From: Symbiodinium natans
Lineage: Eukaryota; Sar; Dinophyceae; Suessiales; Symbiodiniaceae
Length of the DNA: 64,000 nucleotides
Reading direction: 5' to 3'
Assembly (NCBI GenBank): GCA_905221605.1
Contig: CAJNDS010002002.1
Location: 62,001 to 126,000 of the forward strand
Part shown: positions 1 to 64,000 of the stretch, in pieces
How positions within the stretch are numbered: position 1 is the first letter of the stretch
Layout of the letters: each line of letters begins with the position of its first letter
Translations under genes and position numbers: made by a program
Notes under the pieces: generated by a model
Database searches by the model: none
What the model was told of the DNA's origin: nothing
What the model saw: the letters and a program-made list of their open reading frames with translations, nothing else

Positions 1-186
1 GGTTTCTAAGGCGTCAGTCCTCAAGGCACAGGGGACACGGCTCGTCCCCAGTTACCCCAAAAAGCCGCACCTCTTGAAGACACATGCAACATCAACGTGG
101 CACAGAAACTCCCCTGAGGTCCGCGCAATCTGCGTCGCTGTGAGGCGGCAGTTCGGGCACTGCATCCTCACACGTCTACCGTTGCT

Positions 187-243
187 ATAAACCCTAAACC
201 CAGGGCTACATCAGCCCTCCCGCCCTAAACCCTACACCCTAAA
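187..243. repeat. Degenerate telomere-like repeats (CCCTAAA)
   Basis: Four imperfect CCCTAAA or CCCTACA units, interrupted by about 20 bp of other sequence. TTTAGGG is the plant-type telomere repeat also reported from dinoflagellates. The array is too short and degenerate to be a chromosome end, so it is interstitial. Confidence 0.6.
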
Positions 244-3200
244 GAAGCCATACTTTAAGCACTGCGCCCCTGTGGTGCGAACGATAGGATGCCGCTTTAA
301 AAATTTGCACACGCGCCAACTACCATGGCCTCTTCTGCGTCACTCGACGGCGCAAACGGTCGCACAAACAGAGCCGGGACTTTCAGGACGCTAACCAAAA
401 CGGCTGCGAAGATGTCATGAGTGCGCTGACGGGCAGCTTGCGCATGAAAGAAGTTGATGCAGCGCATGCAACTTGCACATATGCGAAACAATTTTCACGA
501 AGAAAACCCGTCAAGTTCAAGTGAAACCTAAGCCTCTCAGAACTGCGAGCTCCTCTGGCCGAAGCCGGCGCAAACTGCCGAGCGTCCTGGATGAATTGAA
601 CCGGTAACAACTCATTAAATGAATTTCTAACCAAAACAATATCGGAAATGACCCAAAACCATATCGGAAATCCAGAAATGCAGGAAAGCCAGATCGTTCA
701 ATCCAGCTTCCCATGCTGTACTTCTGAAAAGTGCACCGCAGTGCCCATGAATGTTTTCAAAGCTTGATGCGGAATATCTGCGCTGTACCGCCACAATCCG
801 AGCGTGAAGCCTCGTGCGCAAGCACCAATCAGGCCATAACCCGCACGTCGAGACATCATGCTGATACATCGCATCAGCCCCTACCATTCCGAGAATTGCT
901 GTGAAGCATCTGGAAGTCCACTGCACTCATAGGCCTTGCGGGGGTGGGGGGGGGGGGGGTTCTTGGCATTCTTCGCCCGGAGCGCTCCAGGCAAGTCAGA
1001 ATGAGACCTGGAGCGACGTTTCCAAAAGATGCCCCACGTGGAGCTTGTCATGGTGAGGCTGGCGCATGGGTAGCGGCATCAACTCGGTCCTCAACCTGAT
1101 ACCGACACGCCGCACCAATCAACCCAACCCAACGGCAACTACAAACGAATGGCAGCGACACGACTACAACAAAAGGCATGGGCATCACTCAGCGACACTC
1201 AGCTTTCCAGTGGCCTCAGCAAATGGGCATGTGAAGCCTGGACGGTGCTGCAAAAAGCAGAAGTGCAAAAGACATGAGCCGTGGCTTGGGCCAACTGCAG
1301 ATGCAGCGGATTGCTGCGGCATGACCTGCGCTTTCCGGAACCTTCGGGAAGGAGAGCAGCTATCTCAGCGCTGAGCGCTGACTCAGCGTCCGAGCGGATG
1401 GCAAGCCCCGTCTCTGACCTTTCTTCTCTCGCAGAGCGCACAGAGTGCGGATTCCTGCGGATGACTCATTGGCAGCCTACGGTAACATCTGAAGCTTTGC
1501 AGCTGTTTGGGCAAAAGCAGTCAAAGAGCAGACTGTTGACCAGCCTGCCGACTTAGATACAAAGAGATATGTGCCAAATTAAATCGGCCGGCTACAGTTC
1601 GGCTACAGCCCCCATCAGTTCCGCGCGTAGCGGTACCTCACCAACAAAACGCTTCAGTCACGCAGAAGAAGGCTCCCAAAACAAGACTCGGGACCATGGC
1701 AGGGGCCCGAGCTCTCCCAGGGAAGGGGAGGGGGGGGGGGCACTTTGGATGGGGATGCTCCTCGTCTGAGGACGCGTTTTGTTGTTGCCTAGGGGCCGAG
1801 ACACACACTTGGCGCACAGCACAAACTGCAAGACCGCCCGAGGCGCCGCAAGAGGCCATTTAAGACGCCCACATCTCCCTCGCACGCGCTTCGGCTTCCT
1901 CGTAAATCGCCTGCAAGTCCTGGCGCACCCAACGTCCCCGGTGCAAATTCCGTGGCTCTCAGTGTTCTGGCATTGTTGCGGCTTCCATCTTCGTCTCCTT
2001 GTTGTGGGCTCCATGCTTGGCGCCGCCGCTTTGCGTCATGTCTTCGGCGTAGCAGATGAGCCTCAGCCCGGAGAGCAAGTGACTGAGGAGGCAAAGAAGC
2101 CAGAGAGCATTGTTTCGCCCTCTTCGGATGTGGGAATACGTGTGGCATCATCACAGTCTCCACGCTTTAAACTCAGAAGGCAGAGCCATGCAGAGCAGTT
2201 GTGTTGCTTTGATTCGCCATGATGCAGTGTGTCGGAGGTCACATCGAAAATTGCCATGAAGGACCACGCCTCGGGAGCTGGATAAATCTCTGTGGTCGCA
2301 GGTCGCATCGCAAAGGATATTTAAGTCATCTTACTGAACTCGATGGAAAAGCCCCCTAACAGTTAGAATGCGCCAAAGGCACCACGAGGAAGGCGAGAAA
2401 TGCCGACAGCGCGACGGCAACTCCAGGATTTGGAATCTCGGGGCTCTGCAAGTGTCACAGTCAAAGACATCGTCACAGAGTGTCTGTCAGTGAGAGTCTC
2501 AGCAGCTTGTCAACAATCAACCATAATCAACCCAGCCGGACTGGCGCTGATTGGCCCCGGGCATAGGACGAGCTCGTGACGCTCTCGTACTTGTCAGTTG
2601 AAAGCCTGAGGGAGCAAAAAAACAACATACCGACTTGCTCTCCCGTTTGCACTACAAGCCGCTCTCCATATCTCCGGGGCAACTTCTGCCTCTGAACCCT
2701 ACCCCGGCAACTTCTAGACTGCGTGGTCGATGAGTTGCGGGCAGCCAGGCAGACACAAGCCCACATGATGCAGTGATGGCGGCCTCAAGAAAGGTCGGAT
2801 TCTCTAAGTTCTGCAAGCAGATCGGCCTGACACTCAGCCCGCATCCATGCCCACAATCTGGAAGATGTATGTGGCCCCTGAGCACGTCGAACAACTGGGG
2901 AACAGTCTCGAATCCCCCAAGGCTTCCGCCCGAATGCCGTGAACCTCGTGCACGCTGACGCTGTTTGAAAGGCCCGAGCTGACATGTGAAAAGCCCTGAA
3001 ACTCGAGCTCCAGCGTTCTGGAAAGCTTTGGAACGTCGTAAAGCACATCACAGGACTGCTTCTGCTGTTGTGATCTGAGGCCGCTGGCCATTGAGAATGG
3101 CCATGGCGGCACCGTGATCTGGCCAACATTTGCAAAGCGATCGACGGCGCTAATCCCAGAACTCGACTTTCTGAGCACCCGTCCGATCATGATCTTGGCG

Positions 3201-3634
3201 ATGCTCTGCCTTTGAAGAGACAACCCCAGATGCCAAGCGGAAACCGGGTCCCGGACCTTCCCGCCACTTCCTGCCACTTCCCGCCACTTCCCGCCGTGGC
3301 TGAGAGTGCTCATATGCCAGGTCCCGGGCAGTGCGCCGCAGAAGTTCTTGGAGGTCAAGGCGATGTCAATATAAACCTCAGCACGGAACAAACTTCGGAA
3401 ACAGAGCCGAACCCGTAGAGGCTTCTGCGAACGAGTGCCCCTTTCAAAGAGCTCTGAGGCTTGGCACGTTTTTGTTGACAAACTGGATGACTCCCTCTAA
3501 ACACCTCTGCTCTGTGCTTTAAGGCGAAGACACAAGAACAAAGCAGCCGACACACAGCCACAACATGACAACCGTTTCGCTGCGGGGGATGGCGCCTTAA
3601 GCTGTGCCTTAAGCACTCTAAGCAGAAAAACATG

Positions 3635-3656
3635 CCCCCCCCCCCCCCCCCCCCCC
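3635..3656. repeat. Poly-C tract of about 22 bases
   Basis: An uninterrupted C run. Similar G or C homopolymers occur near 939-959, 1729-1740, 8350-8360, 12639-12660 and 34315-34326. They can form G-quadruplexes on one strand and are prone to length error in sequencing, so the exact lengths are uncertain. Confidence 0.8.
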
Positions 3657-3979
3657 GTTTTGTTTGAAGGGGTTCGCTGGCTCGCTGCGTAGCAAGCTGA
3701 CAAGAGGAAGACGTCCACGACAAAAGAGAACTTAGACCAAGCAAACCAGGCAAGATGCAAAATGCACATCCGCTTGCCCCGTGCAGCCCAAACCGGGCCT
3801 GCTCGACGACCGGTCCGACCACTTGGGCATTTACACGCTTGAATGAATCTCTCATGTTGTGGTTTTGTGGCTTCTGAATTTCTCTTCGTTGGCGAACATT
3901 CTAACACTATTGCAGAGCAACCTTTGGAAAGCACCGATTCCGCTGCAGCACAGCGGGCGCCTTGTTGCATTGGCCGCGC

Positions 3980-4127
3980 CTTCTCAGCACGGCAAGCCAC
4001 TAGTCGCGACAGCCAACTCAATCCAGAGCTGGTCCTCCGACGCGTTGAGAATTACAAAGCTGGCCTTGTGACCAGCTCAGGATTGAGTTGGTAGTTTCGC
4101 GACTAGTGTGGCTTGCCGTGCTGAGAA
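3980..4127. repeat. Imperfect foldback (inverted repeat, arms about 55 bp)
   Basis: The left arm (about 3980-4034) and right arm (about 4070-4127) are near reverse complements with a few mismatches and small gaps, separated by a loop of about 35 bp. Shared blocks include CTCAGCACGGCAAGCCA, CTAGTCGCGA and CCAACTCAATCC. It may be a miniature foldback element or a long RNA hairpin. I saw no terminal duplication that proves transposition. Confidence 0.7.
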
Positions 4128-4282
4128 GCGCACTGCTTGTCTCAGTGAAAGCTTCTGTCTGAATCGGTGGAACATGTCTTCGCCGAATCAGATGTCAAGT
4201 TCGTAAGCAGGCGATGCAACTTCCGACTGAACATCACTCTTGCTGTTGTGGTGCCTGATCAAGTAACGCAACTCCTTAAGCC

Positions 4283-6703
4283 TCAAGCATTAAGCACATG
4301 CACCTGAAATGACTGATCTGTCATCGCTGCTTCATTCTCATGATCTTCCAGGTACCCCGCTGCCTGTGCATCGAGCATAAACAAGTATGCACGAAAGCTC
4401 CCTGCCAATACAAACTTCCCACTTTGCTGGTTTACCTGCGAAGGTCGGGGGGCTGCTTGAGTCTGCTTTTTAGAACCCCCCCCCCCCCACAGTATAAGTC
4501 TTGAGCCAACACAAGCCGGCATGATTGATGTCTGGCTCCCAAGTTGAGAGGGGTGTAGGGAAGTATTGTAAGCAGCAACAAGAGCAGCAATTAAGAGCAG
4601 CAGCAGCAGCAGCAACCGCAAAACGGCAACAGCACGTCCAGCTGAGGCACTGGCCTGCAACAGCAGAGGATGGTCGAAATGCAACACGTGGCCACCTTGT
4701 TCATCTCGCCTCCCTGACAGCAGATCTTTGCAAGTGTCTTCAAGAACAGAATGTTCCACTGTAAGTGCCCAAACAACGACCTCCATGCTCTTCTTCTCCA
4801 CCCATTCCAGGATTCTTTGAATTAACCTGGGACAGGAAGTGCAAGCAGCTCCAGCTGGACTTTCCTCTGGTGTGTCTAAGAGCCCTGCTCCAAGACGGCG
4901 ATGAGAGCAGAGCCAAAGGCAAGTGATCCAGTGTGGTACCACAGCCCCACACCTCACATTCCGACAGGCAAATTAGGAAAAAGCGGAAAAGAAGCCAAGT
5001 TTGGTTGAGGACCGCACGGACTCCCTCACAGACGCTGCAGGCGGCCACAGCCTCTCCACTCTGTCAATCAACCACTGAGCACATCTGCTTGGTAAAGCCG
5101 GTCACAGGCTTTCAAACGAGAAGCTTGAGTCGAGTTGCCATGAACGAACTGCATTTACACGTGGCGCCTTCTTACCGTTCTCGATGTTCGCACAGAAGTA
5201 CTTGGCGGCGGAGAACGCGATCGAGAACTGATACAGAGCGCCTTAATCAGAGCTGCAAAGAAAGACGAGTAGAACGGAAAGAGAGAGAGAGAGGGTCGAG
5301 AGAGGCGGGGTGATGAGACAAACGGAAGACGCCTCCCTGAGCTTTCGCATTCTCATTGCACTTGCAGTTTCTCTTGTAGGTCTTCAATTTGTGTGGGCTC
5401 CCAGCTGACATATGCCAGGACCCAGAAGGAAATGAAAACATAGAGGACCAGCATCGCCTGCTGCTGCCCTGGCATCTGAGTCTGACAAGGTTGCTCGCCA
5501 TCTTTGCCGGCAGCTTTTTGTCTGTTGGGGAGTTGAGAGCTGTCGGATTCAAGCACACGGCGCAGACCACCACTGCTTTCGGGGCTATCGTACCGTCGTA
5601 CCGGTAAAGTACATCAAGCACTGCTGCAAGGGCCAGTTGCACCTGAGAGCTCCAGGTGACGATCGCGGCCAACACCAGTGACTTTGCCTCCGCGAACTCT
5701 AAGAATCTCAGACCATCCGACGAAGACTTGACACCATCCGGCTCATTTTTCCCCTTTAGCTTTGTGTTGCAATTTGTAGCTCTGCATCTCGCTTCCAGAC
5801 TTTGAAGCTAGCACCACTCCAGAGTCAAGAGCAGATTCGGCACGATTGAGGAAAAGATTGACGGACGTCTTCTCCGGAGCTTGGTTTTCAGAATCTGTCA
5901 GTGTGGGGCTTCTTTTTGGGGGGCCTCTTATTTGGGCTTCCTTTTTGGCTTCTAGTTCTTGGCTTCCTTCAACTTCGTGCCTGTAGCCAAGAGGTGGACG
6001 AAGCCAGCTGCCAGCCTTGAAGAAGGAAAATCTCGCAGCAATAGCCAAGCAGTAGCAGCACGAACACCAACTGACTCTCATGTCTTGAAGCATTTGAAGC
6101 ATAAATAAGCATCCCCAAGACGTCACAGGAGAAAGCAAAAAGAATGGAATGTCTCCCGAGCTTCGAGCACAAGAAAGAGCACGGTCTTGAAGATGGCCTT
6201 TCGAGCTCCAGCTTGCCCCATTCCCAGGAGCGGAACACGGGCGTCACATGCCTTCAGCAGCGGAGAGAGCAGGAGGATCGGCATTCGCCAAATCACCTCG
6301 CCAGGTAATTCGCAGGCTTCGGCACAGCTGCCACAGCTGGAAAACAAGCGGACTCAAAAACGGGGCTAAAGTCTAAAGTGCTAGTGGCTACTACTAGCGC
6401 AATGCGGAGGTTTCAGGGCATGGCAACAGCAGCTTGCCCCATGCATTCGGTGGACAACTTGACCTCCTGTCGCGAGGGAAGCGGCCCGGCACAGACGGCG
6501 CAGCAGACAGGGAAAAGGGATAGACAGGCGCTGCAAAGGGGCAGGCTCACTCGCCGAAACTCACCCAAACCCGCCGAAACCCAAACCGAAACTCGCCGAA
6601 ACTCTCCTGGCGGCAGCAACAGAAGAGCAGAGCAACCAGCACACTCGCGACCCACGAAACAATGGCGAGCACCTCGGAGAGAATGGCACGCGATGTCACT
6701 CTT

Positions 6704-6750
<47 letters not shown>

Positions 6751-9370
6751 CCAGCGCATGCAACTAGAAGGAAAACGGGGCAAAGCCTTGTACGTGGTGG
6801 CCCACTCCGCGGCATCCTGCAACAAGCAGAGTGAGAGAGGAGAACACGGAGAGAACTTCAGAGCAGCACAGAACGAGTCAGAAGGAGAGGAGAGCTCCGA
6901 ACTTCGCTCCTGCGACTGGACCCACATGAACCAGCCCAGCAGCACGAAGGCCGTGAGGCCCACTAGTGCGCAGAACCATATGATGCAGCCCGCGACGGTC
7001 TTCAGCATGAAGAGGAAGAGGTACCTGTGAAGAAAGGGGGAAGAGAAAGGAAGAGACAGGAAGGAAGAGACGAGAAGGAAGAAGAGACTGGAAGGAAGGA
7101 AGGAAGGAAGGGAGGGAGGGAGGAAGGGAGGGGAATGAAAGGAAGAAGGGAGCAAAAGCGGGCAACATGCGAATGAACTGCGAAGCTGGTCTCACCCCAT
7201 CACGCAAGCCAGCACCACCGCGAGCAGCAAAACCGGCCACGCCTTTCCTCTTCACTTTCCGTCAGCGTCTCCCCCCCATCATTCCATCACTCTCTTAACT
7301 ACAATGGTCTTCGTTGTCTTCTCAACCCCAAGAGGACTTAACCTCATGTTCGGGACTCCGACCGACGCGATCCACCACGGTAAAGAGGTCCGCAGCCATG
7401 GTCCGCATGCCCTGCTCCACCTGCACGAGGAAGCGACTGGCAAAAGAAACACGCCAAGCACAAGCGCTGGCGTGCATGCCATGCATGCCCTGCATGCCAT
7501 GCACATGCGCCTTCCGCCTAGAGACTGCTTCGCTGCTCCTGCTCATCCCCGGCCACAAGCAGCTACGGCCAAGATCTGAAGCGACGCTTTCTGGGATGCT
7601 GGGCGTCCCTGCCCGGAAGGCAAGCAGTATCGGCTGCCGATCTGCGTCGTCGGGTAAGCCTGAAGAACAGAAGAAATAGACTCAAATGGACTCAACATGT
7701 TCGACGAACACTTTCAAATACAAGACCGAGTGCTTGGTTGTGCCACATTGGGCCTCAACGAACATGTGCAAAGCTTGTGCAAAGCTTGTGCCACATATGT
7801 GCAACGTTGTGGGCCGATTCCAAGTTCCCAAAACTTCCCTGCCGAGAAGCATCCCCCAAAGCGCAACCAGAGTTGGCCGCCGCGACGTACATGCCGGGAC
7901 TGCGGAGCAAGAGGCCATCAAAAGAAAGGAAAGGGTGCAAAGGGAGAGATCGAGAGAGCTAGACAGAGAGAGAGAGAGAGAACCAAAAGAAAGACAAGAA
8001 CATGGAAATCAGCAAAAGGTCTCCACTTCGATTCAGTTGCTGCCTGGGACACTCTGACACGCAGACCGGATCGTCCAGGTTCACGGTGCGTTCCTGATGC
8101 CGCAAGCATCACTTTCCGAGAGCTCTCCTCGCTGCTCCCACATGTGGATGTGCAGATATGTGCAGATATGCACAGCGCGGGGCGCTCCACTCTGCACTTC
8201 ACGCTAACAGAAGGCTGAGGGCCCGTCTCCTGACGATGTGACCTGGACTCCAAATGATTTTAAGGTTTTAGGCGGCGCGTCCGGTGCCCGATTCCCGTGC
8301 AAGAACGTGTTGCTCAAAAAGTGACCCAAGGCCCCCGAGGCCCCCAAGCCCCCCCCCCCCGTTCAAAAAGAGGCTCGCCTCTCCCTCGCGTTTCTGACTC
8401 TGTCTTCGCTCCCTTCTGAATTCGTAGCGAAGAGAGGCAGAGCAGAGGGGCGCTCAGCCGGAGCGCTGGGAGACTTATACCACTTAAGAGGCATATGGGG
8501 TTGGAGGAACAATCGTTGCCCCTTTGTTCCAACTCACTCCGAAGAGTTAGCTCTGAAGGACTTTCTGCTGTCTGCTCGGCTCTGGGGGCGCTGCCACCGG
8601 GCAGAAGAAGAGCAGAGGCCTGTGGCCAAGCCCCCCCCCCGCCCCCCGCTTTTTTTCAAGGGGGCCGGGGGCCCTCTCAGCTCTCTCCTTCCCTTGGGCC
8701 CTCTCCCCAATACTCGCTTATGCTGCTTATGCTAGTTTTCAGAGACGGTCCTGTCGATGACCTCGGCATCGACTCCGCACTGGCGCCTGAGGAGACGTGA
8801 GCCCACCCGAGGCGTGGATGAGCACACGGAGAGACGCAGGGCAGCGCACAGCGCACTTTCGGAGTCACATTCTGAGTTTCACCTTCGGTGATTCTGCGCG
8901 CTCTCTCTGACTCTCTCTCTCTCTCTCCTTTTCCTTTGCCCCCTCCTGTTTGGTGAGCCGAGGGGCCCCATGCCGTCAAGGCCATGGTTCAGCTTCTTCG
9001 AGTCGCCGTACAAGGCTCCATAGACGAACATCGCGATCAGCACGCCGAGGGCCAAGAGAAAGAGCAGGCAACATGGGATGTCGGTGCCTCAGATATGAGA
9101 TCAGATGAGGACCTCTCTGAAATCACGAAATCACCCCAGCTAGGAAAAGCTTGGCAACGCATGGTGTGATGTGTTGTGTGCTTTCTGCGGTGAGCAGGCG
9201 TCTGCGCTTGTGGAAGAGGTCCTCGATGTCGTCCTGAGGACGGGCATGCCGGGCATGCCGGGCATGCCGGGCATGCCGGGCATGCCGGGCAAAGCGGCAG
9301 AGGGATATGGAACACTTTGGGACGCACAAACAGAAGCCTCAGTCTCAACGGCAGACTCGTCATCTGACAT
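4283..9370 (-). CDS. Choline transporter-like protein (SLC44/CTL family), multi-exon
   Basis: A multi-pass membrane transporter of the SLC44 (CTL) family, whose known members carry choline or ethanolamine across plasma or organelle membranes. Exons placed by frame and splice signals: 9338-9370 (start, MSDDESAVETE), 9200-9233, 8967-9087 (first membrane helix, then the family's gly-rich stretch), 8762-8786 (CGVD), 8044-8093 (DDPVCVSECP), 7567-7659 (GSRYCLP), 7369-7420, 7196-7247 (KAWPVLLLAVVLACVMG), 6922-7024 (a membrane helix), 6787-6816 and 6252-6296 (VIWRMPILLLSPLLK). Further helices lie near 6.0 and 5.4 kb, and a C-terminal LIQRILEWVEKKS block near 4.8 kb matches the family's conserved end. 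Seven of eleven fixed donors are GC. Some middle exons and the exact stop are unresolved. The substrate is inferred from the family only. Confidence 0.85.
6705..6748. repeat. (GA)n microsatellite
   Basis: About 22 uninterrupted GA units inside an intron of the transporter gene. Similar GA/CT runs are near 7965-7980, 12482-12501, 13322-13360, 28442-28472, 37156-37173, 54774-54804, 56495-56585 and 56745-56780. Confidence 0.9.
9242..9290. repeat. 9-bp minisatellite GGGCATGCC
   Basis: About five perfect copies of a 9-bp unit containing the palindrome GCATGC. In the gene model it lies in the first intron of the transporter gene, between exons 9338-9370 and 9200-9233. A related GCATGCC/GCATGCA run is at 7474-7505 in the same gene. 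Confidence 0.9.
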
Positions 9371-9952
9371 GGCGCGCAAGAGGAATAAAACGAAAGGTGT
9401 GGTTTCCGGAGCTCTTCTCAAGTAGCTTGGAACATGATCTTCACATCTCCGCATGGCTGCTCAGTGTCTGTCAAAAGCTAGGACGTGCGCATGAGCCGAG
9501 AGAAATGCCAACTTTTGTGAGAAGGAGCGTCTCAGAGCAGGCTGGCGACCGTGTGGCATGGACGACAAGTCCTTATTCTCTCTTCCAGAGGCAGAAAAGA
9601 GCTTACCCCATGAACCCCCGACGGTGGCAGATTGCTGACTTTTATGTCTGTCTTTGTCCCCCTCCCCCCTCACCCTCCCTCTCCCTCGCTCGCTTTCTCT
9701 TTCTTTTGGTATGGCATGTGCTTTCTTGCCGGGTCTAGAAAAGGCTTGTGCCTTTGAGTAGACTCCGCGAGTCAGGCTGCACCAAACGTGAGCACAGGGA
9801 GAAGGACAGGGACGGAGAAGAGGGACGTAGAGGGAGGAAGGGACAGTCACACATAAACCCACTCCAACATCCTTTAAATTATCCCTTGACATATCTTGAT
9901 CTTGGGATATCTTGATATCACTTGCAGCTTGCAGAGGCCTCGCAGACTTTTG

Positions 9953-10477
9953 CTAGGCATTGGCGGCCTTGTCGGCATCAATATCCAAGATGCGCTGCAT
10001 CACTTGATGCGAGGAAACATAGAGTTGCAGGTTCAGGCTTTGAGAGCTGCCGTCCGCAAACTCCATCTCAATGGCTTCCCGCTGAAAGGCTTGGGGCACT
10101 TGTCCCTCCCCTCCCTCACCTCCCTCACCTCCCTCACCTCCCTCACCTCCCCTGTCCGATGCGTCCAAGGCGGCGGCAAGGGCAGGGTTACCATCGGCTC
10201 CTTCCACTTGGCTTCCGGGCCCCTCTTGCGTCCGAGCTTGATGCCCTGCCTCCGCTGCGATCGCCGCGCTCGGAGCGCTCGGAGCGCTCGCTGCATCTGC
10301 TCGGAGGGTCTGGAGCTGGAAGGCCAGGTCGGGGCTCGCGAAGCGGAGCATTGGCAGGAACCGGCTCATCCAGTCCGTGGCCACCTTGTTCTCACGGAAG
10401 CAAACAATGCGGATCGCACTCAAACTTCTCGGCACCAAAGGAGTGGAGAGCATCAGGCGCTCCACGCGGCGAGCCAT
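9953..10477 (-). CDS. L51/S25/CI-B8-domain mitochondrial protein (candidate)
   Basis: A single uninterrupted frame of 174 residues. The start ATG is at 10477 (a GTG one codon upstream is less likely) and the stop is TAG at 9953. The N-terminal half (LSAIRIVCF, then a helix and FASPDLAF) and the C-terminal half (AIEMEFADGSSQSLNL, then SSHQVMQRIL) follow the thioredoxin-like L51/S25/CI-B8 fold. That fold is found in mitochondrial ribosomal proteins mL43 and mS25 and in complex I subunit NDUFA2. I cannot say which of the three this is. A low-complexity insert of Ala/Ser and (Gly-Gly-Glu)n separates the halves and is encoded by a 9-bp minisatellite. It lies 583 bp upstream of the transporter start, on the same strand. 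Confidence 0.65.
   Translation of the reverse strand: MARRVERLMLSTPLVPRSLSAIRIVCFRENKVATDWMSRFLPMLRFASPDLAFQLQTLRADAASAPSAPSAAIAAEAGHQARTQEGPGSQVEGADGNPALAAALDASDRGGEGGEGGEGGEGGEGQVPQAFQREAIEMEFADGSSQSLNLQLYVSSHQVMQRILDIDADKAANA
10103..10151. repeat. 9-bp coding minisatellite CTCCCTCAC
   Basis: Four to five copies in frame within the mitochondrial-type protein gene. On the minus strand each unit encodes Gly-Glu-Gly, so copy-number change would lengthen or shorten the protein without shifting frame. Confidence 0.85.
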
Positions 10478-11341
10478 CACCTAGAGTCTTTTGTAAAGGC
10501 CAGTCACCCTTCCTAGTCACGGCCTGGTCCTTTGAAATGCTCGCTGCCTCCACGTTGCATCTCCTGTCTCGTTTCCAGTAGTGTATGTATATTACCTGGC
10601 CTAGCACTCCAACACTTTTGCAGATCAATCGCAGCCTTGCTTGAATGTCCTTTGGTTGCACTGGGAACATGCGAGGCATGTAAGCTTAATCCGTCATGAG
10701 TATCATGAGGTTCCTCGGAAGGACGGACTCTGATGGCACTTGCCGTCTACACTTTCGCAAGACTGAACCATGCCCGTGCTTTTCGCCCTGCTTTGCCGCG
10801 AGGCTCTTGTGGCTGCTGTGCTTTGGCAGCGGTGGGCAGACTTTGTCCCAGATGAAACACAAGTTGACCGCAGGAGGGGCGCCAGCAGGGTGCCTCCGGG
10901 CATAGGGGAGCATAGGGGAGCATAGGGAGCATCGGGGAGCATCGGGGAGCATCGGGGAGCATCGGGAAACACGGAGTCCAGCGCGCAAAAAAAAGCCCTT
11001 GCTAAGGGCGCAGCCCCAGGAGCTCAAGGGCGGAGGCTTAGGTGCCTCCGGGCTGGTCGGAGAGGCACCTCTGCGCACGGACAACTCTCAAAAACTGGAG
11101 TGAAGCGCGTGCAAAGGTCGCGTTGCCCTTGACTCAAAGGCTTTCTTCCTTTCGTTGGAAAGGCTCTCCCTCGCTCTCTCGCTCTCTCACGCTCATGCTC
11201 TTGCACTCTCCGAGAAGCTCTACATTCACAGCTGCTAGGAGTGGCAATTTGTGAGAGGCGGCCCGGATTCGGAGGAGGCGGGTCTCGGCCCTTCATGCTG
11301 TAGGTGTGGGCTGTCAAGGCGATTGTCTGACATTTTATAGC
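10478..11341. other. Intergenic stretch with 10-bp repeats
   Basis: No gene is recognised. At 10901-10966 a 10-bp unit (CATAGGGGAG shading into CATCGGGGAG) repeats about seven times. A minus-strand open frame at 10747-10962 ends in a basic tail that could be a gene's last exon, but nothing else supports it. Confidence 0.4.
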
Positions 11342-13100
11342 TCAGCCGCTGCTTTGGCGCAGCTGCGAGGCTACAGCGACGACGAGTCCTATGGCAGCAG
11401 CTGTGATAATGACGAGGACGTCGATGCTGAAGCCCCATACTGAAATCTGATGGGATACCATGTGCGGCTGGCAGGACTTTAGAGTATGCGGCAAAAGCTG
11501 TCCGCTCTTGGATCAGATGCCTGTGCATTAAAAAACACTTGCAGCCTCAACTCAAACCAACAGCCTCAAGCGTTTCGAGCGCTGCGCATGTCCAGATCTG
11601 CGACGTCATCAAGAGCTGTGAACGTCTTGATGCGACCTTCACCAAAGGTTAAGTTTTGATTTGTGCACCAACATCCTGCAAAACACGACAGAAATAGACG
11701 AAACATGATAAGGATGGTGAAAGTAACACAGTAACTCATGTAACTCTTCCCATGCAAGTGGCCATCGTCGTCATGCGAATTTCCCAGGACACCGACCTCT
11801 TGCCTGCACAGGACAATGCACAGAATAGCTGAATAGAACATCTAAAACATAGAAGCATCTCAGGCGACGGACAAATTCCTGGGGAGCCCGGCTCCAAGAC
11901 ACATTGCATGTAGACGAGCACCGTGAAGGAGAGGATCAAGACCTCAATTGACGAAGCAGAGCCGTGGATCCATATCATGCAACAAAATGCAAGTAAAATG
12001 CAAGATAAATGCAAGATTAGACTCGGAGACGGCCCTTTTAGGGCTCTGAAGCCTCTGAGTCTCTGAGCATGGAGCGCAGGTGCCGGCCGCGTTGGGCACG
12101 AAGTCCGATGGGTAGACCCACAAGAGGCAGCATGAGGACCCGAAATACGCCACGATGCTGACGACGAACGCATAGTAAATGGGCCTGGGCTGAGCACGCC
12201 GAGAGCATGCTGAGCATGCTGAGCATGCTGAGCATGCTGAGCATGCTGAGCATGCTGAGCATGCTGAGCATGCTCTCGACTCAACAATTCGCTGTTGCTA
12301 TAAGCAGATCCTCGGGCACGGGCATTTGCTCTTCCTTCAGGAGAGCAATGGTCTCGTGGAAGGACTTCATTCCGTCGGGCCCACGCAGAGCGTTTCCTCT
12401 CAATGCCGGGACGGACATCCACTCTCACACTCTCCTCAGAATGACCCGCTAAAATAGCCAAAAAGCAACAACAACAACGAAAGAGAGAGAGAGAGAGAGA
12501 GGAACTTCGGCGCCTGGGCCCCAGGTGCAAACAAGCACGGTCCAGGTCACGATGCAGAGGTCCAAACCTCTCAACTCTGCTTCCTCTGCTTTCTTCCGCT
12601 TTGCTCCGCTTCACTTTCCCTGTCCCTCTTCCCTCTTCCCCCCCCCCCCCCCCCCCCCCCACCGGTTCTGAGCACTGCTTTGCTCTGGATACTCTCAGAT
12701 GGGCGCTCAAGCAGATTGAAGTGAATCCCAGGTAAGCGCATTCAAGAGCTGGATGTGTGCCTCGAAGAATGTCAGAGGGCTCTCCGCAAATTCCACAGCA
12801 CTTGGGCGAAAGGCACCCTGCAAGCTCCAACATGTTTTGCCTTGTGGAATTTCGCGGGTCAGCTCCGCCAAGGCGAAGCCGGCCATGATGACCGTGGTGC
12901 CTTTCTCTACGCTTCGTGGCTCAGGATCGGATCCCACTCAACTCCCACCCCGAACCAGCCGCCTCCCCATATCCAGTAGTTGTTCGTGTAGAAATCCAGC
13001 TCCTTCTGCCGCACCGCTGCCTGTTCCAGGGTCACCTGGAGCTTGCGAAGCTCTTGCTGGCTCAAGGTCTCGACTTGACAGGCTTCTGAATTCCATCTCT
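11342..13100 (-). CDS. Multi-pass membrane protein with QKELDFYTNN motif
   Basis: Matches, from memory, an unnamed membrane-protein family common in dinoflagellates that begins with a Gln-rich helix and the motif VRQKELDFYTNN and later carries LRGPDG. Visible parts: about 12970-13085 (ELRKLQVTLEQAAVRQKEL, then DFYTNNYW), 12841-12900 (VIMAGFALAELTREIP, first membrane helix), a piece near 12725-12800, 12324-12398 (ALRGPDGMKSFHET), about 12060-12189 (IYYAFVVSIVAYFGSS, a membrane helix), pieces near 11.7-11.95 kb, and the last exon 11342-11439, a membrane helix ending in TGA. Donors at the two best-fixed exons are GC. The 5' end is unresolved: exons near 13.4-13.8 kb may belong here. Function is unknown; it is probably an integral membrane protein. 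Confidence 0.55.
12203..12273. repeat. 9-bp minisatellite AGCATGCTG
   Basis: About eight near-perfect copies of a unit built on the palindrome AGCATGCT. It sits in the intron between the LRGPDG exon and the next membrane-helix exon of the membrane-protein gene. Confidence 0.9.
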
Positions 13101-15021
13101 AAGTGTGGAACGCTTGAGAGGACGCTGTTCTTGTGCACGCTGAGCATGCTGGAGCATGGCACGGGTGCTCTCCCGAAATGCGATGTTGGGCGGCAAGGCC
13201 AGTACGAAGACTCTCAGGTGGCGGGTTCACGTCACGTGAAGTATTCCAAGAGACCTTCGAGTTCGGATGCGGGCGAGAGTTGAGCCCAGCAAGGATCGCA
13301 ACTGCCCGCTCTACCGGCGTGTAGAGAGAGAGAGAGAGCGAGAGAGAGAGAGAGAGAGAGCTTCATTTTCTTGGCTGCAGGGACTCTACGCTGATAGGGG
13401 TCTCTAATTCACAGGCCGATCTCGATGGGCTGAATTATGCCTCCGGACCCTCTGAGGCGCACAGGAATCACAGGAATGTCTCTCATGTCTCTATCCGTGT
13501 CTAGTCTGCACAAGTCGCATTGCCAGCATGTCGCCAGGCAGAGCGAATTCATAGAATTCAGAGTCCCATCCCAGGCACAGGGAACCATAGAGCATTGCGC
13601 TTCGTAGCGTCGCAGCGCATTTTGTGCTGTCACAGGCGTCGGCTTTTCTTCCGGGGCGCCTCTTTGACACCTTCAGCGACAGCGCAGGATCTATGCAAAA
13701 AAGCATCTTCGTGTGGAGGGCTTGCTCAGAAGGGCCTGCTTTCTTCCGCTTCCTCAGCTCCGTGGCCTTGACCTCAGCACGCAAAGGCCGGCTCCCGAGC
13801 CCGGCTGCGCCTATGCGAAATCACTTCGAAAGCGACGACCCTTCGCTACGTCCACGAGAAAACCTGCAACATTTGGCTCCAGAGAGCGACTGCTAGCCGC
13901 TCTGGCGGAAGAACAGTGTCGGCTGAAGTCAAAGTGAGGAACAAAGAGAGAGAGTGAGAGACGAAGCTTTTGAACTGTATGGCTTCCGCCTCCAAGCACT
14001 CCAGGATCGCTTCGCAGACGACTTCTCAGAGTTGCGAGCCGGAAACATTTTGCCCCAAGTCCTGAATCCTTAGCCTCGCGCTTGCCCCAAACATCCGGTC
14101 TTCCGGTCACGTTGGGGTCGGCCAGGGTTGGCCAAAGAGCCTCAGCAAGGGGAAGGAAGCCCCCATGATCTTTGCACAGCTTGAAAGTGCAAAGGGCTTG
14201 AGTTGTGTCGGGACATCCCAAAAGGCGCGAGCGTCACGCGTGAGAAATGTGCTGAGAGCGCTGATCTTCCCCTCTAACAAAAAACCAACGAGAGAAGATG
14301 AGCTCGGGAACCTCCTGGCCTTTTCCAGGAAAATTTTGACTTTGAAGAAATTGACCTTGAAAAACGCACTCATATTTGTACTCATGCGAACTCATGTGGG
14401 CAGAGCTGGCATAGCTCTGGCACTCATCTCACGGCCGGCGCCTGGAGCTTCCGTGCGTCTTCGGGCTCCTTGCGGGGATCCCAGCCTGAGCAGAGAGCCA
14501 CAACGAAACGGCAGCCAGGGCCCATCCTAGCAGCCTCGCAGCAGCACACCCCCTGACACGGAGAACCCCTCTCTCATGAGCTTTGTAAGCCTCAAAGTCC
14601 CGTCGCTCAAGAATCTCAATTGACACCCGCCCACGCGACATCTCCGAAAACCAAGGATGTGCCAGAGAAGATTCGTTGGGAAACACATTGAAAAACATGT
14701 GATGCCTTGTTGACTTCTCTTTTACTGCTTCTTTCTCTTTGTACTGCTTCACCATGACACAGAGACACACAGAGACCCGGAGGAAAAGACATCACAAGTT
14801 GCAACAACCGTGTGCGCCGAACATCCAGCACACAGAAGCGGCAATTTTGGCCTGAAACGCGAAGTTGATAGAACTAAAGTTGCAGCGGGAAATAGAACTC
14901 AAGTTGCAGCGGGAAATAGAACTAAAGTTGCAGCGGGAAATTGACCCAGCGAAGACCGCGGATGGGCGTCCCCTTTTGGGAGCTCGTCCGGGGAAAAATG
15001 CGTGGGGCGGGTCCATGGGAA
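13101..15021 (-). other. Candidate exons and decayed duplicate of the 29-30.8 kb region
   Basis: Minus-strand frames here repeat those at 28.7-30.8 kb. At 13491-13784 a frame contains KATELRKRKK and LGWDSEFYEFALPGDMLA. At 14.1-14.3 and 14.45-14.75 kb lie shortened copies of exons that are more complete at 29.9-30.8 kb (for example SIEILERRDFEAYKAHE, followed by a deletion relative to 30.7 kb). Several indels break the copy. The exons could be the 5' part of the membrane-protein gene or a separate broken gene. Confidence 0.4.
14862..14942. repeat. 24-bp tandem repeat, three copies
   Basis: Three copies of a unit containing AAGTTGCAGCGGGAAATAGA, just downstream of the stop of TIR-like copy 1. 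The same triplication is at 31246-31321 downstream of copy 3. Copy 2 has only one diverged unit (about 23537-23560). Confidence 0.9.
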
Positions 15022-17095
15022 TTACCACCCAGGCCGCCGTAATAAAGCCTTCAAACCGAGGCCCAGGAGGAAGTTGCACACTACTAGAACCAGCGTGCAG
15101 CCTGCAAAACTTCCTGCGCGCTTCAATGCATTGTTAGAGTCGACAAACCGAGTGAGGACATAAGCTACGAGCAGTACAAAGACGGGGGCAGCCACAGCTC
15201 CCAACACCAGTGCGTTCTTGAGAATCTCAAGACAGGTGTTGCTCGGTCTCTTCCGACCAACCCTGACCAGGAGGATCATGAGATCCTTGGACGCTGGGAC
15301 GTAACACAACCAAAGCACCAGACCTTCGACCAGAAGGGCAAGAGCGGTCTGCGGAGCTTCTGGAGATGCAGCGATGCTAGCACAGACGTCCATGAAAGCC
15401 AGAAATAGCGGAGAAGTCACTCCCAAAACCCATGGAGTACTGAACACCTTCTCGGTGAGGTCACGGTTCAGAAGGTCCAGAACCTCGGTGCGCACCGCGT
15501 TCTCAAAAGACAGCTCGCTGCCAAACCATATCTTCACGCACTCTTTAACGATCCTGGGCGGCTGTCAGGACCAGCAAAAGGACTTCATTCGTGCTTCGTA
15601 CTGGGAACAAACGGACATGCTGAAAGTTGTAGAATGGCACTCAACAAGCGCCAAGCATCTTACGGTCACAGAGCATACGTCCGCCTGAAGGGGTCACGTG
15701 GTTCTGATCGCAGCAAGCACTCCTTGTAGAGTCAACAGAGATCGACAACAACTGCAGTTTCATGGTGTCCAAGTCTCTGAAGTAGCTTCGGACAGTGCTG
15801 ACAGTCGGGAAGGCAACCGCCAAAGACGACAACGCTATGGTCCCCAGTAGCCCGACGATCGCTGAATTGCTGTGGATAGGCGCTGTTGCGAGCGGCAATG
15901 CCAGGGCAAAAAACACAAGGAAAATAGCGATGGAAAGAGGCCCCAAGAAGATGGGCCTGACCATAAGGTGCTGCTGTTGCGTCGTCTTGCTCTTCAGGAA
16001 GGCAGCAAGCTCAAACAAGCACCACAACCTCGCGAGCGTGAGGGAAAAAAACGCTTAGGACAAGAGCCACTTAAGTATCAGAAGCAAAGCATCCGACGGA
16101 GCTTACCAAGTTCGCCGGACGCTCTGGCTTATCTTGGCTTAGCTTCCGCATCCACGAACGGGAGGGGGAGGGGATCTGATCTACATCATGTCTTTTGCTG
16201 TTCGGGAAGGCTTGTCCCGGCCCTTGTCCGACCTCTCAGTCCATGTCGGGTCCCAGAGAACGAGCATGCTGTCGGAGTTCTTCAAGAGCCCCGCCAAGCT
16301 TAGGATGGCCTCCGACTTCAGGCGATCGTCGTTTTGGCTGATACAAATGCGGTCAAGGAAGACTCTCGTTTGTGATCGCCAAAAAGGCAGGACCAAACTT
16401 GCAACGACGAGCCCTGAAGAAGTTGACCAACAAGACCACACCCAATTCTCAATCCACCATCCACGGTCAATCCCAGGTAGAGTTCCAAAGCTGAACAGCA
16501 CCATCATCAGCATGCCGGTGAGAAAAGCCAAGGAGACTGCCGCGGTGCCATTGTAGAGGGCGACAACTGTGAGGATTTTCTTCCACCGCCCTCCGTGCCA
16601 AGAGTGACTCCAAAATGTAGTTATCTTCGTACTTGCGCGGCTCTTGTGGTAGAAGTGTTTGTCAGATCCACCACGCAATGCTGCAGCAAACTGCTCCAAA
16701 GCTCGAAACACCGGCGTCACCCTCATGACCTCCGGGTTTACCACCGCCATCCTGGGCAATCGCTGGGATTCAAACCTCTTACTCAGTCTTCTGACTTGGT
16801 TTGCGTACTTGCGCAAAGCGATATACGGTAGGTACACTCAACCATGCCCCAGCTTCCGGGTAACGAGTTCTATCAGACTTGGCATCATGTCATCCACGTC
16901 GAGCATGACGTCGCGGTCGGATCCTATACTACCCCCAGGACTTGGTGCCAATGGAAGGTCGGGCATCGCGTGCATCGTCGCCGAGCTGCTGCCGCTGCCA
17001 GCCTCACAACACTCTCGTGCATCACTGTCATGCCACTCGTCTGGAACCGTCCAGCTCCGAATGGACTCCTCGCTGCTCTGGCTTGGCCTCCTCAT
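15022..17095 (-). CDS. TIR-like multi-pass membrane protein, copy 1
   Basis: Three exons, 16233-17095, 15650-16028 and 15022-15540, total 1761 nt in one frame (586 residues, counting one internal TGA at 16838-16840). After a Ser-rich N terminus and two membrane helices comes a segment resembling a TIR domain: VFLDRICISQ, then EAILSLAGLLKNSDSMLVLW, then TERLWCLFELAAFL. The W-C-x-x-E-L box resembles that of plant TIR domains, whose glutamate is the NADase catalytic residue. At least four more helices follow, and the protein ends LLRRPGW. The intron inside the TIR box is GT-AG and the next is GC-AG. Copy 2 has the same structure. The TGA could be removed by a 48-nt intron, be read through, or kill the gene. 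Enzymatic activity is inference only. Confidence 0.7.
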
Positions 17096-17179
17096 CCCTC
17101 TTGGCCTGGTGCCAGGCTTGAGCCGCAGTCGCCCGAACAGCCCGAACAGCCCGAACAGCGAATGAGCACTTGAATCCAA

Positions 17180-18720
17180 AGCCTAGCCACAAAAACCCGT
17201 CTCAACCTGAAACCCAGTGAACCTGAAGTTGGAGCATGGGACAAGGACGACGAGTTCTGGGATTCGCTGCAATTTGCCTTGAGCGCATTGAAGATAAGTG
17301 ACGTGCCATTCCACATTCCCTGAAAACCCAAATCCTGCAGATTGCGCAGAACATCCCAAACTTGTTAAAGGGACTAAGTTCAAGCTGCGAAGCTCCCAAA
17401 CAAGAACTCGCCCTACTTCCCACGCGTTTGAGAAGGAACCTGGGACTACAGCACCCTGACTCCCTCGGGTTTACGCCTTGTACCATGACCTCCGTGAGCC
17501 CTGACTTAGGCTCTTCTCTTAGGCTCGGGCGACAGTACATTTCCCCTGGTCATCGGCAGCCTGAACAGACAACGGCCCAGGCCACCCCTTCCGATAGCTG
17601 ATGCCACGGCCTTTTCCAGGAAAAGTCCGAAAGGCACCGAACATCCCAAAAGGCACGCGATAACGTGCTGAGAGCACTGATCGTCCCCTCTAACAGAAAA
17701 GCCGACGGGAGAACGTGAGCGATGCAGGCCTCGGGAACCTCCCGACCTTTTCCAAGAAAAGTCTTGTCCTTGAAGGAACATGACCTTCAAAACCATTCGC
17801 ACTCACCCAGTGGGTGCGGGCTCCGGGACTGGATTCGAGGTCGCGCGCCGATTTGCGCCGAATGCGCTGTGTTTCCTGGAGTGCGCCGCAATGCGCTGCA
17901 TGCGCTGCACGGCGCCGAATTGCGCTGAATTGCGCTGAATTGCGCTGCTTTGCGCTGATTAAGGGTCAGATGATGAAATATATTCACGGCAAGACACTTT
18001 TCGGGTTAAGCGGACATGGGGTCGTCAATTCGCAGCACGCTTAAATTGTTGGGTTTAGGGGATATCGGGTGCATGGGTGTGCGGGTTCTCGGCGGCGGGT
18101 TTATCGGGTCTGAGGACGCGCGGGTTTTCGGTAGCTACATGGGGCCTCAGCGACAACGAAGACCACCTGTAATGGGTGCGCATCGGCTAGTTTTTTTTGG
18201 GGGGGAGGAACTCCGCTCAGTTGGCATGGCTGACGCCGATCGGCATGAAGCACTTCGGTACAACGTGAACTTTTTCGGTTTGGGAGGAGATTAGCTCAGA
18301 GGCAGAGCATCTGACGTCTGAGGGCAAAGAATTGCTTTGCTCCTTAGCGTTTAAGGTGTATAGGGATTATAGGGTTTAGGGTTTATATAGGTTTAGGGCC
18401 TGACGACAGAAAGTGTGTTCAGGGTTCGGGAGGTTTTGATCTGCGCCTAATTATTGGGGAGCGCTGACAGCTGTTTTGCATATGAGGGCGCTGGCGGCCA
18501 TTCTTCCTCCCAGAAACACCGGGCGGCAGCTGCCAACAATCTATTCGAACTTGAGTGCTTGTTTTTCATCCAGGGCGCCAATGGTAAGGATGACCCGGCA
18601 AGTGTCGCAAGGAAAGAGACGCATCCATTCTCAGATTGTTTTGCTGCCTGGGGCGCGACTGTGAGATCAGTACTCTTCGACGTCGGCATGTAAAGTGTTG
18701 AAACGCAACGAGGGATGTAA
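17180..18720. other. 5' flank of TIR-like copy 1 and unassigned sequence
   Basis: From 17.18 to 17.6 kb the sequence matches the flank of copy 3 (33.49-33.95 kb) and includes short frames that may be leader exons or decayed coding sequence. From 17.6 to 18.7 kb I recognise no gene. 17862-17960 is rich in the words GCGCTG and GCGCCG, and 18048-18140 and 18350-18400 contain scattered TTTAGGG words. Confidence 0.35.
18283..18325 (+). other. tRNA-like fragment (box A)
   Basis: The sequence TTAGCTCAGAGGCAGAGCA reads as a D-arm with a good RNA polymerase III box A. The following bases do not pair as an anticodon stem, and no convincing box B or T-arm follows in place. It may be a tRNA relic or the head of a tRNA-derived SINE. 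It is not a functional tRNA as read. Confidence 0.3.
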
Positions 18721-18723
18721 TGT

Positions 18724-19039
18724 CGAAGACGCACCAACAAGCAGAACAACCGCAGATAGTAAGCGAAGACGCACCAATGAGCAAGACAAGCGCACATAGA
18801 GTGAAGACGCAGCAAGAAGCAAAGCAACGCACATAGTAAGCGAAGAGCACCAATATAAGCAAAACAAGCGCATATAGAGCGCAGATGCACCGATAAGTAA
18901 AACAACCGCACGTAGTAAGCGAAGACCCATGCAACAATAAGCAAATCAACCGCACGGAGTAAGCGAAGACGCACCAACAAGCAAAACAAGCGCACGTAGT
19001 AAGCGAAGAGGCACCAATAAGCAAAACAACCGCACGTAA
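18724..19039. repeat. 39-bp degenerate tandem repeat, about eight units
   Basis: Units follow the pattern GAAGACGCACCAA, then AAGCAAAACAA, then CGCACGTAGTAAGC, with 38-44 bp spacing and substitutions between copies. The minus-strand open frames across it are a by-product of the periodicity. Confidence 0.8.
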
Positions 19040-19479
19040 TTAATTCCCCCCTGTTAAGGGGCTGGGGGAGGTGTGGTGCGGGGGGGGACCCCCCTCGAGA
19101 AAATGGGTCCGAACCTACATTTCCGGGTTTCCGGAAATAGGCCCGGGCCTATTTTCTTTTAGGCCGTGGTTTGGGTATGTGAACCTTCGTAGGAGGCTGT
19201 GGCTTCTTGTTCATCCTTAGGCGTTGGCCTCTTTGCGTCATCGTAGCTATATCTTTGATGCGCGCATAAGTCTGCAGACCTATGTTCCGCTCATGGCGCT
19301 TGGGGCGATGATGCGAGTCTCAGGCGTGCAGGTTGGCTACACTCATGGGGGCTTTCTGCCGATGACGCATGATGACGCGACCTGAGAGGTGCAGGTTGGT
19401 CACGCTGATCGGGCCCGGCTTGGGCAACACGCAGGGCGCAGAGCGTCAGCAGCGGCAGCGACCGTCAGCAAGGGACGTA

Positions 19480-20035
19480 GTTAAGGATCGGGTTTATCGG
19501 TCGGTGCGCAGCAGGTTTCTTGGCGCGGGTTTAGCAGTGCGCCACGGGTTTATCGGGTTAGTGAATTTATGTAGCGGGTTTATCGGTGCGCCACGGGTTT
19601 GTCGGGCTTGGCGGGTACATCGGTGCGCCACGGGTTTATCGGGTTTAGCGGGTTTATCAGTGTGCCACGGGTTTATCGGGTGTAGCGAGTTTATCGGTGC
19701 GCCACAGGTTAGCAGGTTCGCCACGGATTTAGCGGGTTCAGCGGGTTTATCGGTCGCCGCGGGTTGAGCGGGTTTAGCGGGTTTAGCGGGTTTATCGGTG
19801 CGCCACGGGTTTAGCGGGTTTTAGCGGGTTTAGCGGGTTTAGCGGGTTTATCGGTGCGCCACGGGTTTAGCGGGTTTAGCGGGTTTATCTGTGCGCCACG
19901 GGTTTAGCGGGTTTAGCGGGTTTAGCGGGTTTAGCGGGTTTTGGGGTTTAGCGGGTTTAGCGGTGCGCCACGGGTTTACCGGGTTTAGCGGGTTTATCGG
20001 TGCGCCACGGGTTTAGTGGGTACGGGACTGCGGCG
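19480..20035. repeat. Telomere-like array of TTTAGCGGG and TTTATCGGTGCGCCACGGG
   Basis: A dense array in which GGGTTTAGCGGG units alternate with GGGTTTATCGGTGCGCCACG units. The 9-bp core TTTAGCGGG differs from the telomere unit TTTAGGG by two inserted bases. Order and spacing are irregular, as in a higher-order satellite that has exchanged units. Confidence 0.85.
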
Positions 20036-20134
20036 TCCGACATGCAAGGTTGGGTTTTCGAGATGCAAAGCGCGCGCCCGAGATGCATGGCACCAAGCCG
20101 TTTGCATCTCGAAAACCCAACCTTGCATGTCGGA
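20036..20134. repeat. Perfect 34-bp inverted repeat
   Basis: Arms at 20036-20069 and 20101-20134 are exact reverse complements, separated by 31 bp. The inner part of each arm contains TTTGCATCTCGAAAACCC, the same word that starts each unit of the satellite that follows. The structure sits exactly between the telomere-like array and that satellite. Confidence 0.9.
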
Positions 20135-20217
20135 CCAGGATTCTATTTTTGCCTTCCTACACCCACCTGGGACGCCGGGACCAAGATTTTGCTGAATTTC
20201 TCCTGCTCTCTTTACTT

Positions 20218-22800
20218 TTACTAGAATTTCCTCTTTACTTTAATAGGATTTCCTCCACGGCCTCAGCAGTTTGCATCTCGAAAACCCACCTGTGCCGGTT
20301 CGACCCAGATTTTACTATTATACTATTTTACTATTTTACTATTTTACTATTTTACTATTTTACTATTTTACTATTTTACTATTTTACTATTTTACTATTT
20401 TACTATTTTACTATTTTACTATTTTACTATTTTACTATTTTACTATTTTACTATTTTACTAATTTTACACGAAATCGGGAGTTTGCATCTCGAAAACCCA
20501 CCTGTGCCGGTTGGACCCAGAATTTACCACTTTACTGATTTCGCGCGAAATCCAGAAAAACTCCTCCTTCTCTCTTTACTTTTAATAGGATTTCCTCCAC
20601 GGCCTCAGCAGTTTGCATCTCGAAAACCCACCTGTGCCGGTTCGACCCAGATTTTACTATTTTACTATTTTACTAATTTTACGCGAAAGGGGGGTGTTTG
20701 CATCTCGAAAACCCACCTGTGCCGGTTGGACCCAGAATTTACCACTTTACTGATTTCGCGCAAAATCCAGAAAAAAAATCCTCCTTCTCTCTTTACTTTT
20801 AATAGGATTTCCTCCACGGCCTCAGCAGTTTGCATCTCGAAAACCCACCTGTGCCGGTTCGACCCAAATTTTACTATTTTACCAATTTACTAATTTTACA
20901 CGAAATCGGGAGTTTGCATCTCGAAAACCCACCTGTGCCGGTTGGACCCAGAATTTACCACTTTACTGATCTCGCGCGAAATCCAGAAAAACATCCTTCT
21001 TCTCTCTTTACTTTTAATAGGATTTCCTCCACGGCCTCAGCAGTTTGCATCTCGAAAACCCACCTGTGCCGGTTCGACCCAGATTTTACTATTTTACTAA
21101 TTTGCTAATTTTACGCGAAATCTCGAAAACCCACCTGTGCCGGTTGGACCCAGAATCTACCACTTTACTGATTTCGCGCGAAATCCAGAAAAAAATTCTT
21201 CCTTCTCTCTTTACTTTTAATAGGATTTCCTCCACGGCCTCAGCAGTTTGCATCTCGAAAACCCACCTGCGCCGGTTCGACCCAGATTTTACTATTTTAC
21301 TATTTAACTATTTTACTAATTTTACGCGAAATCGGGAGTGTGCATCTCGAAAACCCACCTGTGCCGGTTGGACCCAGAATTTACCACTTTACTGATTTCG
21401 CGCGAAATCAGAAAAAACTCCTCGTTCTCTCTTTACTTTTAATAGGATTTCCTCCACGGCCTCAGCAGTTTGCATCTCGAAAACCCACCTGATTTACTAT
21501 TTTACTATTTTACTAATTTTACGCGAAATCGGGAGTTTGCATCTCGAAAACCCACCTGTGCCGGTTGGACCCAGAATTTACCACTTTACTGATTGCGCGC
21601 AAAATCCAGAAAAAACTCCTCCTTCTCTCTTTAGATTTCCTCCACGGCCTCAGCAGTTTGCATCTCGAAAACCCACCTGTGCCGGTTCGACCCAGATTTT
21701 ACTATTTTACTATTTTACCATTTTTACTATTTTACTACTTTACTAATTTTACGCGAAATCGGGAGTTTGCATCTCGAAAACCCACCTGTGCCGGTTGGAC
21801 CCAGAATTTACCACTTTACTGATTGCGCGCAAAATCCAGAAGAAAAAAAATCCTCCTTCTCTCCTTATTTTAAATAGGATTTCCTCCACGGCCTCAGCAG
21901 TTTGCATCTCGAAAACCCACCTGTGCCAGTTCGACCCAGATTTACTATTTTACTATTTTACTGATTTACTAATTTTACGCGAAATCGGGAGTTTGCATCT
22001 CGAAAACCCACCTGTGCCGGTTGGACCCAGAATCTACCACTTTACTGATTTCGCGCGAAATCCACAAACAAATCCTCCTTCTCTCTTTACTTTTAATAGG
22101 ATTTGCTCCACGGCCTCAGCCTCAGCAGTTTGCATCTCGAAAACCCACCTGTGCCGGTTCGAACCAGATTTTACTATTTTACTATTTTACTATTTTATTA
22201 TTTTACTATTTTACTATTTTACTATTTTACTATTTTACTATTTTACTATTTTACTATTTTACTATTTTACTATTTTACTATTTTACTATTTTACTATTTT
22301 ACTATTTTACTATTTTACTAATTTTACGCGAGATCGGGAGTTTGTATCTCGAAAACCTACCTGTGCCGGTTGGACTCAGAATTTACCACTTTACTGATTG
22401 CGCGCAAAATCCAGAAAAAAACTCCTCCTTCTCTCTTTACTTTTAATAGGGTTTCCTCCACGGCCTCAGCAGTCTGCATCTCGAAAACCCACCTGTGCCG
22501 GTTCGACCCAGATTTTACTATTTTACTATTTTACTGTTTTACTATTTTACTATTTTACTATTTTACTATTTTACTATTTTACTATTTTACTATTTTACTA
22601 TTTTTACTATTTTACTATTGTACTAATTTAGTAATTTTACGCAAAATCGGGAGTTTGCATCTCGAACGAAACCCACCTGCGCCGGTTCGACCCAGATTTT
22701 GCTATTTTACAATTTTACTAATTTACTAATTTTACGCGAAATCGGGAGTTTGCATCTCGAAAACCCACCTGTGCCGGTTGGACCCAGAATTTACCACTTG
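20218..22800. repeat. Composite satellite, about ten units of 190-345 bp
   Basis: Each unit has a common module with TTTCCTCCACGGCCTCAGCA, then TTTGCATCTCGAAAACCC and CCTGTGCCGGTTCGACCCAG, then a variable (TTTTACTA)n tract, then a second TTTGCATCTCGAAAACCC module with CCGGTTGGACCCAG and an AT-rich tail. Unit starts (TTTGCAT or variant) are near 20270, 20612, 20829, 21044, 21247, 21469, 21657, 21901, 22129 and 22473. Open frames through it (for example 21795-22397) arise from the repeat and are not called as genes. Confidence 0.9.
20318..20461. repeat. (TTTTACTA)n microsatellite
   Basis: An 8-bp unit repeated about 18 times without interruption. The satellite contains two other long runs at about 22168-22320 and 22515-22615. 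Run length explains most of the difference in satellite unit length. Confidence 0.9.
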
Positions 22801-23635
22801 CATCTCGAAAACCTCCTCTGGCATGTCGGATCCCAGGAAAGTTTGCATCTCGAACACCTACCTTTGCATGTCGGACCCCCAATTTGCATGTCGGACAGAG
22901 GGATCCCGGTTTAGCGGGTTTATCGGTGCGCAGTCCCTGTTTCCGCGCGCAATGCAAAGTCCCATTGCTCAAGAATCTCAATCTACAGCCACCCGCGTTA
23001 AATCCCCGAGAACCAGGGATGTGCCAGAGAAGATTCGTTGGGATAAGCCTTGTTGATGTCTCTTTGTACTGCTTCACCATGACACAGAGACACAGAGACA
23101 CAGAGACACAGAGACACACAGAAAAGACACCGCAAGTTGCAACCACCGTGCGCGCGTGGGCGCGCGCCCGCCTCGCGCAATTGAGCTGCTTAAAGCTGCT
23201 TAGCAATCAGAAATCCAAGGCATTCTCAGGGGACGACACAGGTGCGTGCTTGAGGCCCGACTCGAGCCAAACCTGTCGCTTTTCTCGTATGTGACATGAC
23301 TCAGCCCTGACTCAGCCCTGACTCAGCCCTGACTCAGCCCTGACTCAGCCCTGACTCAGCCCTGACTCAGCCCTGAGCAGGTCTCTCCCAGAAGAGTTGG
23401 ATCAGCTTCTCAAGGAAGAGAGCATCCTGTCCTCGTTCTCATGCTGATAGAATGGCAGAATGTTTGGGGACAGGCGGAGTTACGGAACATCCAGCAGGGC
23501 GGCCTTGTTTTTCCCTGACATGCCAAGTTGAAAGCCAGAGTTGCGGCGGGAATTTGGCCCAGCAAGACGGCAGCAGCCCCTTTTGGGGATGCATCCCGAA
23601 AAGTGCGCGGGGGGGGGGGACTTTTTGCATGGGAA
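22801..23635. other. Satellite edge and 3' flank of TIR-like copy 2
   Basis: 22801-22915 contains three more TTTGCATCTCGAA or TTTGCATGTCGGA modules and a final GGTTTAGCGGGTTTATCGG unit. From about 22.96 kb the sequence matches the flanks of TIR-like copies 1 and 3 (CCCATTGCTCAAGAATCTCA and following). An 11-bp repeat is listed separately. Confidence 0.6.
23297..23375. repeat. 11-bp tandem repeat TGACTCAGCCC
   Basis: Seven perfect copies. The equivalent place downstream of TIR-like copy 3 (about 31095-31115) has one copy-like sequence, so this expansion is specific to copy 2. Confidence 0.9.
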
Positions 23636-25715
23636 TTACCACCCAGGCCGCTGTAATAAAGCCTTCAGACCAAGGCCTAGAAGGAAGTTGCACACTACTA
23701 GAACCAGCGTGCAGCCTGCAAAAATGCCTGCACGCCGCAGCGCATGGTCAGGTTCGACAAATCGAGTGAGGCCATACGTGACGAGCACTACAAAGACGGG
23801 GGTAGCCCCAGCTCCCAACACCAGTGCGTTCTTGAGAATCTCAAGACAGGTGCTCCTCGGTCTCTTCCGACCAACCCTGACCAGCAGGATCATGAGATCC
23901 TTGGTCGCTGGGACGTAACACAACCAAAGCACCAGACCTTCGACCAGAAGGGCAATAGCAGGCTGCTGATCGTCTTGAGCTGCAGCCATGCTAGCAGAGA
24001 CGTCCATGAAAGCCAGACATAGCGGAGAAGTCACTCCCAAAGCCCATGGAGTACTGAACACCTTCTCGGTGAGGTCACGGTTCAGAAGGTCCAGAACCTC
24101 GGTGCGCACCGCGTTCTCAAAAGACAGCTCGCTGCCAAACCATATCTTCACGCACTCCTTAACGATCCTGGGCGGCTGTCAGGACCAGCAAAAGGACTTC
24201 ATTCGTGCTTCGTACTGGGAACAAACGGACATGCTGAAAGTTGTAGAATGGCACTCAACAAGCGCCAAGCATCTTACGGTCACAGAGCATACGTCCGCCC
24301 GAAGGGGTCACGTGGTTCTGATCGCAGCAAGCACTCCTTGTAGAGTCCACAGAGATCGACAACAACTGCAGTTTCATGGTGTCCAAGTCTCTGAAGTAGC
24401 TTCGGAGAGTGCTGACAGTCGGGAAGGCAACCGCCAAAAACGACAACACCAAGGTCCCCAGTAGCTCTACGATCGCTGTATGGGTGTGGATAGGCGCTGT
24501 TGCGATCGGCAATGCCACGGCAAAAAACACAAGGTAAATAGCGATGGAAAGAGGCCCCAAGAAGATGGGTCTGACAATAAGGTGCTGCTTTTGCGTCGTC
24601 TTGCTTTTCAGGAAGGCAGCAAGCTCAAACAAGCACCACAACCTCTCGAACGTGAGGGAAAACAGAAAACGCTTAGAACAAGAGCCACTTAAGTATCAGA
24701 AGCAAAGCATTCGACGGAGCTTACCAAGTTCGCCGGACTCTCTGGCTTGGGTTATCTTGGCTTAGCTTCCGCATCCACGAACGGGAGGGGGAGGGGATCT
24801 GATCTATATCATGTCTTTTGCTGTTTGGGAAGGCTTGTCTCAGCCCCCATCCCACCTCTCAGTCCATGTCGGGTCCCAGAGAACGAGCATGCTGTCGGAG
24901 TTCTTCAAGAGCCCCGCCAAGCTTAGGATGGCTTCCGACTTCAGGCGATCGTCGTTTTGGCTGATACAAATGCGGTCAAGGAAGACTCTCGTTTGTGATC
25001 GCCAACAAGCCAGGACTAAACTTGCCACGACGAGCCCTGAAGAAGTTGACCAACAAGACCACTCCCAACCGGGAAGCCACCATCCACGGTCAATCCCAGG
25101 TAGAGTTCCAAAGATGAACAGCACCATCATCACCATGCCGGTGAGACAAGCCAAGGAAACTGCCGCGGTGCCATTGTAGAGGGTGACAACTGTGAGGATT
25201 TTCTTCCACCGCCCTCCGTGCCAAGAGTGACTCCAAAATGTAGTTATCTTCGTACTTGCGCGGCTCTTGTGGTAGAAGTGTTTGTCAGATCCACCACGCA
25301 ATGCTGCAGCAAACTGCTCCAAAGCTCGAAACACCGGCGTCACCCTCATGACCTCCGGGTTTACCACCTGCATCCTGGGCAATCGAGAGTCAAACCTCCT
25401 ACTCATTCTTCTTACTAGGTTTGTGTACTTGCGCAAAGCGATAAACGGTAGGTACACTCAACCATGCCCCAGCTTCCGGGTAACGTGTTCTATCAGACTT
25501 GGCATCATGTCATCCACGTCGAGCATGACGTCGCGGTCGGATCCTCTACCACCCCCAGGACTTGGTGCCAATGGAAGGTCGGGCATCGCGTGCATCGTCG
25601 CGGAGCTGCTGCTGCTGCCAGCCTCAGAACACTCTCGTGCATCACTGTCACGCCACTCGTCTGGAACCGTCCAGCTCCGAATGGACTCCTCGCTGCTCTG
25701 GCTTGGCCTCCTCAT
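23636..25715 (-). CDS. TIR-like multi-pass membrane protein, copy 2
   Basis: Exons 24856-25715, 24264-24642 and 23636-24154 give one frame of 1758 nt (585 residues, counting an internal TGA at 25458-25460). Organisation and motifs are as in copy 1: ISQNDDRLKSEAILSLAGL, the split box TER/LWCLFELAAFL, several membrane helices and a C-terminal ALLQRPGW. Relative to copy 1 it has one in-frame codon loss (RFDSRLPR against RFESQRLPR) and scattered substitutions, and no frameshift. The base before the last acceptor differs (AAGGAG against AAAGAG), which favours placing the junction after GAG in all copies. Two intact copies suggest either recent duplication or selection on the protein. Confidence 0.7.
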
Positions 25716-26290
25716 CCCTCTTGGCCTGGTGAACGGAAGGTACCGGAGGCTGCCAGGCTTGAGCAGCAGTCGCTAACTCATTCTGCTAGCGTAGACCCCG
25801 AAGAGCCCGAACAGCGGAAGAGTGTCACAACAGCCGAAACTTGTTAAAGGGGCAGAGTTCAATCTGACATACTTCCGTAATCCTGGCAGTTCTGGCATGT
25901 AAAGCGGGATGACAGGGCTCTACTCTTTCGGGCTTGCGCCTTGCACCACGAACTCCATGAGTCCTGAGGCTCTTCTCTTAGGCTCGGGCAATCGATTTCC
26001 CCTGCGTCCGCAGCCTGAACAGCAGAGCTGACTAGGGTCATGCTGCATGCGATATACTGAAGCCAACCTCCTTGGCACCCATCATCGGCTGTGCTGGGAT
26101 GTGCGGGAGTTGAACCTTGCATTCTGCTCCTAAAATTCTGTTCACGTTCCAAGATCCCCCGAGGCTCAAAGCCAGCGCCTCACCGCATCGACAAGAAGGA
26201 CATCCTTCGGCTCTGGGTATACGAGGGTCGCGTGCTCCTTATGAGAGATTTCTTTTCTATCCCATAGGGCAAAGTGTGATGCGCTTCTTC
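25716..26290. other. 5' flank of TIR-like copy 2, decayed exon copies
   Basis: This matches 33.44-34.2 kb with many small deletions. The frame that reads MMGAKEAGFSISHAQ at about 33.96-34.02 kb is broken here soon after GAKEVGFSIS. It probably once carried exons of a neighbouring gene. Confidence 0.45.
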
Positions 26291-27020
26291 CGAAGTCGCT
26301 TTCTCGTCATGTGAAGGGGGTTCTTCTCCCGTCCTCTGTTCCAAGGGCTGTCTGCTTCCCCGGCCAGCTCCGAAGTCGATGCTCAATTTTGGGGAGATGG
26401 TTTAACGGCCTGCCTGGCCGGCTTTGCATTCTCTTGCTTGCGAGCCTCCAGGGAAGAGATGGGCATGAGATGGGCAGGACTCCTCCCATCCTTTCCCTCT
26501 TTCGTCCCAACCACCCCTTCCGAGTTTGCGGTCTCTCTGAAGCTTCGGCAGGCGGAGCTCTGAAGCAAGGTGCAAGACGTGCAAACCTGAGCGCTGGCCA
26601 AGTCCCAACATCCACCGGAATCTACCGCACCCAATTGCATGCCCAGGCTATCCAATGCAAGCGAAGACTTGGCTGTCATAATTTGGTACAGTACATCTGG
26701 GGGCCACAAGCATCTCGAGCAAGGAACTTTCAAAGCTGTGTTTTGCTGTGGTGCTATGCCCCTCGCCTCTTGCGAAACTGGATGCTGCGTCCACGTCGGG
26801 CTTCCGTACAGGAAGTCTACCAGAACACGGATGGCCTGTCATAGGCGCTCTCACATATGTGCTCAGACACATGACTCAAATGTCGTACGGCTGTTTCCTT
26901 GCGTCTCCTGGCCTCTGCGTGCTTGATGCCGCGCATTTCCAGCTCAAAAATGTTGCAACCCATCTCTCCCTGCAGCTCTGACAGCACTCCAAGTCCAACT
27001 TCCAGCGAGGTTCCCCCAAA
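26290..27020 (-). pseudogene. BTB/POZ-domain gene copy 1, frameshifted
   Basis: Minus-strand exons read GEMGCNIFELEMRGIKHAE (about 26925-26985), then AIRVLVDFLYGS (about 26810-26843), and a later block matching VLHLASELRLPKLQ of copy 2. The first two join at a GC donor and an AG acceptor to give the strand-helix pattern of a BTB domain (a protein-interaction fold). Relative to copy 2 at 36.1 kb, four bases are missing just before the LHLASELRLPKLQ block (near 26580), which shifts the frame. The copy is therefore probably broken. The BTB call rests on the pattern only. Confidence 0.5.
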
Positions 27021-27029
27021 GAGGGGGAC

Positions 27030-27476
27030 CGCGTTAACAACAACAGTCTCTCTCTCTCGCGCTCTTCTTCTTCTGCTGGGCATAGGGGAAGGCCCCCCGC
27101 GCACTGGGCGCGCCCGAGGCTGAGTCAGGTGCGTGTGCTCTCTCTCTCTCTCGCTCTCTCTCGCGCTCTCTTCTTCTTCTGCTGGGCATAAAAACGCTAG
27201 CACCCGCCGCGCGCGAAGCGCGCCCTGATCCTTCAGTCCTTTGTGACACTTTCCGATGAACTCTGGAGTGTATGCGGACGGCTTGCTCCTTTGTTCCTCC
27301 TCCCGAGAGCTCGTCCTGATCTACTCACCCTCGCGCTCTCTCTTCTTCTTCTTCTTCTTCTTCTTCTTCTTCTTCTTCTTCTTCTTCTTCTTCTTCTTCT
27401 TCTTCTTCTTCTTCTTCTTCTTCTTCTTCTTCTTCTTCTTCTTCTTCTTCTTCTTCTTCTTCTTCTTCTTCTTCTT

Positions 27477-27524
<48 letters not shown>

Positions 27525-27831
27525 TTCTTCTTCTTCTTCTTCTTCTTCTTCTTCTTCTTCTTCTTCTTCTTCTTCTTCTTCTTCTTCTTCTTCTTCTTCT
27601 TCTTCTGCTGGGCTTAAGGGTGCCCCCCCGCGCACGGAGCGCGCCCGAGGCTGAGTCAGGTCCTGTGAGACCACTACGCGCTCTCTCTCTCTCTCTCTCT
27701 TTCGCGCTCTCTCTCTCTCTCTCTCTCTCGCGCTCTCTGCTTTTGCTCTCTCTCTCTCTCGCGCTCTCTCTCTCTCTGTCTCTCTCTCGCTCTCGCACTC
27801 TCTTCCCCCGAGAGGGTTCCCCCGGCCACGA

Positions 27832-27862
<31 letters not shown>
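27030..27862. repeat. Polypyrimidine region with (CT)n runs
   Basis: Nearly all C and T on the plus strand, with (CT)n/(CTCG)n runs at about 27045-27070, 27135-27175, 27675-27800 and 27833-27862 around the long TTC array. Two imperfect copies of a GC-rich block (CGCGCCCGAGGCTGAGTCAG) are at about 27107-27128 and 27640-27660. The minus-strand frames here encode only Arg/Glu or Lys runs. Confidence 0.8.
27341..27606. repeat. (TTC)n trinucleotide array, about 88 units
   Basis: Two interruptions only, near 27478 and 27500. It is an uninterrupted polypyrimidine strand with mirror symmetry, so it could adopt triplex (H-DNA) structure. The equivalent place in the duplicate near 36.57 kb has no such array, so it expanded after duplication or was lost from the copy. 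Confidence 0.95.
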
Positions 27863-27867
<5 letters not shown>

Positions 27868-28379
27868 GAAAGATATAGACATGCAAATCAAAAATACACC
27901 CCCCCCAGCACGCACACAGCGTGCACCCTGGAAAAGGGGCGAAAAAACCCAGACTCCGAGATTCCAGAGAGATTCCAGAGAGCCTCCGAGACTTTGAGAC
28001 TCCGAGACTCCGAGACTCCGAGACTCGCTCTCGGAAGCTTGTTCTCTTCGGGTGTCCACGGCCCTGACACCAGGCAGACCTAAGAAAAAACTAGGTACTA
28101 AGAACTTGCACCCAAAAAAGCGCAGGTCGAAGCTCTTCGCAATTCATAGGCGTCGAGTGCCAAACAAAGAGAAGAGAGCGCAACGGGACAAAAACAGATC
28201 CGGGGGAAGGGGTGCTCCGCGCGCGTGGGGAACACTTCCAAGGGAGCGGTGCTGGGCACTCTGCGACCCGGTCTTCGGGGGCTTGGCCGCTTGACCCCCC
28301 GAGCCCATCATTGCTAAGTGGAGGTGGTCGACAAGCAACGTCTACAACCATGTCATCCCCCCGCCTCGGCTCTAGGGGT

Positions 28380-28441
28380 GTCACAGTTGAGTTGCTTTGC
28401 ACCATCCAGGATTAGCCTCTGACACGGAGGCGATGCGTTCA

Positions 28442-28473
<32 letters not shown>

Positions 28474-28735
28474 TATGTGAGGGAAAATGTCAAAGGGGAA
28501 TCTCAGAAAACTCCCCCCCGCAAGCTCCTCAAACCATGTTTGTTTGTTGCCTTGTGGAATTTCGCGGGTCAGCTCCGCCAAGGCGAAGCCGGCCATGATG
28601 ACCGTGGCCTGGAGCTTGCGAAGCTCTTGCTGGCTCAAGGTCTCGACTTGACAGGCTTCTGAATTCCATCTCTAAGTGTGGAACGCTTGAGAGGACGCTG
28701 TTCTTGTGCACGCTGAGCATGCCGGAGCATGGCAC
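28380..28735 (-). pseudogene. Partial copy of the QKELDFYTNN membrane-protein gene
   Basis: The frame SQQELRKLQ runs straight into VIMAGFALAELTREIP. The sequence between them at 12.9-13.04 kb, which encodes VRQKELDFYTNN and contains an intron, is deleted here. Downstream exons with LRGPDG are absent; the sequence passes into a GA repeat and the block shared with 37.1 kb. It is a truncated duplicate. Confidence 0.7.
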
Positions 28736-28974
28736 GGGTGCTCTCCCGAAATGCGATGCTGGGCGGCAAGGCCAGTACGAAGACTCTCAGGTGGCGGGTT
28801 CACGTCACGTGAAGTCACATGACACCGATTCCAAGAGACCTGCGGGGTTCGGATGCGGGCGAGAGTTGAGCCCAGCAAGGATCGCAACTGCCCGCTCTAC
28901 CGGCGTGTAGAGAGAGAGAGGGAGAGCTTCATTTTCTTGGCTGCAGGGACTCTACGCTGATAGGGGTCTCTAAT

Positions 28975-29450
28975 TCACAGGCCGATCTCGATGGGCTGAA
29001 TTATGCCTCCGGACCCTCTGAGGCACACAGGAATCACAGGAATGTCTCTCATGTCTCTATCCGTGTCTTGTCTGTACAAGCCGCATGCCAGCATGTCGCC
29101 AGGCAGAGCGAATTCATAGAATTCAGAGTCCCATCCCAGGCACAGGGAACCATAGAGCATTGCGCTTCGTAGCGTCGCAGCGCATCTGTCACAGGCGTCG
29201 GCTTTTCTTCCGGGGCGCCTCTTTGACACCTTCAGCGACAGCGCAGGATCTATGCAAAAAAGCATCTTCGTGTGGAGGGCTCAGAAGGGCCTGCTTTCTT
29301 CCGCTTCCTCAGCTCCGTGGCCTTGACCTCAGCACGCAAAAGCCGGCTCCCGAGCCCGGCTGCGCCTATGCGAAAGCACGGCGAAAGCGACAACCCTTCG
29401 CTACGTCCAACCACGAGAAAACCTGCAACATTTGGCTCCAGCTCTGAGGA
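28975..29450 (-). other. Candidate exon LGWDSEFYEFALPGDMLA (duplicate of 13.4-13.8 kb)
   Basis: A 96-codon frame at 28975-29265 is uninterrupted here, whereas its counterpart at 13409-13784 is split by small indels between two frames. It contains SLKVSKRRPGRKADACD and ends GGIIQPIEIGL. I do not recognise it. Conservation between duplicates at both DNA and frame level is the only evidence for coding. Confidence 0.35.
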
Positions 29451-29879
29451 AGAACAGTGTCGGCTGGAGACGAAGTGAGGAGCAAACAGAAAGAGCGAGA
29501 CAACAGCATGGCTTCACGCCTCCAAGCACTCCAGGATCGCTTCGTAGACGACCTCTCAGAGTTACAAGCTGCAAGCTTTGTAAACACGGTCACCGGAAGC
29601 TCCCGCAGCCCGCCATCTTTGTAGATTGATTGAAAGTTCATGGGAAGGCCCCGGTTTCCTACAACAATTTCAGGTTCCCAACGTTTTCCTCAATCATTGA
29701 CCTCCGGTTTCCCGAGTCTGCGCTATAAGTCCTGAATCCTTAGCCTCGCGCTTGCCCCAAGAATCCGGTCTTCCGGTCACATTGGGGCCGGCCAGGGTTG
29801 GCCAAAGAGCCTCAGCAAGAGGAAGGAAGCCCCCATGATCTTTGTGCAATTTGAAGCACGTGCAAAGGTATTCCAAAGG

Positions 29880-30800
29880 CTTCTCAAAGGCTCGCCTTGG
29901 ACGCCTTGCACCAGGGACTCCACAAACTCATCCTGCAGGCAGCCCATGCAGTAGCCAGCACGACTCCAGCAGTCTGGTGTTTTCACGTGTTTTTCACATG
30001 TCTTTTTCTCTCTAAACCCACAGAATGTGCTTCAGATCCTCGATGAAGTCAAGCACATAGAGCGAGGAGCGCCGAGTGGGGGCGCTGTGGAAGAAGATGT
30101 CGTCGGACGCCTCCGATTTGACCAGCAACTGACCCAGAGCCTCGTGTAAAATTAATTACCAAAGCGGTGCCCCCAATTGTACCCCTTCCTGGACCCCCAG
30201 TGGCACGGACCATGAAGAAGTGCATCACGCGTGAGTGAGTAACGTGCTGAGAGCACTGATCGTCCCCTCTAACAGAAAAGCCGACGAGAGAACGCGAGCT
30301 GCGCAGGCCTCGGGAACCTCCCGGCCTTTTCCAGGAAAAGTCTTGTCCTTGAAGGAAATGACCTTCAAATCCATTCGCACTCAGAATGTCATATGTGTAC
30401 TCATGTGGGCATAGCTGGCACAGCTCTGGCACTCATCTCACGGCTGGCGCCTGGAGCTTCAGAGCGTCTTCGGGCTCCTCGCGGGGATCCCAGCCTGAGC
30501 AGAAAGCCCCAACGAAACGGCAGCGAACGGCAGCGGCACGCGGCAGTTCAGGGCTTTCGGGGGGCGGCCTTGCCTAGTCGTGCATAGGCCTGCTGCCAGG
30601 GCCCATCCTTCCACTGGTATGCGACAAAGGGCAGCAGCCTCACAGCAGCACACCCCCTGACACGGAGAAACCCCTCTCTCAGTGCACTCTCCACCTCTTG
30701 AGCCTGTCCCCGTCCATGAGCTTTGTAAGCCTCAAAGTCCCATCGCTCAAGAATCTCAATTGACACCCGCCCTCACGCTAAATCCTCGAAAACCGGGGAT
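29880..30800 (-). CDS. Unrecognised protein, at least three exons
   Basis: Exon 30018-30140 (41 codons, SEASDDIFFHSAPTRR then LYVLDFIEDLKHILW) begins after GAG|G and ends at a GT donor. Exon 29905-29932 (DEFVESLVQ) follows in phase and may extend further. An upstream frame at 30548-30766 starts MSIEILERWDFEAYKAH and has an amphipathic helix, then FVAYQWKDGPW. The composition is clearly protein-like, but I cannot name the family. It lies between TIR-like copy 3 and the truncated membrane-protein copy. The shorter version at 14.1-14.75 kb has deletions, so this is the better-preserved copy. Confidence 0.45.
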
Positions 30801-31245
30801 GTGCCAGAGAAGATTCGTTGGGAAACGCGGTGGAAGTATGTGACGCCTTGTTGATTTCTCTTTGTACTGCTTCACCATGACACAGAGACAGAGACAAGAT
30901 GCAACCACCGTGCGCGCCATTGAGCTGCCTAAAGCTGCTCAGCAGTCAGAACCCCAACGCCTTCTCAGGCGACGACACAGGTGCCTGCTTGAGGCCCGAC
31001 TCGAGCCAAACCTCTCGCTTTTCAAGAGCATCGGCGCGCATCATGCTCATCATGATTCATCATGTCTGTGCCATGGCTGGTTTGTTGCATGTGACACGCT
31101 CAGCCCGGAGCAGGTCTCTCCCAGAAGAGTTGGACGAGCTTCTCGAGGAAGAGAGCATCCTGGCCTCGTTCCAACAAATGGAGGCGGAGAACACTTTCCG
31201 AACATCCAGCACCCAGAAGCGGCAATTTTTACTCTGAAACGCGAA

Positions 31246-31321
31246 GTTGATAGAACTAAAGTTGCAGCGGGAAATAGAACTCAAGTTGCAGCGGGAAATA
31301 AAACTAAAGTTGCAGCGGGAA
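31246..31321. repeat. 24-bp tandem repeat, three copies (second site)
   Basis: Same unit and copy number as at 14862-14942, including a shared variant in the middle unit (CAAGTTG). The triplication therefore predates the duplication that produced TIR-like copies 1 and 3. Confidence 0.9.
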
Positions 31322-31410
31322 ATTGACCCGGCGAAGACCGCGGATGGGCATCCCCTTTTGGGAGCTCGTCCTGGGAAAAATGCGTGGGGCGGGTCCAGAG
31401 TCCATGGGAA

Positions 31411-33436
31411 TTACCACCCAGGCCGTCGTAATAAAGCCTTCAGACCGAGGCCCAGGAGAAAGTTGCACACTACAAGAACCAGCGTGCGGCCTGCAAAACT
31501 TCCTGCGCGCCGCAGTGCATCGTCAGAGTCGACAAATCAAGTGAGGCCATACGCTACGAGCATTACAAAGACGGATGTAGCCCCAGCTCCCAACACCAGT
31601 GCGTTCTTAAGAATCTCAAGACAGGTGCTCCTCGGTCTCTTCCGACCAACCCTGACCAGCAGGATCATGAGATCCTTGGTCGCTGGGACGTAGCACAACA
31701 AAGCACCAGACCTTCGACCAGAAGGGCAAGAGCAGGCTGCTGATCGTCTGGAGCTGCAGCCATGCTAGCGGAGACGTCCATGAAAGCCAGAAATAGTGGA
31801 GAAGTCACTCCCAAAGCCCATGGAGTACTGAAGACCTTCTCGGTGAGGTCACGGTTCAGAAGGTCCAAAACCTCGCTGCGCACCGCGTTCTCAAAAGACA
31901 GCTCGCACTCTTTAACGATCCTGGGCGGCTGTCAGGACCAGCAAAAGGACTTCATTCGTGGACATGCTAAAAGTTGTACGTAGGATGGCACTCAACAAGC
32001 GCCAAGCATCTTACGGTCACGGAGCATACGTCCACCCGAAAGGGTCACGTGGTTCTGATCGCAGCAAGCACTCCTTGTAGAGTCAACAGAGATCGACAAC
32101 AACTGCAGTTTCATGGTGTCCAAGTCTCTGAAGTAGCTTCGGACAGTGCTGACAGTCGGGAAGGCAACCGCCAAAGACGACAACACTATGGTCCCCAGTA
32201 GCTCCACGATCGCGGTTGCGTAGTAGATAGGTGCTGTTGCGATCGGCAATGCCAGGGCAAAAAACACAGGGAAAATAGCGATGGAAAGAGGCCCCAAGAA
32301 GATGGGTCTGACAATAAGGTGCTGCTATTGCGTCGTCTTGCTTTTCAAGAAGGCAGCAAGCTCAAACAAGCACCACAACCTCTCGAACGTGAGGGAAAAC
32401 AGTGCTTAGGACAAGAGCCACTTAGGTATCAGAAGCAAAGCATCCGACGGAGCTTACCAAGTTCGCCGGACGCTCTGGCTTATCTTGGCTTAGCTTCCGC
32501 ATCCACGAACGGGAGGGGGAGGGATCTGATCTATATCATGTCTTTTGCTGTTTGGGAAGGCTTGTCTCTTCCCCCATCCCACCTCTCAGTCCATGTCGGG
32601 TCCCAGAGAACGAGCATGCTGTCGGAGTTCTTCAAGAGCCCCGCCAAGCTTAGGATGGCCTCCGACTTCAGGCGATCGTCGTTTTGGCTGATACAAACGC
32701 GGTCAAGGAAGACTCTCGTTGTGATCGCCAAAAAGTCAGGACCAAACTTGCAACGACGAGCCCTGAAGAAGTTGACCAACAAGACCACTCCCAATTCTCA
32801 ATCCACCATCCACGGTCAATCCCAGGTAGAGTTCCAAAGATGAACAGCACCATCATCAGCATGCCGGTGAGAAAAGCCAAGGAAACTGCCGCGGTGCCAT
32901 TGTAGAGGGTGACAACTGTGAGGATTTTCTTCCACCGCCCTCCGTGCCAAGAGTGACTCCAAAATGTAGTTATCTTCGTACTTGCGCGGCTCTTGTGGTA
33001 GAACAGATCCACCACGCAATGCTGCAGCAAACTGCTCCAAAGCTCGAGACACCGGCGTCACCCTCATGACCTCCGGGTTTACCACCTCCATCCTGGGCAA
33101 TCGCTGGGATTCAAACCTCTTACTCAGTCTTCTGACTAGGTTTGCGTACTTGCGCAGAACGACAAACGGTAGGCACACTCAACAATGCCCCAGCATCCAG
33201 GCAACGTGTTCTGCCAGACTTGGCATTATGTCATCCACGTCGAACATGACGTCGCGGTCGGATTCTATACTACCCCCAGGACTTGGTGCCAATGGAAGGT
33301 CGGGCATCGCGTGCATGGTCATGGAGCTGCTGCCGCTGCCAGCCTCACAACACTCTCGTGCATCACTGTAATGCCACTCGTCTGGAACCGTCCAGCTCCG
33401 AATGGACTCCTCGCTTGTCTGGCTTGGCCTCCTCAT
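31411..33436 (-). pseudogene. TIR-like membrane protein, copy 3 (decayed)
   Basis: It aligns with copies 1 and 2 along its whole length but has several frame-breaking lesions. Eight bases are lost near 33003, one base near 32720 just before the LDRICISQ region, one base near 31698, and about 20 bases near 31905 that remove the KIWFGSEL segment. The N-terminal frame (start 33436, MRRPSQ) and the split W-C-x-x-E box remain recognisable. The TGA after the N-terminal segment is at 33179-33181, as in the other copies. It is not expected to make a full protein. Confidence 0.8.
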
Positions 33437-35135
33437 CCCTCGTCAGGCTTGAGCCGCAGTCGCCCGAACAGCCCGAACAGCGAATGAGCACTTGAATCCA
33501 AAGCCTAGCCACAAAAACCCGTCTCAACCTGAAACCCAGTGAACCTGAAGTTGGAGCATGGGACAGGGACGACGAGTGCTGGGATTCGCTGCAATTTTCC
33601 TTAAGCGCATTGAAGATAGGTGACGTGCCAGTCCACATTCCCTGAAACCCTAAATCCTGCAGATTGCGCAGAACAGCCCAAACTTGTTGAAGGGACTAAG
33701 TTCAAGCTGACATCCTTCCATAATCCTGGGTAACGCTAAGCTCCCTAACAAGAACCCTACTTCCGACACGTTTGAGAAGGAACCTGGGACTACAGCACCC
33801 TTGCAAACTCGGGCTTAAGTTTAGGCCTTGCACCATGAACGCCGTGAGCCCTGACTTGGGCTTTTCTCTTAGGCTCGGGGCGACAGTAGATTTCCCCTGC
33901 GTCATCGGCAGCCTCAACAGCAAAGCTGACAACGGGGCGCTGACCACTCCTTCCGCTAGGGTCAATCTGCGCATGCGATATGCTGAAGCCAGCCTCCTTG
34001 GCACCCATCATCGGCTGTGCGGGCACGGATGTGCAGGAGCTGAACCTTGCATTCTTCTTTCAAACTCCTGTTATCACATTTATCCCAAGATCCCCCGAGG
34101 CTCAAAGCGAGATCTCGCGCCTCATGCACCGCATCGACAAGAAGGACTGCGCATCCTTCGGCCCGTGCCGCTCTGGGTATGGGCATGAGGGTCGTGTTCG
34201 TTCCTTGTGAGCCTTGTTTTAGCTCACGCCACTGTTAGCGGCCCTGTGTAAAACGTTAGTCTTGGCACTTCTTGGTGACTTGCTCCGGTTGTCTTGTTGG
34301 GGTGGGGGAGGGTTGGGGGGGGGGGGATAAGAACGTCATTCATATTGCGTCCATGCAGAAAACACTGGTATTTACAGCGTTTTCGCCTCTTTGTACAACA
34401 TACTGCACAAGGATGTGGAAAAAGAAAATCTGTCACAAGCGTCCATGCCTTTCGCGACCAAAACCGTGCTTCCCGTGCTTAACGTCTCTGCGCAACCCCA
34501 AAGCCCTAAACTTGAACCACTGCAAGCCCGTTGCACCCTGAACACTCCAGCCCCCCAAACACATGCGAAATGCTGAAAACACTGGCGGGCGTGGCACTTT
34601 TCAAGATAAGACCACATTGCAGTTACCTCGTTCCACCCTGAAGAGTGACAACACACGAAACCCCAAAAAATCCCCAAAAACGCGCAAAAGTCGCAAAAAC
34701 GCATCCCTACAGTAAGCACTGCGAAATGCTGAAAACACTGGCAGGCGTGGTACTTTTGAGCAACACACCACCTTATAATCACTCCAAGTCATGAAAAATA
34801 ACTTCCGCCGACAAAACCCTTTTTTCTCGAACACTGCCCTGCGTGGGTTAAAACCACATTTCCGCGCGCAAACGGTCCAGGGCCGCTAACAGCGGCGTGA
34901 CCTTTTTTTAGAGCCTTCTTTACAGCCATGGAACAAACGGCCACTCTTTGATTGAGGTAAGGGAGGCGCCTTGCTGTCATTGTGACACTCGCGGTCGTTC
35001 GGCAGCGCTTCGTCTGCTTCTTGGCTTTCTGGCCGAAGCGAGGGAGCTGCCTCCTGAGTTAGGGAGACCAAGCCAAGTCAAAACGAACACCATGTCCTGC
35101 CGAAGCCTCGTCCTGAACTTGATGAACAGCATGCC

Positions 35136-35280
35136 CAGCTCGCGCTTGCTCCGCTTGCTCCGCTTGCTCCGCTTGCGCTTGCTCCGCTCGCGCTTGCTCC
35201 GCTTGCGCTTGCTCCGCTTGTGCTTGCTGAGCTTGCTCGGCTTGCTCGGCTTGCTTGGCTTGCAGAGCTTGCGGAGCTTG
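35136..35280. repeat. 9-bp/15-bp tandem repeat (CTTGCTCCG)
   Basis: CTTGCTCCG, CTTGCGCTTGCTCCG and CTTGCTCGG units repeat through 145 bp. Because the period is a multiple of three, all six frames stay open (for example Gln-Ala-Glu or Lys-Arg-Ser repeats on the minus strand). No independent evidence shows it is translated. Confidence 0.85.
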
Positions 35281-35452
35281 CCCGGCTTTCTTTGGCAAAG
35301 TGCCTCGAGCAACGTCTGGCATCTGGCAACGCAACGGGCTCTCAGCCAGATCTGGGGATGGGATCTGGGGACGGGGAGCTCGGGCTCCGACTCCACTGAA
35401 GCGCCTGCTCCTGCACTTGAGAGAGAGACAGCTTCTCGAGAGGAGATTTGAC

Positions 35453-35545
35453 CTCTCGACTCTTCTCGACTCTTCTCGACGCTTCTCGACGCTTCTCGAC
35501 GCTTCTCGACGCTTCTCGACGCTTCTCGACGCTTGTCGACGTCAA
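35453..35545. repeat. 10-bp tandem repeat TCTCGACGCT
   Basis: About nine copies, the first ones with ACTCT in place of ACGCT. The homologous place in the duplicate (about 26.28 kb) lacks it, so this is a local expansion or insertion at the edge of the duplicated block. Confidence 0.9.
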
Positions 35546-35599
35546 GCTGGGAAACGGGGGAAAATGTGCCCAAGAAATCCCCTTTGCTTCCTTTCTCAA

Positions 35600-36514
35600 A
35601 CTTTCGGGAAGTCCGGTGTGATGCGCTTCTTCCGAAGTCGCTTTCTCGTCATGTGAAGGGGGTTCTTCTCCCGTCCTCTGTTCCATGTCTGCTTCCCCGG
35701 CCAGCTCCGAAGTCGATGCTCAATTTTGGGGAGACGTTTCGATGGTTTAACGGCCTGCCTGGCCGGCTTTGCATTCTCTTGCTTGCGAGCCTCCAGTGAA
35801 GAGATGGGCATGAGCTTGCAGGACTCCTTCCTCATTCTTTCGTTCCAACCACCCCTTCCATCCCATGCCTTACCCCAAGCCTTGCCTGCCTTGCCTGCCT
35901 TGCCTGCCTTATCGTGCCTGTAATGCCTGCAGTGCCTGGCGTGCCTGCTGCATCTAGTCGGCCGGACGCCACGGCTGCAAAAATGGCGCCCGCCCAGCAC
36001 TTTCATTCAGAAGCAACCCTTCGGGAAACTTCTTTTCCCCACAAGTTGCGGAGTTGCGGTCTCCTGCAGCTTCGGCAGGCGGAGCTCTGAAGCAAGGTGC
36101 AAGACGTCCGTGCAAACCTGCGCGCTGGCCAAGTCCCAACATCCACCGGAATCTACCGCACCCAAATGCATGCCCAGGCTATCGAATACGAACGAAGGTT
36201 TGGCTGTCATAATTTGGTACAGTACATTTGGGGGCCACAAGCATCTCGAGCAAGGAACTTTCAAAGCTGTGTTTTGCTGTGGTGCTATGCCCATCGCCTC
36301 TTGCGAAACTGGATGCTGCGTCCACGTCGGGCTTCCGTACAGGAACTCTACCAGAATACGGATGGCCTGCCATATGTGCTCTCACATATGTGCTGTCACA
36401 TATGTGCTCAGACACATGACTCAAATGTCGTACGGCTGTTTCCTTGCGTGTCCTGGCCTCTGCGTGCTTGATGCCGCGCATTTCCAGCTCAAAAATGTTG
36501 CAGCCCATCTCTCC
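35600..36514 (-). CDS. BTB/POZ-domain protein, copy 2
   Basis: Exon 36458-36514 (19 codons, GEMGCNIFELEMRGIKHAE) ends at a GC donor. The next exon starts at 36366 (AIRILVEFLYGS). A third block at about 36065-36115 reads DVLHLASELRLPKLQ. In order these match the BTB fold: a strand-rich core, a helix with FLYG, then the LA-x-x-L-x-L-x-L helix. BTB domains mediate dimerisation, often in ubiquitin-ligase adaptors. The start and the rest of the gene are not visible. Unlike copy 1 it has no 4-bp deletion before the LHLASEL block. Confidence 0.5.
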
Positions 36515-37499
36515 CTGCAGCTCTCACTGACAGCGAGGTCCCCGCAAAGAGGGGGACCGCGTTAACAACAACAGCAGGTCTCTCTCTCTCTCACACACAC
36601 AAAAAAAGAAACACCACCACTCAACGCGTACCCAGCGTGCACCCTAGAGGAGTGGCAGATCCCAGACTCCGAGGCTCCGAGACTCCCAGACTCCCAGACT
36701 CCCAGACTCCGGAACTTGTTCTCTTCGGGTGTCCAAGGCACACCGGAGAGACCTAGGAAATAGGTACTGAGAATTTGTACCCCAAAGAAAGGCGCATGCA
36801 AAATCAAAGCCGTGTCAGAACTCGAAGCTGTTCGCAACTCGTAAGGAAAGCTTGGGCGAAGCCTTCGCGGGCCAAACAAACAAAAGTGAGAGCGCAACTG
36901 GCGCAAGCGTTCGAAAAATAGATCCGGGAAGGGGTGCCCCGCGCACAGAACATTTCAGTGGTGCTGGGCACTCTCTGCGTCCTGGTCTTCTCCGCTTGAC
37001 CGCTTGACCCCCCAGCCCGTCCATCAAGCTAAGTCGAGGGGGTCGACAGGCAACGTCTACAACCGTGTCATCCCCCCGCCTCGGCTCTAGGGGTGTCACA
37101 GTTGAGCTGCTTTGCACCGTCCAGGATTAGCCTCTGACACAGAGGCGATGCGTTCAAGAGAGAGAGAGAGAGATGGAAAGAGATTAAGAACGCGTGCCTC
37201 TTCAATGCGGATGACGAGGCCGCCAACACGGCCTAAAAAATATTAACAGAGCTGACAGTCTTGTATCCTCTACTTGGCGAACTGCGGGTCTGCATGTGAA
37301 GGACTGGGCCGTTTTCTCGCGCTCCGTCCTTCTCTATTGTCTCGTTCTCTCTCTTTCTTTCTGGCGTGGAGGGCCCCTTACCCTCAATATGCTGGTAGGT
37401 CGATCCCCAGAAACCCCCCCCCCTGTCTACTCGCACCGGAGTCTCTACTGTTGGGAAGCCGGACGGTTGGGCATTGTTCGGGTCCTAGAAGCAAGCCCA

Positions 37500-38055
37500 C
37501 AGGACCCACCAAGAAGAATGCGCGGGTCCACAGAAACTCAGCTTGGCCCCACACAGAAGAACTCACCCTTCCTGCTAAAACCCCTGGTTTCCCTCACAAA
37601 GGAACGCGGGTCCCACCGAAACCCAGCCTTGTCCCCCCGCAGAAGAAGGCGGGCCCGCAAACGCTGGTCCGCCAAAGAGGCGAGCCGTCTTCCCACGCCA
37701 AAAACCAGGCGAGTGCCACTGAAAAATGCCCCACGAACAAGAACGCGGGCATCTACCGAAACTGGCCCCATGCAAAAAAACGCGGGCGCCGGAAACCCTC
37801 GTTGGTCCACGCACAAGAAGACAACGGGCCCCACGAAAGCCATTGCCTAGTCATGTGTCGCACGCAGAAGAACGCAGGTCCCACTGAAATTCAAGTTGGT
37901 TCCCTCGGAACAACTCGGCTTGGTCCCATATCTTCTTACCGAAACGCATGGTGGGGTCCCCACTCGGGTCCCGCCCCACAAGAACGCAAGTGCCACGCAA
38001 ACCCATGTGTGTCCCGCGCAAGGAGCGCGGGTCGCACAGTGAAGCCCATGTCGGT
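37500..38055. repeat. Degenerate tandem repeat, about 39 bp, roughly 14 units
   Basis: Units resemble AAGAACGCGGGTCCCAC then CGAAACCCAGCTTGGTCCC, with heavy divergence. The 302-codon plus-strand frame at 37274-38182 runs through it and exists because the unit length is near a multiple of three. Confidence 0.75.
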
Positions 38056-38690
38056 CCTCTGCCGGCGAGTCCCCCCAATAGATTCAATAGATTCAATAGA
38101 TTCTCCGAAGCCTCTCTTTAGACTCCTTGCGCTCCTCTTCGCATCGCCCCCGTTGGGCGACTTCGCATCATGGCACCCATGAAAGCAGCGGCTCTCGCTC
38201 TCCCTCCTTCCCCCGTTGGCGGATGGACCTCCCTCTCCTTCTGAGTTTGAAGACGAATGTATGTATGTATTTTGCATGGGAAAAATCAATGAGTTCAATG
38301 CTGAATGTCATTGAATGCTGAACCTTCCTCCCGCAAATCGAGCCTGAGACTTGCAAACTGGATTCGAGCCTGGTGGGCTGGGATGTGCACAGAGCCCACA
38401 GCGAGCAGAATGTCACACAGCTGGCCCTGAGCCAAACGATGCCAAGTGCCAAGAATGCAGAGTCTGAGACACTCTGGTGTCCTCAAAGTGGTCCTCCTCC
38501 TTCCCTCCTTCCCTCCTTCCCCGCGCGCCTTTGCCTGAAGAGCTTGCAGCCCTGCGGAGAGCGAAGCCTCGGCTCGCCCGAAGAATCCCATCAACCCAGT
38601 CAAACCACAACACGCTTCTCACACAATCTCACACATTCTGCTTTCAACACAAGACAACACAACACAACACAACGCAACGCCCCCGCACAC

Positions 38691-38776
38691 CCGCACGCCC
38701 GCAAGCCCGCACGCCCGCACGCCCGCACGCCCGCACGCCCGCACGCCCGCACGCCCGCACGCCCGCACGCCCGCAC
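38691..38776. repeat. 8-bp tandem repeat GCACGCCC
   Basis: Ten to eleven copies, nearly perfect, preceded by a short (ACAAC)n run at 38648-38672. Confidence 0.95.
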
Positions 38777-38963
38777 ACCGCACCGGTGTCTCAAGTACCC
38801 TCTCAGGCCTCCGGTGTCACGCCCAGTGCCACCGAAAGCTGGGAAAGCTGGGAGGAGGCCTCGCAGAACGCCGCAGTTAACGCCACAGTTAACGCCACTC
38901 AGAGCACGCCGTCGTAATCGGCACTGCCTCGAAGCAGTCCGAGTCCGCGTCCTCCCCGTACAC

Positions 38964-39016
38964 GGCTAAACCCTAAACCCTAAATCACTAACCCTAAACC
39001 CTAAACCGTTTAGGGT
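38964..39016. repeat. Interstitial telomere block, head-to-head
   Basis: Five CCCTAAA units, with a short break at ATCACTAA, run into one unit in the opposite orientation (TTTAGGG). It is flanked by two copies of GCGTCCTCCCCGTACACG, at about 38946-38963 and 39135-39152. Confidence 0.85.
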
Positions 39017-39116
39017 TCCTTTTTAAATTCCAAAAAACGGGCAAAAGAGCAGCACTGGCTGCCAAGGACTCCGGGTCTTCGGGGTCCACGTTCAAGGTGC
39101 ACCAACAATCACTCAC

Positions 39117-39982
39117 AGTCCCAGTAAATTGAAGCGTCCTCCCCGTACACGCGGTCCAAGAAAGCTTGTGCCTCAGCGCTAACACGGCATGGATTGCCGT
39201 ATGACAAGACTTGCATCACTGCCCGCCTCACTGCAAGCCTCGTGAGCTGACACATTCTCCGTGCTGAGACGAATCTCCAAAGGCTGCGGCGGCCTGCTCT
39301 CACAAGAGCAGCTCAGGTGACATGTCGAAGCCAACATGTCTCACGCGTGAGCTCTGCGAGCTCTGCGAGCTCTGCGAGCTCTGCGAGCTCTGCAACCCCC
39401 CCAAAGCTTGAACACAAAAGCTCGCCAAGGGGCATTGGGAGCTCCGGAGCTGGCGAGCCCTGAACGCGAGAAGGCGCTTTCGGAAGAGAAGAGAAGGGCC
39501 AAGAGAAGGGCCAAGAGAAAGGCCAAGAGAAGGGCCAAGAGAAGAGCTAAGAAGAGAGCAGCCCCAACAGAGTGGGATCCCTTAGGTGGCCCCCCAGCCT
39601 GCTCTTTGTTCTGGGACCGGATGTGCTCCTGCAGCATCCTGCTCCTGGCCGCTAGGACGACCTGCAGAGCGAAGAGCCCAACACGGAAGCCGACAGCACC
39701 ATCCAAAATGCACCTGGTGAGCATGGTACTGCTCAGGTCCAGCAGAGATGACGATGTCGCAGAACAGGCCCTGACAATTCCCACAACCTTCTTCCGTTTG
39801 GTTCCAACTTCCATCTTAACTCGGCCAGTTCTCGGGACACGACGAGAGATACCAGCCGGCAAAACCAAATATCCACTGAAGTTAGTTTCTTTTTTGCCTT
39901 GCCACCCTTTTTGTTGTTTTGCCTCGCTTGCGATTGCCGCCTTGCATTGCTTGCTGTTTCTCCTTTGCCTGCGAAGCCACAT
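39117..39982 (-). CDS. Unrecognised protein, two candidate exons
   Basis: Exon 39117-39303 reads RRAVMQVLSYGNPCRVSAEA then QAFLDRVYGEDASIYWD and ends at a textbook GT donor (T|GTGAGT). Upstream, about 39.63-39.82 kb, a frame reads GIVRACSATSSSLLDLSS then MLTRCILDGAVGFRVGLFAL. Both have protein-like composition and the same strand as the neighbouring genes. No family is recognised. Between them lie 9-bp and 12-bp repeats, probably intronic. The overlapping plus-strand frame (39408-40007) is rich in Lys/Arg from the repeats and is not preferred. Confidence 0.35.
39349..39548. repeat. 9-bp (GAGCTCTGC) and 12-bp (GGGCCAAGAGAA) repeats
   Basis: Five GAGCTCTGC units at 39349-39393 and about five GGGCCAAGAGAA units at 39488-39548. 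Confidence 0.9.
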
Positions 39983-42078
39983 GCTTTTCCAGGCCTCGCA
40001 TTTTTAAAGTTAAGGTGTTGCCTGTGTGTGTGTGTGTGTGTGTGGGGGAGGGGGGTGGTGCTTTGAGCCTCTGAGGCTTGAAAGGGTTTTGTTGTATATC
40101 CTAAGGCCTCTCCAGCCTGGCGAGGGCCTGGGAACAACACCATCCATTCCAGGGAAGACAACGGAGGCCTTTGAGCAACGTCGCGGCTATCCTGTTGCGT
40201 CACCCTGTTGCAACGCCCAAGCACCCGGTTCTTAAGCCAACCGTCCAGGAAAGGATAGCCACACTACTGCTGTCTTCCAATGGTGTCTAGGGGCTGATTG
40301 CTTTACGGTTGTCAGGGTCTTTTGCGGGTTATTGCCTTGAGCTTCATGGTCTTGGGGTCAGAACCTTTCGGCCTTAGTGTTTTCGAGAACTGGGTATACG
40401 GCGTGAAGACTTGAAGATGTTGCTCCTTTGTGGGGATTGGGATTTCTAGGTTGTTCAGCGCTTTTTTTAAGGTGTCGGACGTTTCGCTTTAGAGCTTCGG
40501 CTGTTGGAGAAGTGTTCGTTCTCACCTGCGTGTGACAATGACATGGTTGGAGGGTCTGGGAGGGCTGCGCCTTGGAGAGCAAACAAGCAAGGCAGAAAGA
40601 CCCTCGTATGTTGTTTACATCCCTCTGCTCCGTCTACGGCTAGACGTCGATTGCCTCGGCATTGCCGCTACCATGCTGCACTTCTGATGACTACTGTATG
40701 ACTACTGTATACTACTGTGATGCTGAAGTTTTGAGAAGGCTGAGTTTCGGTGAGGTGCAGCACATCTGACGTCAGCTCGCACCGCGATGCACCGAAGAAC
40801 AAAGCTTGGCGCCTGTGTCTGGAGGGCTCGCAGCGCTGATGCCACGCGAACACCGCATGCCTTCACCAGCAAACATTGCACCGTCGACGGGCGTTTAGCC
40901 AGTGTAGCCAGTTACTGCCAGTTTCGCCCGGCCCTCAACTTCCCACACCCTGACCAACGGGCTCGGGGTCGAATTACCGACCCACTCAAGCGCTCGGATT
41001 ACTCCCCCCCCCCCCCGTACACACGGAGTCTTCTAGCAGAAGTTCGGGCTTCGTCTGGACTACAAGCTGCTTCCCAGACATGCCTGCAAGATTCTGGCCC
41101 AGTTGTGGCTGCTGGGCTTTCCCTGAATTCTGCTGTTCAGCCTAGCAAGGGTTTGGAGACATGGTGGCCAACCCAGTTTTCTTCGACATTCTCTACTCAC
41201 TGGGCTCGAGCCGGTTTGGAAACACTTGTTGCCATATACCAAAACTCTCCCTTCTCAAGACCCACGGCTGCTACAAGAAAACAGGTCAGGGGGGAGGTAA
41301 GCGTATGCACCGTATAAAGGTTCATGTGTGGAGGCCAGGCCGCTGCGTCACTAGGTTTGTATTTTAACCAGGCCCGTTGACGCGCCGGCGCCCTCTCTTG
41401 CACACTTTCTCACCTGAACGTCGTCCGGACCCATGGTTTGAGGCCGCACTATGCAGGCACCTTCGTTTAACAATCCTTCAAGTTTCTGTCCACGTGAGTC
41501 TGCAAATGAGTGCTGGTACTCGAAAGAGCTGGGGAGTGATGCGCACTGCGTTCCGTGCTGCCGTGAAACCATCATTGTTATTTGAGCAGCTGAAGGCTGG
41601 AGAGGCTGTGACATCTCTGCACGATGCCCTACGCCCACTGACTGCAAGAGCTGCAGGATGCAGTTGGCAGCAGACGGAGCAGTCGGAGCAGGCACAAGGA
41701 CGGCACAAAGCCTTCTCCAAACCTGAATGGCCCGGGTCTCCACGAATGCGCTTCGCGGCATGGCTCATGGCTTGCTTCGAGAAGCAAGCTTGAGTCGACT
41801 CTCTGTACAGGACGGAAGACAGCAAAAATGCTGGGGTATGCTCTCGGAACATACGATCGCTGTGAAACTGCGCGATCCGTGCCACAAAGGATTCCTCCTC
41901 GCGCCGTCTGGGCCCTAGACTACGTAGGAAAAGTCTCTGAAGCATTGCCACGGCTTCGCCCCATCAAGCTCGGCTCCACAGCATATGAGTTGCCAGACTG
42001 CCACAAAAAACAGATTGAACGGTGCGGTGAGTGCAAGCAGAGGCAGAGACCATGGAATGTCTTCAGCAGTGGCCGAGG
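39983..42078. other. No confident gene
   Basis: Open frames of 130-176 codons occur on both strands around 40.8-41.95 kb. None shows a family motif, and the two strands compete over 41.35-41.95 kb. A (GT)n run is at 40023-40043. Downstream exons of the polyketide-synthase gene are not expected here, because a stop after PDQLED at 42079 fits its end. Confidence 0.3.
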
Positions 42079-45000
42079 CTAATCCTCCAGCTGGTCGGGC
42101 TGCCCATCCTGCACCTGCTGTGGAGAAGGGAAATATGAAAAAAAAAAAACGGGACCGACAGAGAGAGGCAGAGAGAGAGAGAGGAAGCATGCACTCTGCG
42201 ACACAAGTCGCACGGGGTCACATACAGCAGAAACAAAGGTGCGGTGTATCAAAGGAGAGAGCAGGGAGAGAGCATTCAGAGAGCGAGGAGGGAGGAGACT
42301 TCTGACGGCTGCGGGGGCCTCCGGGACATCCAGGGATGCGTCGGCCTCCACGGGCATCCAGGAGATGGTCTTCTTGTCGTCCATCCAACTCAGAAAAGCC
42401 CCAAGGATCGGGCTTAAATGCGGCTTAAGCATCTACTAGAGATCACACAGCATGTTTCAGTCTGTAGGAGGGAAAGGAGAGTGTAGAGAAGGTTGGGAGA
42501 TGTGACGATATGAGACCCCACCCGTCTCAGCTTCCGGCTTGAAGTCGATCTGATACAAGTCACCCGGTGATGCGCCGTCCTTCTTCCCGTCGATAAAGAA
42601 GTTCAGCCCTTTCCCTGCCTCGATTCGCAGAAACGAGCAACATGCCAAAAACGTGCAAGACCATGCTTTGTCAGGCGAGGGCTCTGCCGGGCACAAAGGC
42701 TTGCGGATGTCAGAGTCTGAAGCCATGTCTGAGGATTCCGGCGTAGTCGGGCCCGACGATCTGCTCCGTACTGTCGGCCTTCTTGATGAGGGGATGGATC
42801 ACCTCCCAGGGCTCACAACTCGTTCAAGCGTCCTTAGAGCAAACGGCAAAAGAAGATGAGAAAATGCTTGCAATTGCGGCCTCCAAGCTGTCTTGGGTGC
42901 AGGACAGCTGAAACTCTGCGCACAGGCTTTCACCCAGAGCAATCGTGCAAGTGTACTGACCGTACCTGCGTCAGACTCTGTCTTCACACTTGCCTCTACA
43001 GCACACTTCGCACTGACTTTGTACAGCAGGTCCGGCCTTCCGCCATCCATTGCCTGCGGAAACGAGCCGAGGCTGTAAATAAGCAGCGAAGATCATCGAA
43101 GATCACCCAGTATCCAATTCCAACGTTGTAGATGAGTGAGGGCAACTCCACATGCCCATTACATGACCCGTTCAGTCATCTTGGAGCAAGTGCTGTTAAC
43201 GAGGGGTGCTTCGCCGAAGTCCTCCTACGAAAATAAGCGCGCTGCCTTGTAAGATCCGAAGTTGTCCCAAGAGCCGCTGATGTAGAGCGTCTGCCTGTGC
43301 CACGGCGTTTTATCGCGACACAGCCGAGTGTGTTTCCAGAGCCCATGTCATGGAAAAGCTTGGCGCCACCCGATGTGCAAGGCCCTCGGCAGAGACGGCG
43401 TCGGCAAGTTGGCCTTTCCGCACAAAGACTAGGCCAGCGCAAACAGTGAGAGGCCATGTGGAACCGCCAGAACATTCCAAGGGTCCTCCAAACCGCAAAC
43501 CTACGCTACAAGAGCACTCCAAACGCTCGAGACAGCCATTGGCAAACGAAGAGCATCCCGCAAGAGAACTCCAAGAGCATCCAAGCTACCAAGGACACTT
43601 CAAAGACTAAAGCTTCATGGGGACACGAAAGGGCGGCCCCTGGTGTTCCAGGCGTCCTCTGCGCATTACTTTTCCTTTACAAACGTCGACTTTCGAGCCG
43701 CCGGAGCTCCAGACGTCCTCCGTGTACTACCTGTGTAGCACAACAGTTGACTTGCGAGCCAGGACCTCCGGCCATCCTCGGCGTACTACGGTTGTACTAC
43801 AATCTACAAAAATCGACTTTCAAGCACCAGAAAGCTCTGCACAGAGGTGACGTCGGTGCCGCACGTCGCTAACCAAAAGCGACGACAGTTACGAGGATGG
43901 CGGCGTCGATTCTCGCGGAGCCGTGGCGGGAGCCTCGCTTTCCCGCATCGCGAATTGGAAACCCCTGAGACCGGCCGGCCGAAGCGAAATCACCCAAAAA
44001 CGCTGCCACGGTGTCAGGACGCAGAGCGATGCAAGCCTCGAAAGATGCACGAGACCCAGACAGAGAGCGCGACATCCACCCGCAAACACCAGAAAATGCG
44101 CACTCGGCCAGGCGAGAATGCGATTCGACACCGTTCACGAAGTCAAAAGCATGTAAAAGAACCACGAGTGTTGGCAGAACGTTTGGAGAAGAAAGCAAGT
44201 GCACAGGAATGACTTTGAGGACTGACGGGGTTCACGTGTCTTAAGGATCTTAAAGGATGTTGCGGGGTGGTTTTGGTGTCGCGGCTGTTGCGGGGGCCTT
44301 CATGGCCGCCTTGTGCCCCTTCGTCGCGTACCCGTAGACATCCGCTCGAGAGTTGGTGCCGCCAAACCCGAAGGACCTCGGGGAGAGCGCCAAGTTCGAG
44401 GACAAAGAGCAAAGGAACCAAAAAATGCCACCAACGCATTGTCCTCATGCGGTCAAGTCTCAAAGTCATCACGTCATTCCCCGTGTGTGGACTCTGAGCT
44501 CTGAGGTCGAGGCGAAACCCCACAGTACAAACTGCTGAGGCCAACGTCGATGTCCTTCGCTCAACTCTCAGACCATGAAAGTTCGCGCGCGCGCGCGCGA
44601 AGTTCGCTCGGCCACTCGTTCCCGACACGTCCGGAGACTGCAGCAGCCGGGCCAAAAAGCGGTGCCTCCGAGTCGAAGTACACGGGATAACCCTCGATGG
44701 TCAAGTGCCTTTGCAGAACTTCTAGAGGTAAAGCAGCCTTTAGCCACGGAACATAGTTAGTAGGAGCACGGAAAAAGGAACTATAGAGGTAAAGCAGCCT
44801 TTAGCCACGGAACATAGTAGGTAGGAGCACGGAAAAAGAACTTAAAAAGAACGGAAGCAGAGTTGAGAGGGAAAAGTTCGGGGAGCCGGCGGGTTGATGA
44901 TGTTGAAGTGGCAGTTCGGAGGCGCCGTGCCGAAATTGATCATCATGATGCACTTGGTCAAGCCGGCGATCCCGGCACCGGCCTGGAGACAGAGCTTTGT

Positions 45001-48000
45001 GCGCTTTTTCATTCCCTTTGTGTGAGCAGTCTAGCTAGAGTGCAGAAACTCACCCGTATGCTGGCCGCTCCACGAAGGCACAGTGTCACAGAAGGGGAGG
45101 TGGGGAACTCTTTTGTGAGGGCCTCCAAGTGAGCAACATTGCTCTTGGCGCTGGTCTTCAGGATTGGGACTTTCCGCTCATGCCTTCAAAAACTCACACA
45201 GCATCACACAGCATCACACACACAGCATTCACACAGAGCCTCACAGACAGGACACTGGGGAGGGATCACGGTGATCGCAGCTGTGCTGAGGGGAAGGCAT
45301 GACTGCCATGAGCGCGCCGACTTCGATTGGGTCTCCGAGAGCAGTTCCCGTGCCGTGGCACTCGGCTATGGACACCTGAGTCTGACGCAACACAGAGACA
45401 CGCAGAGGGACGCCACGGTGACACTGTGAGTTGTCGAGATTTCGAAACATCGAAAGACATCGCTCCAACTGAGAAGAGACGCACAGGTCACTAGCCTTGC
45501 TAAGGCGTTGTCTCTGAGGTGGGACAAGGCATGAAGAATTGTATGAACATGTGTGAACACGCGTGAACATGTGAAAGCACAGAGATGCCAAGACGATGGC
45601 GGTGTTCGGGTTGATGCCCGCGAAACGCATGGATTTCTTGATCACCGCCTGCAACTTGCAGCTGACGAAGACCCATGTCTGAAGTTAATGGGGAACTTCA
45701 GACATGCTTTCAGCAACCTGCTGCGCTGGGCCATTGGGAGCCGTCAAGCTTGCACTTCGGCCATCCTGCGCAGGGCCGCAGAATCGCGCGACTTGAATCA
45801 GCCGATCTTGGACCAAAAGGCACCGCTTTAGGGCCTAAAGCGGCTCAGGCGGCTCAGGTGGCTAAGGCATGGTCCTGATTGGTTGCCGTGCCAATGAGTG
45901 CCTCCGGTGCACTGCTGCGTGTGCCGCGATGCAGGCGCCGCGATGCAGGCGGAGAGTGGCACGGGCGCGTGTTAAGCAAATCGATTTTTGCGTCTGAGAT
46001 GCACAGACACGCTCTTCTTCATCACGCTTATCACCCTGGTACAGCTTCACGAAGACACTTCCACAGCCTCGCCCGCGTAAGCCCCCACAATCAATTGCTC
46101 TCAGCTGCGCTCTGCACATATGAGCTGCACATGCAATGCACACGTGCGAATGTAAAGGCACGCCCTGTGAATGTGTAGCCTTCGCCGCGCTGGTAGCCAT
46201 CAGCACTGCGGTTGAAGCTGAAGCTTCGGCCTCTGCACAGCACGGAAAGTACGCCTCTTTTGATGATTTCTTTTTCCCCGGATGCTTTCCCGGATGCTTG
46301 GCCTTGATGTGAGAGCATCGTGGCCATGCAGTTGCCTGCCCAGACGAAAGGACTGCATGCGTGTCGTGGAAGGGATCCCCCCCGGATGCCTATAAAGGAT
46401 CCAGGTCCCAGCAGCGTGTTGACGCCCACCTTATTCAAAGCTTTTCCCGGGTCTACAAGCGTTTGCAGAAAGGGTGTGCTTGCTTGATTGCGGACATTTC
46501 GTGCTTGTTCCTATGTGTGTGACAGAGAGACTGTGAGAGAGAGAGAGAGGGAGGAATTCATGACTGCAGAGCCCCCCCTCCCTTTGAGCCCCCTGCGATC
46601 AACGCTTCGGCGTTGTCGGGCTTCGGTGGGTCCGAGTCGAACATGCACCTCAGTAAGGAAAATGTGAGAGACTCTCTCAAATTCTCCTTCTGATTCTCTC
46701 TTTTATCTCTTTTGGGCCGCCCCGCAGGTGTGCGGCGTTCATTGCGACCAAGGAGGCCGAGCAAGCCGTGTCCTCAGACGTGGAGGGCGTGAAATACAAA
46801 TGTGCGTCTGTGTGTCTGTGTGTCTGTGCGTCTGTGTCTCTGTGTGTCTGTGCGTCTGTGCGTCTGTGTACTTGTGTGTCTGTATGTATGACACACGTCA
46901 CGCGTCGGTTGTCACATCTGAGCGTTGGTCGTAGGAGGAAACTGGCCCGCGGATGTCGAAGGTATGGGCGATGCGCGCGGCTGTGGTGGCACAGCTCATG
47001 CTGAGACCTGACACTCTTGGCATGTTGGCATGAGCAAAGGAGACATGAGGAGACATGAGGCAAAAGTAATGGAAGTGCTAACATCACGGGGTCCATCAAC
47101 GAAAAGCAGACCACAACCTGTAACCCCTCCATTTCACACTCCGAGGCGCCCATCATCGTTGGGCAAATGTCAGGACAAAACCTGCAGCAGAGCGAGGAGG
47201 AGTGGGAATAACAAAAGGGATTCTGAGACTCTCTTGAAGCGCAAGAGGCCGCTTCGAGAACTGCTGGCCTTGCCCACTCTGTCTGAAAGCTGTGCCAGTC
47301 GGGCCCAACCTTCTTCCAGACTCCAAAAAAAGGGAAACAGAGCAAGGGAGGGATTCGCTCTTTCTCTGCTCGTTCTCTTCATATGCTCTGCAAGAACCCG
47401 GGCTCGCTGGCATCTCCGAACCAGATGCCCATGCGCCGGCCCTTCAAGCCTCGAGTTGTCGTACACTTGGTTGGTTCCATGTACTTGCATGTGGAGCTAC
47501 GTTGTGCTTTACGTGTCTGTGTTCAATAATGAGCTTCCACATGGGTCACATGTGTGTGTAGGGGGACCGAGACCGTCAATCCGGTCCAACGAAGCTAGAC
47601 AATCCGTTACGCAACCTGATCAGTCATATCAGTCACCCTTACCTGCATTTGAAACACCCGAGGCTTCACTCGAAGAATCTCGAAGAGGCTCTTTTGCAGA
47701 GTGCTCAGCACATGAAAGACATGTCACGTAGCAAGAGCAGCACCTATACTAATTTCTTCGGGGGCACTGCGTGCGAGTGGGAGCGTGGGCGTGTGGGCGC
47801 GTGGGCACGCAGGCGTGTGCCCGCATGCACGTGGGCACAACGACCATGCGCGCGCACGTGCCTGCGCGTGCCTGCGTGCGTGTCTGTCTGTGTGTGTCCG
47901 TCTGCCTGGCTGAGTCTGTGCATCTTCCTGTTTCCTATGCGAGCCACCTGCCCAATTGACAATGAGAAATGCAACAGAATTGCGAGCGCATGTGCTGCGA

Positions 48001-50512
48001 TCTGCGGAGCGGGCTGTGTTTGTTGAATCCCGATGCAACGAGACACTCGTAGCCAACCTGGCAAAAAGCAGTGCCCCCATCCATACCACGCGTTCGTCTC
48101 TGCATGAGCAGAATTGCGCCTCCATCGACATCTTTTGGCCGGGAATCATGGACCTCGGCAACCGGGAGCAGGCGGCAGCACGCCGCATGTGGCAAGCTCT
48201 CACATTACGTGGCCAAAGCTCTGAGTTGCCTGGCCGAGCTTCCGTCTCATCGATGCCGAAGAAAACTGGCGAGGGGAACCACGAGAGCACCGGTGCTCTG
48301 CGATGCTAATGATGCTACTTGCAAACACGCTGCCAGTGCAGACAATGGCGCGTTGCGCAACGTTGCTTACATGCGACTGGTCTCATGACAATTTCGGCGG
48401 CAGACCGTTGTCGAATTGAGTGATCTGGTCTTGACTGACAAACCCACCATGGCCTTAGTCTTTCGGATGCTGGGAAAGGACATTGGCTCCCTTGACCTGT
48501 AAGACTGCAGCATGTGTAGGATTTGCCGGTGGCAATGGAGTCGGCGCCCTCCTCGTAGTAAGGTTCCGTCCTGTCGCCGGCTTTCAATGTATTGGCTTTC
48601 TGGGGCCCGTGAGCCCTGTTAAGGCGATCACTCCCAGCGTGAGTAGGGCCACTGTGAGCAGCCGTCCGTGCCTGTACCGGGCACGCACAAGCATGCACCA
48701 TTGACAGCAGCAATCGCAGCAGCACTGCTGTCAGCTACACTCAGCGTTGCTGAGTTGCTGAGTGTAGTTCCTGAGCTGTACATAGACCAATATTGCGCCG
48801 GAGACCAGGCCTGGTGCCCAGCACGAGCATCACGAATGTCACGAATGACACAAAAGGGGAATGCACAAGCAGGACCACTTGCAGACTTCGGAACGCGTTT
48901 CTGTTGCAACGTTTCCCATATGGCCTCCCCAGGAAGCCGCGTGGTCAGGGCCATGATGCTTGCCTGGAGAATGGGACTAGAGGATGATTCGGACGACCCA
49001 CTGGACTGGGCTCTTGGGCTCACACTTGGGCTCGGCTTAGGCCCTGGCCTTGGGCCCATCTGGAACTTCGGGCCCAGGGTTGCACACCACCTTCTCAGAG
49101 CGAAGCCACAGTCAAATAACGAGTCAATCGAGTCATGCGGATGTAAGGCAAGCAGCCGATTTCTTGTGATATTCCCCCAAGGCACGCCAGAGCTCCCAGG
49201 CCCACGCCACGGATTAAACAAATGCCACCGAACATTTCAGTGCAGTCGCCGACTCTTGGGCCCTGTGCACATTGGCCCAAACGACCCTCTGGGCGGTCTG
49301 TCGCCATGCACGCGACGCGAGCAACGCGAGGAACCCGAGCAACGCGAGCAAGGCGAGCAACGCGAGCAACGCGAGGATCCCGAGCAACACGAGCCACGCG
49401 AGCAACGCGAGCCCGGGACGGAAACGGAGGCCGTCGAGGCTCCGTCGGCGGCTCCGTCGGCGGCTCCGTCGGCGGCTCCGTCGGCGGCTCCGTCGGCGGC
49501 TCCGTCGGCGGCTCCGTCGTCAACAGCCGCACGCAGACATTTCGCCGAGAAAGCGGAGTGGACGGCCAATGCCCCAAGGACCAGGACATGAAGCCGACGC
49601 ACATTCCATTGGCATAGTCAACAGTCGCGTTTAGCGAGGAGAAGCAAAAGCAGGAATGACAACAAAGAGAAGAAAAAGCAGGGTAATCGGGAGAAGGAGT
49701 TTGAACATAAAACGTGAGCAGCTCCGAAGATGAGTGAATGGGCCCCTCCCCCCCTCCCCCCCCCCCCCACCCCCTTTAACCCCGCTGCCCTTCCTCCCCG
49801 TTTTTTGCGAAACCCTCTTTCCTCCTTTCCTGTCCTGGGGCCGGCCCGGCTGCCGAGGCGGCGCGCGCAAGCGTTTACAATGATTATTGGATACTTGAGG
49901 AACGAGTTCCCAGGGAGCTGAAGAGAAAGGATGATCTCTGCAGGGTGGTCTACGATGGTCTACGTCTTCCTGCTCCGACTCGTTCAGTTGTTTCGACTGA
50001 GTTTACCTTGCCTGTTTGATCAACAAGCACAAGAGTGATGCTCTCACTTTGTGTGTCGGGGAGTGATGAACAGTGTGTTATCCAAAAATATGGTTTCAGT
50101 CGACCTCAGACGTTGGGACGTCGAGGGGTTGAGCAAGGGGAAGAGCTTTTGCACCCAGGGCATCCTGCGCTCCAGGCCGCGCAAGTTGCGCAGGAGGACA
50201 GAAGAGACTGACGATTGACGCATGCAACAGACAATGTTGACGGATCTCGACATGGTCTGCACGTCGTGCTAGCCACTGATGTCAGAGGCCCGTTGCTGCT
50301 TTGTATCCACAAGCAGACCCATGAGCTTTAAAGCTCAACAAAGAAACGAATGTTAGTGCCACACCCGAAAGAGACGGACGAGGAAAACATGGGCAGAATG
50401 ACGGCAGCTACAGCTACGAGGGCATATCGGGGAGCGCCGCGGGCCGGCTCTCTCTCTGCGTCTCCCTCTGCGTCTCCCTCTGTGTCTCCGCGCATCGTCA
50501 CAAGAGCACATG

Positions 50513-50544
<32 letters not shown>

Positions 50545-52035
50545 ACTCGGACACGGACACGGACACGGACACGGACACGGACACGGACAGAACCGTGTTC
50601 CAAAAAGAGAGCGGAGAAGGAGGGGCGCCTCGCCCGAGTCTCCCATCTTTCCCAAGTTCAGATACATCTCTCGAATCGCTTGGGACCTGAAGCCGAGAGT
50701 CACGGGGCGACGCTGAGTATAAGATTTCGAGGGCACTCAGTGTAATTTTCATTTTGCATTCAAACAAATGTGAGAGCTCGGCTTGCCGATGTCCTGCATG
50801 AGCCAAGCCTGCCATGTTCTTCTGAGTCCGAATTTCCGAGAAGTTACTCATTACGCTTCTTGAAAGTGTTTTGAGAGACCCCTTCGAGGCGGCAGGCGGC
50901 CTGCAGCGCCAAGCTCCGGCCCACGCCCTTGCACCGTGACGCCAATTCTCCAATATTCTCCAACAAGCTTCGAACACTTCGAACACACAGCGGCCAACAC
51001 GGCAACGGGGCCTGAAAGGAGTAGTCCATGATGTCGTGACGGAAAATCAGGAGCTTGTTGGGAGCAGCTGGTACCCGCCTGAGCTCTGAGCATCTCCGAT
51101 GTCACCTTCTTTGCCCGTGGCCGCTTTAGGAATTCTGCAGATGGGGGCCCCTTATTGCTTCGCATTCGCAATACGTGGCCCCTGATCGAATGGAAGTCCC
51201 CAAAAACTCCCCATCCATCTCAAGGAAGGGGCTTTCCCGGCGGCTCTCTCAAATCTCGCAAACTCTTCGGAAAAGCGGGGGTGGGGGGAGGGGCCCTTCG
51301 GCTCCCTTGCGCTCCTCGACACTAAAGAGGAGAGAAATCCGTGTTCTTCCCTCCTGGACTCCTTTTCTTTCTCCCTGAGGGGCTTTTTCCCCAAGAAAGA
51401 GTCCTTTCTCGAGGGAGATGCATGCGCTTCTCATGGCCTTCGTTTCTTTGCCAAGAAGGTGAGGCCAAGGGAGAAACGAGAGGGCAGCTTCGACACTTCG
51501 ACACAGCTCGGGCAACTGCATGCTCCGCTGACCACCAGAGAGGAGGGCGCCATCCTCCGTCACTCTCTGAGTCTCAACTCAAGTCTCAACTCTGTCTCAA
51601 AACACTTGGGGGGGCCGCCTTCGGGTAGAACCACACATCGCCCCCTTCGGCTTCGATGAGATGCATCACACAGAGCCTGACCAGGAGAGAAAGCACCACA
51701 GGGGCTCTGCTATGTTCCGCGATGAGACCTTCTCCGTCGAGAGAAGAAGAGGTACTCCTGTTGAAGGCTCGGGGCACGGACCAAAACATCAAAAAGCAGA
51801 TAAACAATGGATAAACTCAGCAGATCGAAGACACGACTTATGTGCGATCGGTGTCCTGAACAGGCACCGTCCAACCCGAATCTGGATCTTGCATCATGTC
51901 CCGCACGGACTCGGGCCTCTGCCATATTCAGAGCACGCCCGGCCTTCCCCAACAAGAGGGGGGAGAGACAACTCAGACAACTCTCAGCTTCTCTGAGCTT
52001 CCCAGCAAGTAATCCTCCTCTTCGTTCTTCGTCAT
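42079..52035 (-). CDS. Polyketide synthase with a single ketosynthase domain
   Basis: A condensing enzyme for chain extension in polyketide biosynthesis. N-terminal exons: 51982-52035 (start, MTKNEEEDYLLG), about 51840-51918 (RPESVRDMMQDP), 51012 to about 51079 (LLIFRHDIMDYSFQ), 50901-50927. Ketosynthase exons: 48235-48265 (FFGIDETEAR), 48120-48153, 48057 leftwards (VGYECLVASGF), 46726-46772 (DTACSASLVA, active-site Cys), 46390-46429, 46303-46335, 46180-46230 (SADGYQRGEG), 46035-46067, 45601-45648, 45299-45375 (AECHGTGTALGDP, catalytic His), 45123-45183 (KSNVAHLE, second His), 44891-44982, 44666-44708, 44514-44554, 44310-44376 (SFGFGGTNSRAD). C-terminal exons: 42966-43053, 42881-42915, 42743-42802 and 42618 leftwards (NFFIDGKKDG), then TISWMPV and the end at 42079. 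Nearly all donors are GC. Some exons at 47-51 kb and 43.1-44.3 kb are missing. All three catalytic residues are present. The product is unknown. Confidence 0.9.
44723..44842. repeat. 59-60 bp tandem duplication
   Basis: Two adjacent copies of a block containing AGAGGTAAAGCAGCCTTTAG and CCACGGAACATAGT, differing at a few positions. It lies in the polyketide-synthase intron between exons 44891-44982 and 44666-44708. Confidence 0.9.
46796..46890. repeat. Degenerate (GTCTGTGT)n repeat
   Basis: An 8-bp unit alternating GTCTGTGT and GTCTGTGC, about eleven copies. It begins about 24 bp from the acceptor of the active-site-cysteine exon of the polyketide-synthase gene, so it is intronic. Confidence 0.85.
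49318..49525. repeat. 9-bp (GCGAGCAAC) and 12-bp (TCCGTCGGCGGC) tandem repeats
   Basis: About ten degenerate 9-bp units at 49318-49412 and seven nearly perfect 12-bp units at 49437-49525. They lie within the polyketide-synthase gene span, probably intronic. Both periods keep all frames open, which explains a 307-codon plus-strand frame. A minus-strand frame from 49602 starts with a signal-peptide-like stretch (MRRLHVLVLGALAVHSAFSA) and then encodes an Asp-Gly-Ala-Ala repeat. Confidence 0.85.
50513..50590. repeat. (AC)n followed by (GGACAC)n
   Basis: About 13 AC units, then seven GGACAC units, inside an intron of the polyketide-synthase gene. Confidence 0.95.
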
Positions 52036-52799
52036 GGACCTTGACACATCCCGAGCGTTGCACATGTTGCCACTCTGCGAGCTCTAAGTCACACGGAGCC
52101 GCGGTCTCTCAAGCTGGGCACGCAACACTCGCAGGAGAGGGTTCATGATGTAGCTAAAGCTGACACCCAACCTGGGCAGTCTGAAAAGCTGCAAGGATGT
52201 TGCAACCGGACAGAACGTACGAAGGTGCAACATATGGGTCAGCAAAGGTCATTAACGTCAGGGCAAGGGAGACAGCGGCTGGGATGTGCTGTGGCCCGTT
52301 GCATCTTACGAGTGCGCATCTAGAACAGCCTGACTAACAAGGTGGGAAGGTCTTCACATACTTTGCCTGCCTTTCTTGGTCACGCTGAGTATGCGCACAC
52401 AACGCACACTCCAAGTCTTTGGCGTGTGTATCAGAGGTGCAATGGCCGTCGCCAGGTCGGTGAAAAGCTTCTCGCCTGCATCATAAGAGCACAACCAGAA
52501 CAAAATGCAGAGCCTTGTGTTAACACTTGAGACTTTGTGGCCGAGCTCGGGGCTATCATCGAAGGCTTTGTTGTCGAGCTCTTCATCCTCTTGCAGACAT
52601 GGATTTGTACAGATGATGCGAAGTTCGCGACCTTGATATCACGTCTACTTTTGCACAATGTTCCTACGTGGTGCTTGCACTGAGAGGCTTCACTGGGATC
52701 TCAACACCCGATCGTGAAGCTGTTCTCAGCGCGACAGATGCTTCCGTGATATTCGGGATTTCCGACAAACTTCCGTGATCCAGCCCATGAATTGAAAAC
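52036..52799. other. Gap upstream of the polyketide-synthase start
   Basis: About 760 bp between the proposed ATG at 52035 and the nearest upstream exon. I see no recognisable exon or promoter motif. Dinoflagellate promoters are poorly defined, so absence of a TATA-like signal means little. Confidence 0.35.
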
Positions 52800-54000
52800 T
52801 TGAGCTGAAAATAGCTGAAACCTCCGGGTAGTTGAGGCCGTCCGGGTTGGACTGCTCCTCGCGCCGCTCCTTGAGCCAAGCGACCTCAGGAGCACTCGAA
52901 AGAAAAACTCATGCTCAGAACGAGGACTCTTGTCTCTTCTCTTCTCTTCTCTTCCTGCACAATCTGTGTTGCTTTACGGCCTTGTTGTTGGAGTCGTAGC
53001 CCATATAGCCGGTCTCACGTGCTCATTGGGTGGCCAACTTCCTCTTCTGTGTTTTGGATCCAAAGCTGGCCTCCACCTCTTGCTTCATTCGAAAGAAGTA
53101 TCTGTCCTGCTCCTGTAGAGCAAGACTGTGTGAGTCTATGTGAATCCTTCTTGGAGATCAGCGGCTCACAAGTAGCCACTGGCCCCGTCGGCCAGCTCCG
53201 CTCGCACAAAACTGCGCACTCAGGACTTTGAGCGTGCACAAGCTGCAGTCACATTGTGACATGACGCAGTCCACTAGTCCTGCAAGCGACACTGGAGCCT
53301 AGGGCCTAGACACATATGTCTTCGGGGATTGAACAGAGAGACCATATGACGCTGCCAACACGGCCGGAAACCTACTCATCTCGTTCCCCCTGTGCACGGT
53401 GCTCCTGCGCACTCCTCCAGGCAGCTTCGCGCTCCTGAAAGAGCAGAGCAGAGCAGAGAGCAGAAGGAGAATGCAAAGATCTTAGCTTCCCCGGGTCCGC
53501 TCACAAATTTTTAGCACTGCGACAGCCAGAGCCCACTTTGCCATGTTGAGTACTGCCATTTGCCTTGCCTCATCGCTCAAGCTGGTCTGGATCACGCAGT
53601 AGCCCTTACTGGCGAGTGCAGCAACCACGGCCTGACGTCACAACAGAAGAAGGGGAGCTCGCCTTACACACATCGGGAGAGATCTGCCTCTCCGAAGCGG
53701 ACCCCTGCTTCCTGAAACAAGAGGCAAAGGGCCCCAAGGGGCCCCAAACAAGTCTCACAACGAGATAGGCACTCCTCTAGTTTTGGGCGACAACGCTGGC
53801 CTGAGCCCCTTCTGGCCAGATGACATCGTAGACGCCCTGGTCGCTGGATCGAAGAGACCTGGCGCATTGAAGGAAGGCTCCGTCCTCAACACGGCGAGCC
53901 TCGCTCTTTGAATAAAGAGCCGCAAGCGCGCTTGGCAATACTCCTGCAAGTCGTCCCCAGGCAGGGCCACCATAAGATCACAAACGATCACAACGCGTGA
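52800..54000 (-). CDS. Unrecognised protein, four candidate exons
   Basis: Minus-strand pieces with protein-like composition and flanking splice signals: about 53850-53985 (VALPGDDLQEYCQARLRLF then IQRARLAVLRTEPSFNA), about 53048-53110 (EQDRYFFRMKQEVEASFG after an ACAG acceptor), about 52985-53025 (ETGYMGYDSNNK before a GC donor) and about 52825-52885 (VAWLKERREEQSNPDGLNYP before GAG|GT). They are in the right order and strand for one gene, but junction phases were not all resolved. No family is recognised. The charged, helical composition suggests a soluble protein. Confidence 0.35.
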
Positions 54001-54770
54001 TGCTGAAACAAAGCAATAACCACGATATGACAACACACTGCCTGTGTTAGACTTGGAAGGCTTGCGGGGGGGGCTTGTGGTAGCGCGGATACTTCTTGGA
54101 CCTCTTGGACTAGTTGATAGACACGGGGTCTCCAAACCTCGCTGAGCAGCCTTTCGAGGGACAGCATGCAGAGTTATGCAGCCCGATGCACAAAAGCGAC
54201 CCCAGAAGAAGCCCGTTCCTTCGTTTGCGCACTCGGATCTTGGTCACGACTAAGGATCAGTGCCCCAGACATCTTCTCATGGCTTCTCTATATCCGACTC
54301 TCTCCAGCACACCTTTTTTTCAGCTCCGACGCACAACTCGTTGAGCGACAGAACTAGGTGAAATCCGCCCACGGACCATTCTGGTGGACGCATCTGCATC
54401 ACTCAGCCCGGCCTGAGATAGCAGATAGCATCCGAAACGTCCACTATAGGATCTCATGTACGAATTTTGTCCCGCTGCAGGAGGCAAGTCAAGCTTCAGA
54501 TCAGCAACTGCTCATAATGCTCATACTCCACTTGACTCGACTTGACTCGGCTCGACTCGGCTCGACTTCAGCAGCCCATGCTTCCTGCCTGGCACGATAG
54601 GGGGAAGTCTCGACCAGTCTTCAGTCACCTGGACTCCACATAGCGGAGATCGTACAGAAAAGGAGCCAAAGAGCTGAGGCAAAGCCGAGGCAAAGACCCA
54701 AGGTGTCATTCCCAAGATCATTCCTCAGACTTAGAGATTTTGGCATGAGGCGGTTGGGGACACATGCGTA

Positions 54771-54808
<38 letters not shown>

Positions 54809-56199
54809 GGCGCACCATGAGTGAGTCAAACACACTCTCTCAATGTCCACTCTCTGCTGTCCCAGCCGCTGCATTTCTTCCGCCGCCTTCTCCGATTCCT
54901 GCAGAGCAACTCGCTCCCCCCGAGAGAGGCAACCGCACGGAGGGCACCACAGAAGGCTCTACACAGCAGCACACATATCACGGCAGACCACAGATCTCTG
55001 CACCACGCTCAGAGTCACTGCGACCGTAGTAAAGTTTCTCATGTGGGTACCCTCCTCTCAGTCGTTCCCTTGGGCCGAAGTGTGGCTCACGATGTGGAGA
55101 AAATCATGTGGACCCTCTCTTGCTCTGCTGTCGCTCGCGGGGATCCGAGGTTCACAAAGGGATCATTTTGGAGTCGCCGCCATTGCTTGTCCATTTATTG
55201 CTGACCCCGAGACAGATGAGTCACGGTAACCAAGTGTAATCAGCAGATGCGCTGCCCCCAAGATTATGGCATGCGCTGCCATGCGAGAAAACCAGTCTGG
55301 CTTTGTTCCGTCGGCGTTTTGAGGCCGTGCAGCGTTCGGCCCGAACGTTCTCTAGACGCGCAGATCGTGCAAGATGCACCATTCCTGCTGAGTCCTGCTG
55401 AGCCCTGTCTGCAACTACCGTGTCTCGGACTCGAAGCTGCCCAACGTGCGAAGCTCCGGCCGAAATCGCACACGAGGGCGGGGGGGGGGGGGGTTTTGGG
55501 AGGGTAGAAGGCGGTAAAGTGCATTCTGCAGCAGAAGACCTCGTTGACCTCAAGCCTAGCGGGGGTGACGACTCGGCCTTTCGAATGTCTGTCAACGTCC
55601 GGTATCTGCCGGCTCCGTTACGTCAGTGCGTCTTTCGGTGCAACTTTTTTCGCTAATCTCAAAGTACGCTGCTGCCCAGATCCCTGGCCTTCAAGGACTG
55701 CACCACAGACTTTGCTGAGATGGCCCTGAGCAAAACACCATCATGGTGTCAAGTGTGTCACTCCGCGCATGTCCACTCACAGCACCCTGTGTGCCTCAAG
55801 TAGCCGATCAGCCGCTCATCATCACCGCTGCTCTTCTCCTGCAAGCTTAGCCGAAGGAGCAATGCGCGTAATCAAGGTGCAATGCGCGTATGCGTGCAGC
55901 TGCAAGTGCCTCGATGAGGTCGATCTTGTCTGCCTGACAGTAAGCGACGGGAGATGGGCCTAGAGGGCCTTAGCTCCACTTGCCAAGGCCACAAGAACAA
56001 TGATCTCTTTTGCAGAGGTGCGGGGGAGGGGTGTGGGCTTTTGTGTTGCAAAAACTTCAGAGAGCGAGAAAGGTCACGCCACATTCCCGGCGCCTCCCCT
56101 TTGCCATTGTCGCCCTTCGAGAGACAGAATTGGAGAGCAAAAAAAAAGAAGGGTGCCCCCCAGTGCCCCCAAAGTTGCTCGCGTGTTGCGCGTGCCAGC
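54001..56199. other. No recognisable gene
   Basis: Contains a (CT)n run at 54774-54804, a G tract at about 55481-55493 and short overlapping frames on both strands, none with a motif. The last exons of the WW/RRM gene may reach into the right-hand end. Confidence 0.35.
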
Positions 56200-56544
56200 G
56201 CGGCTTCACGACTGCCCAATGCTGCTTTTTTTGGGCCTCGCCCTTCTTGAACTCGACCTTGAGCCGCTTGCCAAGGATCTTGTAGCCTCGAGAACTGGAA
56301 AGAAGCACACCTAAAAGAATCGGCTCGCTCAGCCAGAGGCTGCAGTATGCCTTTTTTTGTACTGCATCTGTGTTGGGCACTCTCAAAAGGAGGGGAGGCG
56401 GAGGCGGAGTTGGAGTTGAAGAGCCATGCGCGGCCTTGCATCTTCTTGATGGCGGTGGCCGCGCTCACGCGGTCCTCTGGAACCGAATTCTCAATCACTC
56501 CGACTCTCTCCCTCTCTCCCTCTCTCCCTCTCTCCCTCGCTCCC

Positions 56545-56576
<32 letters not shown>

Positions 56577-56744
56577 CCTCTCTCGCAGAAACTGCCAAAA
56601 ACAAACAAAGACATGAAGAAAGAGAGCAAAGAGAGTGCGCTAAGAGAGTCTGTTGCAGAGACAAAAAGGGGAGCTATTAGCTCCTCATAGCTCACGAAGC
56701 CGAAGCCCCTTGAACGACCAGTGCCAAGTTCCTGACGAAGACTT

Positions 56745-56782
<38 letters not shown>

Positions 56783-58405
56783 CTCAACTTTTTCAGTCGA
56801 TCCAGAACTCTACGACTCTTTGCTCCAGCGCTTGGTTTTACTAAGCGTGCGGGCCTTCATCACCTTCGCACTTACCACATTTCCATGCCTTCGTCGCTGC
56901 GCATAACAGGCTCTTTTCAGAGCGGAACCCCTTCGCGCATTGGGGGCAGAGTCGCAATTCACCTTTTGAGGGCCCCCACGGAGCGAAGTACTCTAGCAGG
57001 TCATCATCAGTCCAGTCCTGGGCCCACTTAAGAAGCTCGATCTGGGGTTCGACTTTGTCGGAAGGGCTCTCCACAATTCAAAAGGCCAAAAAAACACACA
57101 AAAAACAAAAGGTTATCCAGAATGTGCACAGCGGACTTGGGTCCACTCATCCGGCAGATGGAAGACAAAGAGGTTGCAGCCAGGCGGGCCGAAGCTCGGC
57201 TCCTCTCAGGGAAGAAAACTCAACGAAAACTCAACAAAACCTCGAAGCACTCAAAAAGTACTCAGAGTATCTCAGAGTGGTCTGTGGCAGAGCCTGACAC
57301 GGCCCGGCCTTAGAGCTGGCATCCGACTTCCCGCCCGCTCTCCTCAATCGAGAACGAGAGCTTTTGCAAAATGGGGCAAAGAGAGTCAGTGAGGCTCAGT
57401 GAGAGTTCATGGAGCGACATGCCCCAACGTGCTGATTCTGGGAGCAGCCACCGCCGGTCGCGCTTGCCTTTGCCCTCTGACTTGCCTCCACAGTCACATC
57501 TATTTGACAAGAACTTTCAGAAAAATTGTAAAAACACACCCGAACAGGCCCGAACAACCGGGGGGCCTTCATCACTTCGCAGCTTCTTGAGCTCTTCCTG
57601 CACTTTCTGTCAAGCAAAGCTCCGTCTTGCCGCCCTAAAGCTTGTTAAAATGGTCCGGTCCCTGTCGCTCTCACGGTCCCGCCAAGGCCTAGGGGGGGCT
57701 TTCCAAATGGGCGCACGATGTCACGTGCAGAAGGCCGAGCCATACTGAGCAAGTGGCCCAGGGACAGCACTGTCCTTGTGCTTAGCCTCAGCGAAGAGCT
57801 AAGCAGCTAAGCTGGCTAAGCTGGCTAAGCCAAGGATTCTGAAAAGGATTGAAAAGATATGAAAAGAACACAGAACGCGCTCTGCATTGAGACTCAGGCA
57901 TGACCGGTTGTGCTGGAAGTGCTTCCGCCGTTGCCATCCTCACAAAAAAACAGAACCATCATACTGCAGGGGAGAAAAAGCGTGCACACGCTTCTGCTCT
58001 GGGGATGCAGCCGGAGAAGGGTCCAGCTCCGCAGGTCGCTCCCACCTTAAAAGCTCAGAGGCCCTGCGAGAGGCTTCAGAGACAGCTCCAAGAGAGGGCC
58101 CCCGTGCTGCGTGAGCCCCGTCTTGGCGTTGTAGTAGTACTTGGCACCATCCTCTGACAATGACAATGCCGATCCCCAAACTACAGTAGAAAGGCCCCAT
58201 CCGGCCCATCCGGCCCATCCGGCCCATCCGGCAACTGGGGGCACGCTGGCACGGCTGGCACTAGGCTGGCACGCGCTCTTTTCGAAGGCCGCGAGAGCTC
58301 AGTTTGCGCGCTGCTTCTGACCACTGAAAAGGCCGCTTCGAGTATCATCCAGCCCATCGCGATCGTGAACCTCGACATCAGCGGCCATTAAGCGACTTTT
58401 GAGCG
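56200..58405 (-). CDS. WW- and RRM-domain RNA-binding protein
   Basis: WW domain: exon about 58108-58154 (DGAKYYYNAKTGLTQ) joins exon about 57984-58045 (WERPAEL) through a GC-AG intron that splits the Gln codon. This restores the second Trp and Pro of the WW signature. RRM: about 56974-57031 (WAQDWTDDDLLEYFAPWG), 56690-56731 (GTGRSRGFGFVSYE, a clear RNP1 motif), 56435-56489 (AATAIKKMQG) and 56237-56286 (YKILGKRLKVEFKKGE). The last two join in phase through GC-AG. The RRM resembles the third RRM of CELF/Bruno proteins and of plant FCA, which also has a WW domain. The role is probably pre-mRNA processing or mRNA control. The first exon may start at MAADVE near 58405. The end is not defined. Confidence 0.75.
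58196..58237. repeat. 9-bp repeat GGATGGGCC
   Basis: Four to five units within an intron or the 5' region of the WW/RRM gene (plus strand reads CGGCCCATC). Confidence 0.85.
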
Positions 58406-61104
58406 TATCTATTTCAGGAGAAGCTGTTGATTCCGTGACATGGCTGAGAGCGAGTCGTACTCAAGCCGCTTGTCACATGTTCTTTCGAACTCCTCCACTT
58501 CTTTGACGCACCTTCACGACCGCAAACACAACCTGTGCAAATTTCACCACTTCATGACGGTGCATGTCATGGCCTCGATATGTCACCGCTGTTCTCCTCG
58601 ATGCACACTCGTAGCGGCCGCATGGTGCAAACGATATGGCCTGGACCAGCTGAATCTGCACTGACAGATGCAGAAGCTTTCGGATCAGGAGCCCGGCTTT
58701 TCTTCAGCTTCGCAGGGTTGGACTGCATCATGCCCCCACCGGAGCCGCTGGCCATCGACATGGCTTCGACTCAGAGCAGCAAAGCACGAACGCTGATTCA
58801 CAATGATTCCAAGGCCTTCGGCAAAGCCTAGCATAGCATGATCTGGCAAAGATAGCTAAATTCTCGACATTGAGCCATGCTAAAGTGCGGGGTCACATCA
58901 AAGGCCGCGTCCACCCTGTCTGACCCTCAGAAGTCGCGAAAATGCAGCGCCCCCCAATTCCTTGTCGGCGTATTCTCTCCACAGTGGTGGCATCTCCCTG
59001 GGCGAGAGGCATGCGAACTGTCTCGTGCCACATCTAAGCCTCAGCTAAGAGGGACAGCCTTAGGACCCCGAGCCAAGCTCCACCAAACTAGCGCAAGAGC
59101 AAGGTGCATTAGGATGCACTAATGTGTACCTTGGTTTCAGTCCAGTGCCTCTGACCTTTAACAAAGGGATCTTGAGTTCTGCGCTGAAGGAACGGCTGCC
59201 AGCTCCAGTATTGCGCCGCGAGAGCCTGGGGAGAGTCTGGCAGGATCTTTTCACGTGCAAAACGGAGTTGCACAGTTGCACATAGTTGCACATAGTTGCA
59301 CATAGTTGCACATAGTTGCACATAGTTGCACATGAGGATCTCTGAGGAGGCAACGTCATAATCGTACATGCCTGATGGTTGGAAATCCGGCGCATTGCTG
59401 CTCAGCTGGCTCCGGGACTCCCTTTCACTGTCACCTCCAACAGATTCGGATTTACGTCTCAAATTCAGCTCGGCTCAGCTCGGCTCTCCGTTCGACCACA
59501 CCTGACTCCTCGAGCCCTTTACCTGCGTCGCAGTGCATGCAGTACATGGCATCTCAACTTTTTGGGCAGATGAGTCAGAAAGCAGAGAGGCCGTGTCCTC
59601 GATCCCAATCCCGTGTTTTGCCCCAGTCGTCTCCCTGCGCGCTGCAGACTGAAGGACTAGACTTCCCGTACGCCGTACACACCATGGCAAGCTTTGCCAC
59701 ACCTTCTTGCTTTTGCCTTTCGACTCTTTCGACTTCGCCCCTTCCTTCGCTTCTCGCTCGCCTTTGCCCCGGCCTTTATCCTAGCATCGATTGAGAGTCA
59801 CGCACAAGCACTCGACAGATCCTCAACAACAAGATGCTTCACACAGAAGCATTCAAAGCGACCGCTCCTCATCCGGCCACCATTTCCCATCACCTGCGGA
59901 TCTGCATATACAGCTGGCTGGCCAACACAAATTGGACAACAGGGCCTTTCCACCCTCCTCGCTTGCCACCTTCCTTCCGACCTTTGCCGCTCTCTTTGGC
60001 CTGCCACGCATGTTGCAAAAAATTTCCTTTTCTGCAATCAAGGATGTGGCATGAGGGACCTCTTTGACCTCCCATCGCGAAGTTCCTTCACCCTGGCGCC
60101 AGCACAAGCATTCTGCACAACATATAAACCAGAACTGCTGCTGCATGGCCTTTCCGCCGGCAGTGGCCCTGAAACCACCCATGGATTGGTGCAGTGCACC
60201 TGCCACAAAACCCAACAAGCAATAAAAAAGGACCACATTGATCTTTTCGGCGTGCAGCTGAGCTGCCAATGTGCCGGCAGGCCCAAACGACACTTGCTAC
60301 ATCTTCAGTCAGAAGCCGCAATGAGCCACAACGGAGCAAGCATTGGATGCACTAGAACCGTTCAACCCTCAGACGGCATGCCCGGGCGAACGAGCCCCAC
60401 GAGCCCTAGACCGAGGACCCGTAGGACACTGAAATCTACTTTGAAAATCGGCTTCAAGTTTAAAGCTTCGGAATTAATGCAACACCCTGAGGTAATCAGC
60501 CGGAAGGGCGTCGCTAGTTCAGAATCCCCGAACCCCGTGTAAGCCCCCCAAAGCTTCCGAAATCATTAAAATTGCAATAGACTCTCCTACGCTTTCTTTT
60601 CACTACACCCTGGGCTCTCTCCCGCATCCCGCAGGTTCCCGAGCTGCAGCTGGTCTTGGGGAAGCTGCCGGAGCTGCCGCTTGGTTTATGGAGGCTTTAC
60701 GGAGAACCCATCTGGGAGGGGATTTATTGAAACAGTCATGATTGCGCATGTTCCCTCTCAGGCGGTAGAGTAGGGTGTATAGTGACGTGCTGTACGTAGA
60801 TATGTGCGTGAGCGAAACAGCAATGCGGACTGACTCCCCCAGAAGAGCTTGCAGAATTGCAGATTTCGTGCATCGAGCACGGGCACAGACTCATGCACCT
60901 GGACTTAAATCCACTGAGCGCCTCCAGGCTACCAAAAACTGCAGATTAAAGAGGCGGATCTTGCATAGACTTGCTCTCCCGAACATATCCCAGAACGAAC
61001 CCGCAAAGCTTTGGAAGGCGATGCCTGGGCATTGCCGACATCAAGCATGTCGGTGGTAAGACGCCACGCTGGCTGCGCCAGCTATAAAACACGGAGATAG
61101 CAGC
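58406..61104. other. No confident gene; one long plus-strand frame
   Basis: The plus-strand frame 59694-60542 is 282 codons and free of tandem repeats, so it is longer than expected by chance. It starts with a hydrophobic stretch (FRLFRLRPFLRFSLAFAPAF) and has no motif I know. A 146-codon minus-strand frame overlaps it (59853-60293). Strand and coding status are undecided. A 10-bp repeat (CATAGTTGCA, about six units) is at 59265-59331. Confidence 0.3.
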
Positions 61105-61538
61105 CACAGGTAAAAATTAATTAACAATTATTAAAAAATTGATTAATAATTAATTAATAATTAATTAATAATTAATTAATAACTAATTAATAATTAAATA
61201 ATAATTAACTCATAACTAATTAATAATTCATTTATTAATAATTAATTAATAATTAATAATTAATAATTAATAATTAATAATTAATAATTAATAATTAATA
61301 ATTAATAATTAATAATTAATAATTAATAATTAATAATTAATAATAATAATTTAATAATAATAATTAATAACTAATAATAATAATTAATAATTAATAATTA
61401 ATAATTAATAATTAATAATTAATAATTAATAAAAAAATAATAATTAATTAATAACTGATTAATAGTTAATTTATAACTAATTAATAACTAATTAGTAATT
61501 AGTAAATAATTAATGAATAATTAATTAATAATCAATTA
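61105..61538. repeat. A/T-only island of (TAATTAA)-type repeats
   Basis: About 430 bp almost entirely of A and T, built from AATTAATTAAT and AATTAATAATTAAT units with few G or C bases, in an otherwise GC-rich window. It would melt easily. It abuts a C-rich tract directly on its right. Confidence 0.95.
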
Positions 61539-62040
61539 CTACCCCCCAACTCCCCAATCCCCCCACCCTCCCCCCCGCACCCACCCCCACCCCCCCCACC
61601 CCCCCCCCCCCCGGGCCACCTGGTTTTACGGGCCTCTGGCAGACCTGATCAGCCGCCCGCTCCGCCCACTTTCCCCATCTCACCATCACCGTCCCCCCAA
61701 CCCCCCTTCCTGGCCAGCTGGCCATGGCCCCCAATGGCTCCATGCCCTTGATGGTCCGGCATGGAGCCATTGGGGGCCATGGCCGGGTGGGGTGGGTGGG
61801 GGGGGGAGGGTGAGGATTGGGGAGTTGGGGAGGGCTGGAGTGGGGGAGCAGAGATCGGTGAGGGGCGGAGTAGTCGGGAGAGGGTAGGTCTGCATGGGGA
61901 AGGGGGTGGGGGGGGAGGGGGCGTGGGGGTGGGGGAGGGTGGGGTGCCGAGCGGGTGGCAAGTTGGGTGAAAGCGGTGAGAGGGGGGATAGAGATGGGGA
62001 AGGGGAGCGGTCGGGGGGGAAGGGTGGTAGGGGAGAGGGT
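61539..62040. repeat. C-rich/G-rich strand switch with central hairpin
   Basis: 61541-61720 is C-rich on the plus strand and 61785-62040 is G-rich. At the switch point, 61720-61745 and 61759-61784 are perfect 26-bp inverted repeats with a 13-bp loop. The whole is an imperfect large inverted repeat that could form G-quadruplexes or a long hairpin. Confidence 0.9.
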
Positions 62041-62059
62041 GTCATGATCAAGCAATATC

Positions 62060-63196
62060 AAGACAGTACCTGGCGCAGAGTTCAGCACAGTCATGATTTC
62101 AGGCCCCCCCCACGTGAAGTGCACTGCCGCTAGTCCAGCCTTTAGAGTGTTCACAAAGATAGGGAACCACTTTTCCCTATAAGTGCCTTCCCACTGCATC
62201 CGTGCAACGAGATGTCGTTTCAAGTTGGGGAAGTGCGGGATGGACAGGAAATTTCGACTGTCCGTGACCAAGAGGAGGACATCGGCACCCGCGTGCTCCG
62301 CGTCTCGCAGCTGCGGAAGCAGGCAGTTGAGCAGCGCAAGGTAATCAACCGCTGGATGCAACCCCTGCGAGTCCGGTGGCTCGCCAGTGACCGCACCCAC
62401 GGCAGCCCGCAGGGGCAAGATTCCATCCGGGGTAGGTTCAGGGAAGTTTTGATCCGTTGCCAAAGCCTGCGTAATGTCAGATGCGTTGTCTTGCTCTGGC
62501 GGGCAGTCCGCGTTCCGTGCGTGGAGCTGCCGTATAGCATCCATAGCGGTCTCGGCAAGCACCTGTGGGCAGGGCGTCTTGTGCTCGAGCCAGGGCAAAA
62601 TGTCGGCTTCGGCAGGCGTCAAGGCGGAAGGCGACGAGGAAAGGAGAGGATCTGCTTCCCTGCTTCCTGTACGTGGTCTAGAGAGGGGGCACCCGGCATG
62701 AAAGCTCTGGGTTGACTTGGCATCGGAGACTGAAAGGGCGAAGGACAGGGCTGCCTCCCTACCCGCTCCGTGTCCGGCAACTGCGCGAGACCATGGGGGG
62801 GGAGTGACGGCGCCAGCAGGAGGTGCGCACACAGGTGCAGCAAGCACACGACCCGTCAGGGCCCTGCGGCATGGTGCCTATGCCTGGCCGCCCTGTATGC
62901 AAGAGAAAGCAGCGAACTGTGGCTTGCTCCGCAAAGCAGATCGAGTTGCTGTCACGCAAAAAGGCAGAGCAATCCAAACGCAAGAGGTGCTGCACTTCCC
63001 CTGGGAAGTAGTGGTTCCAGCCCGTTGCATCTGCCTCTGTGGGTAGGATGATTCCTGCCTGCATGGGCTTGGTCATCGCTATATCGCTGGTCCCTGCAGT
63101 ACCAAGCGCGGTGAGGTGGCCCCGCTTAGCAACAAAGACATGAAGTACCTGCGACCCGGCTTGCAGCACATACTGCTGACACGCGTAGGCATCCAT
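62060..63196 (-). CDS. Conserved-looking protein of unknown function, two or more exons
   Basis: A long minus-strand frame from 62847 encodes DILPWLEHKTPCPQVLAETA, HPAVDYLALLNCLLPQL, ADVLLLVTDSRNFLSIPHF, then WFPIFVNTLKAGLAAVHFTW and TVLILLDHDT near 62050. The alternation of hydrophobic strands and helices, and the late D-H-D, recall a nucleotide-sugar-transferase-like fold, but this is only a resemblance. Another frame from 63196 (MDAYACQQYVLQAGSQVLHV, EADATGWNHYFPGEVQHL) is probably the preceding exon. The frame continues open to 61525 through the G-rich/C-rich repeat as a Pro-rich tail, which I regard as non-coding. A GT donor at about 62068 (CCAG|GTACTG) is an alternative exon end. Confidence 0.5.
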
Positions 63197-64000
63197 GGCT
63201 GCGGTGGCAGCAAACTGCAGACTCCGATGCTACGGTGGGCGAGCTGAAACTAAACTAACGGAAGCAAAGGCACAAATCTCCCTGGGGCGTGGAATGCAAA
63301 GAAGTCACCAAACGGCAAAGAACAACACGATAAACCGATGACAAGATTGAATCAAATGATCAATGCACCCCTAAAACTTTGAGCCCGCGCAAAGTTCAAG
63401 AGTGCACCAAGCCAGCAATTGCTTGGCCTCAAACTCCACGCATCTCCACACGCAGCCAAACCCCCTGCCAGCTCCAAACAACCGGAAGACCGTTAGCCGA
63501 AGTTCCAAAAGCTTAAACAACCTCTAAGCGCCTCCGAAATCCATAAATCCCCCAACAAGCTCTCACACTAGCAACCTTTCTAAACCTCCAAACCCAAAAA
63601 AACCTTCACCTATTGAACAGGTCCTTGTGTTAAAGCTCGGCTTGCTCGGCTTCAAACTTTGCGCATCTTTATGCGCTCAACTAACAACCGCGGAACAAAG
63701 CCCACAAACAAGCTCTTAGCAACCCAAAACTTCTGACAAACTCTGACAACTAGAAACTTCTAAAACCCCAAAAAAACGTTTCCTGCAGCTGTTTGATGGG
63801 ACTGTTCTCAAGGTGTTGGCATACCTTAGCGGCCGCCTGTTTGTGGCTGCAATGCAGGTGCAGACAAGCGCAAATCAATGACATCCAAAAAGGAGAAAGA
63901 AGGGGGCCTCTGCCTTGGGGAGCTCAATATGGTCAGCAAGCATCCAGTCAGGGTCACTCAGCAGCTAGGGCCACACAACGTGCTCCGGGTCCGCCGATGA
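63197..64000. other. Right-hand end, no recognisable gene
   Basis: No open frame with a motif. 63.3-63.8 kb is A/C-rich on the plus strand, with many stop codons on both strands. Confidence 0.4.

Follow-up and report, generated by a model that had tools for sequence, protein, structure and literature searches.

Does a dinoflagellate gene that sets a TIR-like segment among membrane helices encode a signalling or immune-type enzyme, or something else? Across several kingdoms, immunity and cell death are under the control of TIR and HET domains, and dinoflagellates include coral symbionts and bloom formers. The locus lies in 64,000 nucleotides of Symbiodinium natans contig CAJNDS010002002.1 (the window), where a sequence-only reading had proposed a multi-pass membrane protein of about 586 residues, in three local copies, with a plant-type W-C-x-x-E box.

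The family gene lies on the minus strand and has four exons as modelled; for two of its three introns, GA-AG ends were chosen from genomic DNA alone, as the best fit to paralogs that have a single exon. Copy 1 (15022-17095) stays open through its modelled exons. Exon 1 (16857..17095), with the presumed start codon and an N-terminal soluble region, ends at a joint that was likewise fitted to such paralogs. Intron 1 as modelled (16752..16856, 105 bases, GA-AG) holds a TGA that closes the frame ahead of exon 2, and its region carries 7.6-11.8% substitutions among copies. Exon 2 (16233..16751) encodes block 1 with FWSHSW (beta-A), the hydrophobic hairpin TM1-2, block 2 with FLDRICISQ (beta-B) and SMLVLWD (beta-C), the strand names being given by analogy with TIR. 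After intron 2 (16029..16232, 204 bases, GT-AG), exon 3 (15660..16028) contributes block 3, RLWCLFELAAFL (alpha-C, carrying the Glu), TM3-4 and a CC-x3-H...CDR block. Intron 3 as modelled (15554..15659, 106 bases, GA-AG) has a joint, CDRK-IVK, that follows L020 (a single-exon paralog of 538 residues) and others like it; the copies differ there by a mere 0.8-2.9% substitutions, so divergence is no help in defining it. Exon 4 (15022..15553) holds a WFGS block, TM5-8 and the stop codon. The peptides cited in the earlier reading are thus real, and all are encoded by the minus strand: exon 2 contains FLDRICISQ and SDSMLVLW, and exon 3 contains LWCLFELAAFL. TERLWCLFEL, given there as one stretch, is interrupted in the DNA, where TER and LWC are joined across intron 2, and the four-exon model has 552 residues rather than 586.

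Copy 2 (23636-25715, minus strand, 93.5% DNA identity to copy 1) is likewise an intact 552-residue model, open through exon 1 (25477..25715), exon 2 (24856..25374; beta-A, TM1-2, beta-B, beta-C), exon 3 (24274..24642; the RLWCLFEL box and TM3-4) and exon 4 (23636..24167; TM5-8). In the third region (31332..33850, minus strand), RLWCLFELAAFL can still be read, and a stretch at about 31411-33436 aligns to copy 1 with 90.3% identity over that stretch. Exon 2 has lost 8 bases and 1 base there and exon 4 has lost 21 bases and 1 base, with frameshifts, and exons 3 and 4 contain stops, so that copy 3 reads as a pseudogene. Three copies do lie in the window as first reported, one of them decayed, and the family turns out to be genome-wide. 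In fact, 155 matches at E up to 0.001 were found in the alga's own genome, a lower bound in which some genes are counted exon by exon. Against three paralogs (L009, L010 and L011), copy 1 gives dN/dS of 0.33, 0.45 and 0.41 over 122 codons of exon 2, values that speak for more than chance. On the other side, copies 1 and 2 compared with each other give 1.65 in exon 1, 0.83 in exon 2, 0.77 in exon 3 and 0.68 in exon 4, which indicates that the pair has been under weak constraint recently. Pattern searches beyond the alga's own genome confirmed no relatives in viral contigs (1 pattern match) or in prokaryote genomes (22 pattern matches).

The protein has eight predicted helices in four hairpins, which bears out the multi-pass architecture first proposed. 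The box does lie between membrane helices; overlooked at the time was the first hairpin, which seemingly falls inside the domain. Between blocks 1 and 2, two hydrophobic segments are present in 22 of 22 sequences, the second being weak in several (1.04-2.02). Loop charge (K+R at 47 of 353 residues, 13%, on one side and 4 of 47, 9%, on the other) is no clear evidence of sidedness after length normalisation.

What, then, is the soluble core? Its kinship to TIR domains is a computed result. When the contiguous core was made into a profile (A3, 21 rows), it matched 23 PDB entries at E up to 10, and all 23 are TIR proteins, identified in part by their names. With block 1 joined and the hairpin omitted (A4, 20 rows), 27 of 28 matches were TIR (best E=1.6e-4, TLR15/2, aligned without gaps from beta-A through alpha-C), and so were 26 of 27 when the window copy was also excluded (A8, 19 rows; best E=1.3e-4). 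The TIR-like block order noticed earlier therefore stands. Comparison of the family with 25 TIR sequences, bacterial only, by hhalign gave a score of 42, which 60 column shuffles did not approach (at most 21). It is possible in principle that the domain is unrelated to TIR and that a short motif resembles it by chance, and single-sequence PDB matches are indeed weak (E 0.37 or worse, TIRs in 7 of 11). We consider this very improbable, because the profile matches are nearly all TIR, shuffled columns score no more than half as high, and a family member (L078) passes the curated Pfam cut-off.

Pfam itself gave a divided answer to the profile search that the sequence-only reading had suggested. 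The window protein matches TIR at E=0.012 with 15.9 bits against a cut-off of 21.3; two loci of the genome pass, one of them L078 with 28.7 bits. Ten other paralogs with full open frames stay below cut-off; with E allowed up to 1, four of them match a TIR model and six match none. On 20 cores freed of the hairpin, TIR_2 was found in 15 (best 1.9e-4) and TIR in 9 (best 2.3e-4). PADLOC and NCBIfam models on the same cores returned weak matches to ThsB, PDC-S66 and the TIR-like FxsC N-terminus, each in two cores; three further NCBIfam names, all unrelated, came up once each. Nine other long frames of the window gave no Pfam match up to cut-off.

Computation also places block 1 before the hairpin. 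In matched controls made from the same 19 rows as A8, block-1 columns were reversed or permuted (A5, A6). With the true block 1, TLR15/2 scores 25.3 bits versus 16.8 and 17.3 in the controls, TLR1 20.7 versus 13.9 and 13.8, and TLR6 20.5 versus 13.5 and 13.5, and the control matches to all three start only at beta-B. No gain was seen for IL1RAPL1 (20.1 bits versus 20.9 and 22.6), IL1RAPL2 (15.9 versus 16.9 and 19.1) or Roq1 (14.5 versus 15.1 and 16.3); RUN1 scores the same with or without the true block 1, and the plant protein 7xoz improves in A4 partly because block 1 matches it a second time, non-collinearly, close to the C-terminus of 7xoz. The hhalign score is 42 in all versions and does not rise with block 1; the aligned length is 90 versus 46 columns. 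Thus, collinear beta-A, beta-B, beta-C and alpha-C blocks are present once the hairpin is omitted, as seen in A4 and A8 with their controls and in the 90-column alignment. Because block 1 lifts the TLR matches and scrambled block 1 does not, the TIR-like domain appears to be interrupted after alpha-A by a membrane hairpin and to resume at beta-B.

The family thus shares the beta-A, beta-B, beta-C, alpha-C order and WxxxE with the TIR domains (PF01582, PF13676) of TLRs, plant TIR receptors, SARM1 and bacteria. It differs from them in its eight predicted helices, in the hairpin between alpha-A and beta-B, and in S-H-x-W, D-x-x-C-x-x-Q and R-x-W motifs. The label "plant-type" is not supported: plant TIRs share the best PDB matches with animal TIRs of TLR and IL1RAPL proteins, the top one being TLR15/2 or IL1RAPL1, WCxxE is present in TLRs too in the profile alignments, and the remaining conserved positions carry the residues seen in fungal HET domains. 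In fact, all three HET motifs (S-[HY]-x-W, D-x-x-C-x-x-Q and R-x-W-x3-E, the last including the Glu) occur in 21 of 22 family sequences (L040 lacks the C), in 22 of 25 HET sequences and in none of 25 bacterial TIRs.

Could the domain then be a HET domain proper, a dinoflagellate branch of the fungal-type family, and not TIR? Against 25 HETs that the Pfam model had retrieved, 24 of them distinct, the hhalign score is 44, and 60 shuffles reach at most 20; a first yardstick (A7, 7 rows, WIDxxCINQ pattern) had given 58 and was biased. Against this identity, Pfam HET has no match in the alga's genome at E up to 0.001 and matches only 7 of the 20 hairpin-free cores (best E 0.04, under cut-off), and the HET alignment covers 38 columns, from beta-B to alpha-B, versus 90 with TIR. 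We regard a HET domain proper as a minority prospect, perhaps one to keep in mind. A membrane hairpin between blocks 1 and 2, which parts them in this family, is not known from HET proteins. Profile scores of the family to HET and TIR are about equal, and the TIR and HET profiles do not match each other in the same comparison, so the proposed kinship of TIR and HET becomes directly testable. A distant relationship of HET (PF06985) to TIR has been proposed (Dyrka et al. 2014, PMC4986451), and fungal HETs also form large, expanding gene families (PMC10197012), like the family described here.

All 40 readable loci retain the box glutamate, although 20 of them had been selected by a W[CS]xx[EDQ] motif, in which E, D and Q are all permitted; four loci were unreadable, and a blind motif count of 23 of 31 was settled by hand reading. 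Related enzymes use this glutamate to break down NAD, and the family may have NADase activity; TLR TIRs share the box and are not known to be NADases. Several polar residues (S, H, K, D, Q, S, R and E) are invariant among 20 aligned paralogs, whose identity to the first is 21-34%. To us they look more like an active site than the surface of a scaffold, and this speaks against a domain whose sole role is assembly with TIR/HET domains of other proteins, in the manner of TLR and IL-1 receptor signalling, with the helices as receptor or anchor. The presence of TLR15/2, TLR1, TLR6 and IL1RAPL1 among the top PDB matches keeps such a non-enzymatic scaffold in play, in our judgement at roughly the standing of the HET reading. 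Eight helices, with the domain stitched into the first hairpin, would seem heavy for a mere anchor and might instead form a channel or transporter that the TIR/HET-like domain regulates by sensing nucleotides. This we think unlikely, less probable than a scaffold: searches of the window protein and of 10 paralogs brought no channel or transporter family up to its Pfam cut-off, and the helices, judged by eye in the paralog alignment, are less conserved than the soluble blocks.

From these elements we infer the fold, sidedness, catalysis, trigger and biological role of the protein. The window gene would encode a membrane protein of a large dinoflagellate family whose three soluble blocks may build one TIR/HET-superfamily domain: beta-A and alpha-A from block 1 (FWSHSW..K), beta-B and alpha-B from block 2 (FLDxxCIxQxD..K), and beta-C and alpha-C from block 3 (RLWCxxE). 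Since the helices are paired, the large soluble parts would share one side, presumably the cytosol, and since the first hairpin falls between alpha-A and beta-B, the domain would be stitched into the bilayer. It would most likely be a membrane-tethered NAD- or nucleotide-cleaving enzyme using the conserved Glu, may be switched by helix movement or clustering, and may put out a cell-death, stress or biotic signal. We give a membrane-tethered, hairpin-split TIR/HET enzyme, as a whole, about an even chance. More tentatively, and on balance doubtfully, we envision a dinoflagellate-expanded class of polytopic membrane enzymes whose split domain cleaves NAD or nucleotides under gating by the bilayer, which form an evolutionary bridge between TIR and HET and whose copies serve as an immune, cell-death or symbiosis signalling repertoire. 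If true, a hairpin inside a TIR-like fold would be a new mode of controlling such a domain, and the size of the family in one alga suggests a major repertoire.

Literature searches on TIR or HET domains in dinoflagellates or Symbiodinium, HET NADases and transmembrane TIRs of microbial eukaryotes returned no description of this family. Dinoflagellates have a single mention in the main text of the eukaryotic TIR atlas, where SARM1-like sequences are concerned, and the uncharacterised clades of the atlas could include the window family. TirC of Dictyostelium is a membrane-tethered protist TIR with a conserved Glu, like the family described here, and is described as a potent NADase that its N-terminal helix is proposed to restrain; TirC has that one predicted helix N-terminal to the domain, whereas the window family has eight, two of them inside it (PMC13142454). 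The same genome also encodes a soluble protein with FIST-like and TIR-like parts (L079), over the Pfam TIR cut-off, which shares the FLSHS, CVDH and RAWCLYE blocks; its first two blocks are linked by 62 residues that rise no higher than 0.71 on a 19-residue hydropathy scale, so there is no hairpin there. The reading of the window as dinoflagellate DNA rests on the spliced leader, to which the alga's genome has 205 exact matches, against 0 for the reversed control.

The sequence-only reading had placed three local copies of a TIR-like gene in this region, and two of them hold up as genes of the same structure and length. Copy 1 was modelled as four minus-strand exons (16857-17095, 16233-16751, 15660-16028 and 15022-15553) encoding 552 residues, and copy 2 (23636-25715, minus strand) shares both its exon structure and its length. 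Intron 2 has GT-AG ends; introns 1 and 3 were modelled with putative GA-AG ends, the placement that agrees best with paralogs whose gene is a single exon, L020 among them. Between copies, intron 1 diverges by 8-12% and intron 3 by only 1-3%. In copy 3, exon 2 has two deletions (8 bases and 1 base) and so has exon 4 (21 bases and 1 base); with its stops as well, the sequence reads as that of a pseudogene. The duplicated stretch that gave rise to copies 1 and 3 is larger than the gene (13035-17500 and 28608-33850, with flanks recurring at 92-99% identity); the similarity of copy 2 to the others is confined to the gene body.

In the own genome (759 Mb in 2543 contigs, window included), a joined core of the protein gave at least 155 matches with E no higher than 0.001, some genes being counted once per exon. 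Forty loci were retrieved, and an alignment was made of 20 that have W[CS]xx[EDQ] in frame. These paralogs are 21-34% identical to the first row. Upstream of the first helix they share invariant F, S, H, W, K and A; past the hydrophobic hairpin TM1-2 the invariant residues are F, D, Q, S, R, L, W and E. In a stretch of 122 codons of exon 2, dN/dS of copy 1 is 0.33, 0.45 and 0.41 against the paralogs L009, L010 and L011 and 0.82 against copy 2; most more-distant rows gave no computable value. Taken exon by exon, copies 1 and 2 give 1.65, 0.83, 0.77 and 0.68 for exons 1-4. At two loci, L048 and L028 (G000:C55 and G000:C1771), the family frame continues open into long frames that, on visual inspection, resemble a retroelement protein carrying an OTU-like part; this seems to have been inserted close to the W-C-x-x-E box.

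Conservation of the box glutamate had been set beforehand as one of the checks that could refute the earlier claim. The residue is kept in 40/40 readable loci, among them copies 1, 2 and 3 and 20 preselected by a filter permitting E, D or Q (L028, L033, L043 and L048 are unreadable there). A blind motif count found it in 23 of 31; three of the eight misses are unrelated matches to the search pattern (L013, L035, L048), and in the other five (L016, L017, L019, L029, L030) the frame exits the family within the box and a downstream stretch gives the glutamate back. Such a stretch likewise supplies it in L009, L010, L011, L013, L014, L015 and L032, and we infer that these stretches are the next exons. 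L012, L023, L025, L027 and L078, which have the glutamate too, complete the 40.

Is this a TIR domain? The window protein alone falls below the Pfam TIR cut-off (E=0.012), but a family member, L078, passes it. The only other own-genome locus to pass, L079 (G000:C1447), differs from the family: its TIR-like domain, with RAWCLYE, follows a FIST-like part that stays under its own cut-off (E 0.0036), and its blocks have no hairpin between them. Against the PDB, all 23 matches of a contiguous-core profile were TIR proteins (best E=0.0021); with block 1 (FWSHSW) in front of blocks 2 (FLDRICISQ) and 3 (the RLWCLFEL box) and the intervening hairpin left out, 27/28 were (best E=1.6e-4), and with the window row also removed, 26/27 (best E=1.3e-4). 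Block 1 aligns on the TIR beta-A strand of TLR15/2, TLR1 and TLR6, where it gains some 7-8 bits above both scrambled controls. The gain is about 2 bits for RPS4 and 1-2 bits for an RPP1-type NADase (7crb), and is absent for IL1RAPL1, IL1RAPL2, RUN1 and Roq1, some of which score higher in a control. Because block 1 raises the TLR scores over the controls, we read the family as probably having one domain that the hairpin divides, with alpha-A ahead of it and beta-B behind it; the main evidence is this gain, mostly in TLRs.

Dyrka et al. 2014 (PMC4986451) proposed a remote kinship between HET and TIR domains, in which three blocks, the last ending at alpha-C, resemble each other. A search at any place in each sequence found the complete set of motifs S-[HYFC]-x-W, D-x-x-C-x-x-Q and R-x-W-x3-E, a set shared with fungal HET domains, in 21/22 family sequences, in 22/25 HETs (24 distinct) and in 0/25 bacterial TIRs; WxxxE alone is found in 18 of these 25. 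In hhalign, as single comparisons without database correction, the family scores 42 against TIR and 44 against HET, with maxima of 21 and 20 over 60 column shuffles each, and HET against TIR scores 20. Pfam HET has no own-genome match with E of 0.001 or less. We file the family in the TIR/HET superfamily, neither as the plant-type TIR first suggested nor as a proper HET domain. A genome labelled Deltaproteobacteria MAG CPC1 (G002; L050) gave 41 HET matches, which suggests that this record includes fungal DNA.

The multi-pass architecture noted earlier is borne out by hydropathy: copy 1 has eight segments in four pairs, TM2 being weak (1.30), and 11 long paralog frames have 5 to 7 segments each at a threshold of 1.55. 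The stretch separating block 1 from block 2 is 67-84 residues long (22 sequences), with one strong segment (>=1.75) between them in 22/22 and a second scoring 1.04-2.02. Because the helices are paired, we put the large soluble parts all on one side in this model; the K+R share of loop residues, 13% on one side versus 9% on the other, does not discriminate between the two orientations. TM4 is followed by a CC-x3-H...CDR block (CC in 19/19, CCxxxH in 17/19 and CDR in 19/19 sequences long enough; three were too short), which looks like a putative metal site.

By analogy, the likeliest function would be glutamate-dependent cleavage of NAD or another nucleotide, influenced by the membrane helices. 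We rate the chances of this as roughly even because the same box works in TLRs, which are not known as NADases. TirC, a membrane-tethered protist TIR, is a potent NADase (PMC13142454). One survey gives the glutamate in >70% of TIRs and in >90% of the groups with reported NADase activity (PMC7075850). For HET, a 2023 review calls enzymatic activity still to be established (PMC10197012); in a 2025 review the text mentions NAD hydrolase activity for the TIR/HET type, but the table gives "not determined" for HET (PMC12881547).

The own genome has 205 exact matches (104 forward, 101 reverse) to the dinoflagellate spliced-leader sequence, against 0 for the backwards-read control, and we read the DNA as that of a dinoflagellate. 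Between the copies, 20247-22757 holds several low-GC direct-repeat blocks, some with copies 8 bases apart, and 27247-27648 an extended simple repeat, spaced at 9 and 12 bases, whose frames read poly-Arg and poly-Glu.
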